This document shows, in pieces, positions 1 through 64,000 of a stretch of DNA of 64,000 bases (the stretch's first letter is position 1; every line of letters starts with the position of its first letter). The position numbers were made by a program, and so were the translations under genes. Below the pieces are notes generated by a model. The model was not told where the DNA came from, made no database searches, and was given only the letters and a program-made list of their open reading frames with translations. This stretch comes from Sulfurifustis variabilis (GTDB lineage Bacteria; Pseudomonadota; Gammaproteobacteria; Acidiferrobacterales; Sulfurifustaceae), in NCBI RefSeq assembly GCF_002355415.1, contig NZ_AP014936.1:2914001-2978000 (forward strand), in the 5' to 3' direction.

Positions 1-1711
1 CGGTCGCGATGACGCAGGCGCCGAAGCTGATTCTCTCCTTCTTCTTGCCGTTGCCGGGCTCGGCGCGGGCGTGCGGGTCCTTGATGTTGCCCGAGGTGTC
101 GAGCGAGATCGTGTGGTCGGACTCGAAGCGGGCGAAGCCCTGCTTCACGTCGATGCGCACGCCCTTGTCGGTCTTGAGCGCCATCTCGCCGCGCGTCTCG
201 AGGACGTTGCGGCGGGTCTTCTCGAGGAGCTTCCAGTCGAGCCTGGGCTTGGTCGTGTTGAGCACGCCCAGGTGCGCGTCGTGCGCGCGGTCGCGGATGC
301 GGTCGGCCGCGGCGCGCCAGGCCTTCGACGGAATGCAGCCGCGCCAGAGGCACTCGCCGCCGGGGAACGGCGCGTCGTTGACCATCAGGACCTTCTTGCC
401 GTGGCCCGCGAGGTCGCGCGCGCAGTCCTCGCCGCCCGGCCCGCCGCCGATGACGACGACGTCGTAGTCCCACTTGCCGGCCGGGATCGCCGGCGTCGGC
501 TCGCCGGTCGGGAGCCCGACGCCCGTGATCCACGGCTCCGGGTTCTCGACGAGCTGCTTGAAGTAGTTCAGGAACTTCGCGGCGTCCGCACCATTAATAA
601 TGCGGTGGTCGGCGGTGATCGTCACCGGCATGCCTTCGGGCCCGCGGGTCGCGATCGCCATGATCGCGGAAGTGCCGGGCGAGGGAATGGCGTCGAAGTG
701 CGTGACGCCGAGCATGCCCATGTTCGAGATCGTGAAGGTCGGGTTCGAGTACTCCTGGGGCTTCAGGCGCTTCACGCGCGCGCGGGCGACGAGATCCTTC
801 CACTCGTCGTTGAGCTTCTTGAGCGACTTGCTCATCACGTCGCGCAGCACCGGCACGACGAGGCCCATGCCTTCGGTCTCCACGGCGAGGCCGACGTCGA
901 TCTGCTCGCGCTCGACGATGCGGTCCTCGTGCTGGTAGACGGCGTTGACGTTCGGGAATTTGGCGATCGCGAGGGCCGAGGCCTTCGCGAGCGCGACGGT
1001 GAGCGAGTAGCCCTCCTGCTTCGACGCGGCGAGCAGCCGGTCGGGCTGGAGGTTCACGGTCACGCGGAAGAGCGGCATGGAGAGCGCGTACTCCATGTTG
1101 TGCGCGACCGCCTTCTCCATGGCGTTCATCGGCCGGCCGACGCCCGGCACCTGGTAGATGCGCTTGGCCATGCCCGGCGGCACGCGCGGCGTCAGCACGT
1201 CGCTGGCGACGATGATCCCGCCCTTCGCGCTGCCGATCAGGCTGTCGATGTCGATGCCGTGCGCGCCGGCAAGCTGGCGCGCGTACGGCGTCGCGCGGCC
1301 CTGGCGCGGGCGCGGCGCAGGGCTCGCGCCGTGCGGCATGGCGGGAATGCGGGTCTTCGGCATCTGCGTGCCGTAGGGCTCGAAGCGCGGGATCTCGGCC
1401 TGCGCGGCCTCGACCGGCGCGGCGGCGGCTTTCGACACCGCCACCTCCCCGCCCTTCACCTCGCTCTTGTCGGCCACGAGCTGCGCGATCGGCTGGCCGA
1501 CGGGGACGACGGCCCCGACGGGGACGAGCGGCCCGGAGAGGTAGCCCTCGCGGAAGATCTCGACGTCCATGATCGCCTTGTCGGTCTCGACCGTCGCGAC
1601 CACGGTGCCGCGCTCGATGCGGTCGCCGGGCTGCTTCTCCCAGGTGACGACGGTGCCCTCGGTCATGGTGTCCGAGAGCTTGGGCATTTTGATGACGTAA
1701 GGTTCGGCCAT
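1..1711 (-). CDS. Dihydrolipoamide acetyltransferase-dihydrolipoyl dehydrogenase (E2-E3) fusion, 3' end outside window
   Basis: One uninterrupted minus-strand frame joins two PDH-complex subunits. Residues 1-80 are a lipoyl domain with the lipoylation motif ETDKA (Lys45). A peripheral-subunit-binding segment and an E2 catalytic domain follow, ending with DHRIING (family DHRxxxG). After a linker of about 20 residues a flavoprotein disulfide reductase starts near residue 414 with VVVIGGGPGG and the redox pair CLWRGC (CxxxxC). Trp414 is in frame with the start ATG and no stop intervenes, so the fusion is real in this sequence. About 157 residues of E3 are inside the window. E2 transfers the acetyl group to CoA and E3 reoxidises the lipoyl arm with NAD+. 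It lies downstream of pdhA-pdhB, separated by a repeat. Separate E2 and E3 genes are the usual arrangement. Confidence 0.87.
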   Translation of the reverse strand, partial: MAEPYVIKMPKLSDTMTEGTVVTWEKQPGDRIERGTVVATVETDKAIMDVEIFREGYLSGPLVPVGAVVPVGQPIAQLVADKSEVKGGEVAVSKAAAAPVEAAQAEIPRFEPYGTQMPKTRIPAMPHGASPAPRPRQGRATPYARQLAGAHGIDIDSLIGSAKGGIIVASDVLTPRVPPGMAKRIYQVPGVGRPMNAMEKAVAHNMEYALSMPLFRVTVNLQPDRLLAASKQEGYSLTVALAKASALAIAKFPNVNAVYQHEDRIVEREQIDVGLAVETEGMGLVVPVLRDVMSKSLKKLNDEWKDLVARARVKRLKPQEYSNPTFTISNMGMLGVTHFDAIPSPGTSAIMAIATRGPEGMPVTITADHRIINGADAAKFLNYFKQLVENPEPWITGVGLPTGEPTPAIPAGKWDYDVVVIGGGPGGEDCARDLAGHGKKVLMVNDAPFPGGECLWRGCIPSKAWRAAADRIRDRAHDAHLGVLNTTKPRLDWKLLEKTRRNVLETRGEMALKTDKGVRIDVKQGFARFESDHTISLDTSGNIKDPHARAEPGNGKKKERISFGACVIAT

Positions 1712-1771
1712 TTTTCTATCCTAGTGGAATGGCAGACAAACGCAGAGGATACGAACGACGGCAAAAGGCGC

Positions 1772-1852
1772 TGTCATTGCGAGGAGCGAAGCGACGAAGC
1801 AATCTCCCCGCTTCGGGAAAGTCGAGATTGCTTCGCTTCGCTCGCAATGACA
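1772..1852. repeat. Dispersed palindromic repeat, family A
   Basis: Inverted repeat whose arms read GTCATTGCGAGGAGCGAAGC and, as its inverse partner, GCTTCGCTCGCAATGAC. It sits between pdhB and the E2-E3 gene. Related copies occur near 5.7-5.9, 22.8 and 28.0-28.2 kb. The family resembles REP/MITE-like intergenic elements. It contains no gene and could form an RNA hairpin inside the pdh transcript. Confidence 0.8.
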
Positions 1853-1874
1853 GAGACGCTTCTCCAGCAGACTG

Positions 1875-2855
1875 CTAGATCCGCCCCATGACCTTGAGGG
1901 CGCCGCGGTAGACGTCGTCGACGTCGGGGATCGCGACTTTCTCGAGGTTCGCGGCGTAGGGCACCGGGACGTCGGCGGCGTAGACGCGCACGGGCTGCGC
2001 GTCGAGGGCGAAGAAGCACTCCTCGATTACCGTGGCCATGACCTCGGAGCCGACGCCGACCGAGGCCTCGTCCTCCTCCGCCACCAGCACCCGGTGGGTC
2101 TTCTCCACCGAGCGGCGGATGGTCTCGCGGTCCAGGGGCTTCAGCGAACGCAGGTCGATGACCTCGGCGCTGATGCCGTCCTTCGCGAGCTTCTCGGCCG
2201 CCTGCATGCACAGGTGGAAGCTGAAGTTGTAGCCGATGAGCGTGATGTCCGTGCCCTTGCGCACGATCTCCGCGCCCTCGAGGGGCCGGAAGAACTCCTT
2301 GTCCGGTACGTCCTCCTTGAGGTTGTACATGCGCTCGTGCTCGATGAAGATCACCGGGTCGTTGCAGCGCACGGCGGAGCGGAGCATGCCGTAGGCGTCG
2401 AGCGGGCTGCGCGGCGTGACGACGCGCAGGCCCGAGGTGCTCATGAACAGCCGCGCGAGGCGCGCGCTGTGCTGCGCGGCGAGCTGGTGCGCCGTGCCGC
2501 CGGGGGTGCGCATCACGAAGGGGACCTGCACGCGCCCGCCCGACATGTAGCGGATCTTGGCGGCCGCGTTGATGAGCACGTCGAGCGCGAGCAGCGCGAA
2601 GTTGATCGACATGATCTCGACGATGGGCCGCAGGCCCGCCATGGCGGCGCCGATGCCGATGCCCGTGAACGAGTTCTCGGAGATCGGGGTGTCGATGACG
2701 CGCTCGGCGCCGTACTTCTGGTAGAGGCCCGAGGTGGCCTTGTAGGTGCCGCCGACGAGGCCGACGTCCTCGCCCATCACGATCACGTTCGGGTCGGCGG
2801 CGAGCTCCTCGTCGTGCGCCCGGCGGATCGCCTCCCAGTACATCAGTTCAGCCAT
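1875..2855 (-). CDS. pdhB: Pyruvate dehydrogenase E1 component, beta subunit
   Basis: A 326-residue transketolase-like beta subunit of the alpha2-beta2 (acetoin/branched-chain type) E1 enzyme, which decarboxylates pyruvate and acetylates the lipoyl group of E2. It opens with MAELMYWEAIRRAHDEEL and carries the family segment VIVMGEDVG; the C-terminal transketolase domain contains RSLKPLD and VLVAEED. Length is normal. It follows pdhA by 9 bases, so the two are co-transcribed and probably translationally linked. The 2-oxo acid could be acetoin or a branched-chain acid rather than pyruvate, but its neighbours and the E2 sequence favour pyruvate. Confidence 0.9.
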   Translation of the reverse strand: MAELMYWEAIRRAHDEELAADPNVIVMGEDVGLVGGTYKATSGLYQKYGAERVIDTPISENSFTGIGIGAAMAGLRPIVEIMSINFALLALDVLINAAAKIRYMSGGRVQVPFVMRTPGGTAHQLAAQHSARLARLFMSTSGLRVVTPRSPLDAYGMLRSAVRCNDPVIFIEHERMYNLKEDVPDKEFFRPLEGAEIVRKGTDITLIGYNFSFHLCMQAAEKLAKDGISAEVIDLRSLKPLDRETIRRSVEKTHRVLVAEEDEASVGVGSEVMATVIEECFFALDAQPVRVYAADVPVPYAANLEKVAIPDVDDVYRGALKVMGRI

Positions 2856-2864
2856 GGATCGCCC

Positions 2865-3944
2865 TTATTCGTAGGTGTTCTGCAGGGGGCCGATCCAGCG
2901 GGGATCGGGGTTGTCGTCGAGCACGTACTTGTTCAGGTCCTCGACGCGCGGCTCGGGGCTCTCCTCGGCGAACTTGACCACGTCGTTCTCGATCTCGTCG
3001 TGCACGGACTGCTCGATCGCCTTGATGCCGGCGTCGTCGAGCGTGCCGCGGCTCTTGAGCTTGTCGCCGTAGATCCGGATCGGATCGCGCTGCGCCCACT
3101 GCTGCTCCTCTTCCTTCGAGCGGTAGGCGGCGGTCTTGTCGGACATGGAGTGGCCGCGCAGGCGGTAGGTCAGGTACTCGATGAAGTACGGTCCGTGGCC
3201 GCCGCGCACGTGGTCGATCGCCTTCTTCGCGGCCTCCATCACGACCTCGATGTCCATGCCGTCGTGCTGGCTGGCCGGCATGTCGTACGCGCACGCGCGT
3301 TTGTACTGGTCCACCACCGCGGTCGATCGGTTGATGCGCGTGCCGATCGCGTAGAGGTTGTTCTCGCAGACGAAGAGCACCGGGAGCTTCCAGAGCGAGG
3401 CCATGTTCATGGTCTCGTGGAACGTGCCCTGGTTGTTCGCGCCGTCGCCGAGGAAACAGATCGCGATCTGGTCGGTCTTCCTGTACTTGGCCGCGAGCGC
3501 GAGGCCGGCGGCCAGGGGGAACGGCTGGCCGACCAGCGCGTAGCCGCCCATGAAGTGCACGGTCGGGTCGAAGATGTGCATGGAGCCGCCGCGCCCGCGC
3601 GACGAGCCCGTCTCCTTGCCGTAGAGCTCCGCCATCACTTCGCGGGCGGGGGCGCCCGTCTTGATCGCGTGGATATGGTCGCGGTAACCGGTGATGACCC
3701 AGTCGTGGCCGGGGCGCGCCATCTCGAGCACGCCGGTCGCGACGGCCTCCTGACCTATATATAGATGCAGGAAGCCCCCGATCTTGTGCTCCATGTAGGC
3801 CTCGAAGGCCCGCTCCTCGAAGCGCCGGTAGAAAATCATCTCGCGCAGCAGCCGCTTCTGGTCGGCCTCGCTGAGCGCAATGCCGGAGGGCGCCGCTGCT
3901 TTCGCGCTCGCGCGCTCCTTCACGTCGGGGTTAGCCGCTTTCAT
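2865..3944 (-). CDS. pdhA: Pyruvate dehydrogenase E1 component, alpha subunit
   Basis: A 359-residue thiamine-diphosphate-dependent E1 alpha subunit. Visible motifs are GFLHLYIGQEA near the N-terminus, RGRGGSMH, and the ThDP/Mg-binding signature GDGANNQGTFHE followed by ENNLYAI. The start at 3944 was chosen because AGGAG lies five bases ahead of ATG; an in-frame ATG at 4007 would add 21 unrelated residues. It is the first gene of pdhA-pdhB-E2/E3. The gap upstream (3945-4136) is shared with the divergent aminopeptidase gene and must hold both promoters, though I could not assign convincing boxes. Confidence 0.9.
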   Translation of the reverse strand: MKAANPDVKERASAKAAAPSGIALSEADQKRLLREMIFYRRFEERAFEAYMEHKIGGFLHLYIGQEAVATGVLEMARPGHDWVITGYRDHIHAIKTGAPAREVMAELYGKETGSSRGRGGSMHIFDPTVHFMGGYALVGQPFPLAAGLALAAKYRKTDQIAICFLGDGANNQGTFHETMNMASLWKLPVLFVCENNLYAIGTRINRSTAVVDQYKRACAYDMPASQHDGMDIEVVMEAAKKAIDHVRGGHGPYFIEYLTYRLRGHSMSDKTAAYRSKEEEQQWAQRDPIRIYGDKLKSRGTLDDAGIKAIEQSVHDEIENDVVKFAEESPEPRVEDLNKYVLDDNPDPRWIGPLQNTYE

Positions 3945-4136
3945 GAAATCTCCTGAACTTCGGGGCGGGGAATTCGTTCTTGGCGCGCCGGGAGGCGCGA
4001 AAGGCATCTGTCGATCGGTGCCGGGCCCCTATTGCGCGCGGTATGATCGTTTTTTTGCCTAAACAAATCAAGGCAAACGGTGTGCACCGTGTGCGCGGAA
4101 CGCGTATAGCGCGGTGCCGTGAGAGATGAGGCATCC

Positions 4137-5633
4137 ATGCAGCTCAGAACGGCGAAGATACGGCTAGATGCCGGCAGTTTATCGGCAAAAGACTACCAAA
4201 TCTATTCAAGCGTCATCCTGCTTTTGCCGGAGGGAGCCGCAATTACGTCGCTCCCGTTCGGTGCGGAGCTGCGCAAACGGATGGAGCGCGCGGAGTACAA
4301 GCTCGGCGACGCGAAACCCTTCGTCACGGACCTGCCGAACGAAGCGGGCACGCGCCTGGCGCTCGCGACCGTCTCGAAGACGGCGAGCGCGTTCGAGCGC
4401 CTGACGCTCGCGCGCAAGCTCGTCGCGGCGCAGTTCGACCCCCGGCCGGACCGGCTGGCCATATCCGCGGCCGCCGACCGGCCGGAGATGGCGGCGATGG
4501 CCGAAGCCGTGGTCGCCGCCGCCCTCGCCGCCGACTTCGAGCTGCCTACTTATAAGAGCAAGCGCGAGCGGCCGCGCGCGCTGCGGGAGATCGCCGTCCA
4601 CGGAACGGGCAGGCTCGATGCCGCGCGCACGATCGCGACCGCCCGCGGCAACAACCTCGCGCGCTACCTCACGGCGCTGCCGCCGAACGAGCTGACGCCG
4701 GGCACGTACCGCAGGCACGTCGAGCGGCTGGCGCGCGAGCACGGGTGGAAGACCGAGTTCGTCGACCTCGCGAAGCTCCGCCGCCGCGGCGCCGGCGCGT
4801 TCGTCGCGGTGGCGCAGGGCAGCCCGGACCCCGACGCCGGCATCCTGCGCGTGCGCTACGCGCCGAAGAAGAAGCCGAACGGCCCGCTCCTCGCGCTCGT
4901 CGGCAAGGGCATCTGCTTCGACACCGGCGGCACCAACCTCAAGAGCGCGAAGCACATGCACGGCATGCACGAGGACATGGAAGGCAGCGCCGTGGCCCTC
5001 GGCACCCTGCTCGCGCTCTCCGAGCTCAAGGTCGACTTCCCCGTCGACTGCTGGCTCGCGCTCGCGCAGAACCACATCGGCCCGAAGGCGTACCGGCAGA
5101 ACGAGGTGATCACCGCCGCGAACGGGACCACGATCGAGATCGTGCACACCGACGCCGAGGGGCGCATGGTCCTCGCGGACACGCTGCACTTCGCGTCGAG
5201 CGAGAAGCCGCGGGTCGTGATCGACTACGCGACGCTCACCGGCGCCTGCATCGGCGCGCTCAGCACGCGGCTCTCGGGGGCCTTCACCAACCGGCCGAAG
5301 CTGATCCCGGTACTGCAGCAGGCCGGCGAGGAATCCGGAGAGCGCGTCTGGCCCTTTCCGCTGCCGGACGATTTCCGGGAATCCCTGAAGAGCGACGTCG
5401 CCGACATCAAGCAGTGCACGCTCGACAACGACGCGGACCACATCCTCGCGGCGCTGTTCCTCAAGCGCTTCCTCGCGAACGATCCCGACTGGGTGCACGT
5501 GGACCTGGCGTCCGGGAACCACAAGGGAGGGCTGGCGCAGGTACCGACGGACATCACCGGGTTCGGGGTGAGGCTGACGCTCAATCTGTTGCTGGATCAG
5601 AAGATACTGGGCAAATCGTCTTCGGCAAGTTGA
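4137..5633 (+). CDS. pepA: Leucyl aminopeptidase family protein (M17)
   Basis: About 498 residues with the complete M17 metal site: GKGICFDTGG (Lys and Asp ligands), the Asp of HEDMEG, and HTDAEGR (Asp and Glu ligands). The family removes N-terminal residues from peptides in the cytosol using two metal ions, as a hexamer. The N-terminal third is the weakly conserved macro-like domain. A start at 4119 is possible, but GATGAGG sits just ahead of the ATG at 4137. The DMEG sequence where E. coli PepA has DMCG places it in a side branch of the family, so substrate preference is uncertain. Confidence 0.88.
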   Translation: MQLRTAKIRLDAGSLSAKDYQIYSSVILLLPEGAAITSLPFGAELRKRMERAEYKLGDAKPFVTDLPNEAGTRLALATVSKTASAFERLTLARKLVAAQFDPRPDRLAISAAADRPEMAAMAEAVVAAALAADFELPTYKSKRERPRALREIAVHGTGRLDAARTIATARGNNLARYLTALPPNELTPGTYRRHVERLAREHGWKTEFVDLAKLRRRGAGAFVAVAQGSPDPDAGILRVRYAPKKKPNGPLLALVGKGICFDTGGTNLKSAKHMHGMHEDMEGSAVALGTLLALSELKVDFPVDCWLALAQNHIGPKAYRQNEVITAANGTTIEIVHTDAEGRMVLADTLHFASSEKPRVVIDYATLTGACIGALSTRLSGAFTNRPKLIPVLQQAGEESGERVWPFPLPDDFRESLKSDVADIKQCTLDNDADHILAALFLKRFLANDPDWVHVDLASGNHKGGLAQVPTDITGFGVRLTLNLLLDQKILGKSSSAS

Positions 5634-5668
5634 CGTCGGTAGGCGAACGAACACGAGGAGAACGAACA

Positions 5669-5928
5669 AGATTGCTTCGCTTCGCTCGCAATGACAGCAA
5701 CGGGTGGTGACAGCCAAGCCGAGGACTTCCCGCCCACGATGTCATTGCGAGGAGCGAAGCGACGAAGCAATCTCGGGTTTCCGGAAGAAGATGCGAGATT
5801 GCATCGCTGCGCTCGCAATGACAGGCATTGGGTCGACCCTTACTTGTCATTGGGAGGAGCGGAGCGACGAAGCAATCCCGGGGCGACGGGGGAAAGTGCG
5901 AGATTGCTTCGCTGCGCTCGCAATGACG
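5669..5928. repeat. Cluster of family A palindromic repeats
   Basis: The 344-base gap between the aminopeptidase and the GIY-YIG gene is almost wholly repeat. It has one half copy (5669-5696) and two full inverted-repeat copies (5740-5823 and 5845-5928). Each full copy pairs a GTCATTG(C/G)GAGGAGCG arm with a CGCTCGCAATGAC arm around a variable centre. No gene is visible. Confidence 0.85.
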
Positions 5929-5977
5929 GCTGTTTCGTCCGGACAGTCTTGCAAGCTTTCAACCAGGGAGCGACAGC

Positions 5978-6274
5978 ATGCAGGAACGCTGCTACTTCGT
6001 GTACATCCTTACCAACCCGTCCAACCGGGTGCTCTATACCGGAGTTACGAGCGACCTGGAACGGCGCCTTGCCGAGCATCGCGACGGTCTGACGCCGGGT
6101 TTCGCCAGCCGGTACCGCTGTCGCAAGCTGGTCTGGTACGAGATTACGCCGGACATCGCGGCCGCGATTGCCCGGGAGAAGCAGATCAAAGGCGGATCGC
6201 GGGCAAAGAAGATCGCCCTGATCGAGACGATGAATCCGACGTGGCAGGATCTGGCACCTTCGGCCAAGGGGTAA
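5978..6274 (+). CDS. GIY-YIG nuclease-domain protein
   Basis: A 98-residue single-domain protein of the UPF0213/YhbQ-like GIY-YIG group. The GIY-YIG core is seen as YFVYIL, an intervening loop, then LYTGVTSDLERRLAEHR, with the catalytic Arg on the following helix. IAREKQIKGGSRAKK matches the conserved C-terminal segment of this group. Family members are small predicted endonucleases whose physiological target is generally unknown. It stands alone immediately after three family A repeats, and such genes are often found near repeats. Function in this cell is not established. Confidence 0.85.
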   Translation: MQERCYFVYILTNPSNRVLYTGVTSDLERRLAEHRDGLTPGFASRYRCRKLVWYEITPDIAAAIAREKQIKGGSRAKKIALIETMNPTWQDLAPSAKG

Positions 6275-6324
6275 GGACACTATCCTTCGGCGCCTCGGCC
6301 CCTCAGCATGGCACTTCGTGTCGG

Positions 6325-6376
6325 ATTGCTTCGCCGCCTGCTTCGATTCCCCGTAGCTTCGGCTCGCAAGGACGGC
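6325..6376. repeat. Degenerate family A repeat
   Basis: CGGATTGCTTCGCCGCC followed by TTCGGCTCGCAAGGACG looks like a decayed copy of the family A right arm. The rest of the 6275-6493 gap shows no gene. Confidence 0.35.
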
Positions 6377-6493
6377 GGTTTGGGCCGCTGGGATTCGCGG
6401 CGGGCTTCACTGGCCATCTCGCATGTCGATTTCGGCCATCGTCAACCGTCGTCCCTTCAGAGGGCCGTCCTCGCAACCTAAAGGAGACCGACC

Positions 6494-6940
6494 ATGTCCA
6501 CGAATACCGTCCGCCTTCACCGCGTCCTTCGTGCCGCGCCGGAGCGCGTCTACCGCGCCTTCCTCGATGCCGACGCCATGGCCAAGTGGCTGCCCCCGAA
6601 CGGGTTCACCGGCAAGGTCCATCAGATGGATGCCAAAGTCGGCGGGACCTACCGGATGTCGTTCACCAACTTCACGACCGGCCAGAGTCATGCGTTCGGC
6701 GGGAAGTTCCTCGAGCTGGTCCCGAACGAGCGCGTTCGCTACACCGACGTTTTCGAGGATCCGAACCTTCCGGGCGAGATGCAGACGACCGTCTCCCTGA
6801 CGAAGGTGTCGTGCGGGACCGAGCTGAACATCGTGCAGGAAGGCATTCCCGGCGTCATCCCTCTCGAATCCTGTTATCTCGGCTGGCAGGAATCGCTGAC
6901 GCTGCTCGCCATGCTCGTCGAAGCCGAGATTCGCGAGTAG
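6494..6940 (+). CDS. SRPBCC-fold protein (AHSA1-like)
   Basis: A 148-residue START/Bet v1-fold protein of the activator of Hsp90 ATPase homologue 1-like group. Typical features are RVLRAAPERVYRAFLDADAMAKWLPP at the start, a central GGTYRMSF strand, and a C-terminal helix GWQESLTLLAMLVEAE. AGGAGACC precedes the ATG. In many proteobacteria such genes sit beside YCII-domain genes, and a broken YCII gene follows here by only 7 bases. The family binds hydrophobic ligands or acts in stress-related complexes; no specific ligand can be read from the sequence. Confidence 0.85.
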   Translation: MSTNTVRLHRVLRAAPERVYRAFLDADAMAKWLPPNGFTGKVHQMDAKVGGTYRMSFTNFTTGQSHAFGGKFLELVPNERVRYTDVFEDPNLPGEMQTTVSLTKVSCGTELNIVQEGIPGVIPLESCYLGWQESLTLLAMLVEAEIRE

Positions 6941-6947
6941 GCGAGCC

Positions 6948-7350
6948 GTAAAGTTTTTCTGTCTGGGTTATTTCGAGCCCGCGAAGATGAATGCCCGCTC
7001 CGAGGCGGAGGTCGAGGCGATTTTTGCGCGGAGTGTCGACCACACATGGCGGAGCTCTACCGGACCGGCCGGGTTCATCGTGGACGCCGGCCTCGCCTTC
7101 GAAGGCAAATGCCTGCGGCGCATGAACGGCGAGGTGAAGGCCACCGACGGTTCCCTCGATCGGAACCCGGGAGCGGATTGGCAGCGCATTCCTCATAGCA
7201 GCAGGGGACATGGACCACGCGATCCGGGTGGCGTCGCTGCATCCGACCACACAAGGGAGCGCGGGCGAGCAGTGGGGCTGGCGCATCGAGATTCGGCCTG
7301 TCCACTACTTCCAGCGGCCGGTGCGGGCGTCGTCGTCCATGCCCGAGTAA
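6948..7350 (+). pseudogene. Broken YCII-domain (YciI-like) gene
   Basis: The reading KFFCLGYFEPAK then MNARSEAEVEAIFARSVDH matches the N-terminus of YCII-family proteins. A frame change near 7153-7160 (one extra T in GACGGTTCCCTC) interrupts it. After correction it continues as TDGPSIGTRERIGSAFLIAAGD, then a segment around RVASLHP, and ends at the TAA at 7350 after WRIEIRPVHYF. The codon at the expected start is GTA rather than ATG, so initiation also appears lost. An in-frame ATG at 6987 could start only a truncated peptide. Either the gene is decaying or the assembly has an indel. Intact relatives usually accompany SRPBCC genes, as here. Confidence 0.7.
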
Positions 7351-7506
7351 CCGCGGAAGACGCGAAGGCTCCCGGCAGTCGCAAGACCGGCGAGCCGAAC
7401 GCCTTTGGCGCGATCAGCAGCATCGAAAATGCAGGGCGCCTCGCGTTGCGTTCGCGACCGAGCCCCCGCATGCTTGCCCGTGGATGCCCCACAAGGAGGA
7501 AAGAGG

Positions 7507-8238
7507 ATGAGACACGACTATCGCGCACTGTCGAAAACGCTGGTCGACCTGCTCGCGTTGTCCGCACCGCCCCTCGCCATCACGTTCACGCAGGAAGACG
7601 CAACCGATGTCCCCCGTTATGAGGGTACGATGCCCGCGTCGGCGCCGGACGGGCGCACCGGCAAGGTAACGGCCGGGTGCGTGTTCTGGATGAAAGCCGT
7701 GGACCGCACGTTCCGCACGCACGCCGAAGACCACGGCAACTGCAGCGTCGGCAGCCTGACGCACGGCTTCATCACGCTCGACACGGCAGCGAAGCGCGAC
7801 GACGTCAAGGCATTGATGGAGGCGAGCTGGGTGACACCGGAGGTTTTCCCGCAGATCCCGGTCGTGAAGCAACGGCCGGCGTCCGTGATCTACGGCCCGC
7901 TCGCGGACACGCGGGTCGATCCGGATGTTGTCTTTCTGAGGCTCAATGGCAAGCAGGCCATGATTCTTCACGATGCCCTGCCGGACCTGCGCTTCGAAGG
8001 CAAGCCGCAATGCCACATCATTCCGATCGCCAAGGAGGAGGGCCAGGTGGCGCTCAGCGTGGGATGCATGCTGAGCCGTACGCGCACGGGCATGGCGAAC
8101 AGCGAGATGACCTGCGCCATCCCGGGGACCCGGCTCGCCGACGTCGTCGCGAGGCTGCAGGCGACCTGTCGGGCCGACGTGGCGGTGGCGACGTACGCCG
8201 CGGACGACGCCCGCCGGTTCGGCGCGAGGTCCGGGTGA
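7507..8238 (+). CDS. DUF169 family protein
   Basis: A 243-residue protein of the DUF169 family, whose function is unknown. It starts MRHDYRALSKTLVDLLALSAPPLAITF, the usual opening, and contains AGCVFWMKA and the conserved central CSVGSLTHG. The C-terminal half includes QCHIIPIAKEEGQVALSVGC. The start at 7507 follows AAGGAGGAAAGAGG. There is no signal peptide, so it should be cytosolic. Several Cys residues hint at metal or cofactor binding, but I cannot assign a reaction. It is monocistronic and convergent with the gltL gene. Confidence 0.8.
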   Translation: MRHDYRALSKTLVDLLALSAPPLAITFTQEDATDVPRYEGTMPASAPDGRTGKVTAGCVFWMKAVDRTFRTHAEDHGNCSVGSLTHGFITLDTAAKRDDVKALMEASWVTPEVFPQIPVVKQRPASVIYGPLADTRVDPDVVFLRLNGKQAMILHDALPDLRFEGKPQCHIIPIAKEEGQVALSVGCMLSRTRTGMANSEMTCAIPGTRLADVVARLQATCRADVAVATYAADDARRFGARSG

Positions 8239-8355
8239 ATCCGCGCGTCGAAATATAAGGAGGCGATGCAGGCGACAAGCACCGTCGCGGCCACCGGCGT
8301 CTGTGCTTTTCAACCAGGCCCGGGCGGCAGAGAGCGGCGGGTCGCTCGTCGGGGG

Positions 8356-9090
8356 TCAGTGGTGCAGGATCTTCGACAGGAACTGCTGCGCCCGCTCCGA
8401 CCGCGGGCTGCCGAAGAACTCCTCCTTGCTCGCGTCCTCCACGATCTGCCCCTTGTCCATGAAGACCACGCGGTGCGCGACCCGGCGGGCGAAACCCATC
8501 TCGTGGGTGACGACCATCATAGTCATGCCTTCGGTCGCGAGCTCGACCATGACGTCGAGGACTTCGTTGATCATCTCCGGATCGAGCGCCGAGGTCGGCT
8601 CGTCGAAGAGCATGCAGATCGGGTCCATGGCGAGGGCGCGGGCGATGGCGACGCGCTGCTGCTGCCCGCCGGAAAGCCGGCCGGGGTACTTGTCCGCCTG
8701 GTCGCGCAGGCCGACGCGGTCGAGCAGGCGCAGCGCCCGTTCGCGCGCCTCGTCCCTGCCGCGCTTCAGCACCTGCGTCTGACCGATGGCGAGGTTGTCG
8801 ATCACGCGCATGTGGGGGAAGAGCTCGAAGTGCTGGAACACCATGCCGACCCGGGCGCGCAGCTTCGGGAGATTGGTCCTGCGATCGCCGACCGGAATGC
8901 CGTCGACCGTCACCTCGCCCTGCTGAAACGGCTCGAGGCCGTTGACGCACTTTATCAGCGTCGACTTGCCCGAGCCGGAAGGGCCGCAGACGACGATGAC
9001 CTCGCCCTTGTCGACGTGCGTCGTGCAGTCGTCGAGCACCTTGAACGTGCCGTACCACTTGCTGACGTGCCGGATGTCGATCATGGGCAC
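8356..9090 (-). CDS. gltL: Glutamate/aspartate ABC transporter ATP-binding protein
   Basis: A 244-residue polar-amino-acid ABC ATPase. Walker A is GPSGSGKS, the Q-loop is VFQHFELFPHM, the signature is LSGGQQQRVAIARAL, Walker B is CMLFDEPTSALD, and the switch is VVTHE. It powers uptake through GltJ/GltK on the inner face of the membrane. It is the last gene of gltI-J-K-L, separated from gltK by a 200-base repeat-containing gap. The order and all four components match E. coli GltIJKL. Confidence 0.92.
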   Translation of the reverse strand: MPMIDIRHVSKWYGTFKVLDDCTTHVDKGEVIVVCGPSGSGKSTLIKCVNGLEPFQQGEVTVDGIPVGDRRTNLPKLRARVGMVFQHFELFPHMRVIDNLAIGQTQVLKRGRDEARERALRLLDRVGLRDQADKYPGRLSGGQQQRVAIARALAMDPICMLFDEPTSALDPEMINEVLDVMVELATEGMTMMVVTHEMGFARRVAHRVVFMDKGQIVEDASKEEFFGSPRSERAQQFLSKILHH

Positions 9091-9096
9091 CGGTTG

Positions 9097-9236
9097 TGAC
9101 CCTCACCCCATCCCTCTCCCGCACGCGGGAGAGGGTGAGTCGGTGGAAATCTGCTCGAACTAGTCGCCCTCACCCATCCGTCTCCCGACTCTCTATTTGC
9201 CCCTCTCCCCTCCGGAAGAGCGTCAGGGTGAGGCGG
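9097..9236. repeat. Dispersed palindromic repeat, family B (two units)
   Basis: CCTCACCCCATCCCTCTCCC faces CGGGAGAGGGTGAG across a short loop, then a connector containing CTGCTCGAACTAGTCGCC leads to a second, decayed unit (CCCTCACCCATCCGTCTCCC to 9236). The same connector occurs in the array at 39.1-39.35 kb. It lies inside the glt operon between gltK and gltL, where a hairpin could affect mRNA processing. Confidence 0.8.
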
Positions 9237-9291
9237 AGTTTTCGAGAGGGAGGTCGTGTCAATCTACTCGAACGTGCAGGCGAAGTCCGGT

Positions 9292-9954
9292 TCATTTGAT
9301 CGCGATGTTGCGCTGCAGGCGCCGCACGAGCAACGAGAGCGCCAGGCTGATGACGAGATAGACGATCGCGACGAACACATACATCTCGACCGGACGTCCG
9401 TAGTTGCGGCCGACGATCTCGGAGGCCTTGAGCAGGTCCTTGGCGCCGATCGCGTACACGAGCGAGGTGTCCTGGAACAGGATGATCGTCTGCGTGAGCA
9501 ACACGGGCGCCATGTTGCGCACGGCCTGGGGCAGGACGACGTGGTGCATCGTCGGCCAGTAACCCATGCCCAGCGCATACCCCGCCGCGACCTGGCCCTT
9601 CGGGATGCTCTGGATGCCGGCGCGCATGATCTCGCTGTAGTAGGCCGCCTCGAACGCGGTGAACGTGATGATCGCGGAGTTTTCCGCGCCGATCGGGTGG
9701 CCGATGACGATCGGGATCACCAGGAAGAACCACAGGATCACGAGCACCAGCGGCACGGAGCGCATCAGGTTCACGTACCAGGCCGCGGCGGACGCGAGGG
9801 GCGCGATGCCCGAGAGCCGCGCCATCGCGAGCAGCGTGCCGAACACGATCCCGCCGGTCATCGCGATGACCGTCAGCCGCACGGTGAACTGGAGACCCTC
9901 CCACAGGAACGGGAGGCTCGCGGGGATGACGGAGAAGTCGAATCCGGCGAGCAT
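9292..9954 (-). CDS. gltK: Glutamate/aspartate ABC transporter permease (GltK)
   Basis: A 220-residue inner-membrane permease of the HisM/GltK type. Several hydrophobic segments are visible, for example around LWEGLQFTVRLTVIA and LVLVILWFFLVIP. The EAA-type coupling loop reads AGYALGMGYWPTMHHVVLPQA and contacts GltL. It follows gltJ by 6 bases and pairs with it as the heterodimeric pore for acidic amino acids. Subunit names J and K follow gene order and could be exchanged. Confidence 0.88.
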   Translation of the reverse strand: MLAGFDFSVIPASLPFLWEGLQFTVRLTVIAMTGGIVFGTLLAMARLSGIAPLASAAAWYVNLMRSVPLVLVILWFFLVIPIVIGHPIGAENSAIITFTAFEAAYYSEIMRAGIQSIPKGQVAAGYALGMGYWPTMHHVVLPQAVRNMAPVLLTQTIILFQDTSLVYAIGAKDLLKASEIVGRNYGRPVEMYVFVAIVYLVISLALSLLVRRLQRNIAIK

Positions 9955-9960
9955 TGGCGC

Positions 9961-10698
9961 TCAGCCCGCCTGGGTGATGTAGCCGGGGACGCGCGAGCGC
10001 CGCTCGATCAGCGCCATCACGCGGTTGGCGATGAAGGCGCAGAGGAAGTAGAGCACCGTCACCGCCAGGTAGGTCTCGATCCCCTGCTCCGAGTCCTCCT
10101 GCATCTGTCGCGCGGTGAACGTGAGCTCCATGAGGCCGATGGCGAAGGCCACGGAGGAGTTCTTGAAGACGTTCATGAGCTCGGAGGTGAGCGGCGGCAG
10201 GATGATCCGGTACGCCATCGGCAGCAGCACGTGGCGGTAGGTTTGCGGCAGCGTGAGGCCGAGCGCGAGCCCGGCCGTGCGCTGGCCGCCCGCGAGGCTC
10301 TCGATGCCGGCGCGCACCTGCTCGGCGATGCGCGCGGAGGTGAAGAGCCCGAGTGCGACCGCGGCGGTGACGAACTCCTTGGCCGGCATGTCGCGCTTCA
10401 CCCAGAGCGACAGGTTCTCGGGCAGCAGCTCCGGGACGACGAAGAACCAGAGCAGCATCTGCACGAGCAGCGGGATGTTGCGGAAGAGCTCCACCCAGGC
10501 GGCGCCGGGCCAGCGCAGCCACCGGTGCGGCGTCGTGCGCGCGATGCCGACCAGCGATCCGAGCACGAGCGCGATCAGCCACGCGACCAGCGACACCGAG
10601 ACGGTCCAGCCGAGCGCGGCGATCAGCCAGTCGAGGTAGGTCTCCTCGCCCGCCTTGACCTGCTCGAAGAAGATGCCCCAGTGCCAGTTGTAGTCCAC
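9961..10698 (-). CDS. gltJ: Glutamate/aspartate ABC transporter permease (GltJ)
   Basis: A 245-residue HisM/GltJ-type permease. The start MDYNWHWGIFFEQV is typical of GltJ. Membrane helices are evident, and the coupling loop is AGLALGLTLPQTYRHVLLPMA. The helix containing IPLLVQMLLWFFVVPELLP is characteristic. It lies between gltI, from which it is separated by a palindromic repeat, and gltK. Confidence 0.88.
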   Translation of the reverse strand: MDYNWHWGIFFEQVKAGEETYLDWLIAALGWTVSVSLVAWLIALVLGSLVGIARTTPHRWLRWPGAAWVELFRNIPLLVQMLLWFFVVPELLPENLSLWVKRDMPAKEFVTAAVALGLFTSARIAEQVRAGIESLAGGQRTAGLALGLTLPQTYRHVLLPMAYRIILPPLTSELMNVFKNSSVAFAIGLMELTFTARQMQEDSEQGIETYLAVTVLYFLCAFIANRVMALIERRSRVPGYITQAG

Positions 10699-10714
10699 AG
10701 CGAGGGAAGGCTCG

Positions 10715-10805
10715 AATCTTGAATGTTGAATTTTGAATGTTTAATTGAAGAGCGCGCTGCGCGCGCATCATTAATTCAACATTAAGCATTAAGCATTCAA
10801 CATTC
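10715..10805. repeat. Dispersed palindromic repeat, family C
   Basis: AT-rich arms rich in TTGAAT/ATTCAA words flank a GC core of GCGCGCTGCGCGCGC, giving an overall inverted repeat of about 90 bases. The element fills the gltI-gltJ gap up to the gltI stop codon. A second copy lies at 20.89-20.98 kb. The AT-rich arms contrast strongly with the GC-rich surroundings. Confidence 0.75.
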
Positions 10806-11705
10806 TTATCTTTTGTTATACGCCTCCGCCGGGGCGTCGTTGGGGTCCTTGATCAGCTCCTTGAGCTGGTCGCTCATCGGGAAGTTCATGTTCACGTCGC
10901 GCGGCGGGATCGGCGACATGAACCACTTCGCGTACAGCTTCTCGAGCTCGCCGCTCTTCATCATGCCCTTGATGGTGTCGTCGGCGATCCGCTTGAACTT
11001 CGGGTCGTCCTTGCGGAGCATGATCCCGATCGGCTCGACGTTGAGCACCTCCCCGACGATGGCGTACCGGTCCGGCGTCTTCGAGGTCGCGATGAGGCCG
11101 GCGAGCAGGTTGTCGTCCATGACGAAGGCGACCGCCCGGTCGCTCTCGAGCATCAGGAAGGAGTCGGCGTGATCGCGGCCGTACACCTCCCTGAAGTTCA
11201 CGCCCTTGCCCTTCTCGTGCGCGCGCATGAGCTGCACGCTCGTGGTGCCGGTCGTGGTCGCCACCGGCTTGCCGCCGAGCTGCGAGAGGCTGGTGATTCC
11301 CGAATCCTTCTTGACCGCCATGCGCACGTTGGTCACGAACGTGGTGACGGCGAAATCGACCTGCCGTCCGCGCGCCTCATTGTTCGTGGTCGAGCCGCAC
11401 TCGATGTCGACGGTGCCGTTCGTGACGAGCGGAATGCGGTTCTGCGAGGTCACGGGCTGGTACTGCACCCGCACGGCCGGAAGCTTGAGCTCCTTCTTCA
11501 CGGCGTCGACGATCCGGTGGCAGATATCGATGTGGTACCCCACCGGCTGCTGCCCGGCGTCGAGGTAGGAAAGGGGGATCGAGGACTCGCGGATGCCCAT
11601 GACCAGGGTGCCGCTTTCCTTGACCTTTTTCAGGGTGTCGGCCGCCGCGAGGGCCGGGAGCAGCAGGCCCCCGGCGGACAGCAGGGCGATAACGAAGCGT
11701 CGCAT
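10806..11705 (-). CDS. gltI: Glutamate/aspartate ABC transporter periplasmic binding protein
   Basis: A 299-residue family 3 solute-binding protein. Residues 1-21 (MRRFVIALLSAGGLLLPALA) form a signal peptide. The mature N-terminus TLKKVKESGTLVMGIRESSIPLSY is characteristic of GltI, and the ligand-site segments VDIECGSTTNN and KPVATTTGTTS are present. The start was chosen for AAGGAGG seven bases upstream; the frame stays open far beyond it only because of high GC. It captures glutamate or aspartate in the periplasm for GltJKL. The 204-base gap to the divergent kinase gene should hold the operon promoter. Confidence 0.9.
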   Translation of the reverse strand: MRRFVIALLSAGGLLLPALAAADTLKKVKESGTLVMGIRESSIPLSYLDAGQQPVGYHIDICHRIVDAVKKELKLPAVRVQYQPVTSQNRIPLVTNGTVDIECGSTTNNEARGRQVDFAVTTFVTNVRMAVKKDSGITSLSQLGGKPVATTTGTTSVQLMRAHEKGKGVNFREVYGRDHADSFLMLESDRAVAFVMDDNLLAGLIATSKTPDRYAIVGEVLNVEPIGIMLRKDDPKFKRIADDTIKGMMKSGELEKLYAKWFMSPIPPRDVNMNFPMSDQLKELIKDPNDAPAEAYNKR

Positions 11706-11909
11706 GCGTTCCTCCTTCGAGTTGCGGTGGGTCCCACCTTCTTCGTGATGAAGGGACCGTCGAAGCCCCCGTGCCATGATCGGCTCGAACGGGCCCGCGC
11801 TGCAACCGGTCGCGCCCGGGCCGGACTGGCGCGGCGGCCACCATGCGACGATACTCGTCGGAGGTGCGCTCTCGCGCTCCCCTCGCCGCCCGACACGAGA
11901 CTGACATCG

Positions 11910-13925
11910 ATGCAGCAGACCCCGCAGCGGGCGGCCCCCACCCTGCCGTACACGCGGCTGCGCCTCCTTCTCGCTGTCGCGCTGGTGATCGTCGTCGCGG
12001 TCGGCCTGTGGTCGTACCGGAGCATCCACCGCTCGGTCCTGGAGCTGCGCGCCTACAGCCTCGAGGCCCTGCTCGGCACGCAGATCGAGGCGCTCGACGC
12101 CTGGGTCGGCGAGCTCAAGCAGGACGTGGCGCAGTGGGCGGCCGATCCGCAGGTGCGGCGTCATGCCGAAGCGCTGACGGCGCTCGGCGCGCGGGACGCC
12201 GGGGACGAGCGCCTGCTCCGCTCGCCCGCGCGGCGCGCCCTGCTCGCGGCCCTGCAGCTCGACGACGAACACCGCGTCGGCGCGCACCTCATCGATTCGA
12301 ACGGGACCATCCTCGCCTCGCGCTTCGAGCGCTACACCGGGCGGCGGCTCGCGCCCGAGGTGCTCGAGCGCATCCGGCCGGTCTTCCTGAATCGCAGGGT
12401 GTTCATCCACCCGTATCGCGAGGGGGACCGCGTGCTCGAGCTGGAAGTCCCGGCGACCGACGATCCGCTCTTCTGGGTCGAGGCGCCGGTCAAGGATCGC
12501 CGCGGCCGCATCGTCGCCGCGCTCGGAATCGGATACCGGGCGGACCGCCAGTTCGCGCGGATCTTCCAGGCCGGGCGTCCCGGGCGCACCGGCGCGGCGT
12601 TCGCGTTCGACGCGCAAGCGCGCCTGCTCCCTTCGAGCGACGTCAAACCCGCGTCGCCTGCCGCGCCCGTCCGGCTGCGCGATCCGGGCGCGGGGTTCGC
12701 CGACCCGCCGACGCTCACCGCCCTGGCGTCCGCCGCGGTGAGCAGCCGGCGCGCCGGCGCCGACCTGCAGGCGGGCACGCTCCTCGATCCCTACCGCAAC
12801 CATGCGGGCGAGCGCGTGATCGGCGCGTGGCGGTGGCTGCCCGAGTACGACATGGGGATCGCCGTCGAGATGAACGAGGAAGAGGCCTACGCGCCGCTGC
12901 GCTATCTCGACATCGGCCTCGCTGCCGTTCTCGTCATCGTGTTCGCCGTCCTGGGCGGCCTGTTCCTGCCGCGCGACGCGCTGATGCGGCTGCTGCGCGG
13001 CGCGCCCCAGGTCGGGCCGTACCGCCTGCTCGACAAGATCGGCGAGGGCGCGATCAGCGACGTCTACCTCGCGCGCCACAAGCTCCTGAAGCGTCCGGCG
13101 GCCGTGAAGCTCCTGAAGTCGATCGCGACGACCGACGAGTCGATCGCGCGCTTCCGTCGCGAGGCGGAGCTCGCCAGCCGGCTGTCGCACCCCAACACGG
13201 TCGCGGTTTACGACTACGGGCTCGCGGGCGGCGGCCTCTTCTATTACGCCATGGAATATCTCGAGGGCGTGTCGTTCGCGGACCTCGTCGAGCGCTACGG
13301 GCCGGTACCGGCCGCCCGGGCCGCCTACCTCCTGCGCCAGGTGTGCGCGTCGCTCGGCGAGGCGCACGCGAAGCACATCGTGCACCGCGACATCAAGCCG
13401 CAGAACATCATGGTGTGCGAGGCGAGCGGCCGGCGCGAGGTCGTGAAGGTCCTCGACTTCGGGCTCGTGAAGCGTCTCGACCACGCCGACACCCGCGACC
13501 TCACCGGGTCGCTGCACGTGCTCGGCACGCCGCTCTACATGGCGCCCGAGCGCATCCGCGACCCCGGCGTGCTCGACGTGCGCTCGGATATCTACTCGGT
13601 CGGCGCCGTGGCGTTCTGGCTGCTCACCGGGCGGCGGCTGTTCGAGACCGAGACCGAGCACGACCTGTCCTACCACGTCCTGCACGTCACGCCCCCGCGC
13701 GCGTCGGCGCTCGCCGCCCATCCCGTGCCGCCGGCGTTCGACGAGCTCATCGCGCGCTGCCTCGCCAAGAGCCCGGACGACCGTCCGGCGAACGCGGAGG
13801 CCGTCACGGCCGTGCTCGACGAGGTGCTCGCGGCCGCGCCCTGGACCGAGGCCGACATCGCGGCGTGGTGGAACCGCCACTGGGTGCCGAAGGACGATCC
13901 CGCCCGCCGGATCGTCCCGGAGTGA
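11910..13925 (+). CDS. Membrane serine/threonine protein kinase with extracytoplasmic Cache-like sensor
   Basis: A 671-residue bitopic kinase. A first membrane helix lies at about 17-38. An outer sensor region of roughly 290 residues follows, with Cache-like strands (HLIDSNGTILAS and FWVEAPVKDRRGRIVAALG). A second membrane helix lies near 333-357. The cytoplasmic Hanks-type kinase spans about 368-635. Visible kinase motifs are IGEGAISDVYLA, AVKLLK, HRDIKPQN, LDFG and YMAPER, so it should be active. The topology resembles Cache-containing receptors, and a small ligand outside the cell is expected to control phosphorylation. It is divergent from gltI and no obvious substrate gene is adjacent. 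The start was chosen at the last ATG before the hydrophobic helix. Confidence 0.85.
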   Translation: MQQTPQRAAPTLPYTRLRLLLAVALVIVVAVGLWSYRSIHRSVLELRAYSLEALLGTQIEALDAWVGELKQDVAQWAADPQVRRHAEALTALGARDAGDERLLRSPARRALLAALQLDDEHRVGAHLIDSNGTILASRFERYTGRRLAPEVLERIRPVFLNRRVFIHPYREGDRVLELEVPATDDPLFWVEAPVKDRRGRIVAALGIGYRADRQFARIFQAGRPGRTGAAFAFDAQARLLPSSDVKPASPAAPVRLRDPGAGFADPPTLTALASAAVSSRRAGADLQAGTLLDPYRNHAGERVIGAWRWLPEYDMGIAVEMNEEEAYAPLRYLDIGLAAVLVIVFAVLGGLFLPRDALMRLLRGAPQVGPYRLLDKIGEGAISDVYLARHKLLKRPAAVKLLKSIATTDESIARFRREAELASRLSHPNTVAVYDYGLAGGGLFYYAMEYLEGVSFADLVERYGPVPAARAAYLLRQVCASLGEAHAKHIVHRDIKPQNIMVCEASGRREVVKVLDFGLVKRLDHADTRDLTGSLHVLGTPLYMAPERIRDPGVLDVRSDIYSVGAVAFWLLTGRRLFETETEHDLSYHVLHVTPPRASALAAHPVPPAFDELIARCLAKSPDDRPANAEAVTAVLDEVLAAAPWTEADIAAWWNRHWVPKDDPARRIVPE

Positions 13926-14026
13926 GAGCCGGGCCCGGGAAACGATCCCGCGCTTATCATTTATACTGCTGCCCCCCGGCGTCCCGGCGCCCCGACCGTT
14001 CAAGCTCCAATATCAGGTTGCGACTC

Positions 14027-14437
14027 ATGCGAAGCAAAGCGGCCGAAGACTGGCTCGCCGAATCGGCGCGCACCGCGAACATCAGGGACTACGCGGCGCA
14101 CATGGATCTCATCTCCCGCAACGTGCAGGTGCACGGCGTGCCGGGCTTCGACGTGCTCGGCTACGACGACTGGGCCAGGCAGTGCCGGCACGAGTTCGAG
14201 ACCGGCGTGCTGAAGGCCGTCCGCTACGACGGCTGCAAGGTCCGTGTCATGACGCCGGGACGCGTGATGTTCAAAACCGTCGAGACGGTCGAGGGCACCG
14301 ACGGCACCGTGAACGTGAACCCGATCGAGGTGCTGCTCGAGAAGGAAAGCGACGGCAAGTGGCGCGTGGTTCAGGAGCGCATCATCACGTCCGAGGAGTA
14401 CGACTTCGAGCCGCGAAGCGGCGCGTACGCGCCTTGA
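14027..14437 (+). CDS. NTF2-like (SnoaL-type) small protein
   Basis: A 136-residue protein with an NTF2-like alpha+beta pattern: an N-terminal helix region (WLAESARTANIRDYAAHMDL), a middle FDVLGYDDWARQC helix, then curved strands ending GKWRVVQERI. Such cone-shaped folds serve as enzymes or ligand-binding proteins, and no catalytic residue can be assigned. There is no signal peptide. It lies 101 bases after the kinase gene on the same strand, so it may share a transcript with it or start its own. Function unknown. Confidence 0.7.
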   Translation: MRSKAAEDWLAESARTANIRDYAAHMDLISRNVQVHGVPGFDVLGYDDWARQCRHEFETGVLKAVRYDGCKVRVMTPGRVMFKTVETVEGTDGTVNVNPIEVLLEKESDGKWRVVQERIITSEEYDFEPRSGAYAP

Positions 14438-14545
14438 AATTGGAACGATTCTGCCCTACTCTTCGGCCCGACCTGATTAGTCGGGAATTCGCGCGAATGC
14501 GAGACGCGCGCGTTCTCAAGTAAATAGGATTCGAGGAAACAACAG

Positions 14546-14644
14546 ATGAAAAATCCGCTCGATTCGCTCTGGGGCACGATCATCTCGGGGTTGGTCATCA
14601 CCGTCATCCTCTATTTTTTCGCGGCCCGATTCCTGGTCGTCTGA
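14546..14644 (+). CDS. 32-residue single-span membrane protein upstream of the PuuD-like gene
   Basis: ATG with GAGGAAAC nine bases upstream opens a 32-codon frame. It reads MKNPLDSLWGTIISG and then a hydrophobic helix VITVILYFFAARFLVV to the stop at 14644. It is 27 bases ahead of the urate hydroxylase-like gene on the same strand, suggesting one transcript and perhaps one complex. Its length, strong ribosome-binding site and single helix resemble small accessory subunits of membrane oxidases. No homologue is asserted. Confidence 0.6.
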   Translation: MKNPLDSLWGTIISGLVITVILYFFAARFLVV

Positions 14645-14671
14645 AACGAATAAGCATAACGGGAGAGCATC

Positions 14672-15160
14672 ATGGAACTCGTTCTTGACCGCTGGCTTCA
14701 TGTCCTCGCCGGCATCACCTGGATCGGCCTTCTCTATTACTTCAACGCCGTGCAGGTTCCCGGCGTCGCCGCCGCCAAGGCGGACGGCACCGCGGCCGGC
14801 ATCACCAAGCACATCGCGCCGCGCGCGCTGCTGTGGTTCCGCTGGGCGGCCGTCGTGACCTGGCTTTCGGGCGCGTACTACCTCGAGGCGGCCGGCATCG
14901 GCATCGGCAACGCGTTCCTGCTCAAGGGCGGCGCCGCGCCGATCGGCCTCGGCGCCTGGCTCGGCACGATCATGCTCTTCAACGTCTGGGTGCTGATCTG
15001 GCCCAATCAGAAGAAGGTGCTCGGGCTGGTGCAGGCCGACGACGCGGCGAAGGCCAGGGCCGCACGCGTGGCCTTCCTCGCCTCGCGCACGAACACCATG
15101 CTGTCGCTCCCGATGCTCTTCTTCATGGTCGCGGGGCCGCACGGGGCGCACCTCTTCTAG
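14672..15160 (+). CDS. Urate hydroxylase PuuD-like membrane protein
   Basis: A 162-residue integral membrane protein resembling the N-terminal membrane domain of PuuD (Urate_ox_N type). It has about four helices: LHVLAGITWIGLLYYFNAVQVPG, a segment around WFRWAAVVTWLSGAYYL, LGAWLGTIMLFNVWVLIWPNQKKVLG, and the C-terminal MLSLPMLFFMVAGPHG. Conserved His and Trp residues could bind haem. Full PuuD proteins carry a C-terminal cytochrome c domain, which is missing here, so urate oxidation is doubtful and an unknown redox role is possible. GGGAG precedes the start. An intrinsic terminator follows. Confidence 0.7.
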   Translation: MELVLDRWLHVLAGITWIGLLYYFNAVQVPGVAAAKADGTAAGITKHIAPRALLWFRWAAVVTWLSGAYYLEAAGIGIGNAFLLKGGAAPIGLGAWLGTIMLFNVWVLIWPNQKKVLGLVQADDAAKARAARVAFLASRTNTMLSLPMLFFMVAGPHGAHLF

Positions 15161-15186
15161 GCCGAGTCTCGCTTACCGGCCCCGAC

Positions 15187-15213
15187 AAAAGCCCGGTTTT
15201 CCGGGCTTTTGTC
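15187..15213 (+). terminator. Rho-independent terminator
   Basis: AAAAGCCCGG, TTTT loop, CCGGGCTTTT then GTCTTT. This is a perfect 10-bp stem with U-rich tail, 27 bases after the PuuD-like stop codon. Confidence 0.85.
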
Positions 15214-15304
15214 TTTGGGAACCGGCTTGCACCCCCGGCCGGAAGCGCTAGAATGCGGCCCTTCCGGGATGGCGCCCTGCCCCGCAGGGCGCCTTAGTTT
15301 TTTT

Positions 15305-16480
15305 ATGACGCACCTCATGCAAACCTACGCGCGCCTGCCCGTGACCTTCGTGCGCGGCGAGGGCGCCTGGCTCTGGGACGCGGAGGGCAAGCGCTACCTC
15401 GACGCGCTCGCCGGCGTCGCCGTGACCAGTCTCGGGCACGCCCACCCCGCCGTAACGCAGGCCATCCGGGAGCAGGCCGGCGCGCTGCTGCACACCTCGA
15501 ACTGGTACGGCATCGACTGGCAGGAACGCCTGGGCGACGCGCTGTGCGCCGTGGCCGGCATGGACAGCGCCTTCTTCTCGAACTCGGGCGCGGAGGCGAA
15601 CGAGGCCGCGATCAAGCTCGCGCGCCTCTACGGCCACAAGCGCGCCGCGAAGAACCCGACGATCGTCGTCATGGAGGGCAGCTTTCACGGCCGCACTCTC
15701 GCGACCCTCTCGGCGAGCGGCAACCGTCGCATCCAGGCGGGCTTCGAGCCGCTGGTGACGGGCTTCAACCGCGTGCCCTACAACGACCTCGAGGCGGTGC
15801 GCCACGTCGGCGAGCACAACCCCGACGTCGTCGCCGTGCTGGTCGAACCGGTACTCGGCGAGGGCGGGGTCGTGGTGCCGGATCGCGGCTACCTCAAGGG
15901 CCTGCGCGCGCAGTGCGACGCCAGGGGCTGGCTCCTCATGCTCGACGAGATCCAGACGGGCATGTGCCGCACCGGACGGTGGTTCGCCTGCGAGCACGAG
16001 GGCATCCGGCCCGACGTCATGACCGTGGCGAAGGCGCTCGGGAACGGCGTGCCGATCGGCGCCTGCCTCGCGCGCGGCGACGCGGCCGCGCTGTTCCAGC
16101 CGGGCAACCACGGCTCGACCTACGGCGGCAATCCCCTCGCCTGCCGCACGGCGACCGCCGTGATCGAGGCGATGCGCGAGCAGCGCCTGGACGCGCGCGC
16201 CGCTACGCTCGGCGCGCGCATGCTCGCGGGATTCCGCGAGCGCCTCGAAGGCGCGAAGGGCGTGAGGCAGGTGCGCGGCCTCGGCCTGATGCTCGGCATC
16301 GAGCTCGACCGGCCGTGCCGGGAGATCCTGACCGCCGCGCTCGCGCGCGGCGTGCTCGTCAACGTCACGGCCGACAGCGTGGTGCGCCTGCTGCCGCCGC
16401 TCATCCTCACCGACGAGGAGGCCGACCGGATCGTCGCGACGGTCTCCGACGTCGTCCGGGAATTCCTGGGACCGCCGTGA
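15305..16480 (+). CDS. argD: Acetylornithine aminotransferase
   Basis: A 391-residue class III PLP aminotransferase of arginine synthesis, converting N-acetylglutamate semialdehyde to N-acetylornithine. The start MTHLMQTYARLPVTFVRGEG is typical of ArgD. PLP-site motifs include FFSNSGAEANEAAIKLAR, LMLDEIQTGMCRTG and the Schiff-base lysine in VAKALGNG. Length matches the family. Its stop overlaps the start of argF (GTGA), so the two enzymes are translationally coupled. It may also serve as succinyldiaminopimelate aminotransferase (DapC), as many ArgDs do. Confidence 0.92.
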   Translation: MTHLMQTYARLPVTFVRGEGAWLWDAEGKRYLDALAGVAVTSLGHAHPAVTQAIREQAGALLHTSNWYGIDWQERLGDALCAVAGMDSAFFSNSGAEANEAAIKLARLYGHKRAAKNPTIVVMEGSFHGRTLATLSASGNRRIQAGFEPLVTGFNRVPYNDLEAVRHVGEHNPDVVAVLVEPVLGEGGVVVPDRGYLKGLRAQCDARGWLLMLDEIQTGMCRTGRWFACEHEGIRPDVMTVAKALGNGVPIGACLARGDAAALFQPGNHGSTYGGNPLACRTATAVIEAMREQRLDARAATLGARMLAGFRERLEGAKGVRQVRGLGLMLGIELDRPCREILTAALARGVLVNVTADSVVRLLPPLILTDEEADRIVATVSDVVREFLGPP

Positions 16481-17385
16481 AGCCGCGCCACTTCCTGACC
16501 CTGACGGATCTCAGCCAGGAAGAACTGGGGGCGCTCGTCCGGCGCGCGATCGAGCTCAAGGACCTGCACCGCCGCCGCCGGCCGCACACGCCGCTCGCCG
16601 GCCGCACCATGGCGATGATCTTCGAGAAGTCCTCGACCCGCACGCGCGTCTCGTTCGAGGCCGGCATGGCGCAGCTCGGCGGCGCGAGCCTCTTTCTCTC
16701 GCCGCGCGACACGCACCTCGACCGCGGCGAGCCGGTGGAAGACACGGCGCGGGTGATGTCGCGCATGGTGGACGTGATCGTGATCCGCGCGCACCGGCAC
16801 GAGATGGTCGAGCGCTTCGCGGCGCACTCGCGCGTGCCGGTGATCAACGCGCTCACGGACAGGCACCACCCGTGCCAGCTGCTCGCCGACATCCAGACCT
16901 GGGTGGAGCACCGGGGCGAGATCGCCGGGCGCACCGCCGCGTGGATCGGCGACGGCAACAACGTCTGCCACTCCTGGATGGAGGCCGCGCAGCGGTTCGA
17001 TTTTCACCTGCGCGTCGCCACCCCGAAGGGGTACGCGCCGGACGCGGCGATGGTGAAGGCCGCGGGCCGCCACGTAACGCTGACCGACGACCCGCAGGCG
17101 GCCGCCGAGGGCGCGGACGTCGTCGTCACCGACACGTGGGCGAGCATGGGCCAGGAGAGCGAGAGGGCGGAGCGCCTGCGGGCGTTCGAGGATTACCGCG
17201 TCGACCGCGCGCTCATGCGCCTCGCCGCCGGGAACGCGTTGTTCATGCACTGCCTGCCGGCCTACCGCGAGCACGAGGTGACCACCGACGTGCTCGAAGG
17301 CCCGCAGAGCGTCGTGTGGGACGAGGCGGAGAACCGGATGCACGCGCAGAAGGCGCTCCTCGAGTTCCTGCTCGCCGGCGAGTGA
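16477..17385 (+). CDS. argF: Ornithine carbamoyltransferase
   Basis: A 302-residue OTCase that makes citrulline from ornithine and carbamoyl phosphate. The carbamoyl-phosphate loop SSTRTRVSFE, the HPCQLLAD motif and the ornithine-site HCLPA are all intact. It starts with GTG inside the argD stop codon (4-base overlap), giving MKPRHFLTLTDLS. An argininosuccinate synthase gene does not follow; an unrelated ABC ATPase does. Confidence 0.93.
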   Translation: MKPRHFLTLTDLSQEELGALVRRAIELKDLHRRRRPHTPLAGRTMAMIFEKSSTRTRVSFEAGMAQLGGASLFLSPRDTHLDRGEPVEDTARVMSRMVDVIVIRAHRHEMVERFAAHSRVPVINALTDRHHPCQLLADIQTWVEHRGEIAGRTAAWIGDGNNVCHSWMEAAQRFDFHLRVATPKGYAPDAAMVKAAGRHVTLTDDPQAAAEGADVVVTDTWASMGQESERAERLRAFEDYRVDRALMRLAAGNALFMHCLPAYREHEVTTDVLEGPQSVVWDEAENRMHAQKALLEFLLAGE

Positions 17386-17460
17386 CGCGCACGTCTTGGT
17401 CGATCCCGGGCCGATCGGCTAGTATGCGCGAAATCATCAGGGCCCCGGCGGCGCGGCGTC

Positions 17461-18564
17461 ATGCCTGAACCATTGCGCCGTCCGCCCGACGGAATGCTCA
17501 CCCTCAGCGAGATCGAATGCCGCTACGACGACGCGCTCGTCGTGCGCGGACTGTCCATGGAGGTCGCGCGCGGCACGATCGCGTGCCTGCTCGGCCCCAG
17601 CGGCTGCGGCAAGACCACCGTGCTGCGCGCGATCGCCGGCTTCCACCCCGTCGACCGGGGCGAGATCCGGCTTTCCGGCCGCGTCGTCTCCCGCCCGGGC
17701 TTCGTGCTCCCGCCGGAGAGGCGCCGGCTCGGGATGGTGTTCCAGGACCATGCGCTCTTCCCCCACCTCACGGTCGCCGACAACGTCGGCTTCGGCCTGC
17801 GCAGGGCGGCCGCCGCGGTGCGCCGCAAGACCGTGGAACGGGTGCTCGAGACCGTCGGCCTCGCCGCGATGGCGCGGCGGTATCCGCACGAGCTTTCCGG
17901 CGGGCAGCAGCAGCGCGTGGCGCTGGCGCGCGCGCTCGCGCCGCAGCCGGACCTGATCCTGCTCGACGAGCCGTTCTCCAACCTGGACGTCGAGCTGCGG
18001 GAGCGGCTTTCCGGCGAGGTGCACGACATCCTCAAGCGCCAGGGCACGACGGCCGTGCTCGTCACCCACGACCAGCACGAGGCGTTCGCCCTCGGCGAAC
18101 AGATCGGCGTCATGCGGGAAGGCCGCATCCTGCAGTGGGACACGGCGTACAACCTCTACCACGAGCCGAACTGCCGCTTCGTGGCCGACTTCATCGGCCA
18201 GGGGGTGTTCCTGCCGGGCACGCTGCTCGCGCCCGATACGGTCGAGACGGAGCTCGGGATCTACCGGGGCAACCGGGCTTATCCCTGGGGCAAGGGCGCG
18301 CGCATCGAGGTGCTGCTGCGCCCGGACGACATCGTGCCCGACCCGGACGGGCCCCTGCGGGCGGCGGTGACCCAGAAGGCCTTCAAGGGCGCGGAGATCC
18401 TTTATACCCTGCGGCTGTCGAGCGGCGGGAACGTCCTCGCCCTGTTTCCCAGCCACGCGGACCACCCGATCGGGGCGCTCGTCGGGGTGCGCGTGCAGGC
18501 CGACCACCTGGTGGCCTTCCCGTCGCCGGATTCAGCGTCCCGGACGGGAACCGCGCCGAACTGA
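17461..18564 (+). CDS. ABC transporter ATP-binding protein (FbpC/PotA type), orphan
   Basis: A 367-residue ATPase of the iron(III)/spermidine/sulfate subfamily. Walker A is GPSGCGKT, the Q-loop VFQDHALFPHL, the signature LSGGQQQRVALARAL, Walker B LILLDEPFSNLD and the switch VTHDQHEA. Residues from about 245 on form a TOBE-like regulatory domain (VLLRPDDIVPD). The VFLPGTLLAPDTVETELG region resembles FbpC, suggesting ferric iron import. No permease or binding-protein gene is adjacent, so it must partner with proteins encoded elsewhere. It starts 75 bases after argF. Confidence 0.82.
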   Translation: MPEPLRRPPDGMLTLSEIECRYDDALVVRGLSMEVARGTIACLLGPSGCGKTTVLRAIAGFHPVDRGEIRLSGRVVSRPGFVLPPERRRLGMVFQDHALFPHLTVADNVGFGLRRAAAAVRRKTVERVLETVGLAAMARRYPHELSGGQQQRVALARALAPQPDLILLDEPFSNLDVELRERLSGEVHDILKRQGTTAVLVTHDQHEAFALGEQIGVMREGRILQWDTAYNLYHEPNCRFVADFIGQGVFLPGTLLAPDTVETELGIYRGNRAYPWGKGARIEVLLRPDDIVPDPDGPLRAAVTQKAFKGAEILYTLRLSSGGNVLALFPSHADHPIGALVGVRVQADHLVAFPSPDSASRTGTAPN

Positions 18565-18662
18565 TCCGGCGCGCCCGCCGGGCGGCTACAATAGGGGAGC
18601 GGTGGCGGTACCCCTGAAACTGCGCTTGGCCCTGAACGCCGCGCCCCGCCGACACATCTCAC

Positions 18663-20885
18663 GTGGAAAAGAAGATCTTACGCCTGCTCGTCGTGGACGA
18701 CTCGCCGGATGACGCCGAGGTCGTCCTGTCCGCCTTCCGCAAGGCGGGCTTCCTGCTCAAGTCGCAGCTCGTGGCGGACCTGGGCGCCTTCCAGGCGGCG
18801 ATCGAGAAGAGCGCGTGGGACGTCGTGGTCGCGGAGTACGCGGTGCCGCACTTCGGCGCCGCCGTGGCCCTCGAGAAGCTGAAGCAGGCCGCGCCCGACA
18901 CCCCCTTCGTCGTGTTCACCCGCGCGATCCCCGACGCCGACCTTGGCAAAATCATGCGCGCGGGCGCGCACGACGTCGTCCTCAAGAAGGAGCCCGTGCG
19001 GCTGGTCCCGGCCGTCGAGCGCGAGCTGCGCGTGGCGGCCGAGCGCAAGCAGTACCGGCAGGCGACGCAGTCGCTCGCCGAGATGGAGAACAAGCACCGC
19101 GCGGTAATCGAGGGCTCGCGCGAGGCGATCTGCTACAGCCAGGACGGCATGCACCTCGACGCGAACCGGATGTACCTCGACATCTTCGGGTACGAGAGCC
19201 TGGCCGAGCTCGAGGGCGTCCCGGTGATGAACCTGATCGACAAGGCGGATCACGCGCGCTTCAAGGAGTACATCCGCAAGAGCGGCGGCTCGGGCGGGCC
19301 GGCGCAGGAATTCAGCGCGGTGCGCCAGAACGGCGAGCGGTTCCCGGCGGAGATCACGGTGTCGCCGATCACCATCAACGGCGAGGCGTGCACGCAGATC
19401 GTGGTCGTCGACGTCAGCAAGCGCAAGGCGGTCGAGAGCAAGCTCCAGTACCTCAACCAGCACGACCCGCTCACGGGGCTCTACAACCGCCAGTACTTCC
19501 TGCAGGAGCTCGCGAAGAGCGTGGAGCGCGCGAAGCAGTCGGGCGCGACCGGCGGCATCATCTACTTCGACTTCCATCAGATGAAGCAGCTGAACAAGCA
19601 GCTCGGGCACGCCACCGGCGACCGGCTGCTGCTCAAGGCGACGCGCGCGCTGCGCGAGACGCTGGGGGAGAACGTCGTGCTCGCCCGCATCGGCGACCAC
19701 GAGTTCGGGGCGATCCTGGCCGACGCCGCCAAGGCCCGTCTCGACGAGTGCACCGGCGCGCTCAAGAAGACGCTCGCGGGGCTCTCGTTCTCCGAGGGCG
19801 GGCAGGTGCACAAGTGCGACTGCCACTTCGCGACGGCGCTGATCGACAAGAGCGTCGCGAACGGGCACAAGCTCCTCGCCGGCCTCTACCGGTCGACCGA
19901 GCCCGCCCCTGCGCCGGCCGTCGCGCCCAAGCCGGCTTCGCCCGCGCCGACGCGCGCAGCGGCGCCCCGGGCCGAGCCCGCCACGCCCGCGACCGAAGCC
20001 ACACCGCCCGCCGCCGCTCCCGCGCCGGCCGCGGCGGCACCGGTGCCGCCCCCGGGCGGCGGACCCAAGGCGCCGAGCGAGTGGCACGATCGCATCGCCA
20101 CCGCCCTCGCCAAAGGCGCGTTCCAGCTCAGCTACCAGCCGATCATCAACCTGCACGGCGACCCGGCCGAATACTTCGAGGTGCTCGTGCGCATGCAGGG
20201 CCGCGGCGACGAGCTGATCGCCGCCGGCCAGTTCATGACGCACGCCGTCGAGACGGGCCAGGCGGCCGACATCGACCGCTGGGTGCTGCGCCAGGCGCTG
20301 CAGGCGCTGGCCGAGCTGCACCGGGAGCACCGCGGCTCGACGTTCTTCGTCAACGTCGCGCCCACGGCCCTCGGGGACGGCCAGCTGCTCCCGCTGCTGC
20401 TGGAGACCCTGCGCGAGACCGGCGTGCCGGCCAGGCACCTCGTGCTCGAGATCGACGAGTCCGCATTGACCGCGGGCGGCGCCGCCGCCGGCGCCTTCGT
20501 CCGAAACGCCAAGAAGGCCGGCGTGCAGCTCTCGGTCGACAACTTCGGGCGCGACCCCGCCGCGCTCAATTACCTGCGCGACCTGCCCGTCGATTACCTG
20601 AAGATCCACGGCGAACTGGTGTCCAAGGCGCGCGATCCCGTCGGCCTCGCCTCGCTCAAGGGCGTGGTGGAAGTGGGAAAGAGCATCGAGAAGAAGGTCA
20701 TCGCCAAGAACGTCGAGTCGGCCGAAACGCTGTCGGCCCTGTGGAATCTCGGGATCGACTACGCGCAGGGCAATTACTTCCAGCAGGCCGAGGGGGCGAC
20801 CGATTACGACGAGGCCGAGACGACCCTGTCCGAGTCGGGCGTGCCGAACTGGGCGGCCGCATCGAGCCAGAAACGCGCGAAGTAA
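18663..20885 (+). CDS. FimX-like REC-PAS-GGDEF-EAL protein with degenerate catalytic motifs
   Basis: A 740-residue soluble protein. A REC domain (about 1-125) has Glu in place of the phosphoacceptor Asp ([11 protein letters not shown]). A PAS domain follows (about 145-255). The GGDEF domain (about 270-405) has GDHEF instead of GGDEF. An Ala/Pro-rich linker (415-475) leads to an EAL domain (about 478-725) with EVL instead of EAL, SVDNFG for the DDFG region, LKIH for LKID and AKNVE for AEGVE. The pattern of dead GGDEF, EVL motif and unphosphorylatable REC is that of FimX, a c-di-GMP receptor for type IV pilus assembly. It should bind rather than make or degrade c-di-GMP. No pilus gene is nearby. 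Confidence 0.83.
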
Positions 20886-20892
20886 CTGCCAT

Positions 20893-20982
20893 TCTCAATG
20901 CTCGATTCTTGATGTTGAATTGAAGGTGCGCGCTTCGCGCGCATCCCTGATTCGACATTCAAAATTCAACATTCAACATTGT
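20893..20982. repeat. Dispersed palindromic repeat, family C (second copy)
   Basis: AT-rich inverted arms (TTGATGTTGAATTGAAG facing words such as ATTCAACATTCAACATT) flank a GCGCGCTTCGCGCGC core. It matches the element at 10.7 kb and fills the gap between the FimX-like gene and ettA, ending about ten bases before the ettA start. No clear Shine-Dalgarno sequence is left for ettA. Confidence 0.75.
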
Positions 20983-20991
20983 TCTGCATAT

Positions 20992-22668
<1,677 letters not shown>

Positions 22669-22756
22669 GCGCTTGCCGTGAAGAGCGCCATGGCGGGGAG
22701 CCGAAAGGCGACCCGGCGCGGCGTTCGGGACCGACTCCGCAAGCCGACGGCCCGCT

Positions 22757-22854
22757 GTCATCCCGTCGCGACCGGCTCGAGGGTTCTTCGACACCGGACG
22801 GCGCCTCGGGACGACGCTTCGTGCCGGATTGCTTCGCTGCGCTCGCAATGACAC
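22757..22854. repeat. Family A-like repeat in the ettA-bufA gap
   Basis: TGTCATCCCGTCGCGACCGG on the left and GATTGCTTCGCTGCGCTCGC then AATGACA on the right are diverged arms of the family A element. The remaining part of the 326-base gap (22669-22994) must hold the bufA promoter, but no boxes are convincing. Confidence 0.6.
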
Positions 22855-22994
22855 GGGAATTCGTCTTCCAGGCAGCCCCACCGGCGGAAATCGCCGACAG
22901 GCGGCGCGGTGCAGGGTACGCCGGTCTGTAAGATTTGACGGTCCACCTCGGTCCATTCAGAGGACGATCCACCAACAAAACGGGAGAACACCCC

Positions 22995-23255
22995 ATGAGC
23001 AACGCCAAGAAGCTGACCGGTCTCGCCCTCGCCACCGCCGCGGCCGGCCTTTTCGCCACCGCCACCGTTCCCGCCTACGCGGGCAAGGAGGAGGCGAAAG
23101 TCCATTGCGTCGGCATCAACGCCTGCAAGGGCAAGAGCGAGTGCGCGACGGCTTCCAACGCCTGCAAGGGCATGAACGCCTGCAAGGGCAAGGGCATGAC
23201 GGTGACCACCGGCAAGGAATGCGCGGCCAAGGGCGGCAAGATCGAAAAGAGCTGA
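22995..23255 (+). CDS. bufA: Bufferin-type RiPP precursor (BufA2-like), copper-related metallophore
   Basis: An 86-residue secreted Cys-rich peptide. A signal peptide ends at AYA (residue 29), releasing a mature part of about 57 residues with six Cys. These are arranged as HC, NACKG, SEC, NACKG, NACKG and KEC near the end. NACKG repeats and the C-terminal AAKGG match periplasmic bufferin precursors, whose cysteines are oxidised by the partner MNIO enzyme so that the peptide binds copper. GGGAG lies 8 bases ahead of ATG. An intrinsic terminator follows directly, ahead of bufB. The metal and the exact modification are inferred from the family. The long signal peptide implies modification before or during export. 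Confidence 0.8.
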   Translation: MSNAKKLTGLALATAAAGLFATATVPAYAGKEEAKVHCVGINACKGKSECATASNACKGMNACKGKGMTVTTGKECAAKGGKIEKS

Positions 23256-23261
23256 CCCCGG

Positions 23262-23294
23262 GACGGGCGCCCGGACAGGGCGCCCGTCTTTCTT
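23262..23294 (+). terminator. Intrinsic terminator/attenuator between bufA and bufB
   Basis: GACGGGCGCC pairs with GGCGCCCGTC over a 7-base loop and is followed by TTTCTT. It ends immediately before the bufB ATG. Partial read-through would give much more precursor mRNA than enzyme mRNA. Confidence 0.75.
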
Positions 23295-23295
23295 C

Positions 23296-24162
23296 ATGCC
23301 GTCCCCTTCCCTTCCCGCGCTCGGTTTCGGCCTGGGCCTGCGCCCTCCGCACTACGAGGCCGTCCTCGAATGCGCGCCCGCGGTCGACTGGTTCGAGGTC
23401 GTTTCCGAGAACTACATGGTCGGCGGCGGCAAGCCGCTGCACTACCTGGATCGCGTGCGCGAGCGCTACCCCGTCGTGATGCACGGCGTGTCGCTCTCGA
23501 TCGGCTCGACCGACCCGCTCGACCGCGATTACCTGGCGCGCCTGAGGTCGCTCGCGGTGCGCATCGAGCCGGCCTGGATCTCGGATCACCTCTGCTGGAC
23601 CGGCCTCGGCGGCACGAACCTCCACGACCTGCTGCCGCTGCCGTACACCGCGGAAGCGATCGCGCACGTCGTCGAACGCGTGCAGCGCGTGCAGGACTTC
23701 CTCGGGCGCCGGATCCTCCTCGAGAACGTATCGAGCTACCTCACGTACCGGGACTCGGACATGGCCGAGTGGGACTTCCTGCGGGAGATCGCGGCGCGCG
23801 CCGACTGCCTGATCCTGCTCGACATCAACAACGCGTACGTGAGCGGCCGGAACCACGGCTTCGACCCGCGCGCGTACCTCGATGCGCTGCCGGTCGAGCG
23901 CGTGCAGCAGTTCCACCTCGCCGGCCACCGCGACCTGGGCACGCACGTCATCGACACCCACGACGAGCCGATCGTCGACCCGGTGTGGGAGCTGTACGGG
24001 TACGCGGTGCGCCGTTTCGGTCCCGTCGCGACGATGATCGAGCGCGACGACCGGATCCCCGAACTCGGGGAGCTCGTGGCGGAGCTCGATCGCGCGAGAG
24101 AAGTAAGTACCGTGAACGGTTCCGGTGGCGCGAGCCGCGCGCACGGTCAGCTTTGCACCTGA
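23296..24162 (+). CDS. bufB: MNIO (DUF692) iron enzyme modifying the bufferin
   Basis: A 288-residue TIM-barrel protein of the DUF692/multinuclear non-haem iron oxidative enzyme family. Metal-site motifs visible in order are the His in VMHGVSLSIGS, ISDHL, LLENVSSY, LLDINNAYV, HLAGH, DTHDEP and MIERDD. MNIOs use a di- or tri-iron centre and oxygen to rebuild Cys residues of a precursor peptide, here presumably BufA. The start follows the terminator tail with no recognisable Shine-Dalgarno sequence. The C-terminal tail after RAREVS looks variable. BufC is encoded 27 bases later. Confidence 0.88.
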   Translation: MPSPSLPALGFGLGLRPPHYEAVLECAPAVDWFEVVSENYMVGGGKPLHYLDRVRERYPVVMHGVSLSIGSTDPLDRDYLARLRSLAVRIEPAWISDHLCWTGLGGTNLHDLLPLPYTAEAIAHVVERVQRVQDFLGRRILLENVSSYLTYRDSDMAEWDFLREIAARADCLILLDINNAYVSGRNHGFDPRAYLDALPVERVQQFHLAGHRDLGTHVIDTHDEPIVDPVWELYGYAVRRFGPVATMIERDDRIPELGELVAELDRAREVSTVNGSGGASRAHGQLCT

Positions 24163-24189
24163 CGCCTTGAACTCATAACTGCCTTCCGA

Positions 24190-24969
24190 ATGTCGCTCCT
24201 CAACCTGCAGCAGGCTTTCCGGAACTACATCCTGCACGGCGAGGACGCGCTCCTCTCCGGGGTGGTCGGAAGCGGGCGCATGGACGCGGGCTCGCGCCTC
24301 GCGATCTACGCGGATGCCTACCGGTTGCGGCTGAACGAGGCGCTCGAGACCGATTTCGTGGTGTTGCGCGCCCACCTCGGCCCGGAGCGCTTCGAGCGCC
24401 TCTGCGGCGCGTACATCGGCGCGCACCCTTCGAATCACTGGTCGCTGCGCTGCTTCGGCCGCCACATGAGCGCGTTCCTCGCGAGTGCCGCACCGTGGAC
24501 GAAAGAGCCCTTCCTCGCCGAGCTCGCGCGCTTCGAGTGGGCGCTGGTGGACGCGTTCGATGCCGAGGACGGCACGGTCGCGCGGCCGCACGACGTCGCC
24601 GCGATCGCTCCGGCGCGCTGGCCCCACGTCGTGATGCGACCGCACGCCTCGGTGCAGCGGCTCGATCTCGCCTGGAACGCGCCCGCGGTCTGGAAGGCGG
24701 TGAAGGACGAACAGCCGCCGCCCGCGCCGGCGCGCGCGGACCACCTGCGAGGGTGGGTGATCTGGCGTCAGGGGCTGCAGAATTACTTCCGTCCGCTTCC
24801 CGTCGAGGAGGCCTTCGCCCTCGACGCCATGCTGCGCGGCGAGGCCTTCGGTGCGATCTGCGAGGGCCTGCTCGAATGGATGGACGCGCCGAACGCCGCG
24901 GAGCGCGCGGCCGGCCTGCTGAAGCTCTGGCTAACCGACGGTCTGGTCGGCGAGCTGCGTCTGCCCTGA
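24190..24969 (+). CDS. bufC: DUF2063 partner protein of the MNIO (BufC)
   Basis: A 259-residue DUF2063-family protein. The N-terminal helical domain has the usual signature LNLQQAFRNYILHGED and RLAIYADAYRLRLNEALETDFVVLRAHLG. The C-terminal half contains VIWRQGLQNYFRPL. In MNIO systems this partner is thought to recognise the precursor peptide and present it to the enzyme. Its last 39 bases overlap the 3' end of nasA on the opposite strand, so the two transcripts converge. Confidence 0.85.
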   Translation: MSLLNLQQAFRNYILHGEDALLSGVVGSGRMDAGSRLAIYADAYRLRLNEALETDFVVLRAHLGPERFERLCGAYIGAHPSNHWSLRCFGRHMSAFLASAAPWTKEPFLAELARFEWALVDAFDAEDGTVARPHDVAAIAPARWPHVVMRPHASVQRLDLAWNAPAVWKAVKDEQPPPAPARADHLRGWVIWRQGLQNYFRPLPVEEAFALDAMLRGEAFGAICEGLLEWMDAPNAAERAAGLLKLWLTDGLVGELRLP

Positions 24970-27636
24970 TCCGGCCACGGCGGACTGCGCCAGCAGCGCC
25001 CTGAGCTCGGGGATGCAGGAGCCGCAGTTGCTGCCGGCCCCGAGACGTCGGCCGAGCGCCTCGACGCTCGTGCAGCCGTCGTGGATCGCCTCGCGGAGGG
25101 TGCGCTCGCCGACGGCGAAACACGCGCAGACCCGCCGGCCCGCGTCCGCCTGCCCCTTCGGCGGCGTGCCGGCGAGCAGGGCGGTTCTCGTCGCGGCGTC
25201 CAGCCGCGGCAGCGCGAACAGCCCCTGCAGCCACTCGCGCGAAGGCAGGCGCGGGTCCGGTCCGACAAAGAGACAGCTCTCCAGCCGGCCGCCCACGAGC
25301 CGTGCCGCCCGGTAGCGGCGGCCGGCGCGGTCGACATATTCGATCCACTCCACTCCGGCGTCGTCCGCGCACAGCAGCGCGCGTGCCGCGCGTGTCCAGT
25401 CGTCGGGCGCCTCCTTGCCGGCCAGCTCGTGGCGCCAGAGCCCGTCGCCGCGCGCCACGGCCCAGTAATCCGCGCCGGGCCGGGCGACCCGCCGGCGCGA
25501 GAGCAGGAAGCCGTGCCACGCCGCCGTCACGGGCTCGAGGCGCACCGGCGTGTGCTTGAATTCGGGCTCGCCGGAGACCGGGTCGGTCGCCGGATTGACG
25601 GCGCGGTTGACGCAGCCCGCGCTCGCGAACCGGTCGTTCCAGTGCATGGGCGCGAACACCGCGCCCGGCGACACCGCGCTCGACACGCGCACGCGCGCGC
25701 AGGCTTCTCCCCAGGCCGATATCACGCGGGCGAGGCCGCCGTCCGCGAGCCCGAACCGCGCGGCATCGTCCGGGCTGACCTCGACGTACGGCTCCACGAC
25801 ATGCGCCGAGAGCCGCGGCGACGCGCCGGTGCGCGTGAGCGTGTGCCAGTGGTCGCGCACGCGCCCGGTCGCGAGCGCCAGCGGGTGATCGTCGTCCGGC
25901 GCGTGCGCCGGAGGACGCGGCACGACGGCCACGAACCGGGCGCGCCCGCTCGGCGTGTAGAAGCCCCCGTCGACGAAACAGCGTGCCGTGCCCTCCGGCC
26001 GGGCGCGCGTCGCCGGCCACTGCACCGGCTCGAGGCGCTCGTAGCCGGCGGCGTCGAGACCGGCGAGCGCGCCGATGTCGAACGCCCTCGTCCCGTCGTT
26101 GGCGTGCGCGGAAAGCGCCGCGTGCTCGCCGAAGATCGCCGCGGCGTCCGGGTAGTCGAACGCCTCGCGAAAGCCGAGGCGCTTCGCCACCTCGCAGACG
26201 ATCCACCAGTCGGGGCGGGCTTCGCCCGGCGCCGGCAGGAAGGCGCGGCTGCGCGAGATGCGCCGTTCGGAGTTGGTCACGCTGCCGTCCTTCTCGCCCC
26301 AGGCGAGCGCGGGCAGCAGTACGTGCGCGAGGCGGGTGGTATCGGTATCGCGCACGCAGTCGGACACGACGACGAAGTCGCAGCCGGCGAGCGCCCGGCG
26401 CACGCGGCCGGCGTCCGGCAGGCTCACCGCCGGGTTCGTCGCCATGATCCAGAGCGCCTTGATCCGACCCTGCTCGACGGCCTCGAACAGCTCGACCGCC
26501 TTGAGCCCGGGCTGCTGCGCGACGCGCGGCGCGCGCCAGAAGCGCCGCACCAGTTCGCGGTGCGCCGGGTAGCCGAGCTCGAGGTGGGCGGCGAGCTGGT
26601 TGGCGAGCCCGCCGACCTCGCGCCCGCCCATCGCGTTCGGCTGGCCGGTGAGCGACAGCGGCCCCATCCCGGGGCGGCCGATGCGCCCCGTGGCGAGGTG
26701 GCAGTTGATGATGGCGTTGACCTTGTCGGTGCCGCTCGACGACTGGTTGACGCCCTGCGAGTACAGGGTGACCACGCGTTCGGTGCGCGCGAACAGCTCG
26801 TAGAACCGGCGCACCTGCTCGGTCGCCAGCCCGCATTGCGCGGCCACCGTCGCGACATCGGGGCTGCCGGCGCGCGCGGCCGCGAGCGCCTCGCCCAGCC
26901 CTTCGGTGTGGCGCTCCACGAAGGAGGCGTTGAGCTCGTCGTGCTCCGCGACGTACGCGAGCAGGCCGTTGTACAGCACCGTGTCCGTCCCGATGCGGAT
27001 CGGCAGGTGCAGGTCGGCGATGTCCGCGCTCGCGGTGCGGCGCGGATCGATCACCACGACCTTGAGGTCGTCGTGCTCCCGGCGCGCCTGCGCGAGGCGC
27101 TGGTACAGCACCGGGTGACACCAGGCGGCGTTCGAGCCGACCAGCACCACGAGCTTCGCGCGTTCGATGTCCTCGTAGCAGCCCGGCACGACGTCGGCGC
27201 CGAACGCGCGCCGGTGGCCGGCGACCGCCGAGGCCATGCACAGGCGGGAGTTGGTGTCGATGTTGGCCGAGCCGATGAACCCCTTCATCAGCTTGTTGGC
27301 GACGTAGTAGTCCTCGGTGAGCATCTGCCCGGAGACGTAGAACGCCACCGCGTCCGGCCCGTGGGTCGCGATCGCCTCGGCGAACCGGCCCGCGACCAGA
27401 CCGAGCGCCACGTCCCAGCTCGCGCGGCTGCCGCGCACCTCGGGATGGAGCAGCCGCTCCTCGAGCCCGGTGGTCTCCCCCAGCGCCGCCCCCTTCGAGC
27501 AGAGGCGGCCGCGATTCGCCGGATGCGCCGGGTCGCCGCGCACCGCGACGCGCCCGTCCGCCTCGACACGCGCCAGGACGCCGCAACCGACGCCGCAGTA
27601 CGGGCAGGTCGTCCGGATCTCAGCCGCCGCGGTCAT
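24931..27636 (-). CDS. nasA: Assimilatory nitrate reductase catalytic subunit with C-terminal BFD domain
   Basis: A 901-residue cytoplasmic molybdopterin enzyme reducing nitrate to nitrite. The N-terminal [4Fe-4S] site is CPYCGVGC plus GRLCSKG; the Mo-bisMGD regions include YSQGVNQS and GREVGGLANQL; the dinucleotide-binding domain lies near 640-760. A C-terminal BFD-like [2Fe-2S] domain (VCACFAVGE with NCGSC) receives electrons. No NasB-type flavoprotein gene is adjacent, so the electron donor is unclear. It is the last gene of nrtA-nrtB-nrtD-nirB-nirD-nasA, starting 16 bases after nirD. Its 3' end overlaps bufC. Confidence 0.92.
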   Translation of the reverse strand: MTAAAEIRTTCPYCGVGCGVLARVEADGRVAVRGDPAHPANRGRLCSKGAALGETTGLEERLLHPEVRGSRASWDVALGLVAGRFAEAIATHGPDAVAFYVSGQMLTEDYYVANKLMKGFIGSANIDTNSRLCMASAVAGHRRAFGADVVPGCYEDIERAKLVVLVGSNAAWCHPVLYQRLAQARREHDDLKVVVIDPRRTASADIADLHLPIRIGTDTVLYNGLLAYVAEHDELNASFVERHTEGLGEALAAARAGSPDVATVAAQCGLATEQVRRFYELFARTERVVTLYSQGVNQSSSGTDKVNAIINCHLATGRIGRPGMGPLSLTGQPNAMGGREVGGLANQLAAHLELGYPAHRELVRRFWRAPRVAQQPGLKAVELFEAVEQGRIKALWIMATNPAVSLPDAGRVRRALAGCDFVVVSDCVRDTDTTRLAHVLLPALAWGEKDGSVTNSERRISRSRAFLPAPGEARPDWWIVCEVAKRLGFREAFDYPDAAAIFGEHAALSAHANDGTRAFDIGALAGLDAAGYERLEPVQWPATRARPEGTARCFVDGGFYTPSGRARFVAVVPRPPAHAPDDDHPLALATGRVRDHWHTLTRTGASPRLSAHVVEPYVEVSPDDAARFGLADGGLARVISAWGEACARVRVSSAVSPGAVFAPMHWNDRFASAGCVNRAVNPATDPVSGEPEFKHTPVRLEPVTAAWHGFLLSRRRVARPGADYWAVARGDGLWRHELAGKEAPDDWTRAARALLCADDAGVEWIEYVDRAGRRYRAARLVGGRLESCLFVGPDPRLPSREWLQGLFALPRLDAATRTALLAGTPPKGQADAGRRVCACFAVGERTLREAIHDGCTSVEALGRRLGAGSNCGSCIPELRALLAQSAVAGSGQTQLADQTVG

Positions 27637-27652
27637 GAGGCACCGAACCCGG

Positions 27653-28015
27653 TCACCGGTCCGGACAGCCCTCGTCCGGCGTCAGCGAGAGGAACACCCG
27701 CCCGCCTTCGACGCGCAACGGAAAACGCGCGGCGCAGCCCTCGTCGGGCGCAACGGCGAGGCCGGTATCGAGGTGAACCTTCCAGTCGTGCAGCGGGCAG
27801 GCGACCCGGCGCCCGTGCACGATCCCCTGCGACAGCGGCCCGCCCTTGTGCGGGCACCGGTCGCGCAGCGCGAACACCTCGTCACCGGCGGTGCGGAACA
27901 CCGCGATGTCCCCGAACGCCGCGCGCACGACGCGCGCGCCCTGCCGCGGGATGCTTGCGAGCGGACCAATGTCGATCCATTCCGGTGTTATCTGCTTTGC
28001 TTGATTGACCGCCAT
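27653..28015 (-). CDS. nirD: Nitrite reductase (NADH) small subunit, Rieske-type
   Basis: A 120-residue Rieske-like protein that partners with NirB in reducing nitrite to ammonium. The iron-sulfur motif CPHKGG and CPLHDWK keep both Cys-X-His pairs, typical of [2Fe-2S]-binding NirD. The start at 28015 has GGAGGCGGGA directly upstream; an ATG 12 bases earlier contains that Shine-Dalgarno sequence and is less likely. It is separated from nirB by 337 bases of repeats, whereas these two genes are normally adjacent. Confidence 0.9.
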   Translation of the reverse strand: MAVNQAKQITPEWIDIGPLASIPRQGARVVRAAFGDIAVFRTAGDEVFALRDRCPHKGGPLSQGIVHGRRVACPLHDWKVHLDTGLAVAPDEGCAARFPLRVEGGRVFLSLTPDEGCPDR

Positions 28016-28030
28016 TCCCGCCTCCATACC

Positions 28031-28249
28031 TGTCGTTGCGAGCGAAGCGAAAGACTCGTCCGAATCGATCCATGACGAGATTGCTTCGTCGCCTTCGGCT
28101 TCTCGCAATGACACCGTTCCAGGCCGCCTGAAAAGTCGCTTTCCCCGTCAGTGGAGCGACGTGAAACAATCCTCCGTCCTGCCGGTTGTGAGTTTGCGGA
28201 GCCTGTCCCGAGCGCAGCGAGGGATCGCCTTCGGCTCCTCGCAATGACA
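28031..28249. repeat. Two family A palindromic repeats between nirB and nirD
   Basis: A fairly complete copy spans 28031-28113 (TGTCGTTGCGAGCGAAGCG facing TTCTCGCAATGACA) and a decayed copy 28199-28249 (ending CTCCTCGCAATGACA). They account for most of the 337-base gap 28016-28352. No gene or promoter is evident. The insertion lies inside an operon and may change the relative expression of nirD and nasA. Confidence 0.75.
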
Positions 28250-28352
28250 TGGCCCCGGGTTCCATACAAAGGCACTCTCTCGTCGCTGCAGCGAAACGAA
28301 GCACTCCCGATGTCGGCGCTCGCGCCGGCCGCGTTTGTCAACCTGCTCGGAC

Positions 28353-30791
28353 TCATCCCACGCGCCGCAGCGGAACGAACTCGTGACGGTCCTTGCCTTC
28401 GGCGCGCTCGGTCCACGGGTCCACCTGCGCGAAGGTCTGCGAGTGCAGGAAGCGCTGCGCCAGCGCCTTGCGACCGGTTTCGTCTTCCACCACGCGGCGC
28501 TTCACGTAGGCCAGGCCGACGCGCTCCACCCACGGCGCCGTGCGCTCCAGGTAATGCGCCTCCTCGCGATACACCTGCAGGAAGGCCGCGCAGTACTCCA
28601 GCACCTCTACGGGCGTCTTCACCGCGCACAGGAAGTCCGTGGCCCGCACCTTCACGCCGCCGTTGCCGCCGACGTGGAGCTCGTAGCCCGAATCGACGCA
28701 CACGACCCCGAAGTCCTTGATGGTGGCCTCGGCGCAGTTGCGCGGGCAGCCGGAGACCGCGAGCTTCACCTTGTGCGGCATCCACGAACCCCAGGCCATC
28801 TTCTCGAGCTGGATGCCCATCGTGGTCGAGTCCTGGGTGCCGAAGCGGCACCAGTTCTTGCCGACGCACGTCTTCACGGTGCGGATGGCCTTGCCGTACG
28901 CATGGCCGGAGACGAACCCCGCGCGCGACAGGTCGCCCCACATGGCCGGCAGCGTTTCCTTCGGCACGCCGAGGAAGTCGATGCGCTGGCCACCCGTGAT
29001 GTGCACCGTCGGCACCCGGTATTTCTCGGCGATCTCCGCGAGCGCCTTGAGCTCGGCGGGGGTCGTCTCGCCGCCCCAGATGCGGGGCACGACCGAATAG
29101 GTTCCGTCCTTCTGGATGTTGGCGTGCACGCGCTCGTTGATGAAGCGGGACTGGTTGTCGTCGACGTACTCGCCCGGCCAGGCGACGAGGAGATAGAAGT
29201 TGAGCGCCGGGCGGCACTTGTTGCAGCCGTCGGGCGTCTTCCATTCGAGTTTCTCCATGACCGCTCGAATCGTCTTGAGCCCGAGGCTGCGGATCGCCTC
29301 CCGGATCTCGTCGTGCGCATGGTCGGTGCAGGGGCAGAGCGGCTTCTTCTTCGGTGTCGTGGAGTAATCGCCGCCGAGCGTGGACGCGAGCAGCGCCTCG
29401 ACGAGGCCGGTGCACGAGCCGCAGGAGCTCGAGGCCTTGGTGTGGGCGCGCACCTCCTCGAGCGTGAAGAGCTTCTTGCCGGTAATGGCCGACACGATCG
29501 CACCCTTGCACACGCCGTTGCAGCCGCAGATCTCGGCGTCGTCGGCCAGCGCCGACACGCGCGTCTTGATGTCGCCGTGGCCGGAGTCGCCGACGTGCGC
29601 CTGGCCGAACAGCAGCCGGTCGCGCAGATCCGCGACGTCGGTCCCGTCGCGCATGAGCTGGAAGTACCACGCGCCGTCCATGGTGTCGCCGTACATCACG
29701 GCGCCGCGAATGCGGTTGTCCTTGAGCGCGAGCTTCTTGTATACCCCGCGGCCCGGGTCCTGCAGCACGATCTCCTCGACGCCGTCCCCGCCCTGGAATT
29801 CGCCGGCGGAAAAGAGGTCGATGCCGGTGACCTTGAGCTTGGTCGAGGTCATCGAGCCCGTGTAGCGGGCGTAGCCGAGCCGGGCGAGGTGGTTCGCGCA
29901 CACCTTCGCCTGCTCGAACAGCGGCGCCACGAGGCCGTAGGTTTGGCCCCGGTGCTGCACGCATTCGCCGACGGCGTAGATACGCGGGTCGTAGGTCTGC
30001 ATCGTGTCGTTCACGACCACGCCGCGCTCGCAATGAAGGCCCGCGCTCTGCGCGAGCGCGATGTTCGGACGGATGCCGACGGCCATCACCACGAGATCGG
30101 CCGGGATCTCGGTGCCGTCCTTGAGGCGCACCGCGCGCACGCGTTCGTCGCCGACGATCGCCTCGGTCTGCGCCTCCATGGCGAAACGGAGCCCGCGCTC
30201 TTCGAGCGAGCGCCTGAGAAGCGCCGCCGCCGCCCGGTCGAGCTGCTTCTCCATGAGCGCATCGAGCAGGTGGATCACCGTCACGCGCATCCCCTGCTTC
30301 AGCAGGCCGTTCGCGGCCTCGAGTCCCAGCAGGCCGCCGCCGATGACGACCGCGTCCTGCCTCGACCGGGCGATCGCCAGCATGCACTCCACGTCGTACA
30401 GATCGCGGAAGGTCACGACGCCCGGCAGCTTCGTCCCCGGCACGGGGATCACGAACGGCGCGGACCCCGTGGCGAGGATCAGCCGGTCGTAGGGCGCCTC
30501 GGTACCGTCGGCGGCCACCACCCGGCGACGGGCCCGGTCGATGCGGACCACCTCCTTGCCCTTGTGCAGCGTGATGCCGTTGCCCGCGTACCAGCCATCG
30601 CCGTTGAGGACGATCTCCTCGAACCGCTTCTCGCCGGTCAGCACCGGCGAGAGCAGGATGCGGTTGTAGTTCGGCAGCGGCTCGGCGCCGAACACCGTGA
30701 CGGCGTACCGGTCCGGCGCGAGCTCGATCAGCTCCTCGAGCGCGCGCACGCCCGCCATGCCGTTGCCGACCAGCACCAGTCTTTCCTTCAT
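28353..30791 (-). CDS. nirB: Nitrite reductase (NADH) large subunit
   Basis: About 812 residues with the full NirB order. The FAD/NAD(P)H reductase comes first (LVLVGNGMAG, then VVIGGGLLGLEAANGL and IYAVGECVQHRG), followed by a BFD-like [2Fe-2S] domain (CGCNGVCKG and SSCGSC). The sulfite/nitrite reductase ferredoxin-like and sirohaem/[4Fe-4S] domains end the protein (CVGKNWCRFG and SGCPRNCAEA). It carries out six-electron reduction of nitrite to ammonium in the cytosol. Two in-frame ATGs lie six bases apart; the second (30791) is better spaced from GGGGAGG. It begins 13 bases after nrtD. Confidence 0.93.
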   Translation of the reverse strand: MKERLVLVGNGMAGVRALEELIELAPDRYAVTVFGAEPLPNYNRILLSPVLTGEKRFEEIVLNGDGWYAGNGITLHKGKEVVRIDRARRRVVAADGTEAPYDRLILATGSAPFVIPVPGTKLPGVVTFRDLYDVECMLAIARSRQDAVVIGGGLLGLEAANGLLKQGMRVTVIHLLDALMEKQLDRAAAALLRRSLEERGLRFAMEAQTEAIVGDERVRAVRLKDGTEIPADLVVMAVGIRPNIALAQSAGLHCERGVVVNDTMQTYDPRIYAVGECVQHRGQTYGLVAPLFEQAKVCANHLARLGYARYTGSMTSTKLKVTGIDLFSAGEFQGGDGVEEIVLQDPGRGVYKKLALKDNRIRGAVMYGDTMDGAWYFQLMRDGTDVADLRDRLLFGQAHVGDSGHGDIKTRVSALADDAEICGCNGVCKGAIVSAITGKKLFTLEEVRAHTKASSSCGSCTGLVEALLASTLGGDYSTTPKKKPLCPCTDHAHDEIREAIRSLGLKTIRAVMEKLEWKTPDGCNKCRPALNFYLLVAWPGEYVDDNQSRFINERVHANIQKDGTYSVVPRIWGGETTPAELKALAEIAEKYRVPTVHITGGQRIDFLGVPKETLPAMWGDLSRAGFVSGHAYGKAIRTVKTCVGKNWCRFGTQDSTTMGIQLEKMAWGSWMPHKVKLAVSGCPRNCAEATIKDFGVVCVDSGYELHVGGNGGVKVRATDFLCAVKTPVEVLEYCAAFLQVYREEAHYLERTAPWVERVGLAYVKRRVVEDETGRKALAQRFLHSQTFAQVDPWTERAEGKDRHEFVPLRRVG

Positions 30792-30804
30792 CGTCATCCT
30801 CCCC

Positions 30805-31605
<801 letters not shown>

Positions 31606-31616
31606 GATCGCTCCCT

Positions 31617-32516
31617 CTAGCGGGCGGTGGGGTCGAGGCGACGCTGCACGGCGTTCATCAGCCCCTCCAGCGCCATGCCGACGAGGCCGATCACGACGAT
31701 CGCGACGATGATCGAGGAGACGTTCAGGTTGTTCCATTCGTCCCACACGTAGAAGCCGATGCCGATACCGCCCGTGAGCATCTCGGCGGCCACGATCACC
31801 ATCCAGGCGATGCCGAGCGACAGCCGCATGCCCGCGAGGATGTACGGGCGCGCGGCGGGAAGCAGGATCTTCGTCGCGACCTCGATCGGGTTGAGCTTGA
31901 GCACGCGCGCGACGTTCATGTAGTCCCGCGGGATCGCGCGCACGCCGGCCGCGGTGTTGAGCAGCGTGGGCCAGATGCAGGTGATGAAGATCACGAAGAT
32001 CGCCGACGGGTTGACCGCCTTGAAGAGGAGCAGCCCGATCGGCAGCCACGCGAGCGGGCTCACCGGCCGCAGGATCTGGACCAGCGGCTGCCAGGCGGTG
32101 TCGAAGGTCCTGCTCGCGCCCATGAGGAACCCGACCGGAATGGCCACCAGTACGGCGAGGCCGAAGCCGGCCGCGACGCGCCCGAGCGAGTACAAGAGCT
32201 GCCAGCCGATGCCCTTGTCGTTCGGGCCGGCGTCGCGGAACGGATCGGCGAAGATCTCGAGCGCGCGCTCGGCGGCCGCCTTCGGGCTCGGCAACTCCGG
32301 GGCGACGTGCGCCTGCACGATCGCCCAGGCGGCGAGCAGGACGAGGAAAGTCAGGAGCGGCAGGCTGAGGCGCGCCAGCCAGTCCCGGCCGACGCGCACT
32401 CGCCGCCGACCCGGCGAGGCCGTCGCCGGCGGCGCGGGCGAAGCGGCGCCGGCGGATTTCGGGACCGGTTGCGCTTCGGACTTCTTGGGCGCGAGTTTCA
32501 CGATGGCTGCGGGCAT
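31617..32516 (-). CDS. nrtB: Nitrate ABC transporter permease
   Basis: A 299-residue inner-membrane permease of the NrtB/SsuC family. An unusually Pro/Ala-rich cytoplasmic N-terminus (about 45 residues) precedes about six helices, starting with LPLLTFLVLLAAWAIV. The coupling loop is ARVLKLNPIEVATKILLPAA, and AWMVIVAAEMLTGGIGIGF is a family hallmark. AGGAGGGACCC directly precedes the ATG. It lies between nrtA and nrtD. Confidence 0.9.
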   Translation of the reverse strand: MPAAIVKLAPKKSEAQPVPKSAGAASPAPPATASPGRRRVRVGRDWLARLSLPLLTFLVLLAAWAIVQAHVAPELPSPKAAAERALEIFADPFRDAGPNDKGIGWQLLYSLGRVAAGFGLAVLVAIPVGFLMGASRTFDTAWQPLVQILRPVSPLAWLPIGLLLFKAVNPSAIFVIFITCIWPTLLNTAAGVRAIPRDYMNVARVLKLNPIEVATKILLPAARPYILAGMRLSLGIAWMVIVAAEMLTGGIGIGFYVWDEWNNLNVSSIIVAIVVIGLVGMALEGLMNAVQRRLDPTAR

Positions 32517-32532
32517 GGGTCCCTCCTGTCAC

Positions 32533-33960
32533 TCACGCGTTGACCCTGGCGAGCGCCGCCAGGTCCACCTTCATGGTCTGGACCTCGAAGCTCTTCAGGT
32601 AGGCGAGCGGCCTGGCCGGGTCGAACGTCATCCCGTCGAAGAACCGGTCCGGGCCCATCGCGATCGGCTGCGTCGCCTGGGTCAGCGTCCACGGGCCGGC
32701 GTGCGTGCCTTCGGTCTTGCGGTCGACCGTGGGCACCGGAATGCCCAGCGCCTTCGCCGCGTCGCGATAGATGTCGGGACGGTACACCGCCGCGGCGGTC
32801 TTCCGGATGTCGAGCGGCTGCTCGATCTGCCCCCAGCGGATCATCTGGCCGATGAACCATTCGGCGTGCGAGCGCCACGGGAAGGTGGCGGCGTAGCGGT
32901 AGAACACGTTGAAGTCCGGCAGCGGCCGCGGCGCCTCGTTCTTGCCGTACTGGTAGGTGCCGGTCATGGACATCTTCACGACCTCTTCCGGCGCGTTCAC
33001 GTAGGATTTCTGCGAGATGATCTTCACCACCTCCATGCGGTTCTCCGGCTGGTCCATCCACTGCGCCGCCTCGAGCAGCGCGCGGATCGCGGCCCGGTGG
33101 GTGTTCGGGTGCTTCTCGGCCCACTCGAGGTTCACGCCGAACACCTTCTCCGGGTTGTTGTTCCAGATCTCGTAGTTGGTGATGATCGTGCGCCCGAGCC
33201 CCGCGGTGACGGCGCGCTCGTTCCACGGCTCGCCGACGCAGTAGCCGACGATGTTCCGGGCCGAGAGGTTCGCCACCATCTGCGGCGGCGGGATCACGAT
33301 CAGGCGCACGTCGTTGTCCGGATCGATGCCGGCCGAGGCCATCCAGTAGCGCAGCTCGTAGTTGTGCGTCGAGACCGGGAACACGACGGCAAACGTCATC
33401 GGCGGTCTTCCCGCCTTCCGGTCGGCGTCGATCACCTTCTTCAGGGCGCGCGCCGTGGTCGGGCGTTCCTGCATGGCCTGCGGATCGGCCGCCACCATGC
33501 GCTCGTAAAGCTCGTTCGAGACGGTGATGCCGTTGCCGTTGAGGTCCATGCTGAAGGCGGTCACGGTCGGCTTCGGCACCGCGCCGATGCCGAGGCTCGC
33601 GGCGATCGGCATGCCCGCCAGCATGTGCGCGCCGTCGAGCGCACCGATCGAGACCTTGTCGCGGATATTGGCCCACGACGCTTCTTTGGAGATCGCGACG
33701 TCGAGGCCCTGCTTCCTGAAGTAGCCCTTCTCCGCGGCCACCACGAGCACCGCGCAGTCGGTGAGGGGGATGATGCCGAAGGTGAGCCTCGTCTTCTCGA
33801 GCGGCTCGCCGCTGCCGGCGTAGGCCCCCACGCGCAGGAAGTCGGGCAACAGGCTGCCGACGCCGATCGCCCCGATCCCGGCCGCGCCGGTGCGCAGGAA
33901 CGTCCTGCGCGACGGCTGCGGCGGCGCCCCTTTTCCACGGTACTTGTCGCCAGCGCTCAT
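32533..33960 (-). CDS. nrtA: Nitrate ABC transporter substrate-binding protein with Tat signal
   Basis: A 475-residue NrtA-type binding protein. A twin-arginine signal is visible as PSRRTFLRTGAAGIG, so it is exported folded to the periplasm and is not a cytoplasmic NasS sensor. The mature part begins LTFGIIPLTDCAVLVVAAEKGYF and contains nitrate-site segments such as HMLAGMPIA and VGYCVGEPWN. The start at 33960 fits the signal peptide; upstream sequence is the NasT leader. It is the first gene of the nitrate import and reduction operon. Confidence 0.9.
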   Translation of the reverse strand: MSAGDKYRGKGAPPQPSRRTFLRTGAAGIGAIGVGSLLPDFLRVGAYAGSGEPLEKTRLTFGIIPLTDCAVLVVAAEKGYFRKQGLDVAISKEASWANIRDKVSIGALDGAHMLAGMPIAASLGIGAVPKPTVTAFSMDLNGNGITVSNELYERMVAADPQAMQERPTTARALKKVIDADRKAGRPPMTFAVVFPVSTHNYELRYWMASAGIDPDNDVRLIVIPPPQMVANLSARNIVGYCVGEPWNERAVTAGLGRTIITNYEIWNNNPEKVFGVNLEWAEKHPNTHRAAIRALLEAAQWMDQPENRMEVVKIISQKSYVNAPEEVVKMSMTGTYQYGKNEAPRPLPDFNVFYRYAATFPWRSHAEWFIGQMIRWGQIEQPLDIRKTAAAVYRPDIYRDAAKALGIPVPTVDRKTEGTHAGPWTLTQATQPIAMGPDRFFDGMTFDPARPLAYLKSFEVQTMKVDLAALARVNA

Positions 33961-33993
33961 ATGGTCTGCTTCCGGTCTCCGGTTCGATCGGCC

Positions 33994-34039
33994 AAAAAAA
34001 AGCGCCCATGGTCCGGGCTCCCGCCCGGCACATGGACGC
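33994..34039 (-). terminator. Conditional intrinsic terminator in the nrtA leader
   Basis: On the minus strand GCGTCCATG pairs with CATGGGCGC (one G-U pair), with an inner CCGGGC/GCCCGG stem, followed by eight U. It ends 34 bases before the nrtA start. Confidence 0.85.
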
Positions 34040-34113
34040 CGTTGTCCCGCGAGCGCGCTCGGCCGACGCGGCCGACGCTTCGCATAGCGCACGTCCCGCC
34101 GTTGGGCCGTGCC
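33994..34113 (-). promoter_or_regulatory. ANTAR/NasT-responsive leader RNA upstream of nrtA
   Basis: Read on the minus strand. The first hairpin (34112-34089) has arms GCACG and CGTGC plus CCC/GGG closing a hexaloop AACGGC. The second (34047-34034) is GGAC, hexaloop AACGGC, GTCC. Both loops have A at position 1 and G at position 4, the recognition rule for ANTAR-domain antiterminators. The 3' arm of hairpin 2 is part of the 5' arm of the terminator at 33994-34039, so the two structures exclude each other. NasT binding should allow read-through into nrtA when nitrate or nitrite is present. Confidence 0.85.
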
Positions 34114-34136
34114 TCGTGTTCAGCAGGCTGCCCTTC

Positions 34137-34152
34137 AGCAATCGCCGTGCCA
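34137..34152 (-). promoter_or_regulatory. Sigma-54 promoter of the nrtA operon
   Basis: The minus strand reads TGGCACGGCGATTGCT, matching the -24/-12 consensus TGGCACN5TTGCW in all key positions. Transcription would start near 34126, about a dozen bases before the first ANTAR hairpin. The same element occurs at the equivalent position in front of the globin operon. Confidence 0.78.
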
Positions 34153-34225
34153 GCGGCGATGCGGACGATTCTCCCTGCAAATACGGCACCCGGGCGCACC
34201 GGCGATCCTGCCGGGCATCCCGTCC

Positions 34226-34241
34226 TGCACCGCGATGGCGC
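34226..34241. promoter_or_regulatory. Possible NtrC enhancer site upstream of nrtA
   Basis: TGCACCGCGATGGCGC resembles the NtrC dyad TGCACCN4TGGTGCA, with one or two mismatches, about 75-90 bases upstream of the -24 element. The rest of the gap 34153-34306 shows no gene. Confidence 0.42.
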
Positions 34242-34306
34242 GCCGCTTCATCCGTCTGCAACGCATCGGTGCGCCGGGAACACGCGTGCCTTCGGCATGG
34301 CCTCCG

Positions 34307-34897
34307 TCACGCATCGATCGGGATGCGGATCACGACTCCGCCCATCACGTCGCCGATCCTGAAGTCGGTCCGCGGGCTGTCCTTGTGCTCGTTGTGGCAG
34401 GTCACGCACGCCGGGGCGACGGCATAGTCGGGATAGACGGCCGTGAAGTACGTCTTGTCCCCGAGCTTCTCCTTCGCGTAATAGTTCTCCCCTTTCTTGT
34501 CGATGATGTACTGAAGGCCGGCCTTCTCGGCCTCGGTCTTCGGCGCGTTCTGCTTGTTCACCGGCCACAGCGACAGCAGCGAGTAGCTGAACGTCGCCCC
34601 CTTGTCGCGCACCATCTCGGCGCCGGCGCGGAACATCTGCGCCGGGAGCACCAGCGCCTTGTCTTCCTTCCAGTGCTCGCTCGCCTTGATGATCTTTTCC
34701 TCGTTCTGAAGGCGGTTGACGATCAGCTTCGTGTACACCGTGCGGTCGGTCTCGAGCACCGTGTGCAGCGCGTCGGTCATGGCCTGCGGCGTGATGCCTC
34801 CCTCGCTCTTCGAGCCGGAGGCGCTGCATCCGGCTACCGCAACGGTCGAGGCGGCCGCGACCAGCGCGAGTCGCAGGGAACGGGTGGGATATTTCAT
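34307..34897 (-). CDS. DUF3365 (Tll0287-like) haem-binding lipoprotein
   Basis: A 196-residue lipoprotein. The N-terminus carries a signal with lipobox VAGC (Cys near residue 24). The body matches the DUF3365/Tll0287-like sensor-type domain (ALVLPAQMFRAGAEMV, then SLLSLWPVNKQNAPKTEAEKAGL), and a c-type haem motif CVTCH lies near the C-terminus. It should face the periplasm. Its ATG overlaps the stop of the multihaem cytochrome gene (ATGA), so the two are translationally coupled. It is the last gene of the globin operon. A redox or signalling role is likely, but the partner is unknown. Confidence 0.8.
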   Translation of the reverse strand: MKYPTRSLRLALVAAASTVAVAGCSASGSKSEGGITPQAMTDALHTVLETDRTVYTKLIVNRLQNEEKIIKASEHWKEDKALVLPAQMFRAGAEMVRDKGATFSYSLLSLWPVNKQNAPKTEAEKAGLQYIIDKKGENYYAKEKLGDKTYFTAVYPDYAVAPACVTCHNEHKDSPRTDFRIGDVMGGVVIRIPIDA

Positions 34898-36261
34898 CGT
34901 GGTCTCCTGGGTTGACGGGGTTGGGAAAGGCGCTCGAGCGCCATGTCGATGCTCGTCACGTGGTGCGCCGGGCGGCCGGCGAAGTTGCGCCGGACCAGGT
35001 CCGGGTCGGCCAGCGCGTCGATCGAGAACGCGAGGCCGTGGCAGGCGAGGCAGACGCCGCGGACCATCTTCTCGTTCGGCCGCAGGTTGGCGTTCTGGTT
35101 GTGCTCGACCCGTACCTGGGTCTCGACGCCGCCCGCCTTGCGGGGCGTGCGCGGCAGGTGGCAGGTGGCGCAGGAGACGCCGCTGCCCGCCGCGGCCTCG
35201 CCACGAAGCTCGGCGCTCCACAGCCGGGCATGCGCCGAGCCCCGATAGGCGCGGCTGTGGTCGTCGTCGTGGCAGCCGAGGCAGGACTCCGCCGCGGCGG
35301 TGCGCGTGTCGAACGCGTGGGCGCCGTGGCAGCTGGTGCAGCCGAGCTCGCGGTCCGCGGCATCGGCGTGCATGGGAAGGCGCGCCTCGCGCGGGCGCAT
35401 CGGGGGCAGCTGCTGTTTCAAGCGCATGCCGTGCCTGCCGGCCTCGAAGCCCTCGCGCTCCTCGCTGTGGCAGCCTGCGCAAACCGCCGGCGCCGGCCGG
35501 TCGACCCATGCGCTCGCCGCCGAAGCGTCGGGGCCGCGATGGCAGTCGCGGCAGTTGACGCCGGCGCGCGCGTGAGCGGTTGCCCTCCAGTCTTCGAGCA
35601 GCTTCGCGTCGGTGACCCTGTCCGCCGGCGCGTCGTGGTCGGCGGCGTCGAGCGGCGGGCGGCGCGCGATGCCGGCCGCCTGCATCCAGTTGCGCAGATC
35701 GCGCATGCCGAGCCGCGCGGGCGCGAGCGTAGCCGGCCGATCGCGGTGCTTGACGAGGAAGTCCTCGTAGAGCGCCGAGTTGTCGTGGTAGTTGTGACAA
35801 CCGGCGGAGGCGCAGGTATCGAAGGCGAGGTTCGCGTGCGAGGGCCGCTCCGCGCCCACCTCGGCATGACAATGCACGCACAGGTCCTCCGGCAGCGTAA
35901 CGCCCATGGCGCGCGTGCGCTGCGGCCGGTGCTCGGTGTGGCAGGTGATGCACCGGCGGGCGTCGATCGTCTCCAGCAGTTCGGCGTTGCGCGGGTCGTC
36001 GAACTTCGACTTCGGGTGCGAGTCCTTGACCGCCTCGAGCTCGGTGCCGTGACACGCGACGCAGGCAGCCTGCTTCACGCCGCCGAAGGGCGTGTGGCAA
36101 ACCTCGCACGCCTTCTCGATCTGGTAGTGGCCGTCGATCATCGTGCCCGGGGTGAACACGGTCTTGTCGGCCCACACCAGCCGCGCGGCGAGATAGCCGC
36201 TCAGCGCGACCGCGAGCGCCAGCGCCGCGATCCACCATCCGATGCGACTTCTCGCAGCCAT
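34894..36261 (-). CDS. Multihaem cytochrome c (10 CxxCH plus one CX4CH), membrane-anchored
   Basis: A 455-residue protein. One N-terminal helix (IGWWIAALALAVALSGYLAA) anchors it with the rest in the periplasm. Haem motifs in order are CEVCH, CVACH, CITCH, CVHCH, CASAGCH (CX4CH), CRDCH, CAGCH, CTSCH, CLGCH, CATCH and CLACH, eleven in all. No CxxCK active-site motif of NrfA-type nitrite reductase is present. Extra His residues, such as those in CHTEH and CHNYH, probably supply distal ligands. It lies 9 bases after the flavoprotein gene and overlaps the DUF3365 gene. It is probably an electron conduit or reductase tied to the nitrogen-assimilation regulon. Confidence 0.85.
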   Translation of the reverse strand: MAARSRIGWWIAALALAVALSGYLAARLVWADKTVFTPGTMIDGHYQIEKACEVCHTPFGGVKQAACVACHGTELEAVKDSHPKSKFDDPRNAELLETIDARRCITCHTEHRPQRTRAMGVTLPEDLCVHCHAEVGAERPSHANLAFDTCASAGCHNYHDNSALYEDFLVKHRDRPATLAPARLGMRDLRNWMQAAGIARRPPLDAADHDAPADRVTDAKLLEDWRATAHARAGVNCRDCHRGPDASAASAWVDRPAPAVCAGCHSEEREGFEAGRHGMRLKQQLPPMRPREARLPMHADAADRELGCTSCHGAHAFDTRTAAAESCLGCHDDDHSRAYRGSAHARLWSAELRGEAAAGSGVSCATCHLPRTPRKAGGVETQVRVEHNQNANLRPNEKMVRGVCLACHGLAFSIDALADPDLVRRNFAGRPAHHVTSIDMALERLSQPRQPRRPR

Positions 36262-36270
36262 GCGCGGCGC

Positions 36271-38256
36271 TCAGAAGTAGTAGACCGAGAGGACGTGGAA
36301 CGCGAGCAGCGGCGGGAGCGGCCAGGTGCACACGATGTGCAGCAGCGTGCTCACCGAACGCGCGCGCCGACTCCAGCGGCTCGGCACCCCCTCCAGCGCC
36401 ACCGCGGCGGCCGCGAGCGACCCGAGCTTCGTCAGCGCCAGGAAGCACAGCAGGAGCCAGAAATTGAGATGGCTGCCGGCGTGCAGGCCCGTATGCAGCG
36501 CGACGACGACGAGCGCCGCGACGCCGAGGCCGGCGTGGGCGAGCCGCCACCCGCCGTAGTCGCCGACGCGCAAGCGCGCCCAGCGCTTGCGCAGCGACAG
36601 CGGGATCGCCCCTGCCGCGATGGCGAGGAGCGTGTAGCCGCTCGCCTGCTTCCACACGGCGTCGGTCCACAGCACCTCGGGCTTCCACCCGCCCTGCACC
36701 GTCGCGTCGTGCGGGAGCGGCCCGGGCCAGATGAACAGCGCCAGCAGGAGCAGCGTCGAGGCGGCGACGGCCGCCATCGCGCGCGTGCCCGCCCGCGGCG
36801 TCGCCGGAGCCTGGGCGCCCAGGAGCCGGGCGAGCAGCGGACGGCAGGAGCCGCATACCGTCCCGGCCGAGGTCGACGCGCCGAGTTGCTCGACCGTGCG
36901 GCAACCCCGGGCGATCGCCGACGTCAGCGCTGCGCGCGTCACTCCGGCGCAGTTGCAGACGGTGGCGTTCGCCGGCCAGTCGGCCACGGCGTCCGCGTTT
37001 CCGTCGCCCCACAGCACGCCTTCGCGGCGGAAGCGCCATAACTGCATCGGGCCCAGCCGGCGGCGGTGGGTGATCGCTTCCTGCAGCCGGGGAAGCTCCG
37101 ACCAGTCGCCGACGGCGACCGCGCCCACGATCCGGTTCCGCGCGAGCACGAGCCGGCGGTGCACGCCTGCTCCAGGCCGCGCGTGGACGACCGCGCGGTG
37201 CGCGCTCGGGTTCTCGTCGTCGCCGACCTCGCCCATGCTGAACACGGGCAGGCCGACCACCTTGAGCTGCGCCGGGGACATCCGCGCCTCGAAGCGCGCG
37301 TCCGCGCCGAGAATGCGATGCGCCGCCACGGCCGCCTGCTCGAGGCCCGGCGCCACCAGTCCGATGACCTGGCCACGGTGCTCGGCGCATTCCCCGACCG
37401 CGTAGATCGCGGGATCGATCGTGCGCATGGCGTCGTCCACCCGGATGCCGCGCCCGACGCTCAGGCCCGCGGCGAGGGCGAGCTCGATGTTCGGCCGGAT
37501 GCCGGTCGCGAGCACGAGCGTATCGCACGCGAGCTCCGAGCCGCTCAGCAGGCGCACGCCCTCCACCGCCCGCCCGCCGAGCACGTCGCGCACGCCGTCG
37601 GCGAGCACGACGCGGATCCCGAGTCCCTCGACGTGCCGCTTCAGCAGGGCGGCCGCCGGCGGATCGAGATGGCGGTTCATGAGCCGCCCCGCATGCTGCA
37701 CCACGACGACGTCGGTGCGCCGTCGTCGCAGCGCCCGGGCCGCCTCGATCCCGAGCAGGCCGCCGCCGAGCACGACCGTGGTGCGGGTACGTACACTGCG
37801 CGCCATGAGCCGCTGCACGTCGCTCATGTCGCGAAAGGTGTACACGCCGGCACGCTCGATGCCCGCGATCCGCGGCACGTGCGGGCGCGAACCGGTCGCC
37901 AGCACGAGCGCGCGATACGCCTGCTCGCGCCCCGCGGCGTCGCGCACGCGGCGGCGCTCGCGGTCGATCGCGAGCACCGGGCAGTGATGACGCTGCACCA
38001 CGCGGTGGTCCCCCGGCAGCGCCAGCGGGTTCGCCACGCCGCTCCAGCCGATCTCGCCCATCAGCAGCGCCGACAGCCGGACGCGCTGATACGGCTCCCA
38101 CGGCTCGTCGCCGTAGAGCACGATCGGGCAGTACGGGTCGCGCCGCAGCAGCTCCGCGGCCACGCGCATCCCGACCGGCCCGGTGCCGACAATGACGATC
38201 GGCGCCGGGCCGGCCGCGGTCGGCGCCGGCTCAGCCGGCCGCGGCAACGCCGGCAT
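36271..38256 (-). CDS. NirB-like FAD/NAD(P)H reductase fused to BFD [2Fe-2S] and membrane cytochrome-b-like domain
   Basis: About 661 residues. Three parts are visible. The first is a NirB/rubredoxin-reductase type FAD and NAD(P) domain (IVIVGTGPVGMRVAAEL, VVLGGGLLGIEAARAL, IYAVGECAEHRGQ). The second is a BFD-like [2Fe-2S] domain with VCNCAG and VCGSC. The third is a C-terminal region of about five helices with His residues placed for haem b, for example in WRLAHAGLG, ALHTGLHAG and LLAFHVL. The sirohaem half of NirB is absent. It should carry electrons between NAD(P)H and the membrane or periplasmic haems. It overlaps the globin gene by 26 bases; an upstream ATG at 38280 is an alternative start. 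I know no characterised protein with this architecture. Confidence 0.8.
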   Translation of the reverse strand: MPALPRPAEPAPTAAGPAPIVIVGTGPVGMRVAAELLRRDPYCPIVLYGDEPWEPYQRVRLSALLMGEIGWSGVANPLALPGDHRVVQRHHCPVLAIDRERRRVRDAAGREQAYRALVLATGSRPHVPRIAGIERAGVYTFRDMSDVQRLMARSVRTRTTVVLGGGLLGIEAARALRRRRTDVVVVQHAGRLMNRHLDPPAAALLKRHVEGLGIRVVLADGVRDVLGGRAVEGVRLLSGSELACDTLVLATGIRPNIELALAAGLSVGRGIRVDDAMRTIDPAIYAVGECAEHRGQVIGLVAPGLEQAAVAAHRILGADARFEARMSPAQLKVVGLPVFSMGEVGDDENPSAHRAVVHARPGAGVHRRLVLARNRIVGAVAVGDWSELPRLQEAITHRRRLGPMQLWRFRREGVLWGDGNADAVADWPANATVCNCAGVTRAALTSAIARGCRTVEQLGASTSAGTVCGSCRPLLARLLGAQAPATPRAGTRAMAAVAASTLLLLALFIWPGPLPHDATVQGGWKPEVLWTDAVWKQASGYTLLAIAAGAIPLSLRKRWARLRVGDYGGWRLAHAGLGVAALVVVALHTGLHAGSHLNFWLLLCFLALTKLGSLAAAAVALEGVPSRWSRRARSVSTLLHIVCTWPLPPLLAFHVLSVYYF

Positions 38257-38671
38257 GGCTCGGCTCGCCGTAGGCCGCATCGATCATGGTCTGCGCGAGA
38301 ACGCCGTAGACGGCGCCCCAGGCTTCCCGCACCTCGGGCGTGAAGCTCGGGCCCAGGCCCTGCCCGAGCGTCCACAGCAGCGCGGCGCCGACCGTCTCGT
38401 AGTGCGCGGCGGTGACCCCGTAGGCGACATGGCGCCGCCCGAGGTCCTGGACCACCGGCACGAGCTCGCTCATCCGGTCCAGGCCGTTGACCGCCATGGC
38501 GATCATGCGCATGAGCTTCGCGCCCTGCTCCCTCATGTCACCGCGAAACAGCGCCTTCAGCGACGGATCGAGCTCGAACAGCCGTCGGTAGAAAAGCGCC
38601 GCCGCCTGGTCGGCGATGGGGGCGACCTGCGTGAAGGTCGCCTGGACCAGCAACTTCTGTTTCGGTGTCAT
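38231..38671 (-). CDS. Single-domain globin (Vitreoscilla-haemoglobin type)
   Basis: A 146-residue full-length globin. Conserved features are YRRLFELDP (B helix), the CD1 Phe in LKALF, the proximal His in GRRHVAYGV and the G-helix AHYETVGAALL. There is no reductase domain, unlike flavohaemoglobin. Such globins bind O2 or NO and, with a reductase, can dioxygenate NO to nitrate. GGGAG lies ahead of the ATG at 38671. It is the first gene after the second NasT leader and overlaps the NirB-like reductase gene, its most likely electron source. Confidence 0.88.
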   Translation of the reverse strand: MTPKQKLLVQATFTQVAPIADQAAALFYRRLFELDPSLKALFRGDMREQGAKLMRMIAMAVNGLDRMSELVPVVQDLGRRHVAYGVTAAHYETVGAALLWTLGQGLGPSFTPEVREAWGAVYGVLAQTMIDAAYGEPSHAGVAAAG

Positions 38672-38713
38672 CGGTGTCTCCCGTATGTCGACGTGGCGGA
38701 CGCTCTTCGGGCC

Positions 38714-38760
38714 AAAAAAAAACGCCCAGTCGCCGGGCGCTTGCCCGGAGAACTGGACGC
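38714..38760 (-). terminator. Conditional intrinsic terminator in the globin-operon leader
   Basis: On the minus strand GTCCAGT pairs with ACTGGGC across an inner CCGGGC/GCCCGG-type stem, followed by nine U. It ends 42 bases before the globin start. Confidence 0.83.
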
Positions 38761-38829
38761 CTTTGTCCCCTCGCCTCAGCCGGCCTCGGCTGAGGCGTTG
38801 CGCCGGCACGTCCGCCGTTGGGCCGTGCC
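38714..38829 (-). promoter_or_regulatory. ANTAR/NasT-responsive leader RNA upstream of the globin operon
   Basis: On the minus strand, hairpin 1 (38829-38805) has arms GGCACG/CGTGCC around a loop containing AACGGC. An extra perfect stem GCCTCAGCC/GGCTGAGGC follows (about 38796-38773). Hairpin 2 (38768-38755) is GGAC, hexaloop AAAGGC, GTCC. A1 and G4 are kept in both loops. The GTCC arm runs into the terminator at 38714-38760, as in the nrtA leader. The shared primary sequence of hairpin 1 shows common descent of the two leaders. Confidence 0.83.
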
Positions 38830-38857
38830 GCAATCGAGTCTATGCTCCTCGCGACCA

Positions 38858-38873
38858 AGCAATCGCGGTGCCA
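38858..38873 (-). promoter_or_regulatory. Sigma-54 promoter of the globin operon
   Basis: The minus strand reads TGGCACCGCGATTGCT, a full -24/-12 match and nearly identical to the nrtA promoter. The start point would be near 38846, about 17 bases before hairpin 1. Confidence 0.78.
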
Positions 38874-38947
38874 ACTCCGGACTCGACTCAACTGCGCGCC
38901 GTTGCTGGGTTTTTCACGCGCGCACGTCAATCGATGCATTCAAGCTG

Positions 38948-38964
38948 TGCGCCAGGCGGGTGCG
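38948..38964. promoter_or_regulatory. Possible NtrC enhancer site upstream of the globin operon
   Basis: TGCGCCAGGCGGGTGCG approximates the NtrC dyad TGCACCN4TGGTGCA and lies about 75-90 bases upstream of the -24 box, the same spacing as the candidate at the nrtA promoter. Confidence 0.42.
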
Positions 38965-39098
38965 ACGTCGGAGGTCCCTGCATCGAAACGGGTCAGTGGG
39001 CGACTCGAGTAGTCGACGCGAACACGCGAGCAGGCGCTCGAAAGAACATCTCTTGCGTCACTGTTCGCAATGGCAAGGGATGCGCATGTCGCATGGGT

Positions 39099-39350
39099 CT
39101 CCCTCTCCCGCGCGAGGGGGAGAGGGTCGGGGTGAGGGGGCGTGCATGCAGGCGCCGCCGTGTAGACCCTCACCCCATCCCTCTCCCGTAAAACGGGAGA
39201 GGGGGAGTCGGTGGGAGTCCACTCGAACTGGTCGCCCTCACCCCATCCCTCTCCCGCGAAGCGGGAGGGGGGGAGTTGGTGGGAATCTGTCTGTGCTAGT
39301 TGCCTTCACCCCATCCCTCTCCCAAAAAGCGGGAGAGGGGGTTTGGCGAG
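39099..39350. repeat. Tandem array of family B palindromic repeats
   Basis: Four units at a period of about 69 bases. Each has CCCCATCCCTCTCCC facing CGGGAGAGGG over a 3-6 base loop; the first unit is inverted and incomplete. Connectors are related to each other (GTCGGTGGGAGTCCACTCG versus GTTGGTGGGAATCTG) and to the copy at 9.1 kb. The array fills most of the gap between the globin promoter and the 3' end of nasT. No gene is present in 38965-39427. Confidence 0.82.
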
Positions 39351-39427
39351 AGTTACTCGGACCGGTTCCCGCACTTCGCTCTCTCTTTCGAAGGGGGATG
39401 GGAGACAACGGCGCGAGCAGAGACGAC

Positions 39428-40015
39428 CTAGGCGAGCAGCTCGGCCGCGGCGATCACGCTTTCGGCGATGTCGATCAGGCGCTTGTTGCGGTCCATGGCC
39501 AGCTTGCGCAGCGCCTTGTACGCCTCGTCCTCCGACATCCCCCGCTTCTGCATGAGGATGCCCTTGGCGCGCTCGACGATCTTGCGGTCGGCGAGCTGCG
39601 AGCGCGCTTGCTCGAGCTCGGTCCGCATCGCCTGGAACTCGCGGAAGCGCGCGATGGCGACTTCCAGGATCGGCCTGATGCGGGCGGGACTGAGCCCGTC
39701 CACGACGTACGCGCTGACGCCGGCCTTGATCGCCGCCTCCGCCGTCGCGCGGTCGCTTCGTTCCGCGAACATCACGACGGGGCGCGGCCGGTCGCGGCTG
39801 ATCGAGCGCATGTGCTCGAGGGTGTCGCGGTCCGGAAGCTCCATGTCGATCAGGATGACGTCCGGGTCGGCGTGCCTGACGCGGGCGAGCACGTCCTCGT
39901 TCTTTCCCGCGCGCGCGACGACCTCGCAGCCGGAATCGGCCAGCGCCTGCGTCAGCAAGGCGGCGCGGCCGCGGTCGTCGTCCACGAGCATCACCCTCAG
40001 TTTCGCTGCCGTCAT
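39428..40015 (-). CDS. nasT: ANTAR-domain antiterminator NasT
   Basis: A 195-residue response regulator. The N-terminal receiver has the acidic pocket MLVDDD and phosphoacceptor Asp in VILIDMELP. A coiled coil and a C-terminal ANTAR RNA-binding domain follow (ERAKGILMQKRGMSEDEAYKALRKLA). NasT binds two-hairpin leaders and prevents termination; two such leaders occur upstream of nrtA and the globin gene. The start at 40015 gives the usual length. Its usual inhibitor and nitrate sensor, NasS, is not encoded next to it or elsewhere in the window. Confidence 0.92.
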   Translation of the reverse strand: MTAAKLRVMLVDDDRGRAALLTQALADSGCEVVARAGKNEDVLARVRHADPDVILIDMELPDRDTLEHMRSISRDRPRPVVMFAERSDRATAEAAIKAGVSAYVVDGLSPARIRPILEVAIARFREFQAMRTELEQARSQLADRKIVERAKGILMQKRGMSEDEAYKALRKLAMDRNKRLIDIAESVIAAAELLA

Positions 40016-40388
40016 CCGCGCGACCACCCCTCGTTCACGTTCACCCCAGGTAACGGCGACAGCTTTCGCTCGCACGGCGAACGACCCTCCGGCCGCGGCG
40101 CCCGGAACCCGCCTGCGCCGAGCGGTCGTCGACGAGCAGACGCGTTCGCGCCGCATCGCCGTGACGACAGCAAGCGATGTGCCAGCCGGGTTTGCCCGGC
40201 CAATCAAGGCGCTAGTCGCCTCCCGCGAATCCCGCCTGCACCACGCCCGGGAAAACCCGCGCCCGGTCGAACCGCGCTGGTGCGCCTGCCCACCCGATCG
40301 CCCGCGTACCGGCACGCGCGGCCCCGCCAGTTCGTCGGCGGGTGGCAACTCGGTTAGAATTCGTCGAGCTCCCGCTCTGCTTGCACCC
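40016..40388. other. Intergenic gap with no recognised gene
   Basis: The 373 bases between divergent nasT and the Atm1-type exporter gene have open frames only as GC-driven artefacts. They must hold promoters for both genes, but I see no sigma-54 match, leader hairpins or repeat family here. Confidence 0.6.
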
Positions 40389-42212
40389 GTGAAGCTTCGC
40401 CACTACGGACCGCCGCCCAAAGATCGCAACGACTGGAAGACCATCCGCTCGCTGATTCCCTACCTGCTCGAGTTCAAGGGGCGGGTGGCGCTGGCGCTGT
40501 TGTTCCTCGCGGCGGCGAAGGTCGCGAACGTCTCGGTCCCGCTCGTGCTGAAGGAGATCGTCGACGCCTTCGAGCAGCGACAGGCGCTGCTCATGCTCCC
40601 CGTCTTCCTGTTCGTCGCCTACGGCCTGCTGCGGCTCGGCAACTCGCTCTTCGGGGAGCTGCGCGACGTGGTGTTCGTGAAGGTGCTGCAGCGCTCGATC
40701 CGGCGCGTGGCGCTCAAGGTCTTCGAGCACCTGCACAGGCTCTCCCTGCGCTTCCACCTCGAGCGCCAGACCGGCGGGGTGTCGCGCGACATCGAGCGCG
40801 GCGCGGCGGGCATCCGGTTCCTGCTCAACTTCATGCTGTTCAACATCCTGCCGACGATCCTCGAGATCGGTTTCGTCGCCGCGATCCTGCTCGTCAAGTA
40901 CAACCCGTGGTTCGCGATCGTCACCCTCGCCACGCTCGTCGTGTACATCGGCTTCACGCTCTGGGTCACCGAATGGCGCATGATCTTCCGGCGCACCATG
41001 AACGAGATGGATTCGAAGGCCAACACCCGGGCGATCGACTCGCTGATCAACTACGAGACGGTCAAGTACTTCAACAACGAGGGCTACGAGTCGCGGCGCT
41101 ACGACGAGACCCTGCAGGCGTGGGAGAAGGCGGCGATCCGCAACCAGACGTCGTTGTCGCTGCTCAACACCGGACAGAGCTTCGTCATCGCGGGAGGCGT
41201 CACGGTCCTGATGCTCATGGCGGGCCACGGCGTGATGACCGGGACCATGACCATCGGCGACCTGGTGCTGGTCAACGCCTTCCTGATCCAGCTCTACACG
41301 CCGCTGCACTTCCTGGGGTTCGTCTACCGCGAGATCCGCCACTCGCTCGCCGACATGGAGCGCATGTTCGGCCTGCTCGACCGTTTCCCCGAGGTCCCGG
41401 ACGACCCGGACGCGCCCGACCTGGCCGTCACCCGCGCCGAGGTGCGCTTCGAGCACGTGGATTTCTCCTACGAGCCGGACCGGCAGATCCTGCACGACGT
41501 GGACTTCGTGATCCCCTCCGGCCACAAGCTCGCGGTGGTCGGCGCGAGCGGCGGGGGCAAGTCCACGCTCGCGCGCCTGCTGTTCCGCTTCTACGACGTG
41601 TCCCGGGGGCGCATCCTGATCGACGGGCAGGACATCCGCCGGGTCTCGCAGAGGAGCCTGCGCGCGCACATCGGGATCGTCCCGCAGGACACCGTGCTCT
41701 TCAACGACACGATCTACTACAACATCGCCTACGGCCGGCCCGAGGCGACGCGCGAGGAAATCGTCCAGGCGGCGAAGCACGCGCACATCCACCACTTCAT
41801 CGAGTCGCTGCCGAAGGGCTACGACACCGTCGTCGGCGAACGGGGGCTGAAGCTCTCCGGCGGCGAGAAGCAGCGGGTCGCGATCGCGCGCACCATTCTG
41901 AAACGGCCGCGCATCCTGGTCTTCGACGAGGCCACCTCGGCGCTCGACTCGGTCGCGGAAAAGGCGATCCAGCAGAACCTGGCCGAGATCGCCGCGGGGC
42001 ACACGACCCTGGTGATCGCCCATCGCCTGTCGACGATCATGGACGCCGATCAGATCCTGGTGATGGAGGCCGGCCGCATCGTCGAGCGCGGAACCCACGC
42101 CGAGCTCCTCGCGCGCGCGGGCGCCTACGCCCGCCTCTGGAACCTGCAGCTCAAGGAGGAGCTGGAACGTCCCCGGCGCGCCGTGGGCAACGGCATCGTC
42201 TCGGCGCCGTAG
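40389..42212 (+). CDS. Atm1/HMT1-family ABC exporter
   Basis: A 607-residue half-transporter with six membrane helices followed by an ATPase. Walker A is GASGGGKS, the signature LSGGEKQRVAIARTI, Walker B ILVFDEATSALD and the switch IAHRLS. The membrane part contains NYETVKYFNNEGYE, a hallmark of the Atm1/ABCB7 branch, which exports glutathione-linked sulfur species or metal-glutathione adducts. The GTG start (MKLRHYGPPPKDRNDW) matches bacterial Atm1 N-termini; an upstream open frame is GC-driven. Substrate is inferred from the family. Confidence 0.87.
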   Translation: MKLRHYGPPPKDRNDWKTIRSLIPYLLEFKGRVALALLFLAAAKVANVSVPLVLKEIVDAFEQRQALLMLPVFLFVAYGLLRLGNSLFGELRDVVFVKVLQRSIRRVALKVFEHLHRLSLRFHLERQTGGVSRDIERGAAGIRFLLNFMLFNILPTILEIGFVAAILLVKYNPWFAIVTLATLVVYIGFTLWVTEWRMIFRRTMNEMDSKANTRAIDSLINYETVKYFNNEGYESRRYDETLQAWEKAAIRNQTSLSLLNTGQSFVIAGGVTVLMLMAGHGVMTGTMTIGDLVLVNAFLIQLYTPLHFLGFVYREIRHSLADMERMFGLLDRFPEVPDDPDAPDLAVTRAEVRFEHVDFSYEPDRQILHDVDFVIPSGHKLAVVGASGGGKSTLARLLFRFYDVSRGRILIDGQDIRRVSQRSLRAHIGIVPQDTVLFNDTIYYNIAYGRPEATREEIVQAAKHAHIHHFIESLPKGYDTVVGERGLKLSGGEKQRVAIARTILKRPRILVFDEATSALDSVAEKAIQQNLAEIAAGHTTLVIAHRLSTIMDADQILVMEAGRIVERGTHAELLARAGAYARLWNLQLKEELERPRRAVGNGIVSAP

Positions 42213-42318
42213 GCATCCCCCTCGGTCCGGGCGGGGATTCGGCCTGCTGCGCGCCGCAAACGGGGGCACGGTACACTCGTCCCCGCCCTCTCCGGTTTTC
42301 GCCGCCCGGACGGACACA

Positions 42319-42705
42319 ATGGGATACCGAACGACTGTCGACGCCACGCACGGCGTCGTCGAGCTTCGCCTCTTCGACGCGCTCTCGCACGACGAGCACG
42401 TCGCCGCGCGCAAGGAGCTGATCGACACCTGCCGGGATCGACGGATACGCAACGTCCTGATCGATGCGCGCGATCTCATCGTTCCCCGCGATGCGTCGTT
42501 CATGGATCGTTTCGACTTCGCGGAGTCGTGGCCTGACGTGGCCGGCGGCATGCGCGTCATGGTCGCCGGCGTGCTTCCCCGGGACGCCGATACCCGGAAA
42601 CAGGTGATGTTCGGCGACACCGTGGCGTCCAATCGCGGTCTGCTCTCCCGCGCGTTCGACAGCACGGAGGAAGCGCGCGCGTGGCTGCGCACCGCCGGCT
42701 CATAG
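42319..42705 (+). CDS. STAS/SpoIIAA-like small protein
   Basis: A 128-residue protein with alternating strands and helices as in SpoIIAA/STAS-like domains: VVELRLFDAL, a helix HDEHVAARKELIDTC, then NVLIDARDLIVPRD and MRVMVAGVLPRD. The end EEARAWL is common in this group. Related proteins bind lipids or regulate partners. No phosphorylatable Ser is obvious. It follows the exporter gene by 106 bases on the same strand. Function is unknown. Confidence 0.6.
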   Translation: MGYRTTVDATHGVVELRLFDALSHDEHVAARKELIDTCRDRRIRNVLIDARDLIVPRDASFMDRFDFAESWPDVAGGMRVMVAGVLPRDADTRKQVMFGDTVASNRGLLSRAFDSTEEARAWLRTAGS

Positions 42706-42855
42706 CCCACAGACAACGTTCCGCTTATCCGCGGGAAGCGGTGCGGTGCGCGCGTCCGCTGATCGAAAAGGCGAAGTGAGCACACCATACCGAATGCGCC
42801 GTTCGACACGCGGCACGATCCGAGGGCATCCGAGCGTCGACTGCGACCCAAGGTG

Positions 42856-44694
42856 ATGGACACCGGCAACAGCAGACTGCATCCGCCGCCCGACCCCGCG
42901 TCGGATCACGCGCTGGGCGAGCCGACGGCCGACATCACGCTCGTCGAGTACGGCAGCTTCCGCTGCCCGTTCTGCCGCGCGGCCCACGAGGTCATCGCCG
43001 ACCTGCACGATCGCTTCGGCGACCGGATGCGCTACGTGTTCCGCCACCGTCCGCTCGCCGGCGACGACCTCGCCCGGCAGGCGGCGGAGCTCGCCGAGTA
43101 CGCGCAGGAGACCACCGGACAGTACTGGTCCGCGCACGACGCAATGATGAAAAAGGGGCCGGCTCTGGCCGCGGCCGATCTGGCGTCCGTCGCGGAGCAG
43201 CTCGGCCTGCCTCCGCGGGACGCCGCCACGGACGAGGCGTGGCGGCGTGCCCGCGCCAAAGTCGAGCGGGACATCGCGAGCGGTCGGGCCAGCGGGGCGC
43301 ACGTGTCCCCGACGTTCTACATCAACGGCCGGCGCTACGAGGGGCCGTGGGACGAGAACACGCTCGCCGAGGCGATGCTCGGCTCGCTCGGGCACCGGCT
43401 GCAGACGGCCGCTCTCGACTTCGCGCGCTGGGCGCCGTCGGCCGGCCTGCTGCTCCTGACCATGACGTTCCTGGCCATCGCCGCCGTCAACTCTCCGCTC
43501 GGGGTGGCGTACGAGGCACTGTGGCGGCAACCGGTCGGTCTCGTCGCCGGGGCCGGGGCATTCCGCATGCCGCTGCACGCGTGGGTCAACGACGGCCTGC
43601 TGACGATCTTCTTCCTGGTCGTCGGCCTCGAGATCAAGCGCGAGCTCACGGTGGGCCGCCTGGCCTCCCGCCGCGTCGCGGCGCTTCCGGTCGCCGCCGC
43701 CGGCGGCGGCATGCTCGTCCCGGCGACGATCTACCTGCTGATCGCCCCGCCGGAACACGCGACCGGTTGGGCCATCCCGACGACCACGGACACCGCCTTC
43801 GCCGTCGCGGTGATCGCGCTGCTGGGGCGCCGCGTCCCGGTCGAGCTGCGCATCTTCCTGACCGCGGCGGTGATCGTGGACGATCTCGTCGCCATCGCGC
43901 TCGTCGCCGTGTTCTACTCGGGGCACATCGAGGGCGCGTACGTGGCCGGCGCGTTCGCCGCCACCGCGCTGCTCGTGCTCTTCAACAAGTCCGGCATCTA
44001 CGGCCCGCTGCCGTACGCGCTGCTCGGCGTCGTCCTGTGGTCCTGCCTGCACGCCGCCGGGCTGCATCCGACGCTCGCCGGCGTGATCGTCGCGGTCGCG
44101 ACGCCGACGCGGCCGCCTCCCAACCTGCGCGCGCTGATGGCCCAGGGCGAAGCGGTGCTGCACCACGAGCTCGCCAGCGCCCGGGAGCAGGTGCTCCGGC
44201 ACGGGCCTTCGGAGCCGACGCTGCGCGCGCTCGACGCGATCCACGACCGGATCGAGTCGCCGGCGGCCAAGCTGCTTCGGTCCGTGGAGCCGTGGTCCAG
44301 CTACCTCGTGCTGCCCCTGTTCGCGCTCGCGAACGCCGGCCTCGTCGTGTCGATGGACGTGATCGGGGGGCACGAGAGCCTGATCCTCGCCGTCGTGCTC
44401 GGGCTCGTGCTGGGCAAGCCTATTGGCATGATCCTCGCCGCCTGGCTCGCGGTGCGCGCGGGTCTCGCGGTCAAACCGGCGGCCTACTCGTGGCGGCAGC
44501 TCGCCGGCGCCGGCGCGCTCGCGGGGATCGGCTTCACGATGTCGCTCTACATCGCCGCCAAGGCCTTCCCGGACCCGGCGGACTTCGCCGCCGCGAAGAT
44601 GGCCGTCTTCGTCGCCAGCCTGATGTCGGCGGCGCTGGGCAGCGCACTGCTCCGGCGGCGCGGCAGGGATGACCCTTATAAAGCCGCCAGCTAA
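42856..44694 (+). CDS. nhaA: Thioredoxin-like/NhaA fusion, Na+/H+ antiporter
   Basis: A 612-residue protein. Residues 1-185 form a DsbA/thioredoxin-like domain with the redox motif CPFC (Cys37, Cys40) and the cis-Pro segment [13 protein letters not shown]. Residues from about 195 on are a complete NhaA antiporter with about 12 helices. The transport-site motifs [16 protein letters not shown] and [14 protein letters not shown] (paired Asp) are present. NhaA exchanges Na+ for protons at the inner membrane. Fusions of this type are known in NhaA annotations. The domain has no signal peptide, so its side of the membrane follows that of the NhaA N-terminus, normally cytoplasmic. A GTG three bases earlier is an alternative start. 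Confidence 0.88.
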
Positions 44695-45380
44695 TCCGTC
44701 GTTTCGATTCGCGCGGACGGTATCTCCGCGAACCGTCCCTGCAGACGCCCTTCCCCTTCGAACGTGTCGGCCAGGAACCGTATCGCGTCGACGACGATCC
44801 GGAGCGCGCGTCCGCCGACGTCGTCGAGCAGCGCCTCGCCGAGCCGCCGGGCGACCCCCTCCGCACGCGGCGCGAGACGCGCCGTGAAGGGGTCGGAGAC
44901 GATCGACAGGCGCACGTCCGCGAAGCTCGCGGCGCCGCGATAGTCCTCGGTGAGCACGAGACGCGGTACGGGCAGCGCGAGCATCGGGGCGTCTCGAAAG
45001 CGGAGCGCGATGCCGTCGCGGGGAGCGAGATGGCGCGTCTCGACGCCGTCGCGGTAGAACCACTCGATGCCCTCGCGATCCGCGCCCGGCGTCAGCAGCG
45101 AAAGCGTTACGCTCACGTCGCCGGGCACGGCCCCGGTGTCCCGCAGCGCGCGGGCCAGTCCCGGCGATTCGACCGGCTCGGCCAGCCGGGCCGTTCCGCG
45201 CGACGACGGATCGACGTGGTCGCGCGAGGCGATGTAGTAGTGCGAGGTCACCGGACGCAGCGGCGTGACGAACATATGACCCACGGCTTCCGGCTCCGGT
45301 CCGGTGCCGTCTGCCTGCCACATGGCGATCCCGAGGCGATCCGCGGCCAGGCCGGCGAAATGCAGGACGACCCCCGCCAT
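44691..45380 (-). CDS. Conserved-looking protein of unknown function
   Basis: A 229-residue soluble protein that I do not recognise. It is rich in beta-type segments ([58 protein letters not shown]) and ends in a helical region. No signal peptide or membrane helix is evident. It starts six bases after the preceding membrane-protein gene and overlaps the 3' end of nhaA by 4 bases on the opposite strand. Position as last gene of the ligase/hydrolase operon suggests a shared task. The frame could be fortuitous given the high GC, but its codon pattern and spacing favour a real gene. Confidence 0.6.
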
Positions 45381-45386
45381 CGGCGG

Positions 45387-45899
45387 CTAGCCGGCCTGAA
45401 CCGCGGCCGGCGCCGCGCCGCCCGGGGCGCGCCGCTCCTGCGCGGCGAGCTCGCGGATGTAGCGCTGGAAGTCCTCGTCCTCGCCTTCGAGGAGCCGCGG
45501 CAGGAGCGCCCGGAAGTCCTCGCGGCGGCACCACTCGCGCATGTAGTCCTCCCAGGACGACCACAACCGCTGGTTCTGCTTGGACATCTTTTCCTCGTAG
45601 ACCAGCAGGAAGGCGCGCTCGAACAGCGCGACGAGGATCTCGAAGATCACGAACTTGCGCTCGCGCTGCTCGTCGGTCGGCTCGGCCTTGGGCGCCTGGC
45701 CGGCGAGGAGTTGCAGGTCCGCGTTATCGAGCACGAGCTTCAGGAAATCCGCGTACTCGTCAGAAAGCCGCTGGTAGACCTCTTCGTTCTCGTTCTGCCG
45801 TTCCTTGCGCTGCTCCAGCAGGAAAATAATGATGGCGAACGGAAAACCGATGATCGTGACGACGTAGCTCAACGCCTCCAGCCACTCGAGGGCGCTCAT
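45387..45899 (-). CDS. Single-span membrane protein of unknown function
   Basis: A 170-residue protein. One N-terminal helix (LSYVVTIIGFPFAIIIFLLEQ) is followed by a highly charged, helical cytoplasmic region (RKERQNENEEVYQRLSDEYA, later EDYMREWCRREDF). The layout resembles DUF4760-type small membrane proteins, which are uncharacterised. It lies 66 bases after the M14 hydrolase gene and 6 bases before the unknown gene. Confidence 0.7.
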   Translation of the reverse strand: MSALEWLEALSYVVTIIGFPFAIIIFLLEQRKERQNENEEVYQRLSDEYADFLKLVLDNADLQLLAGQAPKAEPTDEQRERKFVIFEILVALFERAFLLVYEEKMSKQNQRLWSSWEDYMREWCRREDFRALLPRLLEGEDEDFQRYIRELAAQERRAPGGAAPAAVQAG

Positions 45900-45965
45900 G
45901 GGGCCATGCTGCTCCGGAAATTGGACAATGGTGACAGGCGCCGGCCGCCCGAGGCAATCGGCGCT

Positions 45966-47009
45966 TCATTCGGTTGCGGCCTCGGCGGCGCCGACGAGCG
46001 CGGCCGGCGTGCCGGGCCGCTCCATCAGGTACCCCAGACAGTCCTGCCGGATGGCGGTCACGTTGAGCGTGAACATCGACGGCATGACCGGCACGGCGGT
46101 GCGGATTTCGTCGTCGACGACGCGCAGGTACCGGTCGGCGACGTCGCGCCCGTTTTCGTCGTAGACGCGCAGTCGCGCGCCGCTGCCCGGGCGCAGGCGG
46201 GCCAGCACGGTGTTCGCCGGCAGCTCGCGGAAGTTGAGGTGATCGAGATCCGCCGTCAGCCGGATGTCGGCGTCCGGCTCCAGGCCCACGCTCGCCTCGT
46301 CCGGCACCTTGACGATCGCGACCGTGTGATAGAGGTCGATGTCGTGCCCGGCGACCGGGTGCGACGGGATCTCGGCGAGGTTGAGGCAGGCACGGAGGAA
46401 GTCCGCCGCGTGCTCGACGCCGTGAGGCTGCCCCGGCTGGCCGCACTCCGCCGTGACCGCCGGGCACCAGTCGGAGAACGCCTCCGCCTGCACGCCGTCC
46501 GGTTTGCGGTAGTACACGACGGTACGGGAGAACAGCGTGGCGAGCTGAAGAAAACGGGGGTCGAGGCGGCGCACGCAGGCGTAATGCGGATTCAGGCCGG
46601 TGTTGTTGTGGATGTCGACGCTCGCGAAGACGTCGAGCGCGCGCATGCGATCCAGCACCTCCCGCGTCATCGCGCGCTCGGGCAGATGCTCGGTCCCCGG
46701 CACGTCGGTCCAGATGCGGTTGTAGTCCGGCTGGCCTTCGAGAAAGCGCCGGCGCCGGCCCGCGGCGGCGACATTGCCGATGAACACCGAGAACGCGCGG
46801 GGCAGCTCGCGGGCGCCGTGCTCGCGCAGGAAGACACGCAGCGCCTCCCAGCCGGTGTCCTCGTTTCCGTGCAGCAGCACCGAGGCGAAGAGCGGCTGGG
46901 ACCGGCGACCGGGGAGGTGGATCAGGGTCGGACCGGGCAGGACCCGATGAAGCTCGGCCGGGGGCACGTCCAGCAGCCCGGCGGGGAGATGGTCGAGCAC
47001 GTTCAGCAT
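45966..47009 (-). CDS. M14-family zinc hydrolase (AstE/aspartoacylase-like)
   Basis: A 347-residue protein of the succinylglutamate desuccinylase/aspartoacylase branch of M14. Zinc ligands are visible in SVLLHGNEDTG (HxxE) and the later His in SVDIHNNTG; VTAECGQPGQ supplies a likely catalytic acid region. Related enzymes cleave N-acyl or gamma-glutamyl-type amide bonds. Its ATG overlaps the stop of the GCS2-type ligase gene (TGATG), so the enzymes are translationally coupled and probably act on the same metabolite. Substrate unknown. Confidence 0.8.
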   Translation of the reverse strand: MLNVLDHLPAGLLDVPPAELHRVLPGPTLIHLPGRRSQPLFASVLLHGNEDTGWEALRVFLREHGARELPRAFSVFIGNVAAAGRRRRFLEGQPDYNRIWTDVPGTEHLPERAMTREVLDRMRALDVFASVDIHNNTGLNPHYACVRRLDPRFLQLATLFSRTVVYYRKPDGVQAEAFSDWCPAVTAECGQPGQPHGVEHAADFLRACLNLAEIPSHPVAGHDIDLYHTVAIVKVPDEASVGLEPDADIRLTADLDHLNFRELPANTVLARLRPGSGARLRVYDENGRDVADRYLRVVDDEIRTAVPVMPSMFTLNVTAIRQDCLGYLMERPGTPAALVGAAEAATE

Positions 47010-48430
47010 CACAGAGCCCACTCGTGGACCGGAGCGCCGGAGCGCTGTCGCTCGAGATACGCGAGGGTGAGCGCCTGCATGTCGCGCCCGTGACACGCGA
47101 CGAAGGCGCGCTGCCACGCCGCGCCGTTGCGGCCGGTCGCGAGCCGCGCCTCGATCACGCCCAGGTAGTCCTCGATGTCGGCGGCGGCGAGCCCCAGCGC
47201 GGCGAGCCCCTCCCGCGCGCGCGGCAGCAGCTCCTCGCGGAGGAGCGCCCGCAGCGGCGCCTTCCGGCCGCCGGCCCACGAGACCTCGGCGCGCAGGCCG
47301 TGTCGCGCGGCCGCGTAGAAGTTGGCGCGCGCGTCGGCGAACGGGATCGCCGCGTAGAGCGGCGGCTCGCGCCCGCGCAGGCCCTCGATCAGGCCGAAGA
47401 AGAGCGCCGCGTTGGCGATGGTGTCGGCGATGCTGGGCCCGGCCGGCACGACGCGGTGCTCGATCCGCAAGTGCGGCCGCCCCTCGGCGTCGAAGCCGAC
47501 GAGCGGCCGGTTCCAGCGCCAGATCGTGCCGTTGTGCAGCCGCACGTGCACGAACCGGTCGGGCGCCTCGTCCTTCAGGACCGGCAGCAGCACCGCATAG
47601 TCCTGCACGTTTTCCTCGAAGCACTCGATCAGCGAGCCGTGCACGTAGTCGCGCCCGAGCGTCACCCGCGCCGCGGCGCGGCGGCCGTCGGCCACCTCGA
47701 CCGACTGCTCGAAGAGCGGGATGCGCGTCTCGTCCCAGAGGTCGCGGCCGAAGAGATAGGGCGAGTTCGCCGAGACCGCGACCATGGGCGCGGAGAGCAC
47801 GACGGCGAGGTTGTAGAGATGCGCGGCGCGTCCGGGCGACACCTGCACGTGGATCTGGAAGGAGGTGGCGGCGGACTCGAGCATCACGTCCCGGTGGCGC
47901 GTGCGCAGATGCTCTTCGCCCTCGATGTCGAGCGCGATCGGGCGGCCGTGGCGCAGCCGGAACACCTGCTCGTTCAGCGCGCGATAGCGCTCCTGCCGGG
48001 ACATGTTGGCGAGCGTGAGGTCGTCCTCGGTGAGCGTCGGCAGTATCCCGATCATGAGCATCTCGGCGTCGATCTCGCGGGCGACCGCGCTGCAGTGCTT
48101 CCAGGTTTCGCGCAGGTCGTCCTCCATCCGACGCAGCGCCTGGCCCTCGAGAAGCCGCGGCGGCGTGTTGATCTCCACGTTGAAGCGGGCGAGCTCCGGC
48201 ACGATGTCCTCGCGGCCGACGCGCGCGAGAAACCGATCGTTCACCGGCGCAGGCCGTCCGCGCGCGTCGACGAGACACGTCTCGACCTCGTAACCGCCGA
48301 CCGGACGGCACGGCGGGAACCGACCGCGCCCGAGCCACTCCCCGAGCAGCGCCGTTTCACGCACGAGCCTCGCGTGATAGCGGTCGAAGTCCGCCCGGGT
48401 GAACGAGTGAGTCGCGATCTCCTCGCCCAT
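47009..48430 (-). CDS. GCS2-family glutamate-cysteine ligase-like protein
   Basis: A 473-residue carboxylate-amine ligase of the GCS2/YbdK family. Characteristic segments are GGYEVETCLVD, FNVEINTPP, MLMIGILPTLTEDDL, SFQIHVQVSP and the nucleotide-site YVHGSLIECFEENV. This family forms gamma-glutamyl or other amide bonds with ATP. Tight coupling with an M14 hydrolase suggests make-and-cleave handling of an amide-linked compound rather than plain glutathione synthesis. It is the first gene of a four-gene operon; the 167-base gap to the MoxR gene contains its promoter. Confidence 0.82.
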   Translation of the reverse strand: MGEEIATHSFTRADFDRYHARLVRETALLGEWLGRGRFPPCRPVGGYEVETCLVDARGRPAPVNDRFLARVGREDIVPELARFNVEINTPPRLLEGQALRRMEDDLRETWKHCSAVAREIDAEMLMIGILPTLTEDDLTLANMSRQERYRALNEQVFRLRHGRPIALDIEGEEHLRTRHRDVMLESAATSFQIHVQVSPGRAAHLYNLAVVLSAPMVAVSANSPYLFGRDLWDETRIPLFEQSVEVADGRRAAARVTLGRDYVHGSLIECFEENVQDYAVLLPVLKDEAPDRFVHVRLHNGTIWRWNRPLVGFDAEGRPHLRIEHRVVPAGPSIADTIANAALFFGLIEGLRGREPPLYAAIPFADARANFYAAARHGLRAEVSWAGGRKAPLRALLREELLPRAREGLAALGLAAADIEDYLGVIEARLATGRNGAAWQRAFVACHGRDMQALTLAYLERQRSGAPVHEWAL

Positions 48431-48597
48431 GACTGCCCTGCCTCACGCCTTCGCGGCGCATGTCGGCCTCGATCGGTTTTATCAGGATATGTCCGGTCGG
48501 TCCATGCGCGCGCCCGGATGCTTGGCCGCTGCGTCGCCCGCATCTTATACTTCGTTAATAACCGCCCGCTCACGAAGCCAATTCCCCTGGAGAACGT

Positions 48598-49674
48598 ATG
48601 CGTCCGGCGCTGATTCTCGCCGTCCTCGACCGCGAATACGAGAGCACCAAAAGCGGGCACCACACGCCCGTGATGCTGTGGGGTCCGCCCGGCGTCGGCA
48701 AGTCGCAGATGGTCGCGCAGGTCGCGGCGAGACACGGCGTGCCGGTGATCGACATCCGTCTCTCGCAGATGGAACCGACGGACCTGCGCGGCATCCCGTT
48801 CCGCGTCGACGGCGTCGTCGAGTGGGCCGTGCCCGCGATGCTGCCCGACGCCGGCCGCCACGGCGCGGCGGGCATCCTCTTCCTCGACGAGATCACGTCC
48901 GCCGCGCCGACCGTCTCGGCCGCGGCGTACCAGCTGATCCTCGACCGGCGCCTGGGCGAGTACCGCGTCCCGCCCGGCTGGGCGATCTTCGCGGCGGGCA
49001 ACCGCCAGGGCGACCGCGGCGTGACGTACAGCATGCCGGCGCCGCTCGCGAACCGGTTCTCGCACTTCGAGGTCGAGACCCACCTCGACGACTGGGTGGC
49101 GTGGGCCTATGCCAACGGGATCGACGAGCGCCTCATCGCGTTCCTGCGCTTCCGCCCCGAGCTCCTGTTCGACTTCGACCCGGCGCACAACCCGGTCGCG
49201 TTCCCGTCTCCGCGCTCCTGGGAGTTCGCGCACCGGGCGCTCGCGAAGTTCATGGAAAGCCCCGACCTGCTGCTCGGCGGGCTGCAGGCCTGCGTCGGCC
49301 CGGCCGCCGGCATCGAGCTCAAGGCCTTCATCGACAACCTCGACAGCCTGCCCGACATCGACGCCATCGTGACCGGGAATCCAGGTCAGGTGCCGAAGGA
49401 GGTCGACCTCCAGTACGCGGTCGCCTCCGCGCTCGTCGCCCGCGCGATCCGCGCGCGCGGCACGCCGGACGAGGCGACGGTGCACGGCCACATCCTGGAC
49501 TACGCCAACCGGTTCCCGAACCGCGAGATGGGCGTGATGCTCGTCTCCGACATGCAGCGGGCGGTGGGCGAGCGCCTGTTCCAGCTCCCGCAGTTCGCGC
49601 AATGGGCGAAGAACGTCGCCGACGTGATGCTCTACGACGTGTGGCAGAAGCCGGCGGCGCGCCGGGCGGTGTGA
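48598..49674 (+). CDS. MoxR-type AAA+ ATPase
   Basis: A 358-residue MoxR-like ATPase. Walker A is GPPGVGKS, Walker B ILFLDEITSA, and sensor 1 is FAAGNRQGDRG with arginine-finger segments following (PAPLANRFSHFEVE). MoxR proteins act as chaperones for partners with von Willebrand A domains. The stop overlaps the start of the next gene (GTGATGA), which encodes such a partner. GGAGAACGT precedes the ATG. Confidence 0.88.
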   Translation: MRPALILAVLDREYESTKSGHHTPVMLWGPPGVGKSQMVAQVAARHGVPVIDIRLSQMEPTDLRGIPFRVDGVVEWAVPAMLPDAGRHGAAGILFLDEITSAAPTVSAAAYQLILDRRLGEYRVPPGWAIFAAGNRQGDRGVTYSMPAPLANRFSHFEVETHLDDWVAWAYANGIDERLIAFLRFRPELLFDFDPAHNPVAFPSPRSWEFAHRALAKFMESPDLLLGGLQACVGPAAGIELKAFIDNLDSLPDIDAIVTGNPGQVPKEVDLQYAVASALVARAIRARGTPDEATVHGHILDYANRFPNREMGVMLVSDMQRAVGERLFQLPQFAQWAKNVADVMLYDVWQKPAARRAV

Positions 49675-50969
49675 TGACGCAGCAGGCGGCGCCCGCCGAC
49701 GAGGTCGAGCGCAAGCTCTCCGCCGCGCGCACGCGCCTCATCATCGACAAGCCGTTTCTCGGCGCCCTCGTGCTGCGTTTGCCGATGGTGCAGGGCGATC
49801 CCAAGTGGTGCCGCACCACCGCGACCGACGCGCGCGCGTTCTACTACAACCGCGACTACATCGACGCCCTGTCGCTCGCGCAGACGCAGTTCGTTCTCGC
49901 GCACGAGGCGCTGCACTGCGCGCTCTCGCATTTCCACCGGCGCCAGCACCGCGTGAAGCACCGCTGGGACGTCGCCTGCGACTACGCCGTCAATCCCCTC
50001 CTCGTCGCCGACGGGCTGCAGCTGCCGCCGGGCGCGCTCTTCATGGACGCGTACGACGGCCTGACGGCCGAGGAGATCTATCCGTACATCAAGGACAACG
50101 AGAACGAGGAGCCGCTCGACCAGCACCTCTACGACGACGAGGACCGGCCGCAGGAAAGCTCGGAGAGATCGGGCCGCGGGAAGCAGGGCCGGGGCGGCGG
50201 CCAGGGCGAGAACGACGAACCCTCGCCGGACGACGGCGGCGGCGAATCGCCGAACCCGGAGGGCGGCGGCCAGAACGCCCGGGGCGAGACCGACCCGGAC
50301 GCGGGCGGCGCGCCCCAACCCCCGCCGCTCTCGCAGCCCGAGCGCGAGCAGCTGGCCGTGCAGTGGCAGCAGCGCCTCGCGGGCGCCGCGCAGCAGGCGC
50401 TGCAGGCCGGCAAGCTCGGCGGCTCGATGGCGCGGCTCGTCGATCACCTGCTCCAGCCGCAGCTCCCGTGGCGCATGCTGCTCGCGCGCTACATGAACGC
50501 CGTCGCGCGCACGGATTACAGCTTCAGCCGGCCGAGCCGGCGCGAAGGCGCCGCGATCCTGCCGAGCCTGCGCTCGCAGCACATCGACATCGCCGTCGTG
50601 ATCGACACGAGCGGCTCGATCGAGGACGAGGAGATGCGGGAGTTCCTCGGCGAGATCGACGCGATCAAGGGCGCGCTGAACGCCCGCATCACGCTCCACG
50701 CCTGCGATGCCGATCTCGCGCCCGACGGCCCGTGGACCTTCGAGCCGTGGGAGGAGCTCCGGCTGCCCAAGAAATTCCACGGCGGCGGCGGCACCAGGTT
50801 CACGCCCGCCTTCGCGTGGGCCGAGCACCTCGACCAGCCACCAAACCTTCTTCTCTACTTCACCGACGCCGAAGGCGAGTTCCCGAAGCAGGAGCCGAGC
50901 TTTCCGGTGCTGTGGCTCGTCAAGGGAAAGGCGAAGGTGCCGTGGGGGCAGAGGGTGCAGTTGAACTAG
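49674..50969 (+). CDS. VWA/predicted metallopeptidase partner of MoxR (DUF2201)
   Basis: A 431-residue two-domain protein. The N-terminal part is a putative metallopeptidase with HEALHCALSHFHRR (HExxH). A Gly/Asp/Pro-rich low-complexity linker spans about 165-225. The C-terminal von Willebrand A-like domain has the MIDAS start AVVIDTSGSIED and later YFTDAEGEFP. The pair with MoxR is widespread and is thought to remodel or mature proteins using ATP and metal; the client is unknown. Confidence 0.85.
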   Translation: MTQQAAPADEVERKLSAARTRLIIDKPFLGALVLRLPMVQGDPKWCRTTATDARAFYYNRDYIDALSLAQTQFVLAHEALHCALSHFHRRQHRVKHRWDVACDYAVNPLLVADGLQLPPGALFMDAYDGLTAEEIYPYIKDNENEEPLDQHLYDDEDRPQESSERSGRGKQGRGGGQGENDEPSPDDGGGESPNPEGGGQNARGETDPDAGGAPQPPPLSQPEREQLAVQWQQRLAGAAQQALQAGKLGGSMARLVDHLLQPQLPWRMLLARYMNAVARTDYSFSRPSRREGAAILPSLRSQHIDIAVVIDTSGSIEDEEMREFLGEIDAIKGALNARITLHACDADLAPDGPWTFEPWEELRLPKKFHGGGGTRFTPAFAWAEHLDQPPNLLLYFTDAEGEFPKQEPSFPVLWLVKGKAKVPWGQRVQLN

Positions 50970-51839
50970 CGCCGTCTCCTCAGTGGACCGCCCTCCGGGC
51001 GGGTAGTCGATGTAATAACTTGTACTTGTGGGTGGCTGACCCACGGCAGGTGACGTTGCGAAGTCCCTCCCTGAACTTCACCCTTCGGGCCGCGCGAGGG
51101 AAGCGCGCGTCCAAATTCGCTCCAGACGAATTTGTCTTTGCTTGCCCAAGAGAAAGTCACCAAAGAGAAGGGCACCCCGGATCGCTCGCCGCTCGAAAAC
51201 CGCGAGCGGTCCCCTGCGGTTTCCGCGCTACGCAGTCCCTGCTTCGCTTGAAACCAGGACTCGCCCTCCCTGGCGAGCCCGCTCGGCGGGAGGACAGTCC
51301 ACCGGACTGTCGTCACTACCCCGCCTCGCCCTCGCCCGTCCCGGGACGCTCGATAACTCGCCGGGCGCTTAAAAACGCGCCTCGGGCTCGAACATCTCTC
51401 GCGTACTGCCCCCGGGACAGTCTCCGGTGCTCGGCGAGCTCAACGGGGACTCACCCCAAACCACCTCCGCCCTGAAACGGAAGTGCTGTTGCAGTGGGGT
51501 CCCCGTCTGGCGCGCCCGACCCGAGCGCTCCGAGCGCCGCGAGCCCGAAGGGCGGCGCAGAGGGATCTGCGCCGGTCGCCAGTCGGCACAGGGATGTGCC
51601 GTCTGGCGACCTCCTAGCGCGAGGCAGCGAGGGGCGGGGGCTTTCGCGCCATCCGGGGCGGCCTTTCTTTGGCTACTTTCTTTGGCCGCGCAAAGAAAGT
51701 AGCCCGTCGTGCGGGGGCGGAACCCCGCGCATAACACGTCGCGAAGCGACTCGAGCGGTTCAGGTCTATCTCTTTCGAGGTAGGCATCGACCACCGGGGA
51801 GGGACGCGCCCCGCCTCCTCGATCCGGTAGAATCCGGCC
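50970..51839. repeat. 870-base intergenic region with palindromic repeats
   Basis: No convincing gene is present. The region is made of imperfect repeats. The clearest is a perfect palindrome at 51671-51704 with arms GGCTACTTTCTTTG and CAAAGAAAGTAGCC around CCGCG. A related AGAAAGTCACCAAAGAGAAG segment is near 51150-51172. Stretches such as CCCTTCGGGCCGCGCGAGG look like decayed copies of the same type. Similar CTTTCTTTG repeats occur between genes in many gammaproteobacteria. It separates the MoxR/VWA pair from dsrS. Confidence 0.7.
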
Positions 51840-52979
51840 ATGTCCCTCGCCACCGAAGATCTCCTCCGCCTCAACGTCCTGCTCGCCAACAACATCGAGG
51901 CCATCCGCATCGACGAGCAGACGATGACGGTGCACGGCCTGGCGGGCGAGCAGGAAGCCGCGGTCCACCTCAATCCCAATTGCCGGGCCGACCAGTACCT
52001 GCGGCGCGTGCGCGAGGTGCTTTCGTCGCACGTGCTCGGGTCGCCGGGCGGGTATCCGGTATTCCTGCAGCGCTGGACGCGCATGGGCCAGGCGCGGCAG
52101 AGCCAGCTGGAGAAGCTGCTGCTCCTCGGCGAACCGGAGGCCGTCATCGCCGTCGCGGGCTCGCCCGACCTCAGCGACGACATCGCCCGGCGGGTCTGGT
52201 GGACCATGCCCACATCCGACATCGCCCGACGCATGCTGGAGCGCGAAGCTGTCGTGCGGGGCGAGATGGGGCCGGTGCTCGCGGCCCACCTGGTCGAGCA
52301 CCTGCCGTTCGAGGACGATCCGCTCGCGGTGATCACGACCGTGCGTCTCGTGCTGCAGCCGGGATTGATCGACGCGGGGACGCGGCAGCGGATCTGGTCC
52401 GGCGGCACGCACCGAAACGCCTATCACATCGGCTTCCTCGAGGCGGTACCCGACGATCTGCCGGACCCGGTCCCCGCCCGGCCCGATCTCGAGCAGTGGC
52501 GCCCGGTGCTCGCGGCGCTCGCCGCCGAGGGCAACGCGATGGCCGGATTTCTGGCGCGCCTGCTCGATGTCCCCGGGCAGACGTTTCTCGCGGTGTCGCA
52601 GGAGCTGCTCGAGAACCCCGTCAACCACGACAGCGCCGCGGCGCTGCTCAACGCGATCGGACGCTACTTCCGGCCGGTGCACGGGCAGGCGCCGGCGCTG
52701 CGCGACGTCCAGGCGATCGTCGCGGCGTGCGGAAAGCTCGACCACCCGGACGCGACCGGGCTCGTCGCGGCCTGCCCGGGGCTCGAGGCCGAGGCGATCG
52801 CCACGCTCACGCTGGCGCAGGCAAGCGAGGCGCTGATCGTCGAGATCCTGGCGAAGACGTCGGCGAGCGGGACGCTGCTGCGGCGAAAGCTCGACCCGGT
52901 GATTCAGCCACTGCTCGCCCAGTACGCGGCGTTGCGCGGCGGCGCCTACGCGCCGGCGCGACGACGCGGCCGGTTCTGA
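51840..52979 (+). CDS. dsrS: DsrS-like protein
   Basis: A 379-residue soluble protein resembling DsrS, encoded with the dissimilatory sulfite reductase genes of sulfur oxidizers such as Allochromatium. Recognised segments are LLRLNVLLANNIEAIRIDE, TMTVHGL, VLGSPGGYPVFLQRWTRMGQ, LLLLGEPEAV and ARRVWWTMP. DsrS has been linked to regulation of dsr gene expression after transcription, but its mechanism is unclear. No other dsr gene is in the window. The identification rests on remembered family sequence and needs a database comparison. Confidence 0.68.
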   Translation: MSLATEDLLRLNVLLANNIEAIRIDEQTMTVHGLAGEQEAAVHLNPNCRADQYLRRVREVLSSHVLGSPGGYPVFLQRWTRMGQARQSQLEKLLLLGEPEAVIAVAGSPDLSDDIARRVWWTMPTSDIARRMLEREAVVRGEMGPVLAAHLVEHLPFEDDPLAVITTVRLVLQPGLIDAGTRQRIWSGGTHRNAYHIGFLEAVPDDLPDPVPARPDLEQWRPVLAALAAEGNAMAGFLARLLDVPGQTFLAVSQELLENPVNHDSAAALLNAIGRYFRPVHGQAPALRDVQAIVAACGKLDHPDATGLVAACPGLEAEAIATLTLAQASEALIVEILAKTSASGTLLRRKLDPVIQPLLAQYAALRGGAYAPARRRGRF

Positions 52980-52982
52980 GCG

Positions 52983-53288
52983 CTAACCGTCGTCGTTTTT
53001 CTTCGTCGGCCGGCCGATGTTCTTGATCGACACGACGGTGCTCGTCTGCGGCTCGTCCGCGTAGTGCGGACGCAGGCTCCTCGGCTTGCCCGCCGCCTCG
53101 GCCAGCTCGCCCTCGCGCGCGCTGATGAGCTTCAGGCACTGGCGGATGTTCTCGATGGTCGCGTCGGACAGCGGGTGCTTCATGCCGGGCGGCGTGGTCG
53201 TGTCCTTGATCACGTCCGTGAGGACCCGCTTCATCGCCTGAAGCACGCGGAACTCGACACTGCGGGTGGGATCGGCGTCGTCGCTCAT
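52983..53288 (-). CDS. Conserved small protein of unknown function
   Basis: A 101-residue soluble protein with VLQAMKRVLTDVIKDTTTPP, then MKHPLSDATIENIRQCLKLI and SAREGELAE. It is mostly helical with a disordered, basic end (NIGRPTKKND). Similar short proteins occur in sulfur-oxidizing proteobacteria, sometimes under the doubtful name segregation and condensation protein A. It converges on dsrS with a gap of three bases. Confidence 0.65.
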   Translation of the reverse strand: MSDDADPTRSVEFRVLQAMKRVLTDVIKDTTTPPGMKHPLSDATIENIRQCLKLISAREGELAEAAGKPRSLRPHYADEPQTSTVVSIKNIGRPTKKNDDG

Positions 53289-53367
53289 CGGGAATCTCGC
53301 ACGGCTCGGGAGGAAGGCGCAGATTACCGGCGCCGTCCGGGCTTGGCAAATCCGCCGGACGCGATGC

Positions 53368-53985
53368 CTACGACTTGCGGCTGTACTCGCGCTTGTAGCG
53401 CAATACCTTCTTGACGTACTCCTGCGTCTCCCGGTAGGGCGGGATGCCGCGATGACGCAGAACCGCCCCCTCGCCCGCGTTGTACGCCGCGAGCGCGAGC
53501 GTTTGCCGGTGCTTGAATGTATCGAGCAGGTAGCGCAGGTGCTTCACGCCGGCCACGATGTTCTGCAGCGGGTCCTGAACGTCCTCGATGCCGTACTGCC
53601 GCGCGGTCGCTGGCATCAGCTGCATCAGTCCGAGCGCGCCCTTCTCCGAGCGCGCGAACGGATTGAAGGCCGACTCGACGTGCATCACCGCCTTGACGAG
53701 CGCGAAATCGACGCGGTGCTCGGCGGCGACGCGCGCGATGAGGCGGTCGTAGGCCGACGGATCGGCCCGGAAGAACTGCGGATGGTCGGCCGCGACCAGG
53801 GAGCCCAGGCCCTTGGCCGTCGCTCCGGTGCGCACCAGGCGGTAGTGAGGATTGTCGAGGCGATGGTCGGTCACCATCCGCGAGCCGTCGGGCAGCTCGT
53901 AGACGTACATCGCGGGCCGGGCGGTCAGTGGCCAGATCCCCAGGAATATGACGAGCGCGAGCGAAAGTCGCCGGGTCGTGTCCAT
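53368..53985 (-). CDS. Lytic transglycosylase (SLT domain)
   Basis: A 205-residue exported protein. A signal peptide lies at 1-25. The SLT domain spans about 80-195, with the catalytic Glu in VMHVESAFNPFARSEKGALG, the LMQLMPATARQYGI motif, VKHLRYLLD and ALAAYNAGEGAV. It cleaves peptidoglycan glycan strands non-hydrolytically in the periplasm. The short N-terminal MYVYELPDGSRMVTD segment is a DUF4124-like strand region. It is monocistronic. Confidence 0.88.
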   Translation of the reverse strand: MDTTRRLSLALVIFLGIWPLTARPAMYVYELPDGSRMVTDHRLDNPHYRLVRTGATAKGLGSLVAADHPQFFRADPSAYDRLIARVAAEHRVDFALVKAVMHVESAFNPFARSEKGALGLMQLMPATARQYGIEDVQDPLQNIVAGVKHLRYLLDTFKHRQTLALAAYNAGEGAVLRHRGIPPYRETQEYVKKVLRYKREYSRKS

Positions 53986-54053
53986 GCCGTCCCGGTTGCA
54001 GGAGCCGTGCCAAATCAGGAAGCTCCGCAGGTAGCGGTCCTAACCCGCGTACG

Positions 54054-54084
54054 GAAAAAATGAAAGGCCGGCTGCCCGGCCTTT
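54054..54084 (-). terminator. Rho-independent terminator
   Basis: The minus strand reads AAAGGCCGG, a GCAG loop, CCGGCCTTT, then TCATTTTTT. It lies 21 bases after the outer-membrane protein gene stop. Confidence 0.85.
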
Positions 54085-54105
54085 CCCGAACTCAGGAACG
54101 GGCGC

Positions 54106-54681
54106 TCAGAAGCCGATCGTCAGGCCCAGGAAGAAGCCGGTCCCCGTCACGTCGACGTTGTCGCCCTCGTCGTCCTCCGGCTCGGAGGTGAGGTACTTCG
54201 CCTCGGTGTAGACGCCGAACTTCTCGCCCAGACGAAAGTCGATACCGGCGACGGCCTGCAGCGCGAGATCGCTGGCGGAAGCCGAGCCGCCCGGACCCTC
54301 GAAGTCGACGCCCGCGAAGCCGATGCCGGCGCCGACGTAGGGCTGAACGGTGGGCGACACCGCGAAGTACTTCTTCGCGTTGAAGAGCAGTGCGGTCGTA
54401 TCGTTGTCGCCCTTGCCGAATACGGGGTCCCAGTCGTTGACGTAACGAACGAGCTCCACACCCAGGCCGGTCCCGCCCGCCATGCGCCACTCGAGCTCGA
54501 TACCGAACACGCCGCTCGCCGAGTCGTCGAACGCGAGCGAAATGCCCGAGATCGATTGCGACTCCTCCGAAAGCGTGAAGGTGCCGGTCTTGATGATGAT
54601 CACGCCTCCGTCGGCGAAGGTCGAGGGCGCAGCGGCGGCCAACATCGCCCCCGCCAGCGCCGCCAATCCGATCCTGCGCAT
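54106..54681 (-). CDS. Outer-membrane beta-barrel protein
   Basis: A 191-residue small porin-like protein. The signal peptide ends near FADG (residue 24). The rest alternates short amphipathic strands (FGIELEWRMAGGTGLGVELVRYV, YVGAGIGFAGVDF, VYTEAKYL) and ends GFFLGLTIGF with the C-terminal aromatic residue used by the BAM machinery. It fits the OmpW/OMP_b-brl group of 8-stranded barrels. Ligand unknown. It is followed by a terminator and preceded, 19 bases away, by the lipoprotein gene. Confidence 0.8.
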   Translation of the reverse strand: MRRIGLAALAGAMLAAAAPSTFADGGVIIIKTGTFTLSEESQSISGISLAFDDSASGVFGIELEWRMAGGTGLGVELVRYVNDWDPVFGKGDNDTTALLFNAKKYFAVSPTVQPYVGAGIGFAGVDFEGPGGSASASDLALQAVAGIDFRLGEKFGVYTEAKYLTSEPEDDEGDNVDVTGTGFFLGLTIGF

Positions 54682-54700
54682 CGTGGGAATCTCCCTTGCC

Positions 54701-55147
54701 CTAGATGTTCCCCTTGATGAGCTTGCATTCCTTGACGCCTTCGCGGCCCGTGGGCTCGTCGACCACGTGCAGGAGCGAGCGCGGCTGGAACATCCCCATC
54801 TTGACCTCCTGCCATACGTAGTAGCGCTGACCCGGCTTCGCGTCGACGGTGAGGCTCGCGTTGTTCTCGCCCTTGGAGACGATCTGGTGCTGACCGGGGT
54901 TGACCGTCCACATGAAATAGGTCTTCGACGCCGTCTCGCCCGCGTCGCGGCCGTCGAGGGTGACGTTCAACTTCACCGCCGCGCCGAACGTCTCGTTGCG
55001 ATAGAGATAGATCAGCGACTTGCCGGCGGGCACCGACGCCTGCTTGGCCTGCATGTCTTCGCTTTCGGTGGCCATCGGGACCGAGGCGCACGCGCCGAGC
55101 AGCAGGAACGCACCCGCGAGAGCGAGGCGGGACAAGGACTTGTACAT
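54701..55147 (-). CDS. DUF2846 lipoprotein
   Basis: A 148-residue lipoprotein with lipobox LLGAC (Cys near 19). The DUF2846 pattern is visible: AGKSLIYLYRNETFGAAVKLNVTLDG, TYFMWTVNPGQHQIVS and RYYVWQEVKMG. Function of the family is unknown. GGGAGGTTTCC precedes the chosen ATG; an upstream in-frame ATG at 55189 would spoil the signal. It is probably co-transcribed with the barrel protein gene. Confidence 0.8.
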   Translation of the reverse strand: MYKSLSRLALAGAFLLLGACASVPMATESEDMQAKQASVPAGKSLIYLYRNETFGAAVKLNVTLDGRDAGETASKTYFMWTVNPGQHQIVSKGENNASLTVDAKPGQRYYVWQEVKMGMFQPRSLLHVVDEPTGREGVKECKLIKGNI

Positions 55148-55306
55148 CACGGAAACCTCCCTATTTTGCAGATGTGGATTTCGAAGCACTGCGCGACCGG
55201 TGTGGGGCGCGGCGGCGCGCCAATACGGAGATTAGCAGCGGAAGGCCCTGATTCAAGTAAGGTAAAGGCTGTCGGAGCGGGCCGGCCAGGCGGGACCGGG
55301 CCGGGA

Positions 55307-55513
55307 CTACACGGTCTCGCAGATCTCCTCGCGGAGGATCACGAGCCCGGCAGGGGCGACGATGCCGAGCCGCACCCGGCCGCCCGAGACCCGGGTGACC
55401 AGGAGCTCGATGGGTCCGGCGGCGAACAGCTCGCCGACCGGCGTGCGCGGATCGAGGGCGGCGGCGGGCTCTATCCGGACGCGCTGTCCGCGTTTGCGAG
55501 TCAGTATCAGCAC
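55307..55513 (-). CDS. Divergent CsrA-like RNA-binding protein
   Basis: A 68-residue CsrA-family protein. MLILTRKRGQ at the start and VRLGIVAPAGLVILREEI at the end are typical, including the Arg of REE that contacts GGA in RNA. Between strands 1 and 3 it has a Pro/Ala-rich stretch (EPAAALDPRTPVGELFAAGP), making it longer than the usual 60-65 residues, so dimer geometry may differ. It starts with GTG directly after the TAG of the XRE regulator gene. It may be an accessory CsrA rather than the cell's global one. Confidence 0.78.
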   Translation of the reverse strand: MLILTRKRGQRVRIEPAAALDPRTPVGELFAAGPIELLVTRVSGGRVRLGIVAPAGLVILREEICETV

Positions 55514-55795
55514 CTAGCGCTCCTTCGGCTTGTTCGGTGGTCGAAACGCGGCGAGCAGCTTTTCGCCGACCAGGGTCGGGTCCGGGGCGCCGAGAAGCTC
55601 GGAGACCGAGACCCCGAAGGCATCGGCGAGCCGCTCGAGATTGTCGAGGCTCACGTTGCACGCCGCTCGCTCGATCAGGCTGATATACGTGCGATGCAGC
55701 CCGCTCGCGGCGGCCAGCCGCTCCTGCGACCAGCCGTTCACCATCCGCAGCATCCGTAGCTTTTGCGCGAGCAGCTTCCTTGCCCGTTTTCCCAT
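55514..55795 (-). CDS. XRE-family transcriptional regulator
   Basis: A protein of about 93 residues with one HTH_3 domain: LRMLRMVNGWSQERLAAASG (helix-turn-helix), LHRTYISLIERA and LERLADAFGVSVSELL. The start at MGKRARKLLAQKL is preferred; an ATG at 55858 adds 21 residues without domain character. It is abutted by the CsrA-like gene. A perfect palindrome at 55952-55973, upstream of this gene, is a likely operator for it. Confidence 0.8.
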   Translation of the reverse strand: MGKRARKLLAQKLRMLRMVNGWSQERLAAASGLHRTYISLIERAACNVSLDNLERLADAFGVSVSELLGAPDPTLVGEKLLAAFRPPNKPKER

Positions 55796-55951
55796 GCCGT
55801 CATTGCAGTCGCCGCCTATGCAGCCGTCTACAGCGGGCGATGTTCGGTTTGCTGACATGGCATTTCGGGTTGCACCAAGTTCGTCGCGAAGTGCGCTATA
55901 TAGGCTGCGCTCGCCCGGCGCGCTCGCGGCGCCCCGAACGCATGCGGGATA

Positions 55952-55973
55952 AATAGCACGATATCGTGCTATT
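55952..55973. promoter_or_regulatory. Perfect 22-bp palindrome, probable operator for the XRE-CsrA-like operon
   Basis: Two identical half-sites AATAGCACGAT read on opposite strands, with no spacer. It is AT-richer than its surroundings. It lies about 155 bases upstream of the preferred XRE start (93 bases from the alternative) and 13 bases beyond the 3' end of the HTH gene. There is no U-run, so a terminator is unlikely. Confidence 0.6.
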
Positions 55974-55986
55974 AGTAAAGGGAGGG

Positions 55987-56211
55987 TTACTTCCGGGGTT
56001 TGCGGACGCTCTTCTTGTATACGCCCCGGCGCTCGCGGCTCTGGATGAACGTCTCCACGTCCTCCGACGTGGTGAGCCAGTTGCGCCCGAGCTTGCGTGC
56101 CTTGAGCCGCCCCTTCTCGGCGAGCCGGCGCAGGTAGTCGCCCGAGTAGCCGTAGGACTCGGCCGCCTGCGAGAGGGTGAGCAGCTCTTCCTTCTTCGTG
56201 TCGCGCGCCAT
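55987..56211 (-). CDS. Small excisionase-like helix-turn-helix protein
   Basis: A 74-residue DNA-binding protein. LLTLSQAAESYGYSGDYLRRLAEKGRLKARKLGRNWLTT is a typical winged helix-turn-helix of the MerR/excisionase group, followed by DVETFIQSR and a basic tail. The ATG overlaps the cupin stop (TGATG), placing it at the end of the pentose-phosphate operon. No integrase is nearby, so a phage origin is not supported. It may regulate this operon or the adjoining XRE-csrA genes. Confidence 0.75.
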   Translation of the reverse strand: MARDTKKEELLTLSQAAESYGYSGDYLRRLAEKGRLKARKLGRNWLTTSEDVETFIQSRERRGVYKKSVRKPRK

Positions 56212-56579
56212 CAGACGAGGTGCGTGTCGCCGTGATCGTACGGCGGGGTACACGCGCAGAGAATCCGCAGCGGCTCCGTGCCGGTGTTCTCGATGCAATG
56301 GGCCGCGCCGGGCGGGATCGCGACGGTGTCGCCGGGCCCCACTTCGTACTGCTCGCCTTCGAGGGTCATGCGTCCCTCGCCCGTGACGACGTGATAGATC
56401 TCTTCGCTGCGATCGTGCCGGTGAAGGCGCGTCGCCGTGCCCGGGGCAACGATCGCCTCCGCGAGGCTCTGCGACCGGTTGCCGTGCACGGCCGGATGCA
56501 TGAGCTCACGGATAATGGACCCGTCCTTGGTGCGATAGGGCTGTACCTCGGTGTAGCGAGTACGGGTGGGCGCGGTCAT
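56211..56579 (-). CDS. Cupin-domain protein
   Basis: A 122-residue single-domain cupin. Metal-binding motif 1 is LHRHDRSEEIYHVVTGEG (two His, Glu) and motif 2 is PGDTVAIPPGAAHCIEN (His). Small cupins bind a divalent metal and isomerise or sense sugars and other metabolites. Placement between pgl and an HTH gene with one-base overlaps on both sides suggests a sugar-phosphate related role. No specific activity can be assigned. A start 12 bases upstream is possible. Confidence 0.8.
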   Translation of the reverse strand: MTAPTRTRYTEVQPYRTKDGSIIRELMHPAVHGNRSQSLAEAIVAPGTATRLHRHDRSEEIYHVVTGEGRMTLEGEQYEVGPGDTVAIPPGAAHCIENTGTEPLRILCACTPPYDHGDTHLV

Positions 56580-57304
56580 CACGGCTTCCATGGCCAGGCG
56601 TCGGGATCGATGAGTATATCGACGCCGTCCGGCGGGGCAATCGCGGCCGCGGGCACGGCGCCGCCGCCGGCCCAGGACTTCACGGCGCGCGCCTTGGCCG
56701 CGCCGCTCACGATAAACAGCACCTGTCGGGAAGCGCTCAGGCGCCGCGCGCTCAGGCTGACCCGCTCCGGAGGCGGTTTCGGGGCGTCGCGCACCGCGAG
56801 CGCCGCCGGGGCCTCGGTAGCGTCGCCAAGGTACGAACCGGGGAAGAGACTGGCCGTATGGCCATCCTCGCCGAGGCCGAGCAGAACGAGGTCGAACTCC
56901 TCGACGCCGGCCAGCAGGCGTGCGTAGCGTGCCGCGCCCTCCTCCGGGCCGAGCTCGGCCGGCACGGCATGACACTGCGCGGGCGGGACGGTCACGCGAT
57001 CGAGCCAAGCCTTCCGCGCCATCGTGTCGTTCCGATCGGCGTCCCCGGGCGGCAGGCAGCGCTCGTCGCCGAAGTAGACGTGCCAGCGGGTCCAGTCGGC
57101 GTCGACGCCGGCGAGCGCCCGATAGAGGCGTCGGGGCGTATCGCCTCCGGCGAGCACGATCGAGAAGCGGCCGCGCGCCGCGATCGCCTGCGAGGCCGCG
57201 CGCGTCACCGCGGCGACCGCGTGGGCCTCGAGGTCCCGGACGGAGGGATAGAGATGCCAGCGCCGCTGCTGCCGCGGCCGCTCAGGCGTCGTTGCGCCAG
57301 GCAT
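56579..57304 (-). CDS. pgl: 6-phosphogluconolactonase
   Basis: A 241-residue SOL/DevB-type lactonase that hydrolyses 6-phosphogluconolactone in the oxidative pentose-phosphate pathway. Conserved segments are FSIVLAGGDTPRRLYRAL, WHVYFGDERCLPPGDADRN and LGLGEDGHTASLFPG. It overlaps the end of zwf by 23 bases and its stop overlaps the cupin start. Confidence 0.92.
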   Translation of the reverse strand: MPGATTPERPRQQRRWHLYPSVRDLEAHAVAAVTRAASQAIAARGRFSIVLAGGDTPRRLYRALAGVDADWTRWHVYFGDERCLPPGDADRNDTMARKAWLDRVTVPPAQCHAVPAELGPEEGAARYARLLAGVEEFDLVLLGLGEDGHTASLFPGSYLGDATEAPAALAVRDAPKPPPERVSLSARRLSASRQVLFIVSGAAKARAVKSWAGGGAVPAAAIAPPDGVDILIDPDAWPWKP

Positions 57305-58757
57305 GGTCCTCGCGGTCGAAAAGCCGGTTGGCCTCCTCCGGCCCCCACGTGCCGGCGGGATAGGTGTGAACGAGGAGCGGCTCGCGCGCCCATTGCCGCA
57401 CGATCGGATCCACCACGCGCCACGCCCACTCGACCTCGTCGAAGCGGATGAAGAGGCTCCGGTCGCCCTCGATCACGTCCAGCAGCAGGGTCTTGTACGC
57501 CTCCATCGGGCCCTCCGTCTCGTGACGGTAGGAGGCGTTCAGCCGCACGACGCGGGTGTCGATCTCGAGGCCCGGACGCTTGGCGTGCAACTCGATGTGC
57601 ATGCACTCGGCCGGCTGTATGGAGAGCAGGATCCAGTTCGGATCGATCCGGTCGCAGGCGTCGTGGAACAGGAGCTGGGGCGGATGGCGGAAGCGGATGC
57701 CGATGAGCGACATCGACCGCGCCAGCCGCTTGCCGGTGCGGAGATAGAACGGCACGCCGCGCCAGCGCCAGTTGTCGACGTAGAACTTGGCGGCCACGAA
57801 GGTCTCGGTGGTCGACTCGCGCCGCACGTCCGACTCGTCGCGATAGCCGGGGACCTCGCGGCCGCCGACCGTCCCGGCGGCGTACTGCGCGCGAAAGGCG
57901 TGACCGTTCACGGCGTCGACCGGGATGGGCCGGATCGAGCGCAGCACCTTCACCTTCTCGTCGCGCAGCGCGTCGGCGTCGAGCGAGGCCGGCGGCTCCA
58001 TGGCGACCACGGTCAGGAGCTGCATGAGGTGGTTCTGGAGCATGTCGCGCAGCGCGCCCGCGCGGTCGTAGTAGCCGGCGCGCCGCCCGATGCCGCCCTC
58101 CTCCGCCACGGTGATCTGCACGTGGTCGATGAAGTTGCGGTTCCAGACCGGTTCGATCAGCGTGTTCGCGAACCGGAAGACGAACAGGTTCTGGACCGTT
58201 TCCTTGCCGAGGTAGTGATCGATCCGGTAGACCTGCTCCTCGTCGAAGTACTTATGCAGCTGGGTGTTGAGCAGCCGCGCGCTTTCGATGTCCTCGCCGA
58301 ACGGCTTCTCCACGACGATGCGGTGGCGGCCGTGCTTGCGGTTGATGCCGGCGCGGTTGAGGTTGTCGACCACGTCCATGAAGTCGGCGGGCCGCACGGC
58401 GAGATAGAACACGATGTTCTCGCACGCCCCCATCCGCGGCTTACCGAGCTCGTCCATGAGCCGGCGGTACGCCTCGGGCTCGCGGAGATCGCCCTCGACG
58501 AAGTCGAAGCGGCGCGCGAAGCGCTCGTAGATCGCGCGGTCGAACCCGGGGCCGGTGTGCTGCTGCAGCACGAGCTCGAGGTGCTGGAGCCAGTCCTCCA
58601 GGCGCCAGTCGCGCCGGGCGAAGGCGACCAGGCGCAGGTCCTCGCCGAGACGGCCGGCGGCGTCGAGCTGATAGAGCGCGGGCAGGAGCTTCGTGGTCGC
58701 GAGGTGTCCGGTCGCGCCGAAGATGACGAAATGGCAGGGGCCGGGGCCGGTCTGCAT
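57282..58757 (-). CDS. zwf: Glucose-6-phosphate 1-dehydrogenase
   Basis: A 491-residue G6PD. The NADP-binding start FVIFGATGHLATTKLLPALY, the substrate site RIDHYLGKE and the conserved RNFIDHVQITVAEEGGIGRRAGYYD are present. It makes 6-phosphogluconolactone and NADPH. The ATG overlaps the stop of gnd by one base. Gene order gnd-zwf-pgl puts the entire oxidative branch in one transcript. Confidence 0.93.
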   Translation of the reverse strand: MQTGPGPCHFVIFGATGHLATTKLLPALYQLDAAGRLGEDLRLVAFARRDWRLEDWLQHLELVLQQHTGPGFDRAIYERFARRFDFVEGDLREPEAYRRLMDELGKPRMGACENIVFYLAVRPADFMDVVDNLNRAGINRKHGRHRIVVEKPFGEDIESARLLNTQLHKYFDEEQVYRIDHYLGKETVQNLFVFRFANTLIEPVWNRNFIDHVQITVAEEGGIGRRAGYYDRAGALRDMLQNHLMQLLTVVAMEPPASLDADALRDEKVKVLRSIRPIPVDAVNGHAFRAQYAAGTVGGREVPGYRDESDVRRESTTETFVAAKFYVDNWRWRGVPFYLRTGKRLARSMSLIGIRFRHPPQLLFHDACDRIDPNWILLSIQPAECMHIELHAKRPGLEIDTRVVRLNASYRHETEGPMEAYKTLLLDVIEGDRSLFIRFDEVEWAWRVVDPIVRQWAREPLLVHTYPAGTWGPEEANRLFDREDHAWRNDA

Positions 58758-59674
58758 CAGTCCTTCTTGCCGGGCTTCACCGCGTGGCCGCCGAAGCCCT
58801 TGCGCATCATGGCGAGCATCCGGTCGCCGTAATCCGACTTCCCCTGGCTCGCGAACCGCATCATGAGCGCGAGGCTCATCACCGGCGCCGGGACGCCCTG
58901 CTCCACCGCCTCGATGGCGGTCCACCGGCCTTCTCCGGAATCGGCCACGTAGGGCTCGATATCGGCGAGGGTCTGGTCGCTCTTCAGGAACTCCGCGGTG
59001 AGATCGAGGAGCCAGCTCCGGACCACGCTCCCGTGGCGCCAGAGCTCGGCGATGGCGGCGAGATCGAGGCCGAAGTCCTCGCGCGACTTGAGCAGCGCGA
59101 AACCCTCGGCGTAGGCCTGCATCATGCCGTACTCGATGCCGTTGTGGACCATCTTGACGAAGTGGCCCGATCCGGCCGGGCCGCAGTGCAGCCAGCCCTT
59201 GTCCGGCGCGGGTGCGAGCACCTTGAAGACCGTCTCGAGCCGCCGCACCGCGTCGTAGTCGCCGCCCACCATGAGCGCGTAGCCGTTGTGCACGCCCCAC
59301 ACGCCGCCGGATACGCCCGCGTCGACGAGCTTGATGCCCCGCTGGGCGAGCTGGGCGGCACGGCGCATCGAGTCCTTGTAATAGGAATTGGCGCCGTCCA
59401 CGAGCACGTCACCGCGCGCGAGCAGGGGCGCGACGGCGTCGATGTGCTGCTGGGTTACCTCGCCCGCGGGCAGCATGAGCCAGACGAGACGGGGCGGAAC
59501 GAGCTTCTGGACGACCTGCTGGACGGTCTCGGCGGCCTGGACCCCGGCCTCCTGGGCGAGCTGGCGCGTGACGGCCGGGTCGCGGTTGTAACCGACGACG
59601 GTGACGCCGCCGCGGCGCAGCCGGCGCGCCATGTTCGCGCCCATGCGCCCCAGACCGATCATGCCCAGTTCCAT
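58757..59674 (-). CDS. gnd: 6-phosphogluconate dehydrogenase, decarboxylating (short form)
   Basis: A 305-residue short-chain-type 6PGDH (GndA/YqeC group), often NAD-preferring. The start MELGMIGLGRMGANMARRL forms the dinucleotide site. LVDAGVSGGVWG and the catalytic Lys in GHFVKMVHNGIEYG are intact. GAGGGACAGG precedes the ATG at 59674. It produces ribulose 5-phosphate and CO2. It is the first gene of the gnd-zwf-pgl-cupin-HTH operon. Confidence 0.92.
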   Translation of the reverse strand: MELGMIGLGRMGANMARRLRRGGVTVVGYNRDPAVTRQLAQEAGVQAAETVQQVVQKLVPPRLVWLMLPAGEVTQQHIDAVAPLLARGDVLVDGANSYYKDSMRRAAQLAQRGIKLVDAGVSGGVWGVHNGYALMVGGDYDAVRRLETVFKVLAPAPDKGWLHCGPAGSGHFVKMVHNGIEYGMMQAYAEGFALLKSREDFGLDLAAIAELWRHGSVVRSWLLDLTAEFLKSDQTLADIEPYVADSGEGRWTAIEAVEQGVPAPVMSLALMMRFASQGKSDYGDRMLAMMRKGFGGHAVKPGKKD

Positions 59675-59738
59675 AGCCTGTCCCTCGCCGGAAAGCAGAA
59701 AGCCTAGCATAGGTCAAGGGGAATCCCGCTCCCGCCGA

Positions 59739-60485
59739 TCAGCGGATTACGACCGCCACGGAGTATCCGGTACGCACGTAGCCCAGATAGTCGTAGCGCA
59801 GGCGCCGGTCGTGAACGAATTCCCGGAACGCCTTGAACTCGTGCTCCCGCCAGCCGGGATAGTTGAAGTACTCGTCGAACTGGATGACCGTCCCCGGCAC
59901 GATCCGCTCGCCGAGATGGTCCAGCACGCATCGGGTCGACGAGTAGAGATCGCAGTCGACGTGCATGAACGCCACGTGCTCGTGGTGGCGCGCGACGAAG
60001 CCGGGGAGCACGTCCTGGAACCAGCCGACGTGCAGCTCGACGTTCCGGCGCACCGCGGGCAGCCTGCCGCCCATGCTCATGGCGCCCCGCTCCAGCCCCT
60101 GCACCCAGGGATCGGGCAGACCCTCGAACGAGTCGAACCCGTGCACGGTCGCCTTGACCCGGTCGGCGATGAAGTTGATCGACTCGCCGTCCTCCACGCC
60201 GAACTCGAGCACGAGCCCGTCGCCGGCGCGCCGCAAGGCATGCTCGAGGAGGTCGAAGCGCCAGGCGAAGCTCGGGACCTGCACCATGCGGCGCTCGACA
60301 TACTCGGCCGCCTGCGTCGCGGCGCGACGCGCGAGCTCGGCGTCGATGTTCGGCGCCGGCCACTCGCCGCCCCGCGGCGCGTTGACGATCTCCCAGAGGC
60401 GCCGCTCGACCGCGTCCTCCCGCAGCACGCGGGTGACCGCGCGCGACAGCCATGACGCGGCGCGCGCTTTGAGGTTCACCGGCAT
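59739..60485 (-). CDS. TylF/macrocin-O-methyltransferase-like protein
   Basis: A 248-residue class I SAM-dependent methyltransferase of the TylF group. The SAM motif is LVLEFGVEDGESINFIA, followed by HGFDSFEGLPDPW and the metal/active-site region FMHVDCDLYSSTRCVL. Family members methylate sugar or other hydroxyls with a divalent metal. No glycosyltransferase or secondary-metabolite gene is adjacent. The gap to gnd is 64 bases. Confidence 0.82.
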   Translation of the reverse strand: MPVNLKARAASWLSRAVTRVLREDAVERRLWEIVNAPRGGEWPAPNIDAELARRAATQAAEYVERRMVQVPSFAWRFDLLEHALRRAGDGLVLEFGVEDGESINFIADRVKATVHGFDSFEGLPDPWVQGLERGAMSMGGRLPAVRRNVELHVGWFQDVLPGFVARHHEHVAFMHVDCDLYSSTRCVLDHLGERIVPGTVIQFDEYFNYPGWREHEFKAFREFVHDRRLRYDYLGYVRTGYSVAVVIR

Positions 60486-60518
60486 GGCCGTTCCTCGTCC
60501 ATCGATCCCGATCCCCCG

Positions 60519-60881
60519 CTATATCGGCGAATGCAGCGCGATGCGATTGCCCTCGCTGTCGAGAACGACCGCGCGAAAACCGTAGGGGCCGATGGCGTGC
60601 CGGCCCTTCAGCACCTTCCCGCCGTTCGGCTCGACCTGCCCGATCGCGTCGTCGAGCCTTCCCGCGCAGCTGAAATAGAGCAGCGGGCCGTGCACGGCGG
60701 GCGGCTCGTCGGAGGGATAGAGACAACCGGTCAGCTCGCCCTCCTCGTGCGGCAGCACCGCGACCGCCACCTCCGGGAACTGCTGCTTGACGATCGGGCG
60801 GCCGAGCACCGCCGCGTAGAACGCGACGGCGCGATCGAGATCGCGCGCCGGAATGTCGAACCAGACGAGCGGGCTCGTCAT
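60519..60881 (-). CDS. VOC-family (glyoxalase-like) protein
   Basis: A 120-residue vicinal-oxygen-chelate protein. It begins PLVWFDIPARDLDRAVAFY and ends GFRAVVLDSEGNRIALHSP, the usual paired beta-alpha modules; AIGPYG is a family loop. Proteins of this subgroup are often annotated as glyoxalase/bleomycin resistance, but enzymatic activity is rarely shown. It is 16 bases after tspO and 33 before the methyltransferase gene, consistent with one operon. Confidence 0.82.
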   Translation of the reverse strand: MTSPLVWFDIPARDLDRAVAFYAAVLGRPIVKQQFPEVAVAVLPHEEGELTGCLYPSDEPPAVHGPLLYFSCAGRLDDAIGQVEPNGGKVLKGRHAIGPYGFRAVVLDSEGNRIALHSPI

Positions 60882-60897
60882 CGTGTTCCTCGCGGTG

Positions 60898-61404
60898 TCA
60901 CGGATTGAGCCACCAGATGGCGGCGTTGAGCGTCGTGGCGTACGCCACCCACGCCGCGTACGGCGCGAGCAGCCATCCCGCCACGCGGCTCACGGGGAGG
61001 AAGGCGCGCAGCATCGCCAGAATCGCGACGAGCAGGACGGCAATCTCGATCAGCGCCCAGCCGACGAGGTGCCAGCCGAAGAAGAGCCAGGACCAGAGCG
61101 CGTTGAGCGCGAGCTGAAGCGCGAAGAGCGCGAGCGCGGGATAGGCGCCGGCGGCATGCCGGCGGAGCCACACGAGGCCGGCGGCGACGCCCATGAGCAG
61201 GTAGAGAGTGGTCCAGACGGGCGGGAACACCGCGTCCGGCGGCGTCCATGCGGGCTTCTCGAGCGCGGCATACCATGCGCCCGGCCGGGCCAAGCCGCCG
61301 ATCGCCGCGGCGGCGAAGCTCAGGCCGATCCAGGCAAGAAAGCCCAGGGCCTCAGTGGCCTTCCCGAAACGCCGCTCCCGCGGCCGCGCGATCGTGCTTG
61401 CCAT
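60898..61404 (-). CDS. tspO: TspO/MBR family protein
   Basis: A 168-residue tryptophan-rich membrane protein with five helices. Hallmarks are the KPAWTPPDAVFPPVWTTLYLLMG loop, LALNALWSWLFFGWH and the final YATTLNAAIWWLN. TspO proteins bind porphyrins and affect tetrapyrrole handling and stress responses. It carries about 20 extra residues (STIARPRERRFGKATEALG) before helix 1. It is the first gene of a likely tspO-VOC-methyltransferase unit. Confidence 0.9.
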   Translation of the reverse strand: MASTIARPRERRFGKATEALGFLAWIGLSFAAAAIGGLARPGAWYAALEKPAWTPPDAVFPPVWTTLYLLMGVAAGLVWLRRHAAGAYPALALFALQLALNALWSWLFFGWHLVGWALIEIAVLLVAILAMLRAFLPVSRVAGWLLAPYAAWVAYATTLNAAIWWLNP

Positions 61405-61577
61405 GCCATCGGTCTCGCTCGTGCCTTCCCGATAGGACCGAGCCGACTGCGGCGGAGTTGCATGACGGCCGTGGCGGTTGGCGGCCGCCTGGTCTGCGTC
61501 GAGTGAAGGCGCGAGAAAGAACGCGAGCGGATCGGCGGGACTCAGGGAAGCCCGCCCCGGGTCCGGAGCCTCGCCGC

Positions 61578-61955
61578 TCAGGCGTGGCCGGGCGCCAGGC
61601 TCGCGACGAGAATGACCAGCAGGGAGATCAGCGCGAAGACGAGGCCGAGCCGCGGCTTGACGAACAGGGCGATGAGGCTGCCGGCGGCGAGCAGAATGTA
61701 CGGGGCGATGACCGTGACCGCGGGCGGCATCGATCTGAACGTCGGGATCTCGTACCCCAGAAGGTAGACGAGCTCGACGGTGACGAGGTACGCGGCCAGG
61801 GCGACGAGCGCCAGCCGCAACAGCTCGTCCTTCCCGATGGCGAGGGACAGGAACCTGCGGTCCTCGAAACTTCCCGGCGCTTCCCTGTCGCCGTCGGGCC
61901 CGTCCATCGTCTGATCCCGGTGCGCGGTCTGATCCCGGTGCGCGGTCGGTTGCAT
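61578..61955 (-). CDS. Small membrane protein with HRDQT repeat at the N-terminus
   Basis: A 125-residue protein with three predicted helices (LALVALAAYLVTVELVYLLG, VTVIAPYILLAAGSLIALF, LGLVFALISLLVILVASLA). The N-terminus contains a direct repeat HRDQTAHRDQT, encoded by a tandem DNA duplication (TGATCCCGGTGCGCGGTC type units). GGGAG lies ahead of the first ATG; a start at 61907, after the repeat, is possible. No family recognised. Confidence 0.65.
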   Translation of the reverse strand: MQPTAHRDQTAHRDQTMDGPDGDREAPGSFEDRRFLSLAIGKDELLRLALVALAAYLVTVELVYLLGYEIPTFRSMPPAVTVIAPYILLAAGSLIALFVKPRLGLVFALISLLVILVASLAPGHA

Positions 61956-62069
61956 CGTGCTCCCGTTTCCCTGCGGACTGACACCGAAGTAAAGGCGAGA
62001 CGAGCGCGAAGGTCAAACCCCGGGGATGACGGTCGTCATCCGTTTTGCCGGCTCGATTCGCTCAAGCAT

Positions 62070-62954
62070 CTATAAACGAATGAATTGAACCGCTCGTCGG
62101 ATGACATCGGCATCGGCGAGGATCCGGCGGTGGCCGAGCCGGCGCGTGCGGACGAGCTCGGCGCCGCGCCATGCCCGCGCGAGCGCCTCGGCCTCGGCCA
62201 CCGGCACCGACCGGTCGTCGACGTCGTGGATGATCAGCGCGGGCAGCGCGAGGCGCATCGCGTGATGCTCGGGCGAGAACCGCGCCCACATGTCCGCGCC
62301 GAAGTCCCGCTCCAGAAGCGCGCGGAAGCGGGTCTGGACCGGCGGCGGCAGGCCGAGCGTGTCGCCGAAGGACACGACCAGCCCCTCCATGTGCGCCGGC
62401 GGGCTGATGCAGACGACACGGCCGGCCGCGATGCGCTGCTCCGCGAGCGCATAGGTGGTGCACATGGCGCCGAAGGAGTGCCCGATCACCGCGTGGAACG
62501 GCCCGAGCCGCCGCGCGATCCGCTCCATCGCGTCGACGATCTCCGGGAGCTTCGTGCGGTTGCCCGGGCTCTCGCCGTGCGCCGGGGCGTCGAAGGCCAC
62601 GGCGCGGAATCCGGCCGCGACCAGCGGCTCGACGAATTCGGCGAAGTGCGCCGCGGAGCCGTGCCAGCCGTGGACCATGAACACCGCCGGCCCCGTCCCC
62701 CACACGTAGACCGCCACGGGCCGGCCGTTCGCTTCGATCAGCAGCCGCTGCGCCGTTCCGAGCACCTGCTGCTCGCGCGAGGTGAGCCGGAAGCGGCGCG
62801 TCGAGAACCAGAGATTGTAGGCGTAGCGGCTCGTCGGACCGGGGAGCCCCCGGCCGAGCACGCCGAACCCCAAGCGAAGGAGCTTCACCGCCGGCGGCGC
62901 CGGTGCGCGGCGCGGGGTATGTGGCGCGGTCGGGCTCGCTTCGTCGGTCTTCAT
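62070..62954 (-). CDS. Alpha/beta hydrolase
   Basis: A 294-residue alpha/beta-hydrolase. The nucleophile elbow is IGHSFGAM (Ser), the oxyanion region MVHGWHGSAAHF, the acid lies in IIHDVDDRSV and the final His in GHRRIL. DAPAHGESPG is a typical lid-proximal strand end. AGGGAGGCGCCCG precedes ATG at 62954. There is no signal peptide. The substrate is unknown; short-chain esters or lipids are possible. It stands alone. Confidence 0.85.
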   Translation of the reverse strand: MKTDEASPTAPHTPRRAPAPPAVKLLRLGFGVLGRGLPGPTSRYAYNLWFSTRRFRLTSREQQVLGTAQRLLIEANGRPVAVYVWGTGPAVFMVHGWHGSAAHFAEFVEPLVAAGFRAVAFDAPAHGESPGNRTKLPEIVDAMERIARRLGPFHAVIGHSFGAMCTTYALAEQRIAAGRVVCISPPAHMEGLVVSFGDTLGLPPPVQTRFRALLERDFGADMWARFSPEHHAMRLALPALIIHDVDDRSVPVAEAEALARAWRGAELVRTRRLGHRRILADADVIRRAVQFIRL

Positions 62955-63127
62955 CGGGCGCCTCCCTGTTCTCGATGCGCGGGGCCTACGTATCGGCCGT
63001 GCGGGCACGTCACTCTACTGCGTAACCGCCGCGGTTACCAAGCGGGCTCCGCGCCGCTCCGCCTTTCAGTTTGCGTTCAGCTTGCCCGGTTATCGTCCGC
63101 TCCCGGACACACCGGCAGGCAGGGGAG

Positions 63128-64000
63128 ATGACATCCGCGCGGACGGACGACGCAGTGCTCGTATGGGACGTGCCCACGCGCATGTTCCACTGGCTCTTCG
63201 CGATCGCGTTCGCCGCCGCGTGGTTCACGCGCGATTCGTCGAGGTGGCTCGACGTGCACGTCTTCGCCGGTTACGCGTTCGCGGGGTTGCTCGTCTTCCG
63301 GCTGCTCTGGGGGATCGTGGGCGGCCGGTACGCGCGCTTTCGCGCGTTCGCCTGGCCGTTCCGCGAGGCGCGGGCGTACCTGATCGACATCCTGCGCGGG
63401 CGCGCGCGCCGGCATCTCGGCCACAACCCGGCCGGGAGCTGGGCGATCTACGGGCTGCTTTTGCTCGGTCTGGGGGTCGCCGCGACGGGCATCGGGACGT
63501 TGGGCGGCGAGGAACGCCACGGACCGCTGGCCGGCCTTCTCGACTTTCGCGCGGGCGACCTGCTGCACGGGGCGCACGAGGTCGCCGCTGTCGCGATGCT
63601 CGTTCTGGTGTTCATGCATCTCGCCGGTGTGCTCGTGGAGAGCGCGGTCCATCGCGAGAACCTCGTCGCGGCCATGCTGAACGGACGCAAACGGGGCACT
63701 GCCCCGCCGGCCCGGGCCTACCGCCCCATCGGCATCGCGGTCGCAGCTGCCGTTCTCCTCGGCGGTACCGTCTCGTTCTCCGGCTACCTGTGGGCGACTC
63801 CCGAGCGACCGTATCTGCCCTTCACGGGACCGTCGCTTCCCGACGATGCCGTGTGGCGCTCGGAATGCGGCGCCTGCCATCTCGCCTACCATCCGGTCCT
63901 GCTCCCGGCCCGCTCGTGGGAGCGACTGATGGCCGGGCAGGCCGATCACTTCGGCGACGACCTGGCGCTCGATCCCGAGACCGCCGCCGGGATCGCAGCC
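63128..64000 (+). CDS. Cytochrome b561-family protein with C-terminal cytochrome c domain, 3' end outside window
   Basis: The 291 residues present begin VLVWDVPTRMFHWLFAIAFA, the first helix of b561/hydrogenase cytochrome b subunits with a haem-ligand His. Further ligands appear in HVFAGYAFAGLLVFRLLWG and LLHGAHEVAAVAMLVLVFMH. A fifth helix (IGIAVAAAVLLGGTVSF) leads to a periplasmic part with ECGACHLAYHP (CxxCH), resembling dihaem cytochrome c (DHC) proteins. It could pass quinol electrons to the c-type haem. GGGGAG directly precedes ATG. The gene continues beyond the window. Confidence 0.83.
   Translation, partial: MTSARTDDAVLVWDVPTRMFHWLFAIAFAAAWFTRDSSRWLDVHVFAGYAFAGLLVFRLLWGIVGGRYARFRAFAWPFREARAYLIDILRGRARRHLGHNPAGSWAIYGLLLLGLGVAATGIGTLGGEERHGPLAGLLDFRAGDLLHGAHEVAAVAMLVLVFMHLAGVLVESAVHRENLVAAMLNGRKRGTAPPARAYRPIGIAVAAAVLLGGTVSFSGYLWATPERPYLPFTGPSLPDDAVWRSECGACHLAYHPVLLPARSWERLMAGQADHFGDDLALDPETAAGIAA

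Follow-up and report, generated by a model that had tools for sequence, protein, structure and literature searches.

What brings a globin, a flavoprotein reductase fused to a membrane domain, an 11-heme cytochrome and a heme lipoprotein together in one operon, amid the nitrate-assimilation genes of Sulfurifustis variabilis? Nitrate-assimilating bacteria can produce NO and nitrite at the site of nitrate reductase, and to our knowledge the protection of their periplasm and respiratory chain is poorly understood. The operon, carried by the cultured type strain Sulfurifustis variabilis skN76, presents a concrete, testable machine. We tentatively propose that it encodes a nitrate/nitrite-responsive relay of electrons from NAD(P)H to the periplasm together with a cytoplasmic globin, which would provide a two-sided defense against NO and nitrite during nitrate use; we judge this main reading a little more open to doubt than to belief.

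Four Linked Genes within a Nitrate-Assimilation Cluster

In the 64,000-nucleotide stretch of DNA that was analyzed (the window), four ORFs on the minus strand at 34307-38671 were confirmed, with the places and spacing that the initial annotation had reported. The first encodes a single-domain globin of 146 aa (38231-38671). It is followed by FADm (36271-38280; the start may be 38256), in which Pyr_redox_2, Rubredoxin_C and BFD [2Fe-2S] domains are joined to a five-helix domain; by MHC (34894-36261), an 11-heme c-type cytochrome with an N-terminal hydrophobic anchor; and by Tll (34307-34897), a Tll0287-like/DUF3365/sCache_heme lipoprotein. The overlap between the globin and FADm genes is 26 bases for an FADm start at 38256 and 50 for one at 38280, a gap of 9 bases separates FADm from MHC (start 36261), and MHC and Tll (start 34897) overlap by 4 bases. 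Because the operon is conserved across relatives, chance is unlikely to explain it.

The operon lies between nasT and nrtABC-nirBD-nasA, all of which are likewise on the minus strand. The nasT gene (39428-39991, possibly starting 24 bases earlier) encodes a 187-aa protein with response-regulator receiver and ANTAR domains, and its longer frame (39431-40174) matched Pfam ANTAR with 77.1 bits and Response_reg with 65.2 bits. On the other side, an nrtA-like gene for a substrate-binding protein (32533-33960) is named from context; no library model scored over its cut-off, and a distant SsuA-family match reached 39.6 bits against a cut-off of 163.5. It is followed by genes for an nrtB-like permease (31617-32516; BPD_transp_1, 90.9 bits), an nrtC/D nitrate ABC ATPase (30805-31605; TIGR01184, 316 bits, cut-off 291.8), the large subunit of NADH nitrite reductase, nirB (28353-30797; TIGR02374, 930 bits, cut-off 578), and nirD (27653-27973; TIGR02378, 88.2 bits, cut-off 74.65). 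The nasA-like gene (24931-27636) encodes a 901-aa molybdopterin reductase that matched the Fdh, NasC and NasA models strongly, yet below their cut-offs, and that ends in a BFD-type [2Fe-2S] domain matching TIGR02374 positions 417-470.

The sigma-54-type promoter motif TGGCACN5TTGCT occurs in exact form three times in the window, each time on the minus strand: upstream of nasT (40169-40184), of the globin operon (38855-38874; match 38858-38873) and of nrtA (34134-34153; match 34137-34152). With up to one mismatch, five such sites were found in the window versus 0.56 expected; the remaining two are located elsewhere (9329 and 9497). A looser form of the motif was present in 6 of 24 upstream regions of relatives versus none of the 24 reverse strands, which is suggestive of sigma-54 sites there as well.

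In the window, NasT-type leaders precede both the globin operon (38714-38824, minus strand; covariance model E 1.3e-10, genome-wide E 1.2e-9; fold z -5.47) and nrtA (33994-34108, minus strand; E 4.4e-11, genome-wide E 4e-10; fold z -4.41). The former contains GGCCCAACGGCGG at 38812-38824, a second hairpin, GGACAAAGGCGTCC, at 38755-38768 and a competing intrinsic terminator that ends in T9 at 38714. These two were the only strong leaders in the 3.96-Mb genome (next E 0.33), in a search that scored 150 of 2665 first-look candidates with a covariance model whose training set included both. The model was built by hand from 16 training sequences, one from before nrtA and 15 chosen by eye and pattern upstream of loci that were later searched, so that self-matches are not independent. 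Nine independent matches were obtained at E<1e-3, leaving aside a second-strand match at the L051 training site: six before nrtA-like genes (L008, L035, L036, L040, L043 and L047), one before a porin gene (L035) and two before FADm (L038 and L049). No Rfam family reached its gathering threshold in the window. Across relatives, 17 of 24 operons, candidate NasT targets, are preceded by a NasT-type leader, 15 of these 17 leaders having trained the model.

Distribution and Genomic Linkage

Genes in the loci of relatives were located by tblastn and retrained gene calling. The operon was found in 24 of 369 class-sampled genomes, S. variabilis included; outside this class, at least one further genome of the phylum carries it too. 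A scan of named genome contigs led to a single locus (L008), and no MHC relatives were found in plasmid records at E≤1e-20. In 25 of 26 assessable loci, drawn from two classes, FADm, MHC and Tll were contiguous and agreed in order and strand. Their pairwise distances correlate (r 0.65-0.75; for each pair, 0 of 2000 permutations), which may partly reflect the species tree. On this genomic evidence, FADm-MHC-Tll is the near-obligatory unit. A partner able to bind O2 or NO is encoded in 19 of 27 loci (globin in 14, truncated globin in 2, hemerythrin in 3); against our main reading, 6 of the 27 lacked a globin or hemerythrin in the DNA examined, and two more stop at a contig edge. Judged by gene content, the globin is thus a frequent but replaceable partner of the unit.

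A link to nitrate-assimilation control, as initially proposed, is supported by the neighborhoods of the relatives. Of 24 loci, 19 have a NasT-type leader ahead of the operon, genes of the nasT, nrt or nirB kind in the fetched DNA, or both, and the four genes do not, therefore, occur together mainly away from nitrate assimilation. NasT was present in 20 of 24 class genomes with FADm versus 61 of 345 without (p 4.5e-11, phylogeny ignored), and NirB in 19 of 24 versus 147 of 345 (p 5e-4, phylogeny likewise ignored). Speaking against the main reading, 4 of the 24 FADm-containing genomes had no NasT at the threshold used, and 5 of 24 loci showed neither a leader nor nearby nas genes, although three of the five (L042, L045 and L055) come from short contigs.

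Anatomy of the Proposed Relay

FADm carries the Pfam domains Pyr_redox_2 (170.8 bits), Rubredoxin_C and Fer2_BFD, the last with the [2Fe-2S] cysteines C442, C444, C476 and C479. It scored 378 bits against the NirB model TIGR02374, under the cut-off of 578; a Pfam scan gave no NIR_SIR match at E≤0.01, and the siroheme/4Fe-4S half is missing. A C-terminal membrane domain is instead present in all 24 aligned FADm proteins, which are thus not cytoplasmic-only reductases, and the family-mean profile of this domain has five hydrophobic peaks (centers 510, 554, 589, 618 and 655). Two HX13H pairs, H582/H596 and H648/H662, are invariant in 24 of 24 sequences. NOX/ferric-reductase domains bind bis-heme b through a conserved pair of His on each of two helices, a pattern that the FADm pairs resemble; both heme b binding and topology are inferred here. 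Against this, every match of Pfam heme-b families to the FADm membrane domain fell below cut-off; PF01794 did not exceed its cut-off in any FADm membrane domain, being sub-threshold in 2 of 10 scanned and absent in the other 8. An AlphaFold2 model of the domain from a two-row alignment (pLDDT 51) was too poor to judge a bis-heme fold. One relative, belonging to a different class, carries an additional FNR-type flavin/NAD module (PF00970 and PF00175) ahead of the membrane domain, which fits NAD(P)H as the donor.

MHC belongs to Pfam Cytochrom_c3_2/C7 and has 11 heme motifs, 10 CXXCH and one CX4CH; the latter is probably a true heme site, because a relative from another class (L080) has CXXCH at that position. 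Across 24 sequences, 22 His are invariant, 11 in motifs and 11 elsewhere. Since the further invariant His equal the motifs in number, no open catalytic heme is expected, and these counts, from which ligation is deduced, suggest a wire rather than an enzyme. The central and C-terminal heme regions show local similarity to NrfA and octaheme nitrite reductases (E about 1e-7). A catalytic nitrite or NO reductase is nevertheless disfavored for MHC, given 11 further invariant His for 11 motifs and no heme that is obviously open. A trans-envelope electron path had been suggested for this locus from the outset, and the His pairs and hydrophobic segments of FADm and the 11-heme MHC fit it; the direction of flow is a matter of interpretation.

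Tll matched the Tll0287-like family PF11845 with 71.5 bits (cut-off 24.1) and has a lipobox at C24. All 23 Tll proteins contain CXXCH, and none of the 23 has another Cys after the signal/lipobox, so that the axial Cys of the characterized stand-alone relative is missing. A stand-alone PF11845 paralogue of the same genome (L086) has one such Cys, in its N-terminal part; against the main reading, the CXXCH cysteines are the only ones in a second PF11845 paralogue of the S. variabilis genome (L087 gene 4), too. In a study of sCache_heme proteins, a signaling-type member lacking the Cys bound NO tightly, whereas a Cys-ligated stand-alone member did not (PMC12889525). The stand-alone protein, from P. 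putida, is described there as still releasing NO rapidly when Ala replaced its axial Cys (C59A), so loss of the Cys alone is insufficient to make a tight NO binder (PMC12889525). By its sequence, the Tll heme would lack a Cys ligand and may be accessible to NO or nitrite. A profile search with Tll gave no PDB match at E≤1, and an AlphaFold2 model from a two-row alignment (pLDDT 37) was too poor to judge the heme pocket.

The operon globin scored 64.3 bits against Pfam Globin. Tyr28, Gln49 and His81, which we take to be B10, E7 and F8, are invariant in 13 aligned globins, a divergent 14th (L046) lying outside the alignment. The solved structures nearest to the globin profile are 3WFW (E 7e-44) and 3S1I (E 2e-39), Hell's Gate globins IV and I. 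The pairwise distances of the globins correlate with those of FADm (r 0.51, 0 of 2000 permutations), MHC (0.38, 14 of 2000) and Tll (0.24, 89 of 2000), more weakly than within the FADm-MHC-Tll triad, yet detectably. As to whether the operon replaces flavohemoglobin, Hmp scored over its cut-off in 26 of 369 class genomes (1 of 24 with FADm versus 25 of 345 without), a presence too rare across the class to tell.

Proposed Mechanism and Alternatives

In the mechanism that we propose, NAD(P)H would reduce the FAD of FADm and, through it, the BFD [2Fe-2S] cluster, where the path would branch. In the cytoplasm, electrons from BFD would re-reduce the globin acting as an NO dioxygenase, by analogy with what has been proposed for Flp and Bjgb of Bradyrhizobium; in B. 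japonicum, mutation of bjgb or flp confers sensitivity to NO (PMC4724949). In the membrane, electrons would cross two stacked hemes b (H582/H648 inner, H596/H662 outer) to MHC, which would store and conduct them and hand them to Tll. Cells that import and reduce nitrate would thereby clear NO and nitrite from either side of the inner membrane. A consideration against this scheme is the high price that a chemolithoautotroph pays for exporting electrons from NAD(P)H.

Alternatively, FADm could be the reductase of NasA, a counterpart of NasC or Flp, with the heme chain drawing on, or exchanging electrons with, a donor in the periplasm, which would spare nitrate reduction from depending on NAD(P)H only, and with the globin as incidental NO protection. 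Nitrate is oxidizing enough to take electrons from heme or quinol pools, the NasA-like protein has its own C-terminal BFD domain, and the cluster in the window contains nasA and nirBD yet lacks a separate NasC-type reductase, NirB being the best FADm homologue elsewhere in the genome (39% identity over residues 26-489). In B. japonicum, moreover, growth on nitrate requires flp (PMC4724949). We nonetheless consider this alternative rather unlikely: it leaves unexplained both Tll, as regular a partner as MHC, and the recurrent globin or hemerythrin; the NAD(P)H-binding half of FADm is conserved, with a second NAD/flavin module in one relative; and inward electron flow would oppose the membrane potential.

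The relay could also serve periplasmic redox sensing or maintenance, feeding Tll or small cytochromes for NO or redox sensing, protein repair or other periplasmic enzymes (compare MsrQ to MsrP) rather than removing NO. The two-helix His pattern, as in NOX/ferric-reductase domains, would suit such a role, as would a gene for a small class-I cytochrome, found between those for Tll and the globin in 8 loci (L051 has a related gene), and a methyl-accepting chemotaxis protein as neighbor in L041. Tll is, moreover, in the Cache sensor superfamily, whose sole stand-alone sCache_heme member tested in PMC12889525 looks redox-like. However, a Pfam scan of 20 neighbor proteins, a minority of all, returned the L041 protein as the only signaling protein and no methionine-sulfoxide-reductase-type family, and sensing or maintenance does not predict nitrate/NasT control or linkage to a globin, which makes this role doubtful in our view.

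Our main reading has a bolder form, in which FADm would represent an undescribed class of trans-membrane NAD(P)H:periplasm oxidoreductase (NirB-type dehydrogenase, BFD and bis-heme-b) that powers, via an 11-heme capacitor, a Cys-free sCache_heme protein as outer terminal NO/nitrite reductase and shares its flavin with the inner globin. We regard this as unlikely; if true, one operon would guard both compartments, and a Cache-fold heme protein would gain an enzymatic role. Ordinary co-localization, a known globin/reductase pair beside unrelated cytochromes by chance, could point to a two-gene globin/FAD-reductase precedent (PMC4724949), but is highly improbable given the contiguity of FADm, MHC and Tll in 25 of 26 assessable loci and the correlation of their distances, even if this may partly reflect the species tree.

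Comparison with Known Systems

The initial annotation knew of no described system with this composition, which proved too strong: a nitrate-assimilation operon of Bradyrhizobium, narK-bjgb-flp-nasC, is an earlier case of a single-domain globin paired with an FAD reductase (PMC4724949). That B. japonicum operon resembles ours in combining a single-domain globin and an FAD-dependent NAD(P)H oxidoreductase, and it has been studied together with NasS-NasT (PMC4724949, PMC6759348). The S. variabilis operon shares three features with the bjgb-flp type: a globin with Tyr28/Gln49/His81, an adjoining FAD reductase gene and a NasT-type leader. Flp, likened here by description, is presented in PMC4724949 as a cytoplasmic oxidoreductase, whereas FADm includes a fused membrane domain and is linked with MHC and Tll. 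In B. diazoefficiens without NasT, narK-bjgb-flp is up under denitrifying conditions (PMC6759348), so that control of the precedent is itself condition-dependent. The precedent covers the globin and FAD reductase, and none was found for the membrane relay; among the matches listed from the open-access literature, no titles or abstract openings named an operon of globin, NirB-like membrane fusion, multiheme cytochrome and DUF3365 protein, which is weak evidence of absence.

FADm resembles the N-terminal half of NirB and soluble NADH/rubredoxin-type reductases in its Pyr_redox_2, Rubredoxin_C and BFD domains, but it lacks the siroheme half of NirB and has the five-helix domain instead, making it a new dehydrogenase-membrane fusion. 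In NOX, ferric reductases and MsrQ-type proteins, helices 3 and 5 each bear a His pair with a spacing of ~13 residues, and a cytoplasmic flavin dehydrogenase passes electrons outward. Unlike these, FADm has an N-terminal glutathione-reductase-type dehydrogenase with BFD rather than a C-terminal FNR-type one, its partner is a multiheme cytochrome, and PF01794 is not found above cut-off. CXXCK is the defining catalytic heme motif of NrfA; MHC differs from NrfA and the octaheme enzymes in having no CXXCK-type catalytic heme and 11 further invariant His beside those of its 11 motifs.

Two unfused sets (L083 and L084) encode a cNMP-FAD-4Fe4S protein, a b-type cytochrome and an FHA-like decaheme cytochrome, and so likewise combine a cytoplasmic flavin/FeS protein, a membrane heme-b-like protein and a multiheme cytochrome. 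There, however, the proteins are separate, 4Fe-4S takes the place of BFD, no Tll is among the called genes, and the membrane-domain match is weak and partial. Finally, Tll shares PF11845, one CXXCH and the form of a stand-alone secreted protein with sCache_heme (DUF3365/Tll0287) proteins (PMC12889525). It differs from the characterized stand-alone member in lacking the axial Cys and in being tied to a dedicated electron-supply chain, and the operon offers DUF3365/sCache_heme proteins a physiological context.

A nitrate-assimilation cluster and a conserved triad

Sulfurifustis variabilis skN76 is a cultured sulfur oxidiser whose genome forms one contig of 3,958,814 bases. In the window, the nitrate-assimilation cluster runs on the - strand from 24931 to about 40015 and holds nasT, the four genes under study, nrtA, nrtB, nrtC/D, nirB, nirD and a nasA-like gene; the names nrtA and nasA were assigned from context, both models falling below their cut-offs. 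We confirmed the four genes, order and spacing described in the initial annotation (34307-38671), namely a globin, a NirB-like reductase fused to a membrane domain (FADm; start ambiguous, 38280 or 38256), an 11-haem cytochrome (MHC) and a Tll0287-like haem protein (Tll). No nasS was present beside nasT (39428-40348), and the remaining NrtA-like genome matches lay far off: one at G000:C1:343419-344600, part of an ABC cassette, and a weak one at 2733303-2734175. The stretch separating nasT from the globin leader holds several G+C-rich palindromic near-repeats (ccctctcccg...cgggagaggg; 39080-39340), which look like intergenic repeats.

Counting its own genome, FADm was found in 24 of 369 genomes of the class (E<=1e-100) and in 3 of 41 relatives. 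When its membrane domain was searched across the phylum, 23 of 398 genomes matched (E<=0.001), only three of them strongly (own genome, G511 of the same class and G530 of another class); the other 20 matches were weak and partial. We then examined 27 loci, every one chosen because it carries FADm or that membrane domain. They comprise the window, L008 (from a named MAG whose contig bears the label Candidatus Muproteobacteria), L033-L055, L080 and L081. MHC directly followed FADm in 26/26 assessable loci (MHC is truncated in L033, and L045 ends before it), and Tll came next in 25/26. A globin of the window's family occurred in 14 loci, that of L046 being only 32% identical, and a truncated globin in two (L051 by PF01152 scan, L049 by blast). 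Globin was missing from three loci with an upstream haemerythrin-domain gene (L053 11048-11590 and L054 7765-8313 by PF01814 scan; L081 10313-10849 by blast), which suggests that one O2/NO-binding protein was swapped for another. Neither globin nor haemerythrin was found in the DNA examined from six loci (L033, L036, L039, L044, L048, L080), and the two without a partner call reach a contig edge. Eight loci also carried a small class-I cytochrome gene between Tll and globin, with a related gene in L051. Because MHC and Tll are so constant while the partner varies, the near-obligatory unit is the FADm-MHC-Tll triad, with a frequent, interchangeable O2/NO-binding partner.

Putative NasT-type leaders suggest a link of the operon to nitrate or nitrite

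The suggested co-occurrence with nasT and nirB held up across genomes: NasT (E<=3e-25) was present in 20/24 FADm+ versus 61/345 other genomes (Fisher p 4.5e-11, kinship ignored), and NirB exceeded its cut-off in 19/24 versus 147/345 (p 5e-4, kinship ignored; G020 placed over the cut-off by its E-value). NasT was below threshold in four FADm+ genomes (G177, G180, G219, G323); in G177 and G180, the operon adjoins nir or nrt genes. Locally, the fetched DNA contained a NasT-type leader, one or more of nasT, nrt and nirB, or both in 19 of 24 leader-scanned loci; L042, L045, L053, L054 and L055 had neither.

Over the 64 kb, the exact motif TGGCACN5TTGCT occurred three times, once each upstream of nasT, of the globin operon and of nrtA. 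Attenuators also precede the latter two, each pitting a small hairpin (GGACAAAGGCGTCC or GGACAACGGCGTCC) against a strong terminator (fold z -5.5 for the globin operon, -4.4 for nrtA). With a covariance model built from 16 such leaders, the S. variabilis genome gave two matches at E<=1.2e-9 and the next at 0.33 (150 of 2665 first-look candidates scored). The model matched before the FADm operon in 17 of 24 loci (437 kb), 15 of the 17 being training sequences; nine independent matches (E<1e-3), excluding one in L051 that fell on the second strand of a training site, lay before nrtA-like genes (six), a porin gene (one) and FADm (two). From their sequence, the leaders look like NasT-type control through the established ANTAR mechanism, with putative NasT binding. 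According to PMC6759348, Bradyrhizobium denitrification genes are also under NasT, and narK-bjgb-flp rose in a nasT deletion under denitrifying conditions; the signal is thus nitrate/nitrite, not assimilation alone, and control may be complex. The L035 gene with its own leader (11164-12464) encodes a predicted outer-membrane porin (Alginate_exp family), a candidate nitrate/nitrite porin, and its relatives adjoin Tll in L036, L039 and L044.

A predicted electron relay

The N-terminal 490 residues of FADm comprise a NirB-type NAD(P)H dehydrogenase and a BFD [2Fe-2S] site (C442, C444, C476, C479) invariant in 24/24. In the family mean, hydrophobicity peaks five times over the C-terminal ~178 residues (centres 510, 554, 589, 618, 655), and invariant His stand on helix 3 (H582, H596) and helix 5 (H648, H662), 13 residues apart within each pair. 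Basic loops lie on the inner side of membranes (the positive-inside rule). The loop that carries the invariant RKR motif and the one joining helices 4 and 5, which is basic, would accordingly lie inside, so that in both pairs one His is close to the inner face and the other to the outer. This is how two haems b stack in NOX and ferric reductases, an analogy from which haem binding is predicted; in Pfam scans of 10 of these membrane domains, haem-b families matched only below threshold (DUF4405, cytochrome b561, Ferric_reduct). The L080 (G530) protein has an additional FNR-type flavin and NAD module separating its BFD and membrane domains (1-1695; the contig starts within the gene), and the genes for an MHC with 11 CXXCH and then Tll follow.

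MHC has 22 invariant His, 11 of them within haem motifs and as many outside (23 aligned sequences plus L080), and is therefore most simply read as 11 bis-His haems, putatively paired, forming a conductor and electron store, not an enzyme. Among solved structures, the globin profile was nearest to 3WFW and 3S1I, then to neuroglobin, Vitreoscilla globin and flavohaemoglobin. Its Y28, Q49 and H81 (assigned to helix positions B10, E7 and F8), invariant in 13/13 aligned, are those anticipated for a globin that activates O2 and dioxygenates NO. No other S. variabilis protein matched the globin profile (E<=0.001). Globins of this kind require an electron donor, a flavin reductase in several known cases (PMC3820574).

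Together, these features are probably best explained by a relay plus globin. Electrons would pass from NAD(P)H through FAD to the [2Fe-2S] cluster of FADm, whence one branch would serve the cytoplasmic globin and the other would run via two haems b and MHC to Tll, which would reduce or capture NO or nitrite. Expression would be switched on through the nitrate/nitrite-triggered leader while NasA and NirBD are being produced. The inner half has a precedent in Bradyrhizobium bjgb-flp, whose mutants are NO-sensitive (PMC4724949). Growth on nitrate also requires flp there (same paper), and the local NasA-like protein ends in a BFD tail, which keeps alive the alternative in which nitrate reductase is a further, or the main, recipient of electrons from FADm. 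A sensing or maintenance role likewise stays alive, owing to the Cache fold of Tll, a redox-like stand-alone relative and the operon's neighbour in L041, a methyl-accepting chemotaxis protein (HBM, HAMP and MCPsignal; 11564-13474, opposite strand).

Tll is a stand-alone PF11845 protein, with no Cys outside CXXCH after the signal/lipobox in any of 23. In a 2026 preprint (PMC12889525), NO is released fast by a Cys/His-ligated stand-alone sCache_heme member but retained by one of the signalling type that lacks the axial Cys. Against the simple inference, release stays fast when the stand-alone protein carries the C59A change, so an exchangeable Tll haem is only possible. Within the S. variabilis genome itself, one stand-alone paralogue (L086) has an extra Cys and another (L087) has none. 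Both the relay reading and that of Tll as terminal reductase become less likely in view of the C59A behaviour and of the paralogue lacking the Cys.

Comparison with known systems

Adjacent genes in genomes of another class (L083 3392-9314, L084 2023-8284) form unfused sets that follow the same logic: a cNMP-binding/FAD/4Fe-4S protein, a b-type membrane cytochrome with weak similarity to the membrane part of FADm, a decahaem cytochrome with an FHA-like domain and a metallophosphatase (first and third domain-scanned in L083). L082 has a related cNMP/4Fe-4S protein, a b-type protein and a tetrahaem cytochrome; in L085 (4312-6929), a 502-aa protein with 21 CXXCH motifs adjoins one of 310 aa that has a weak match to the FADm membrane domain.

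The inner half, globin plus FAD reductase, adds a new example to a known kind of system. No description of the membrane relay appeared among the open-access literature matches listed. It would work similarly to the NOX and MsrPQ systems but differs from them in domain composition and does not belong to either, and there is a real chance that the whole operon is more than a variation on known systems.
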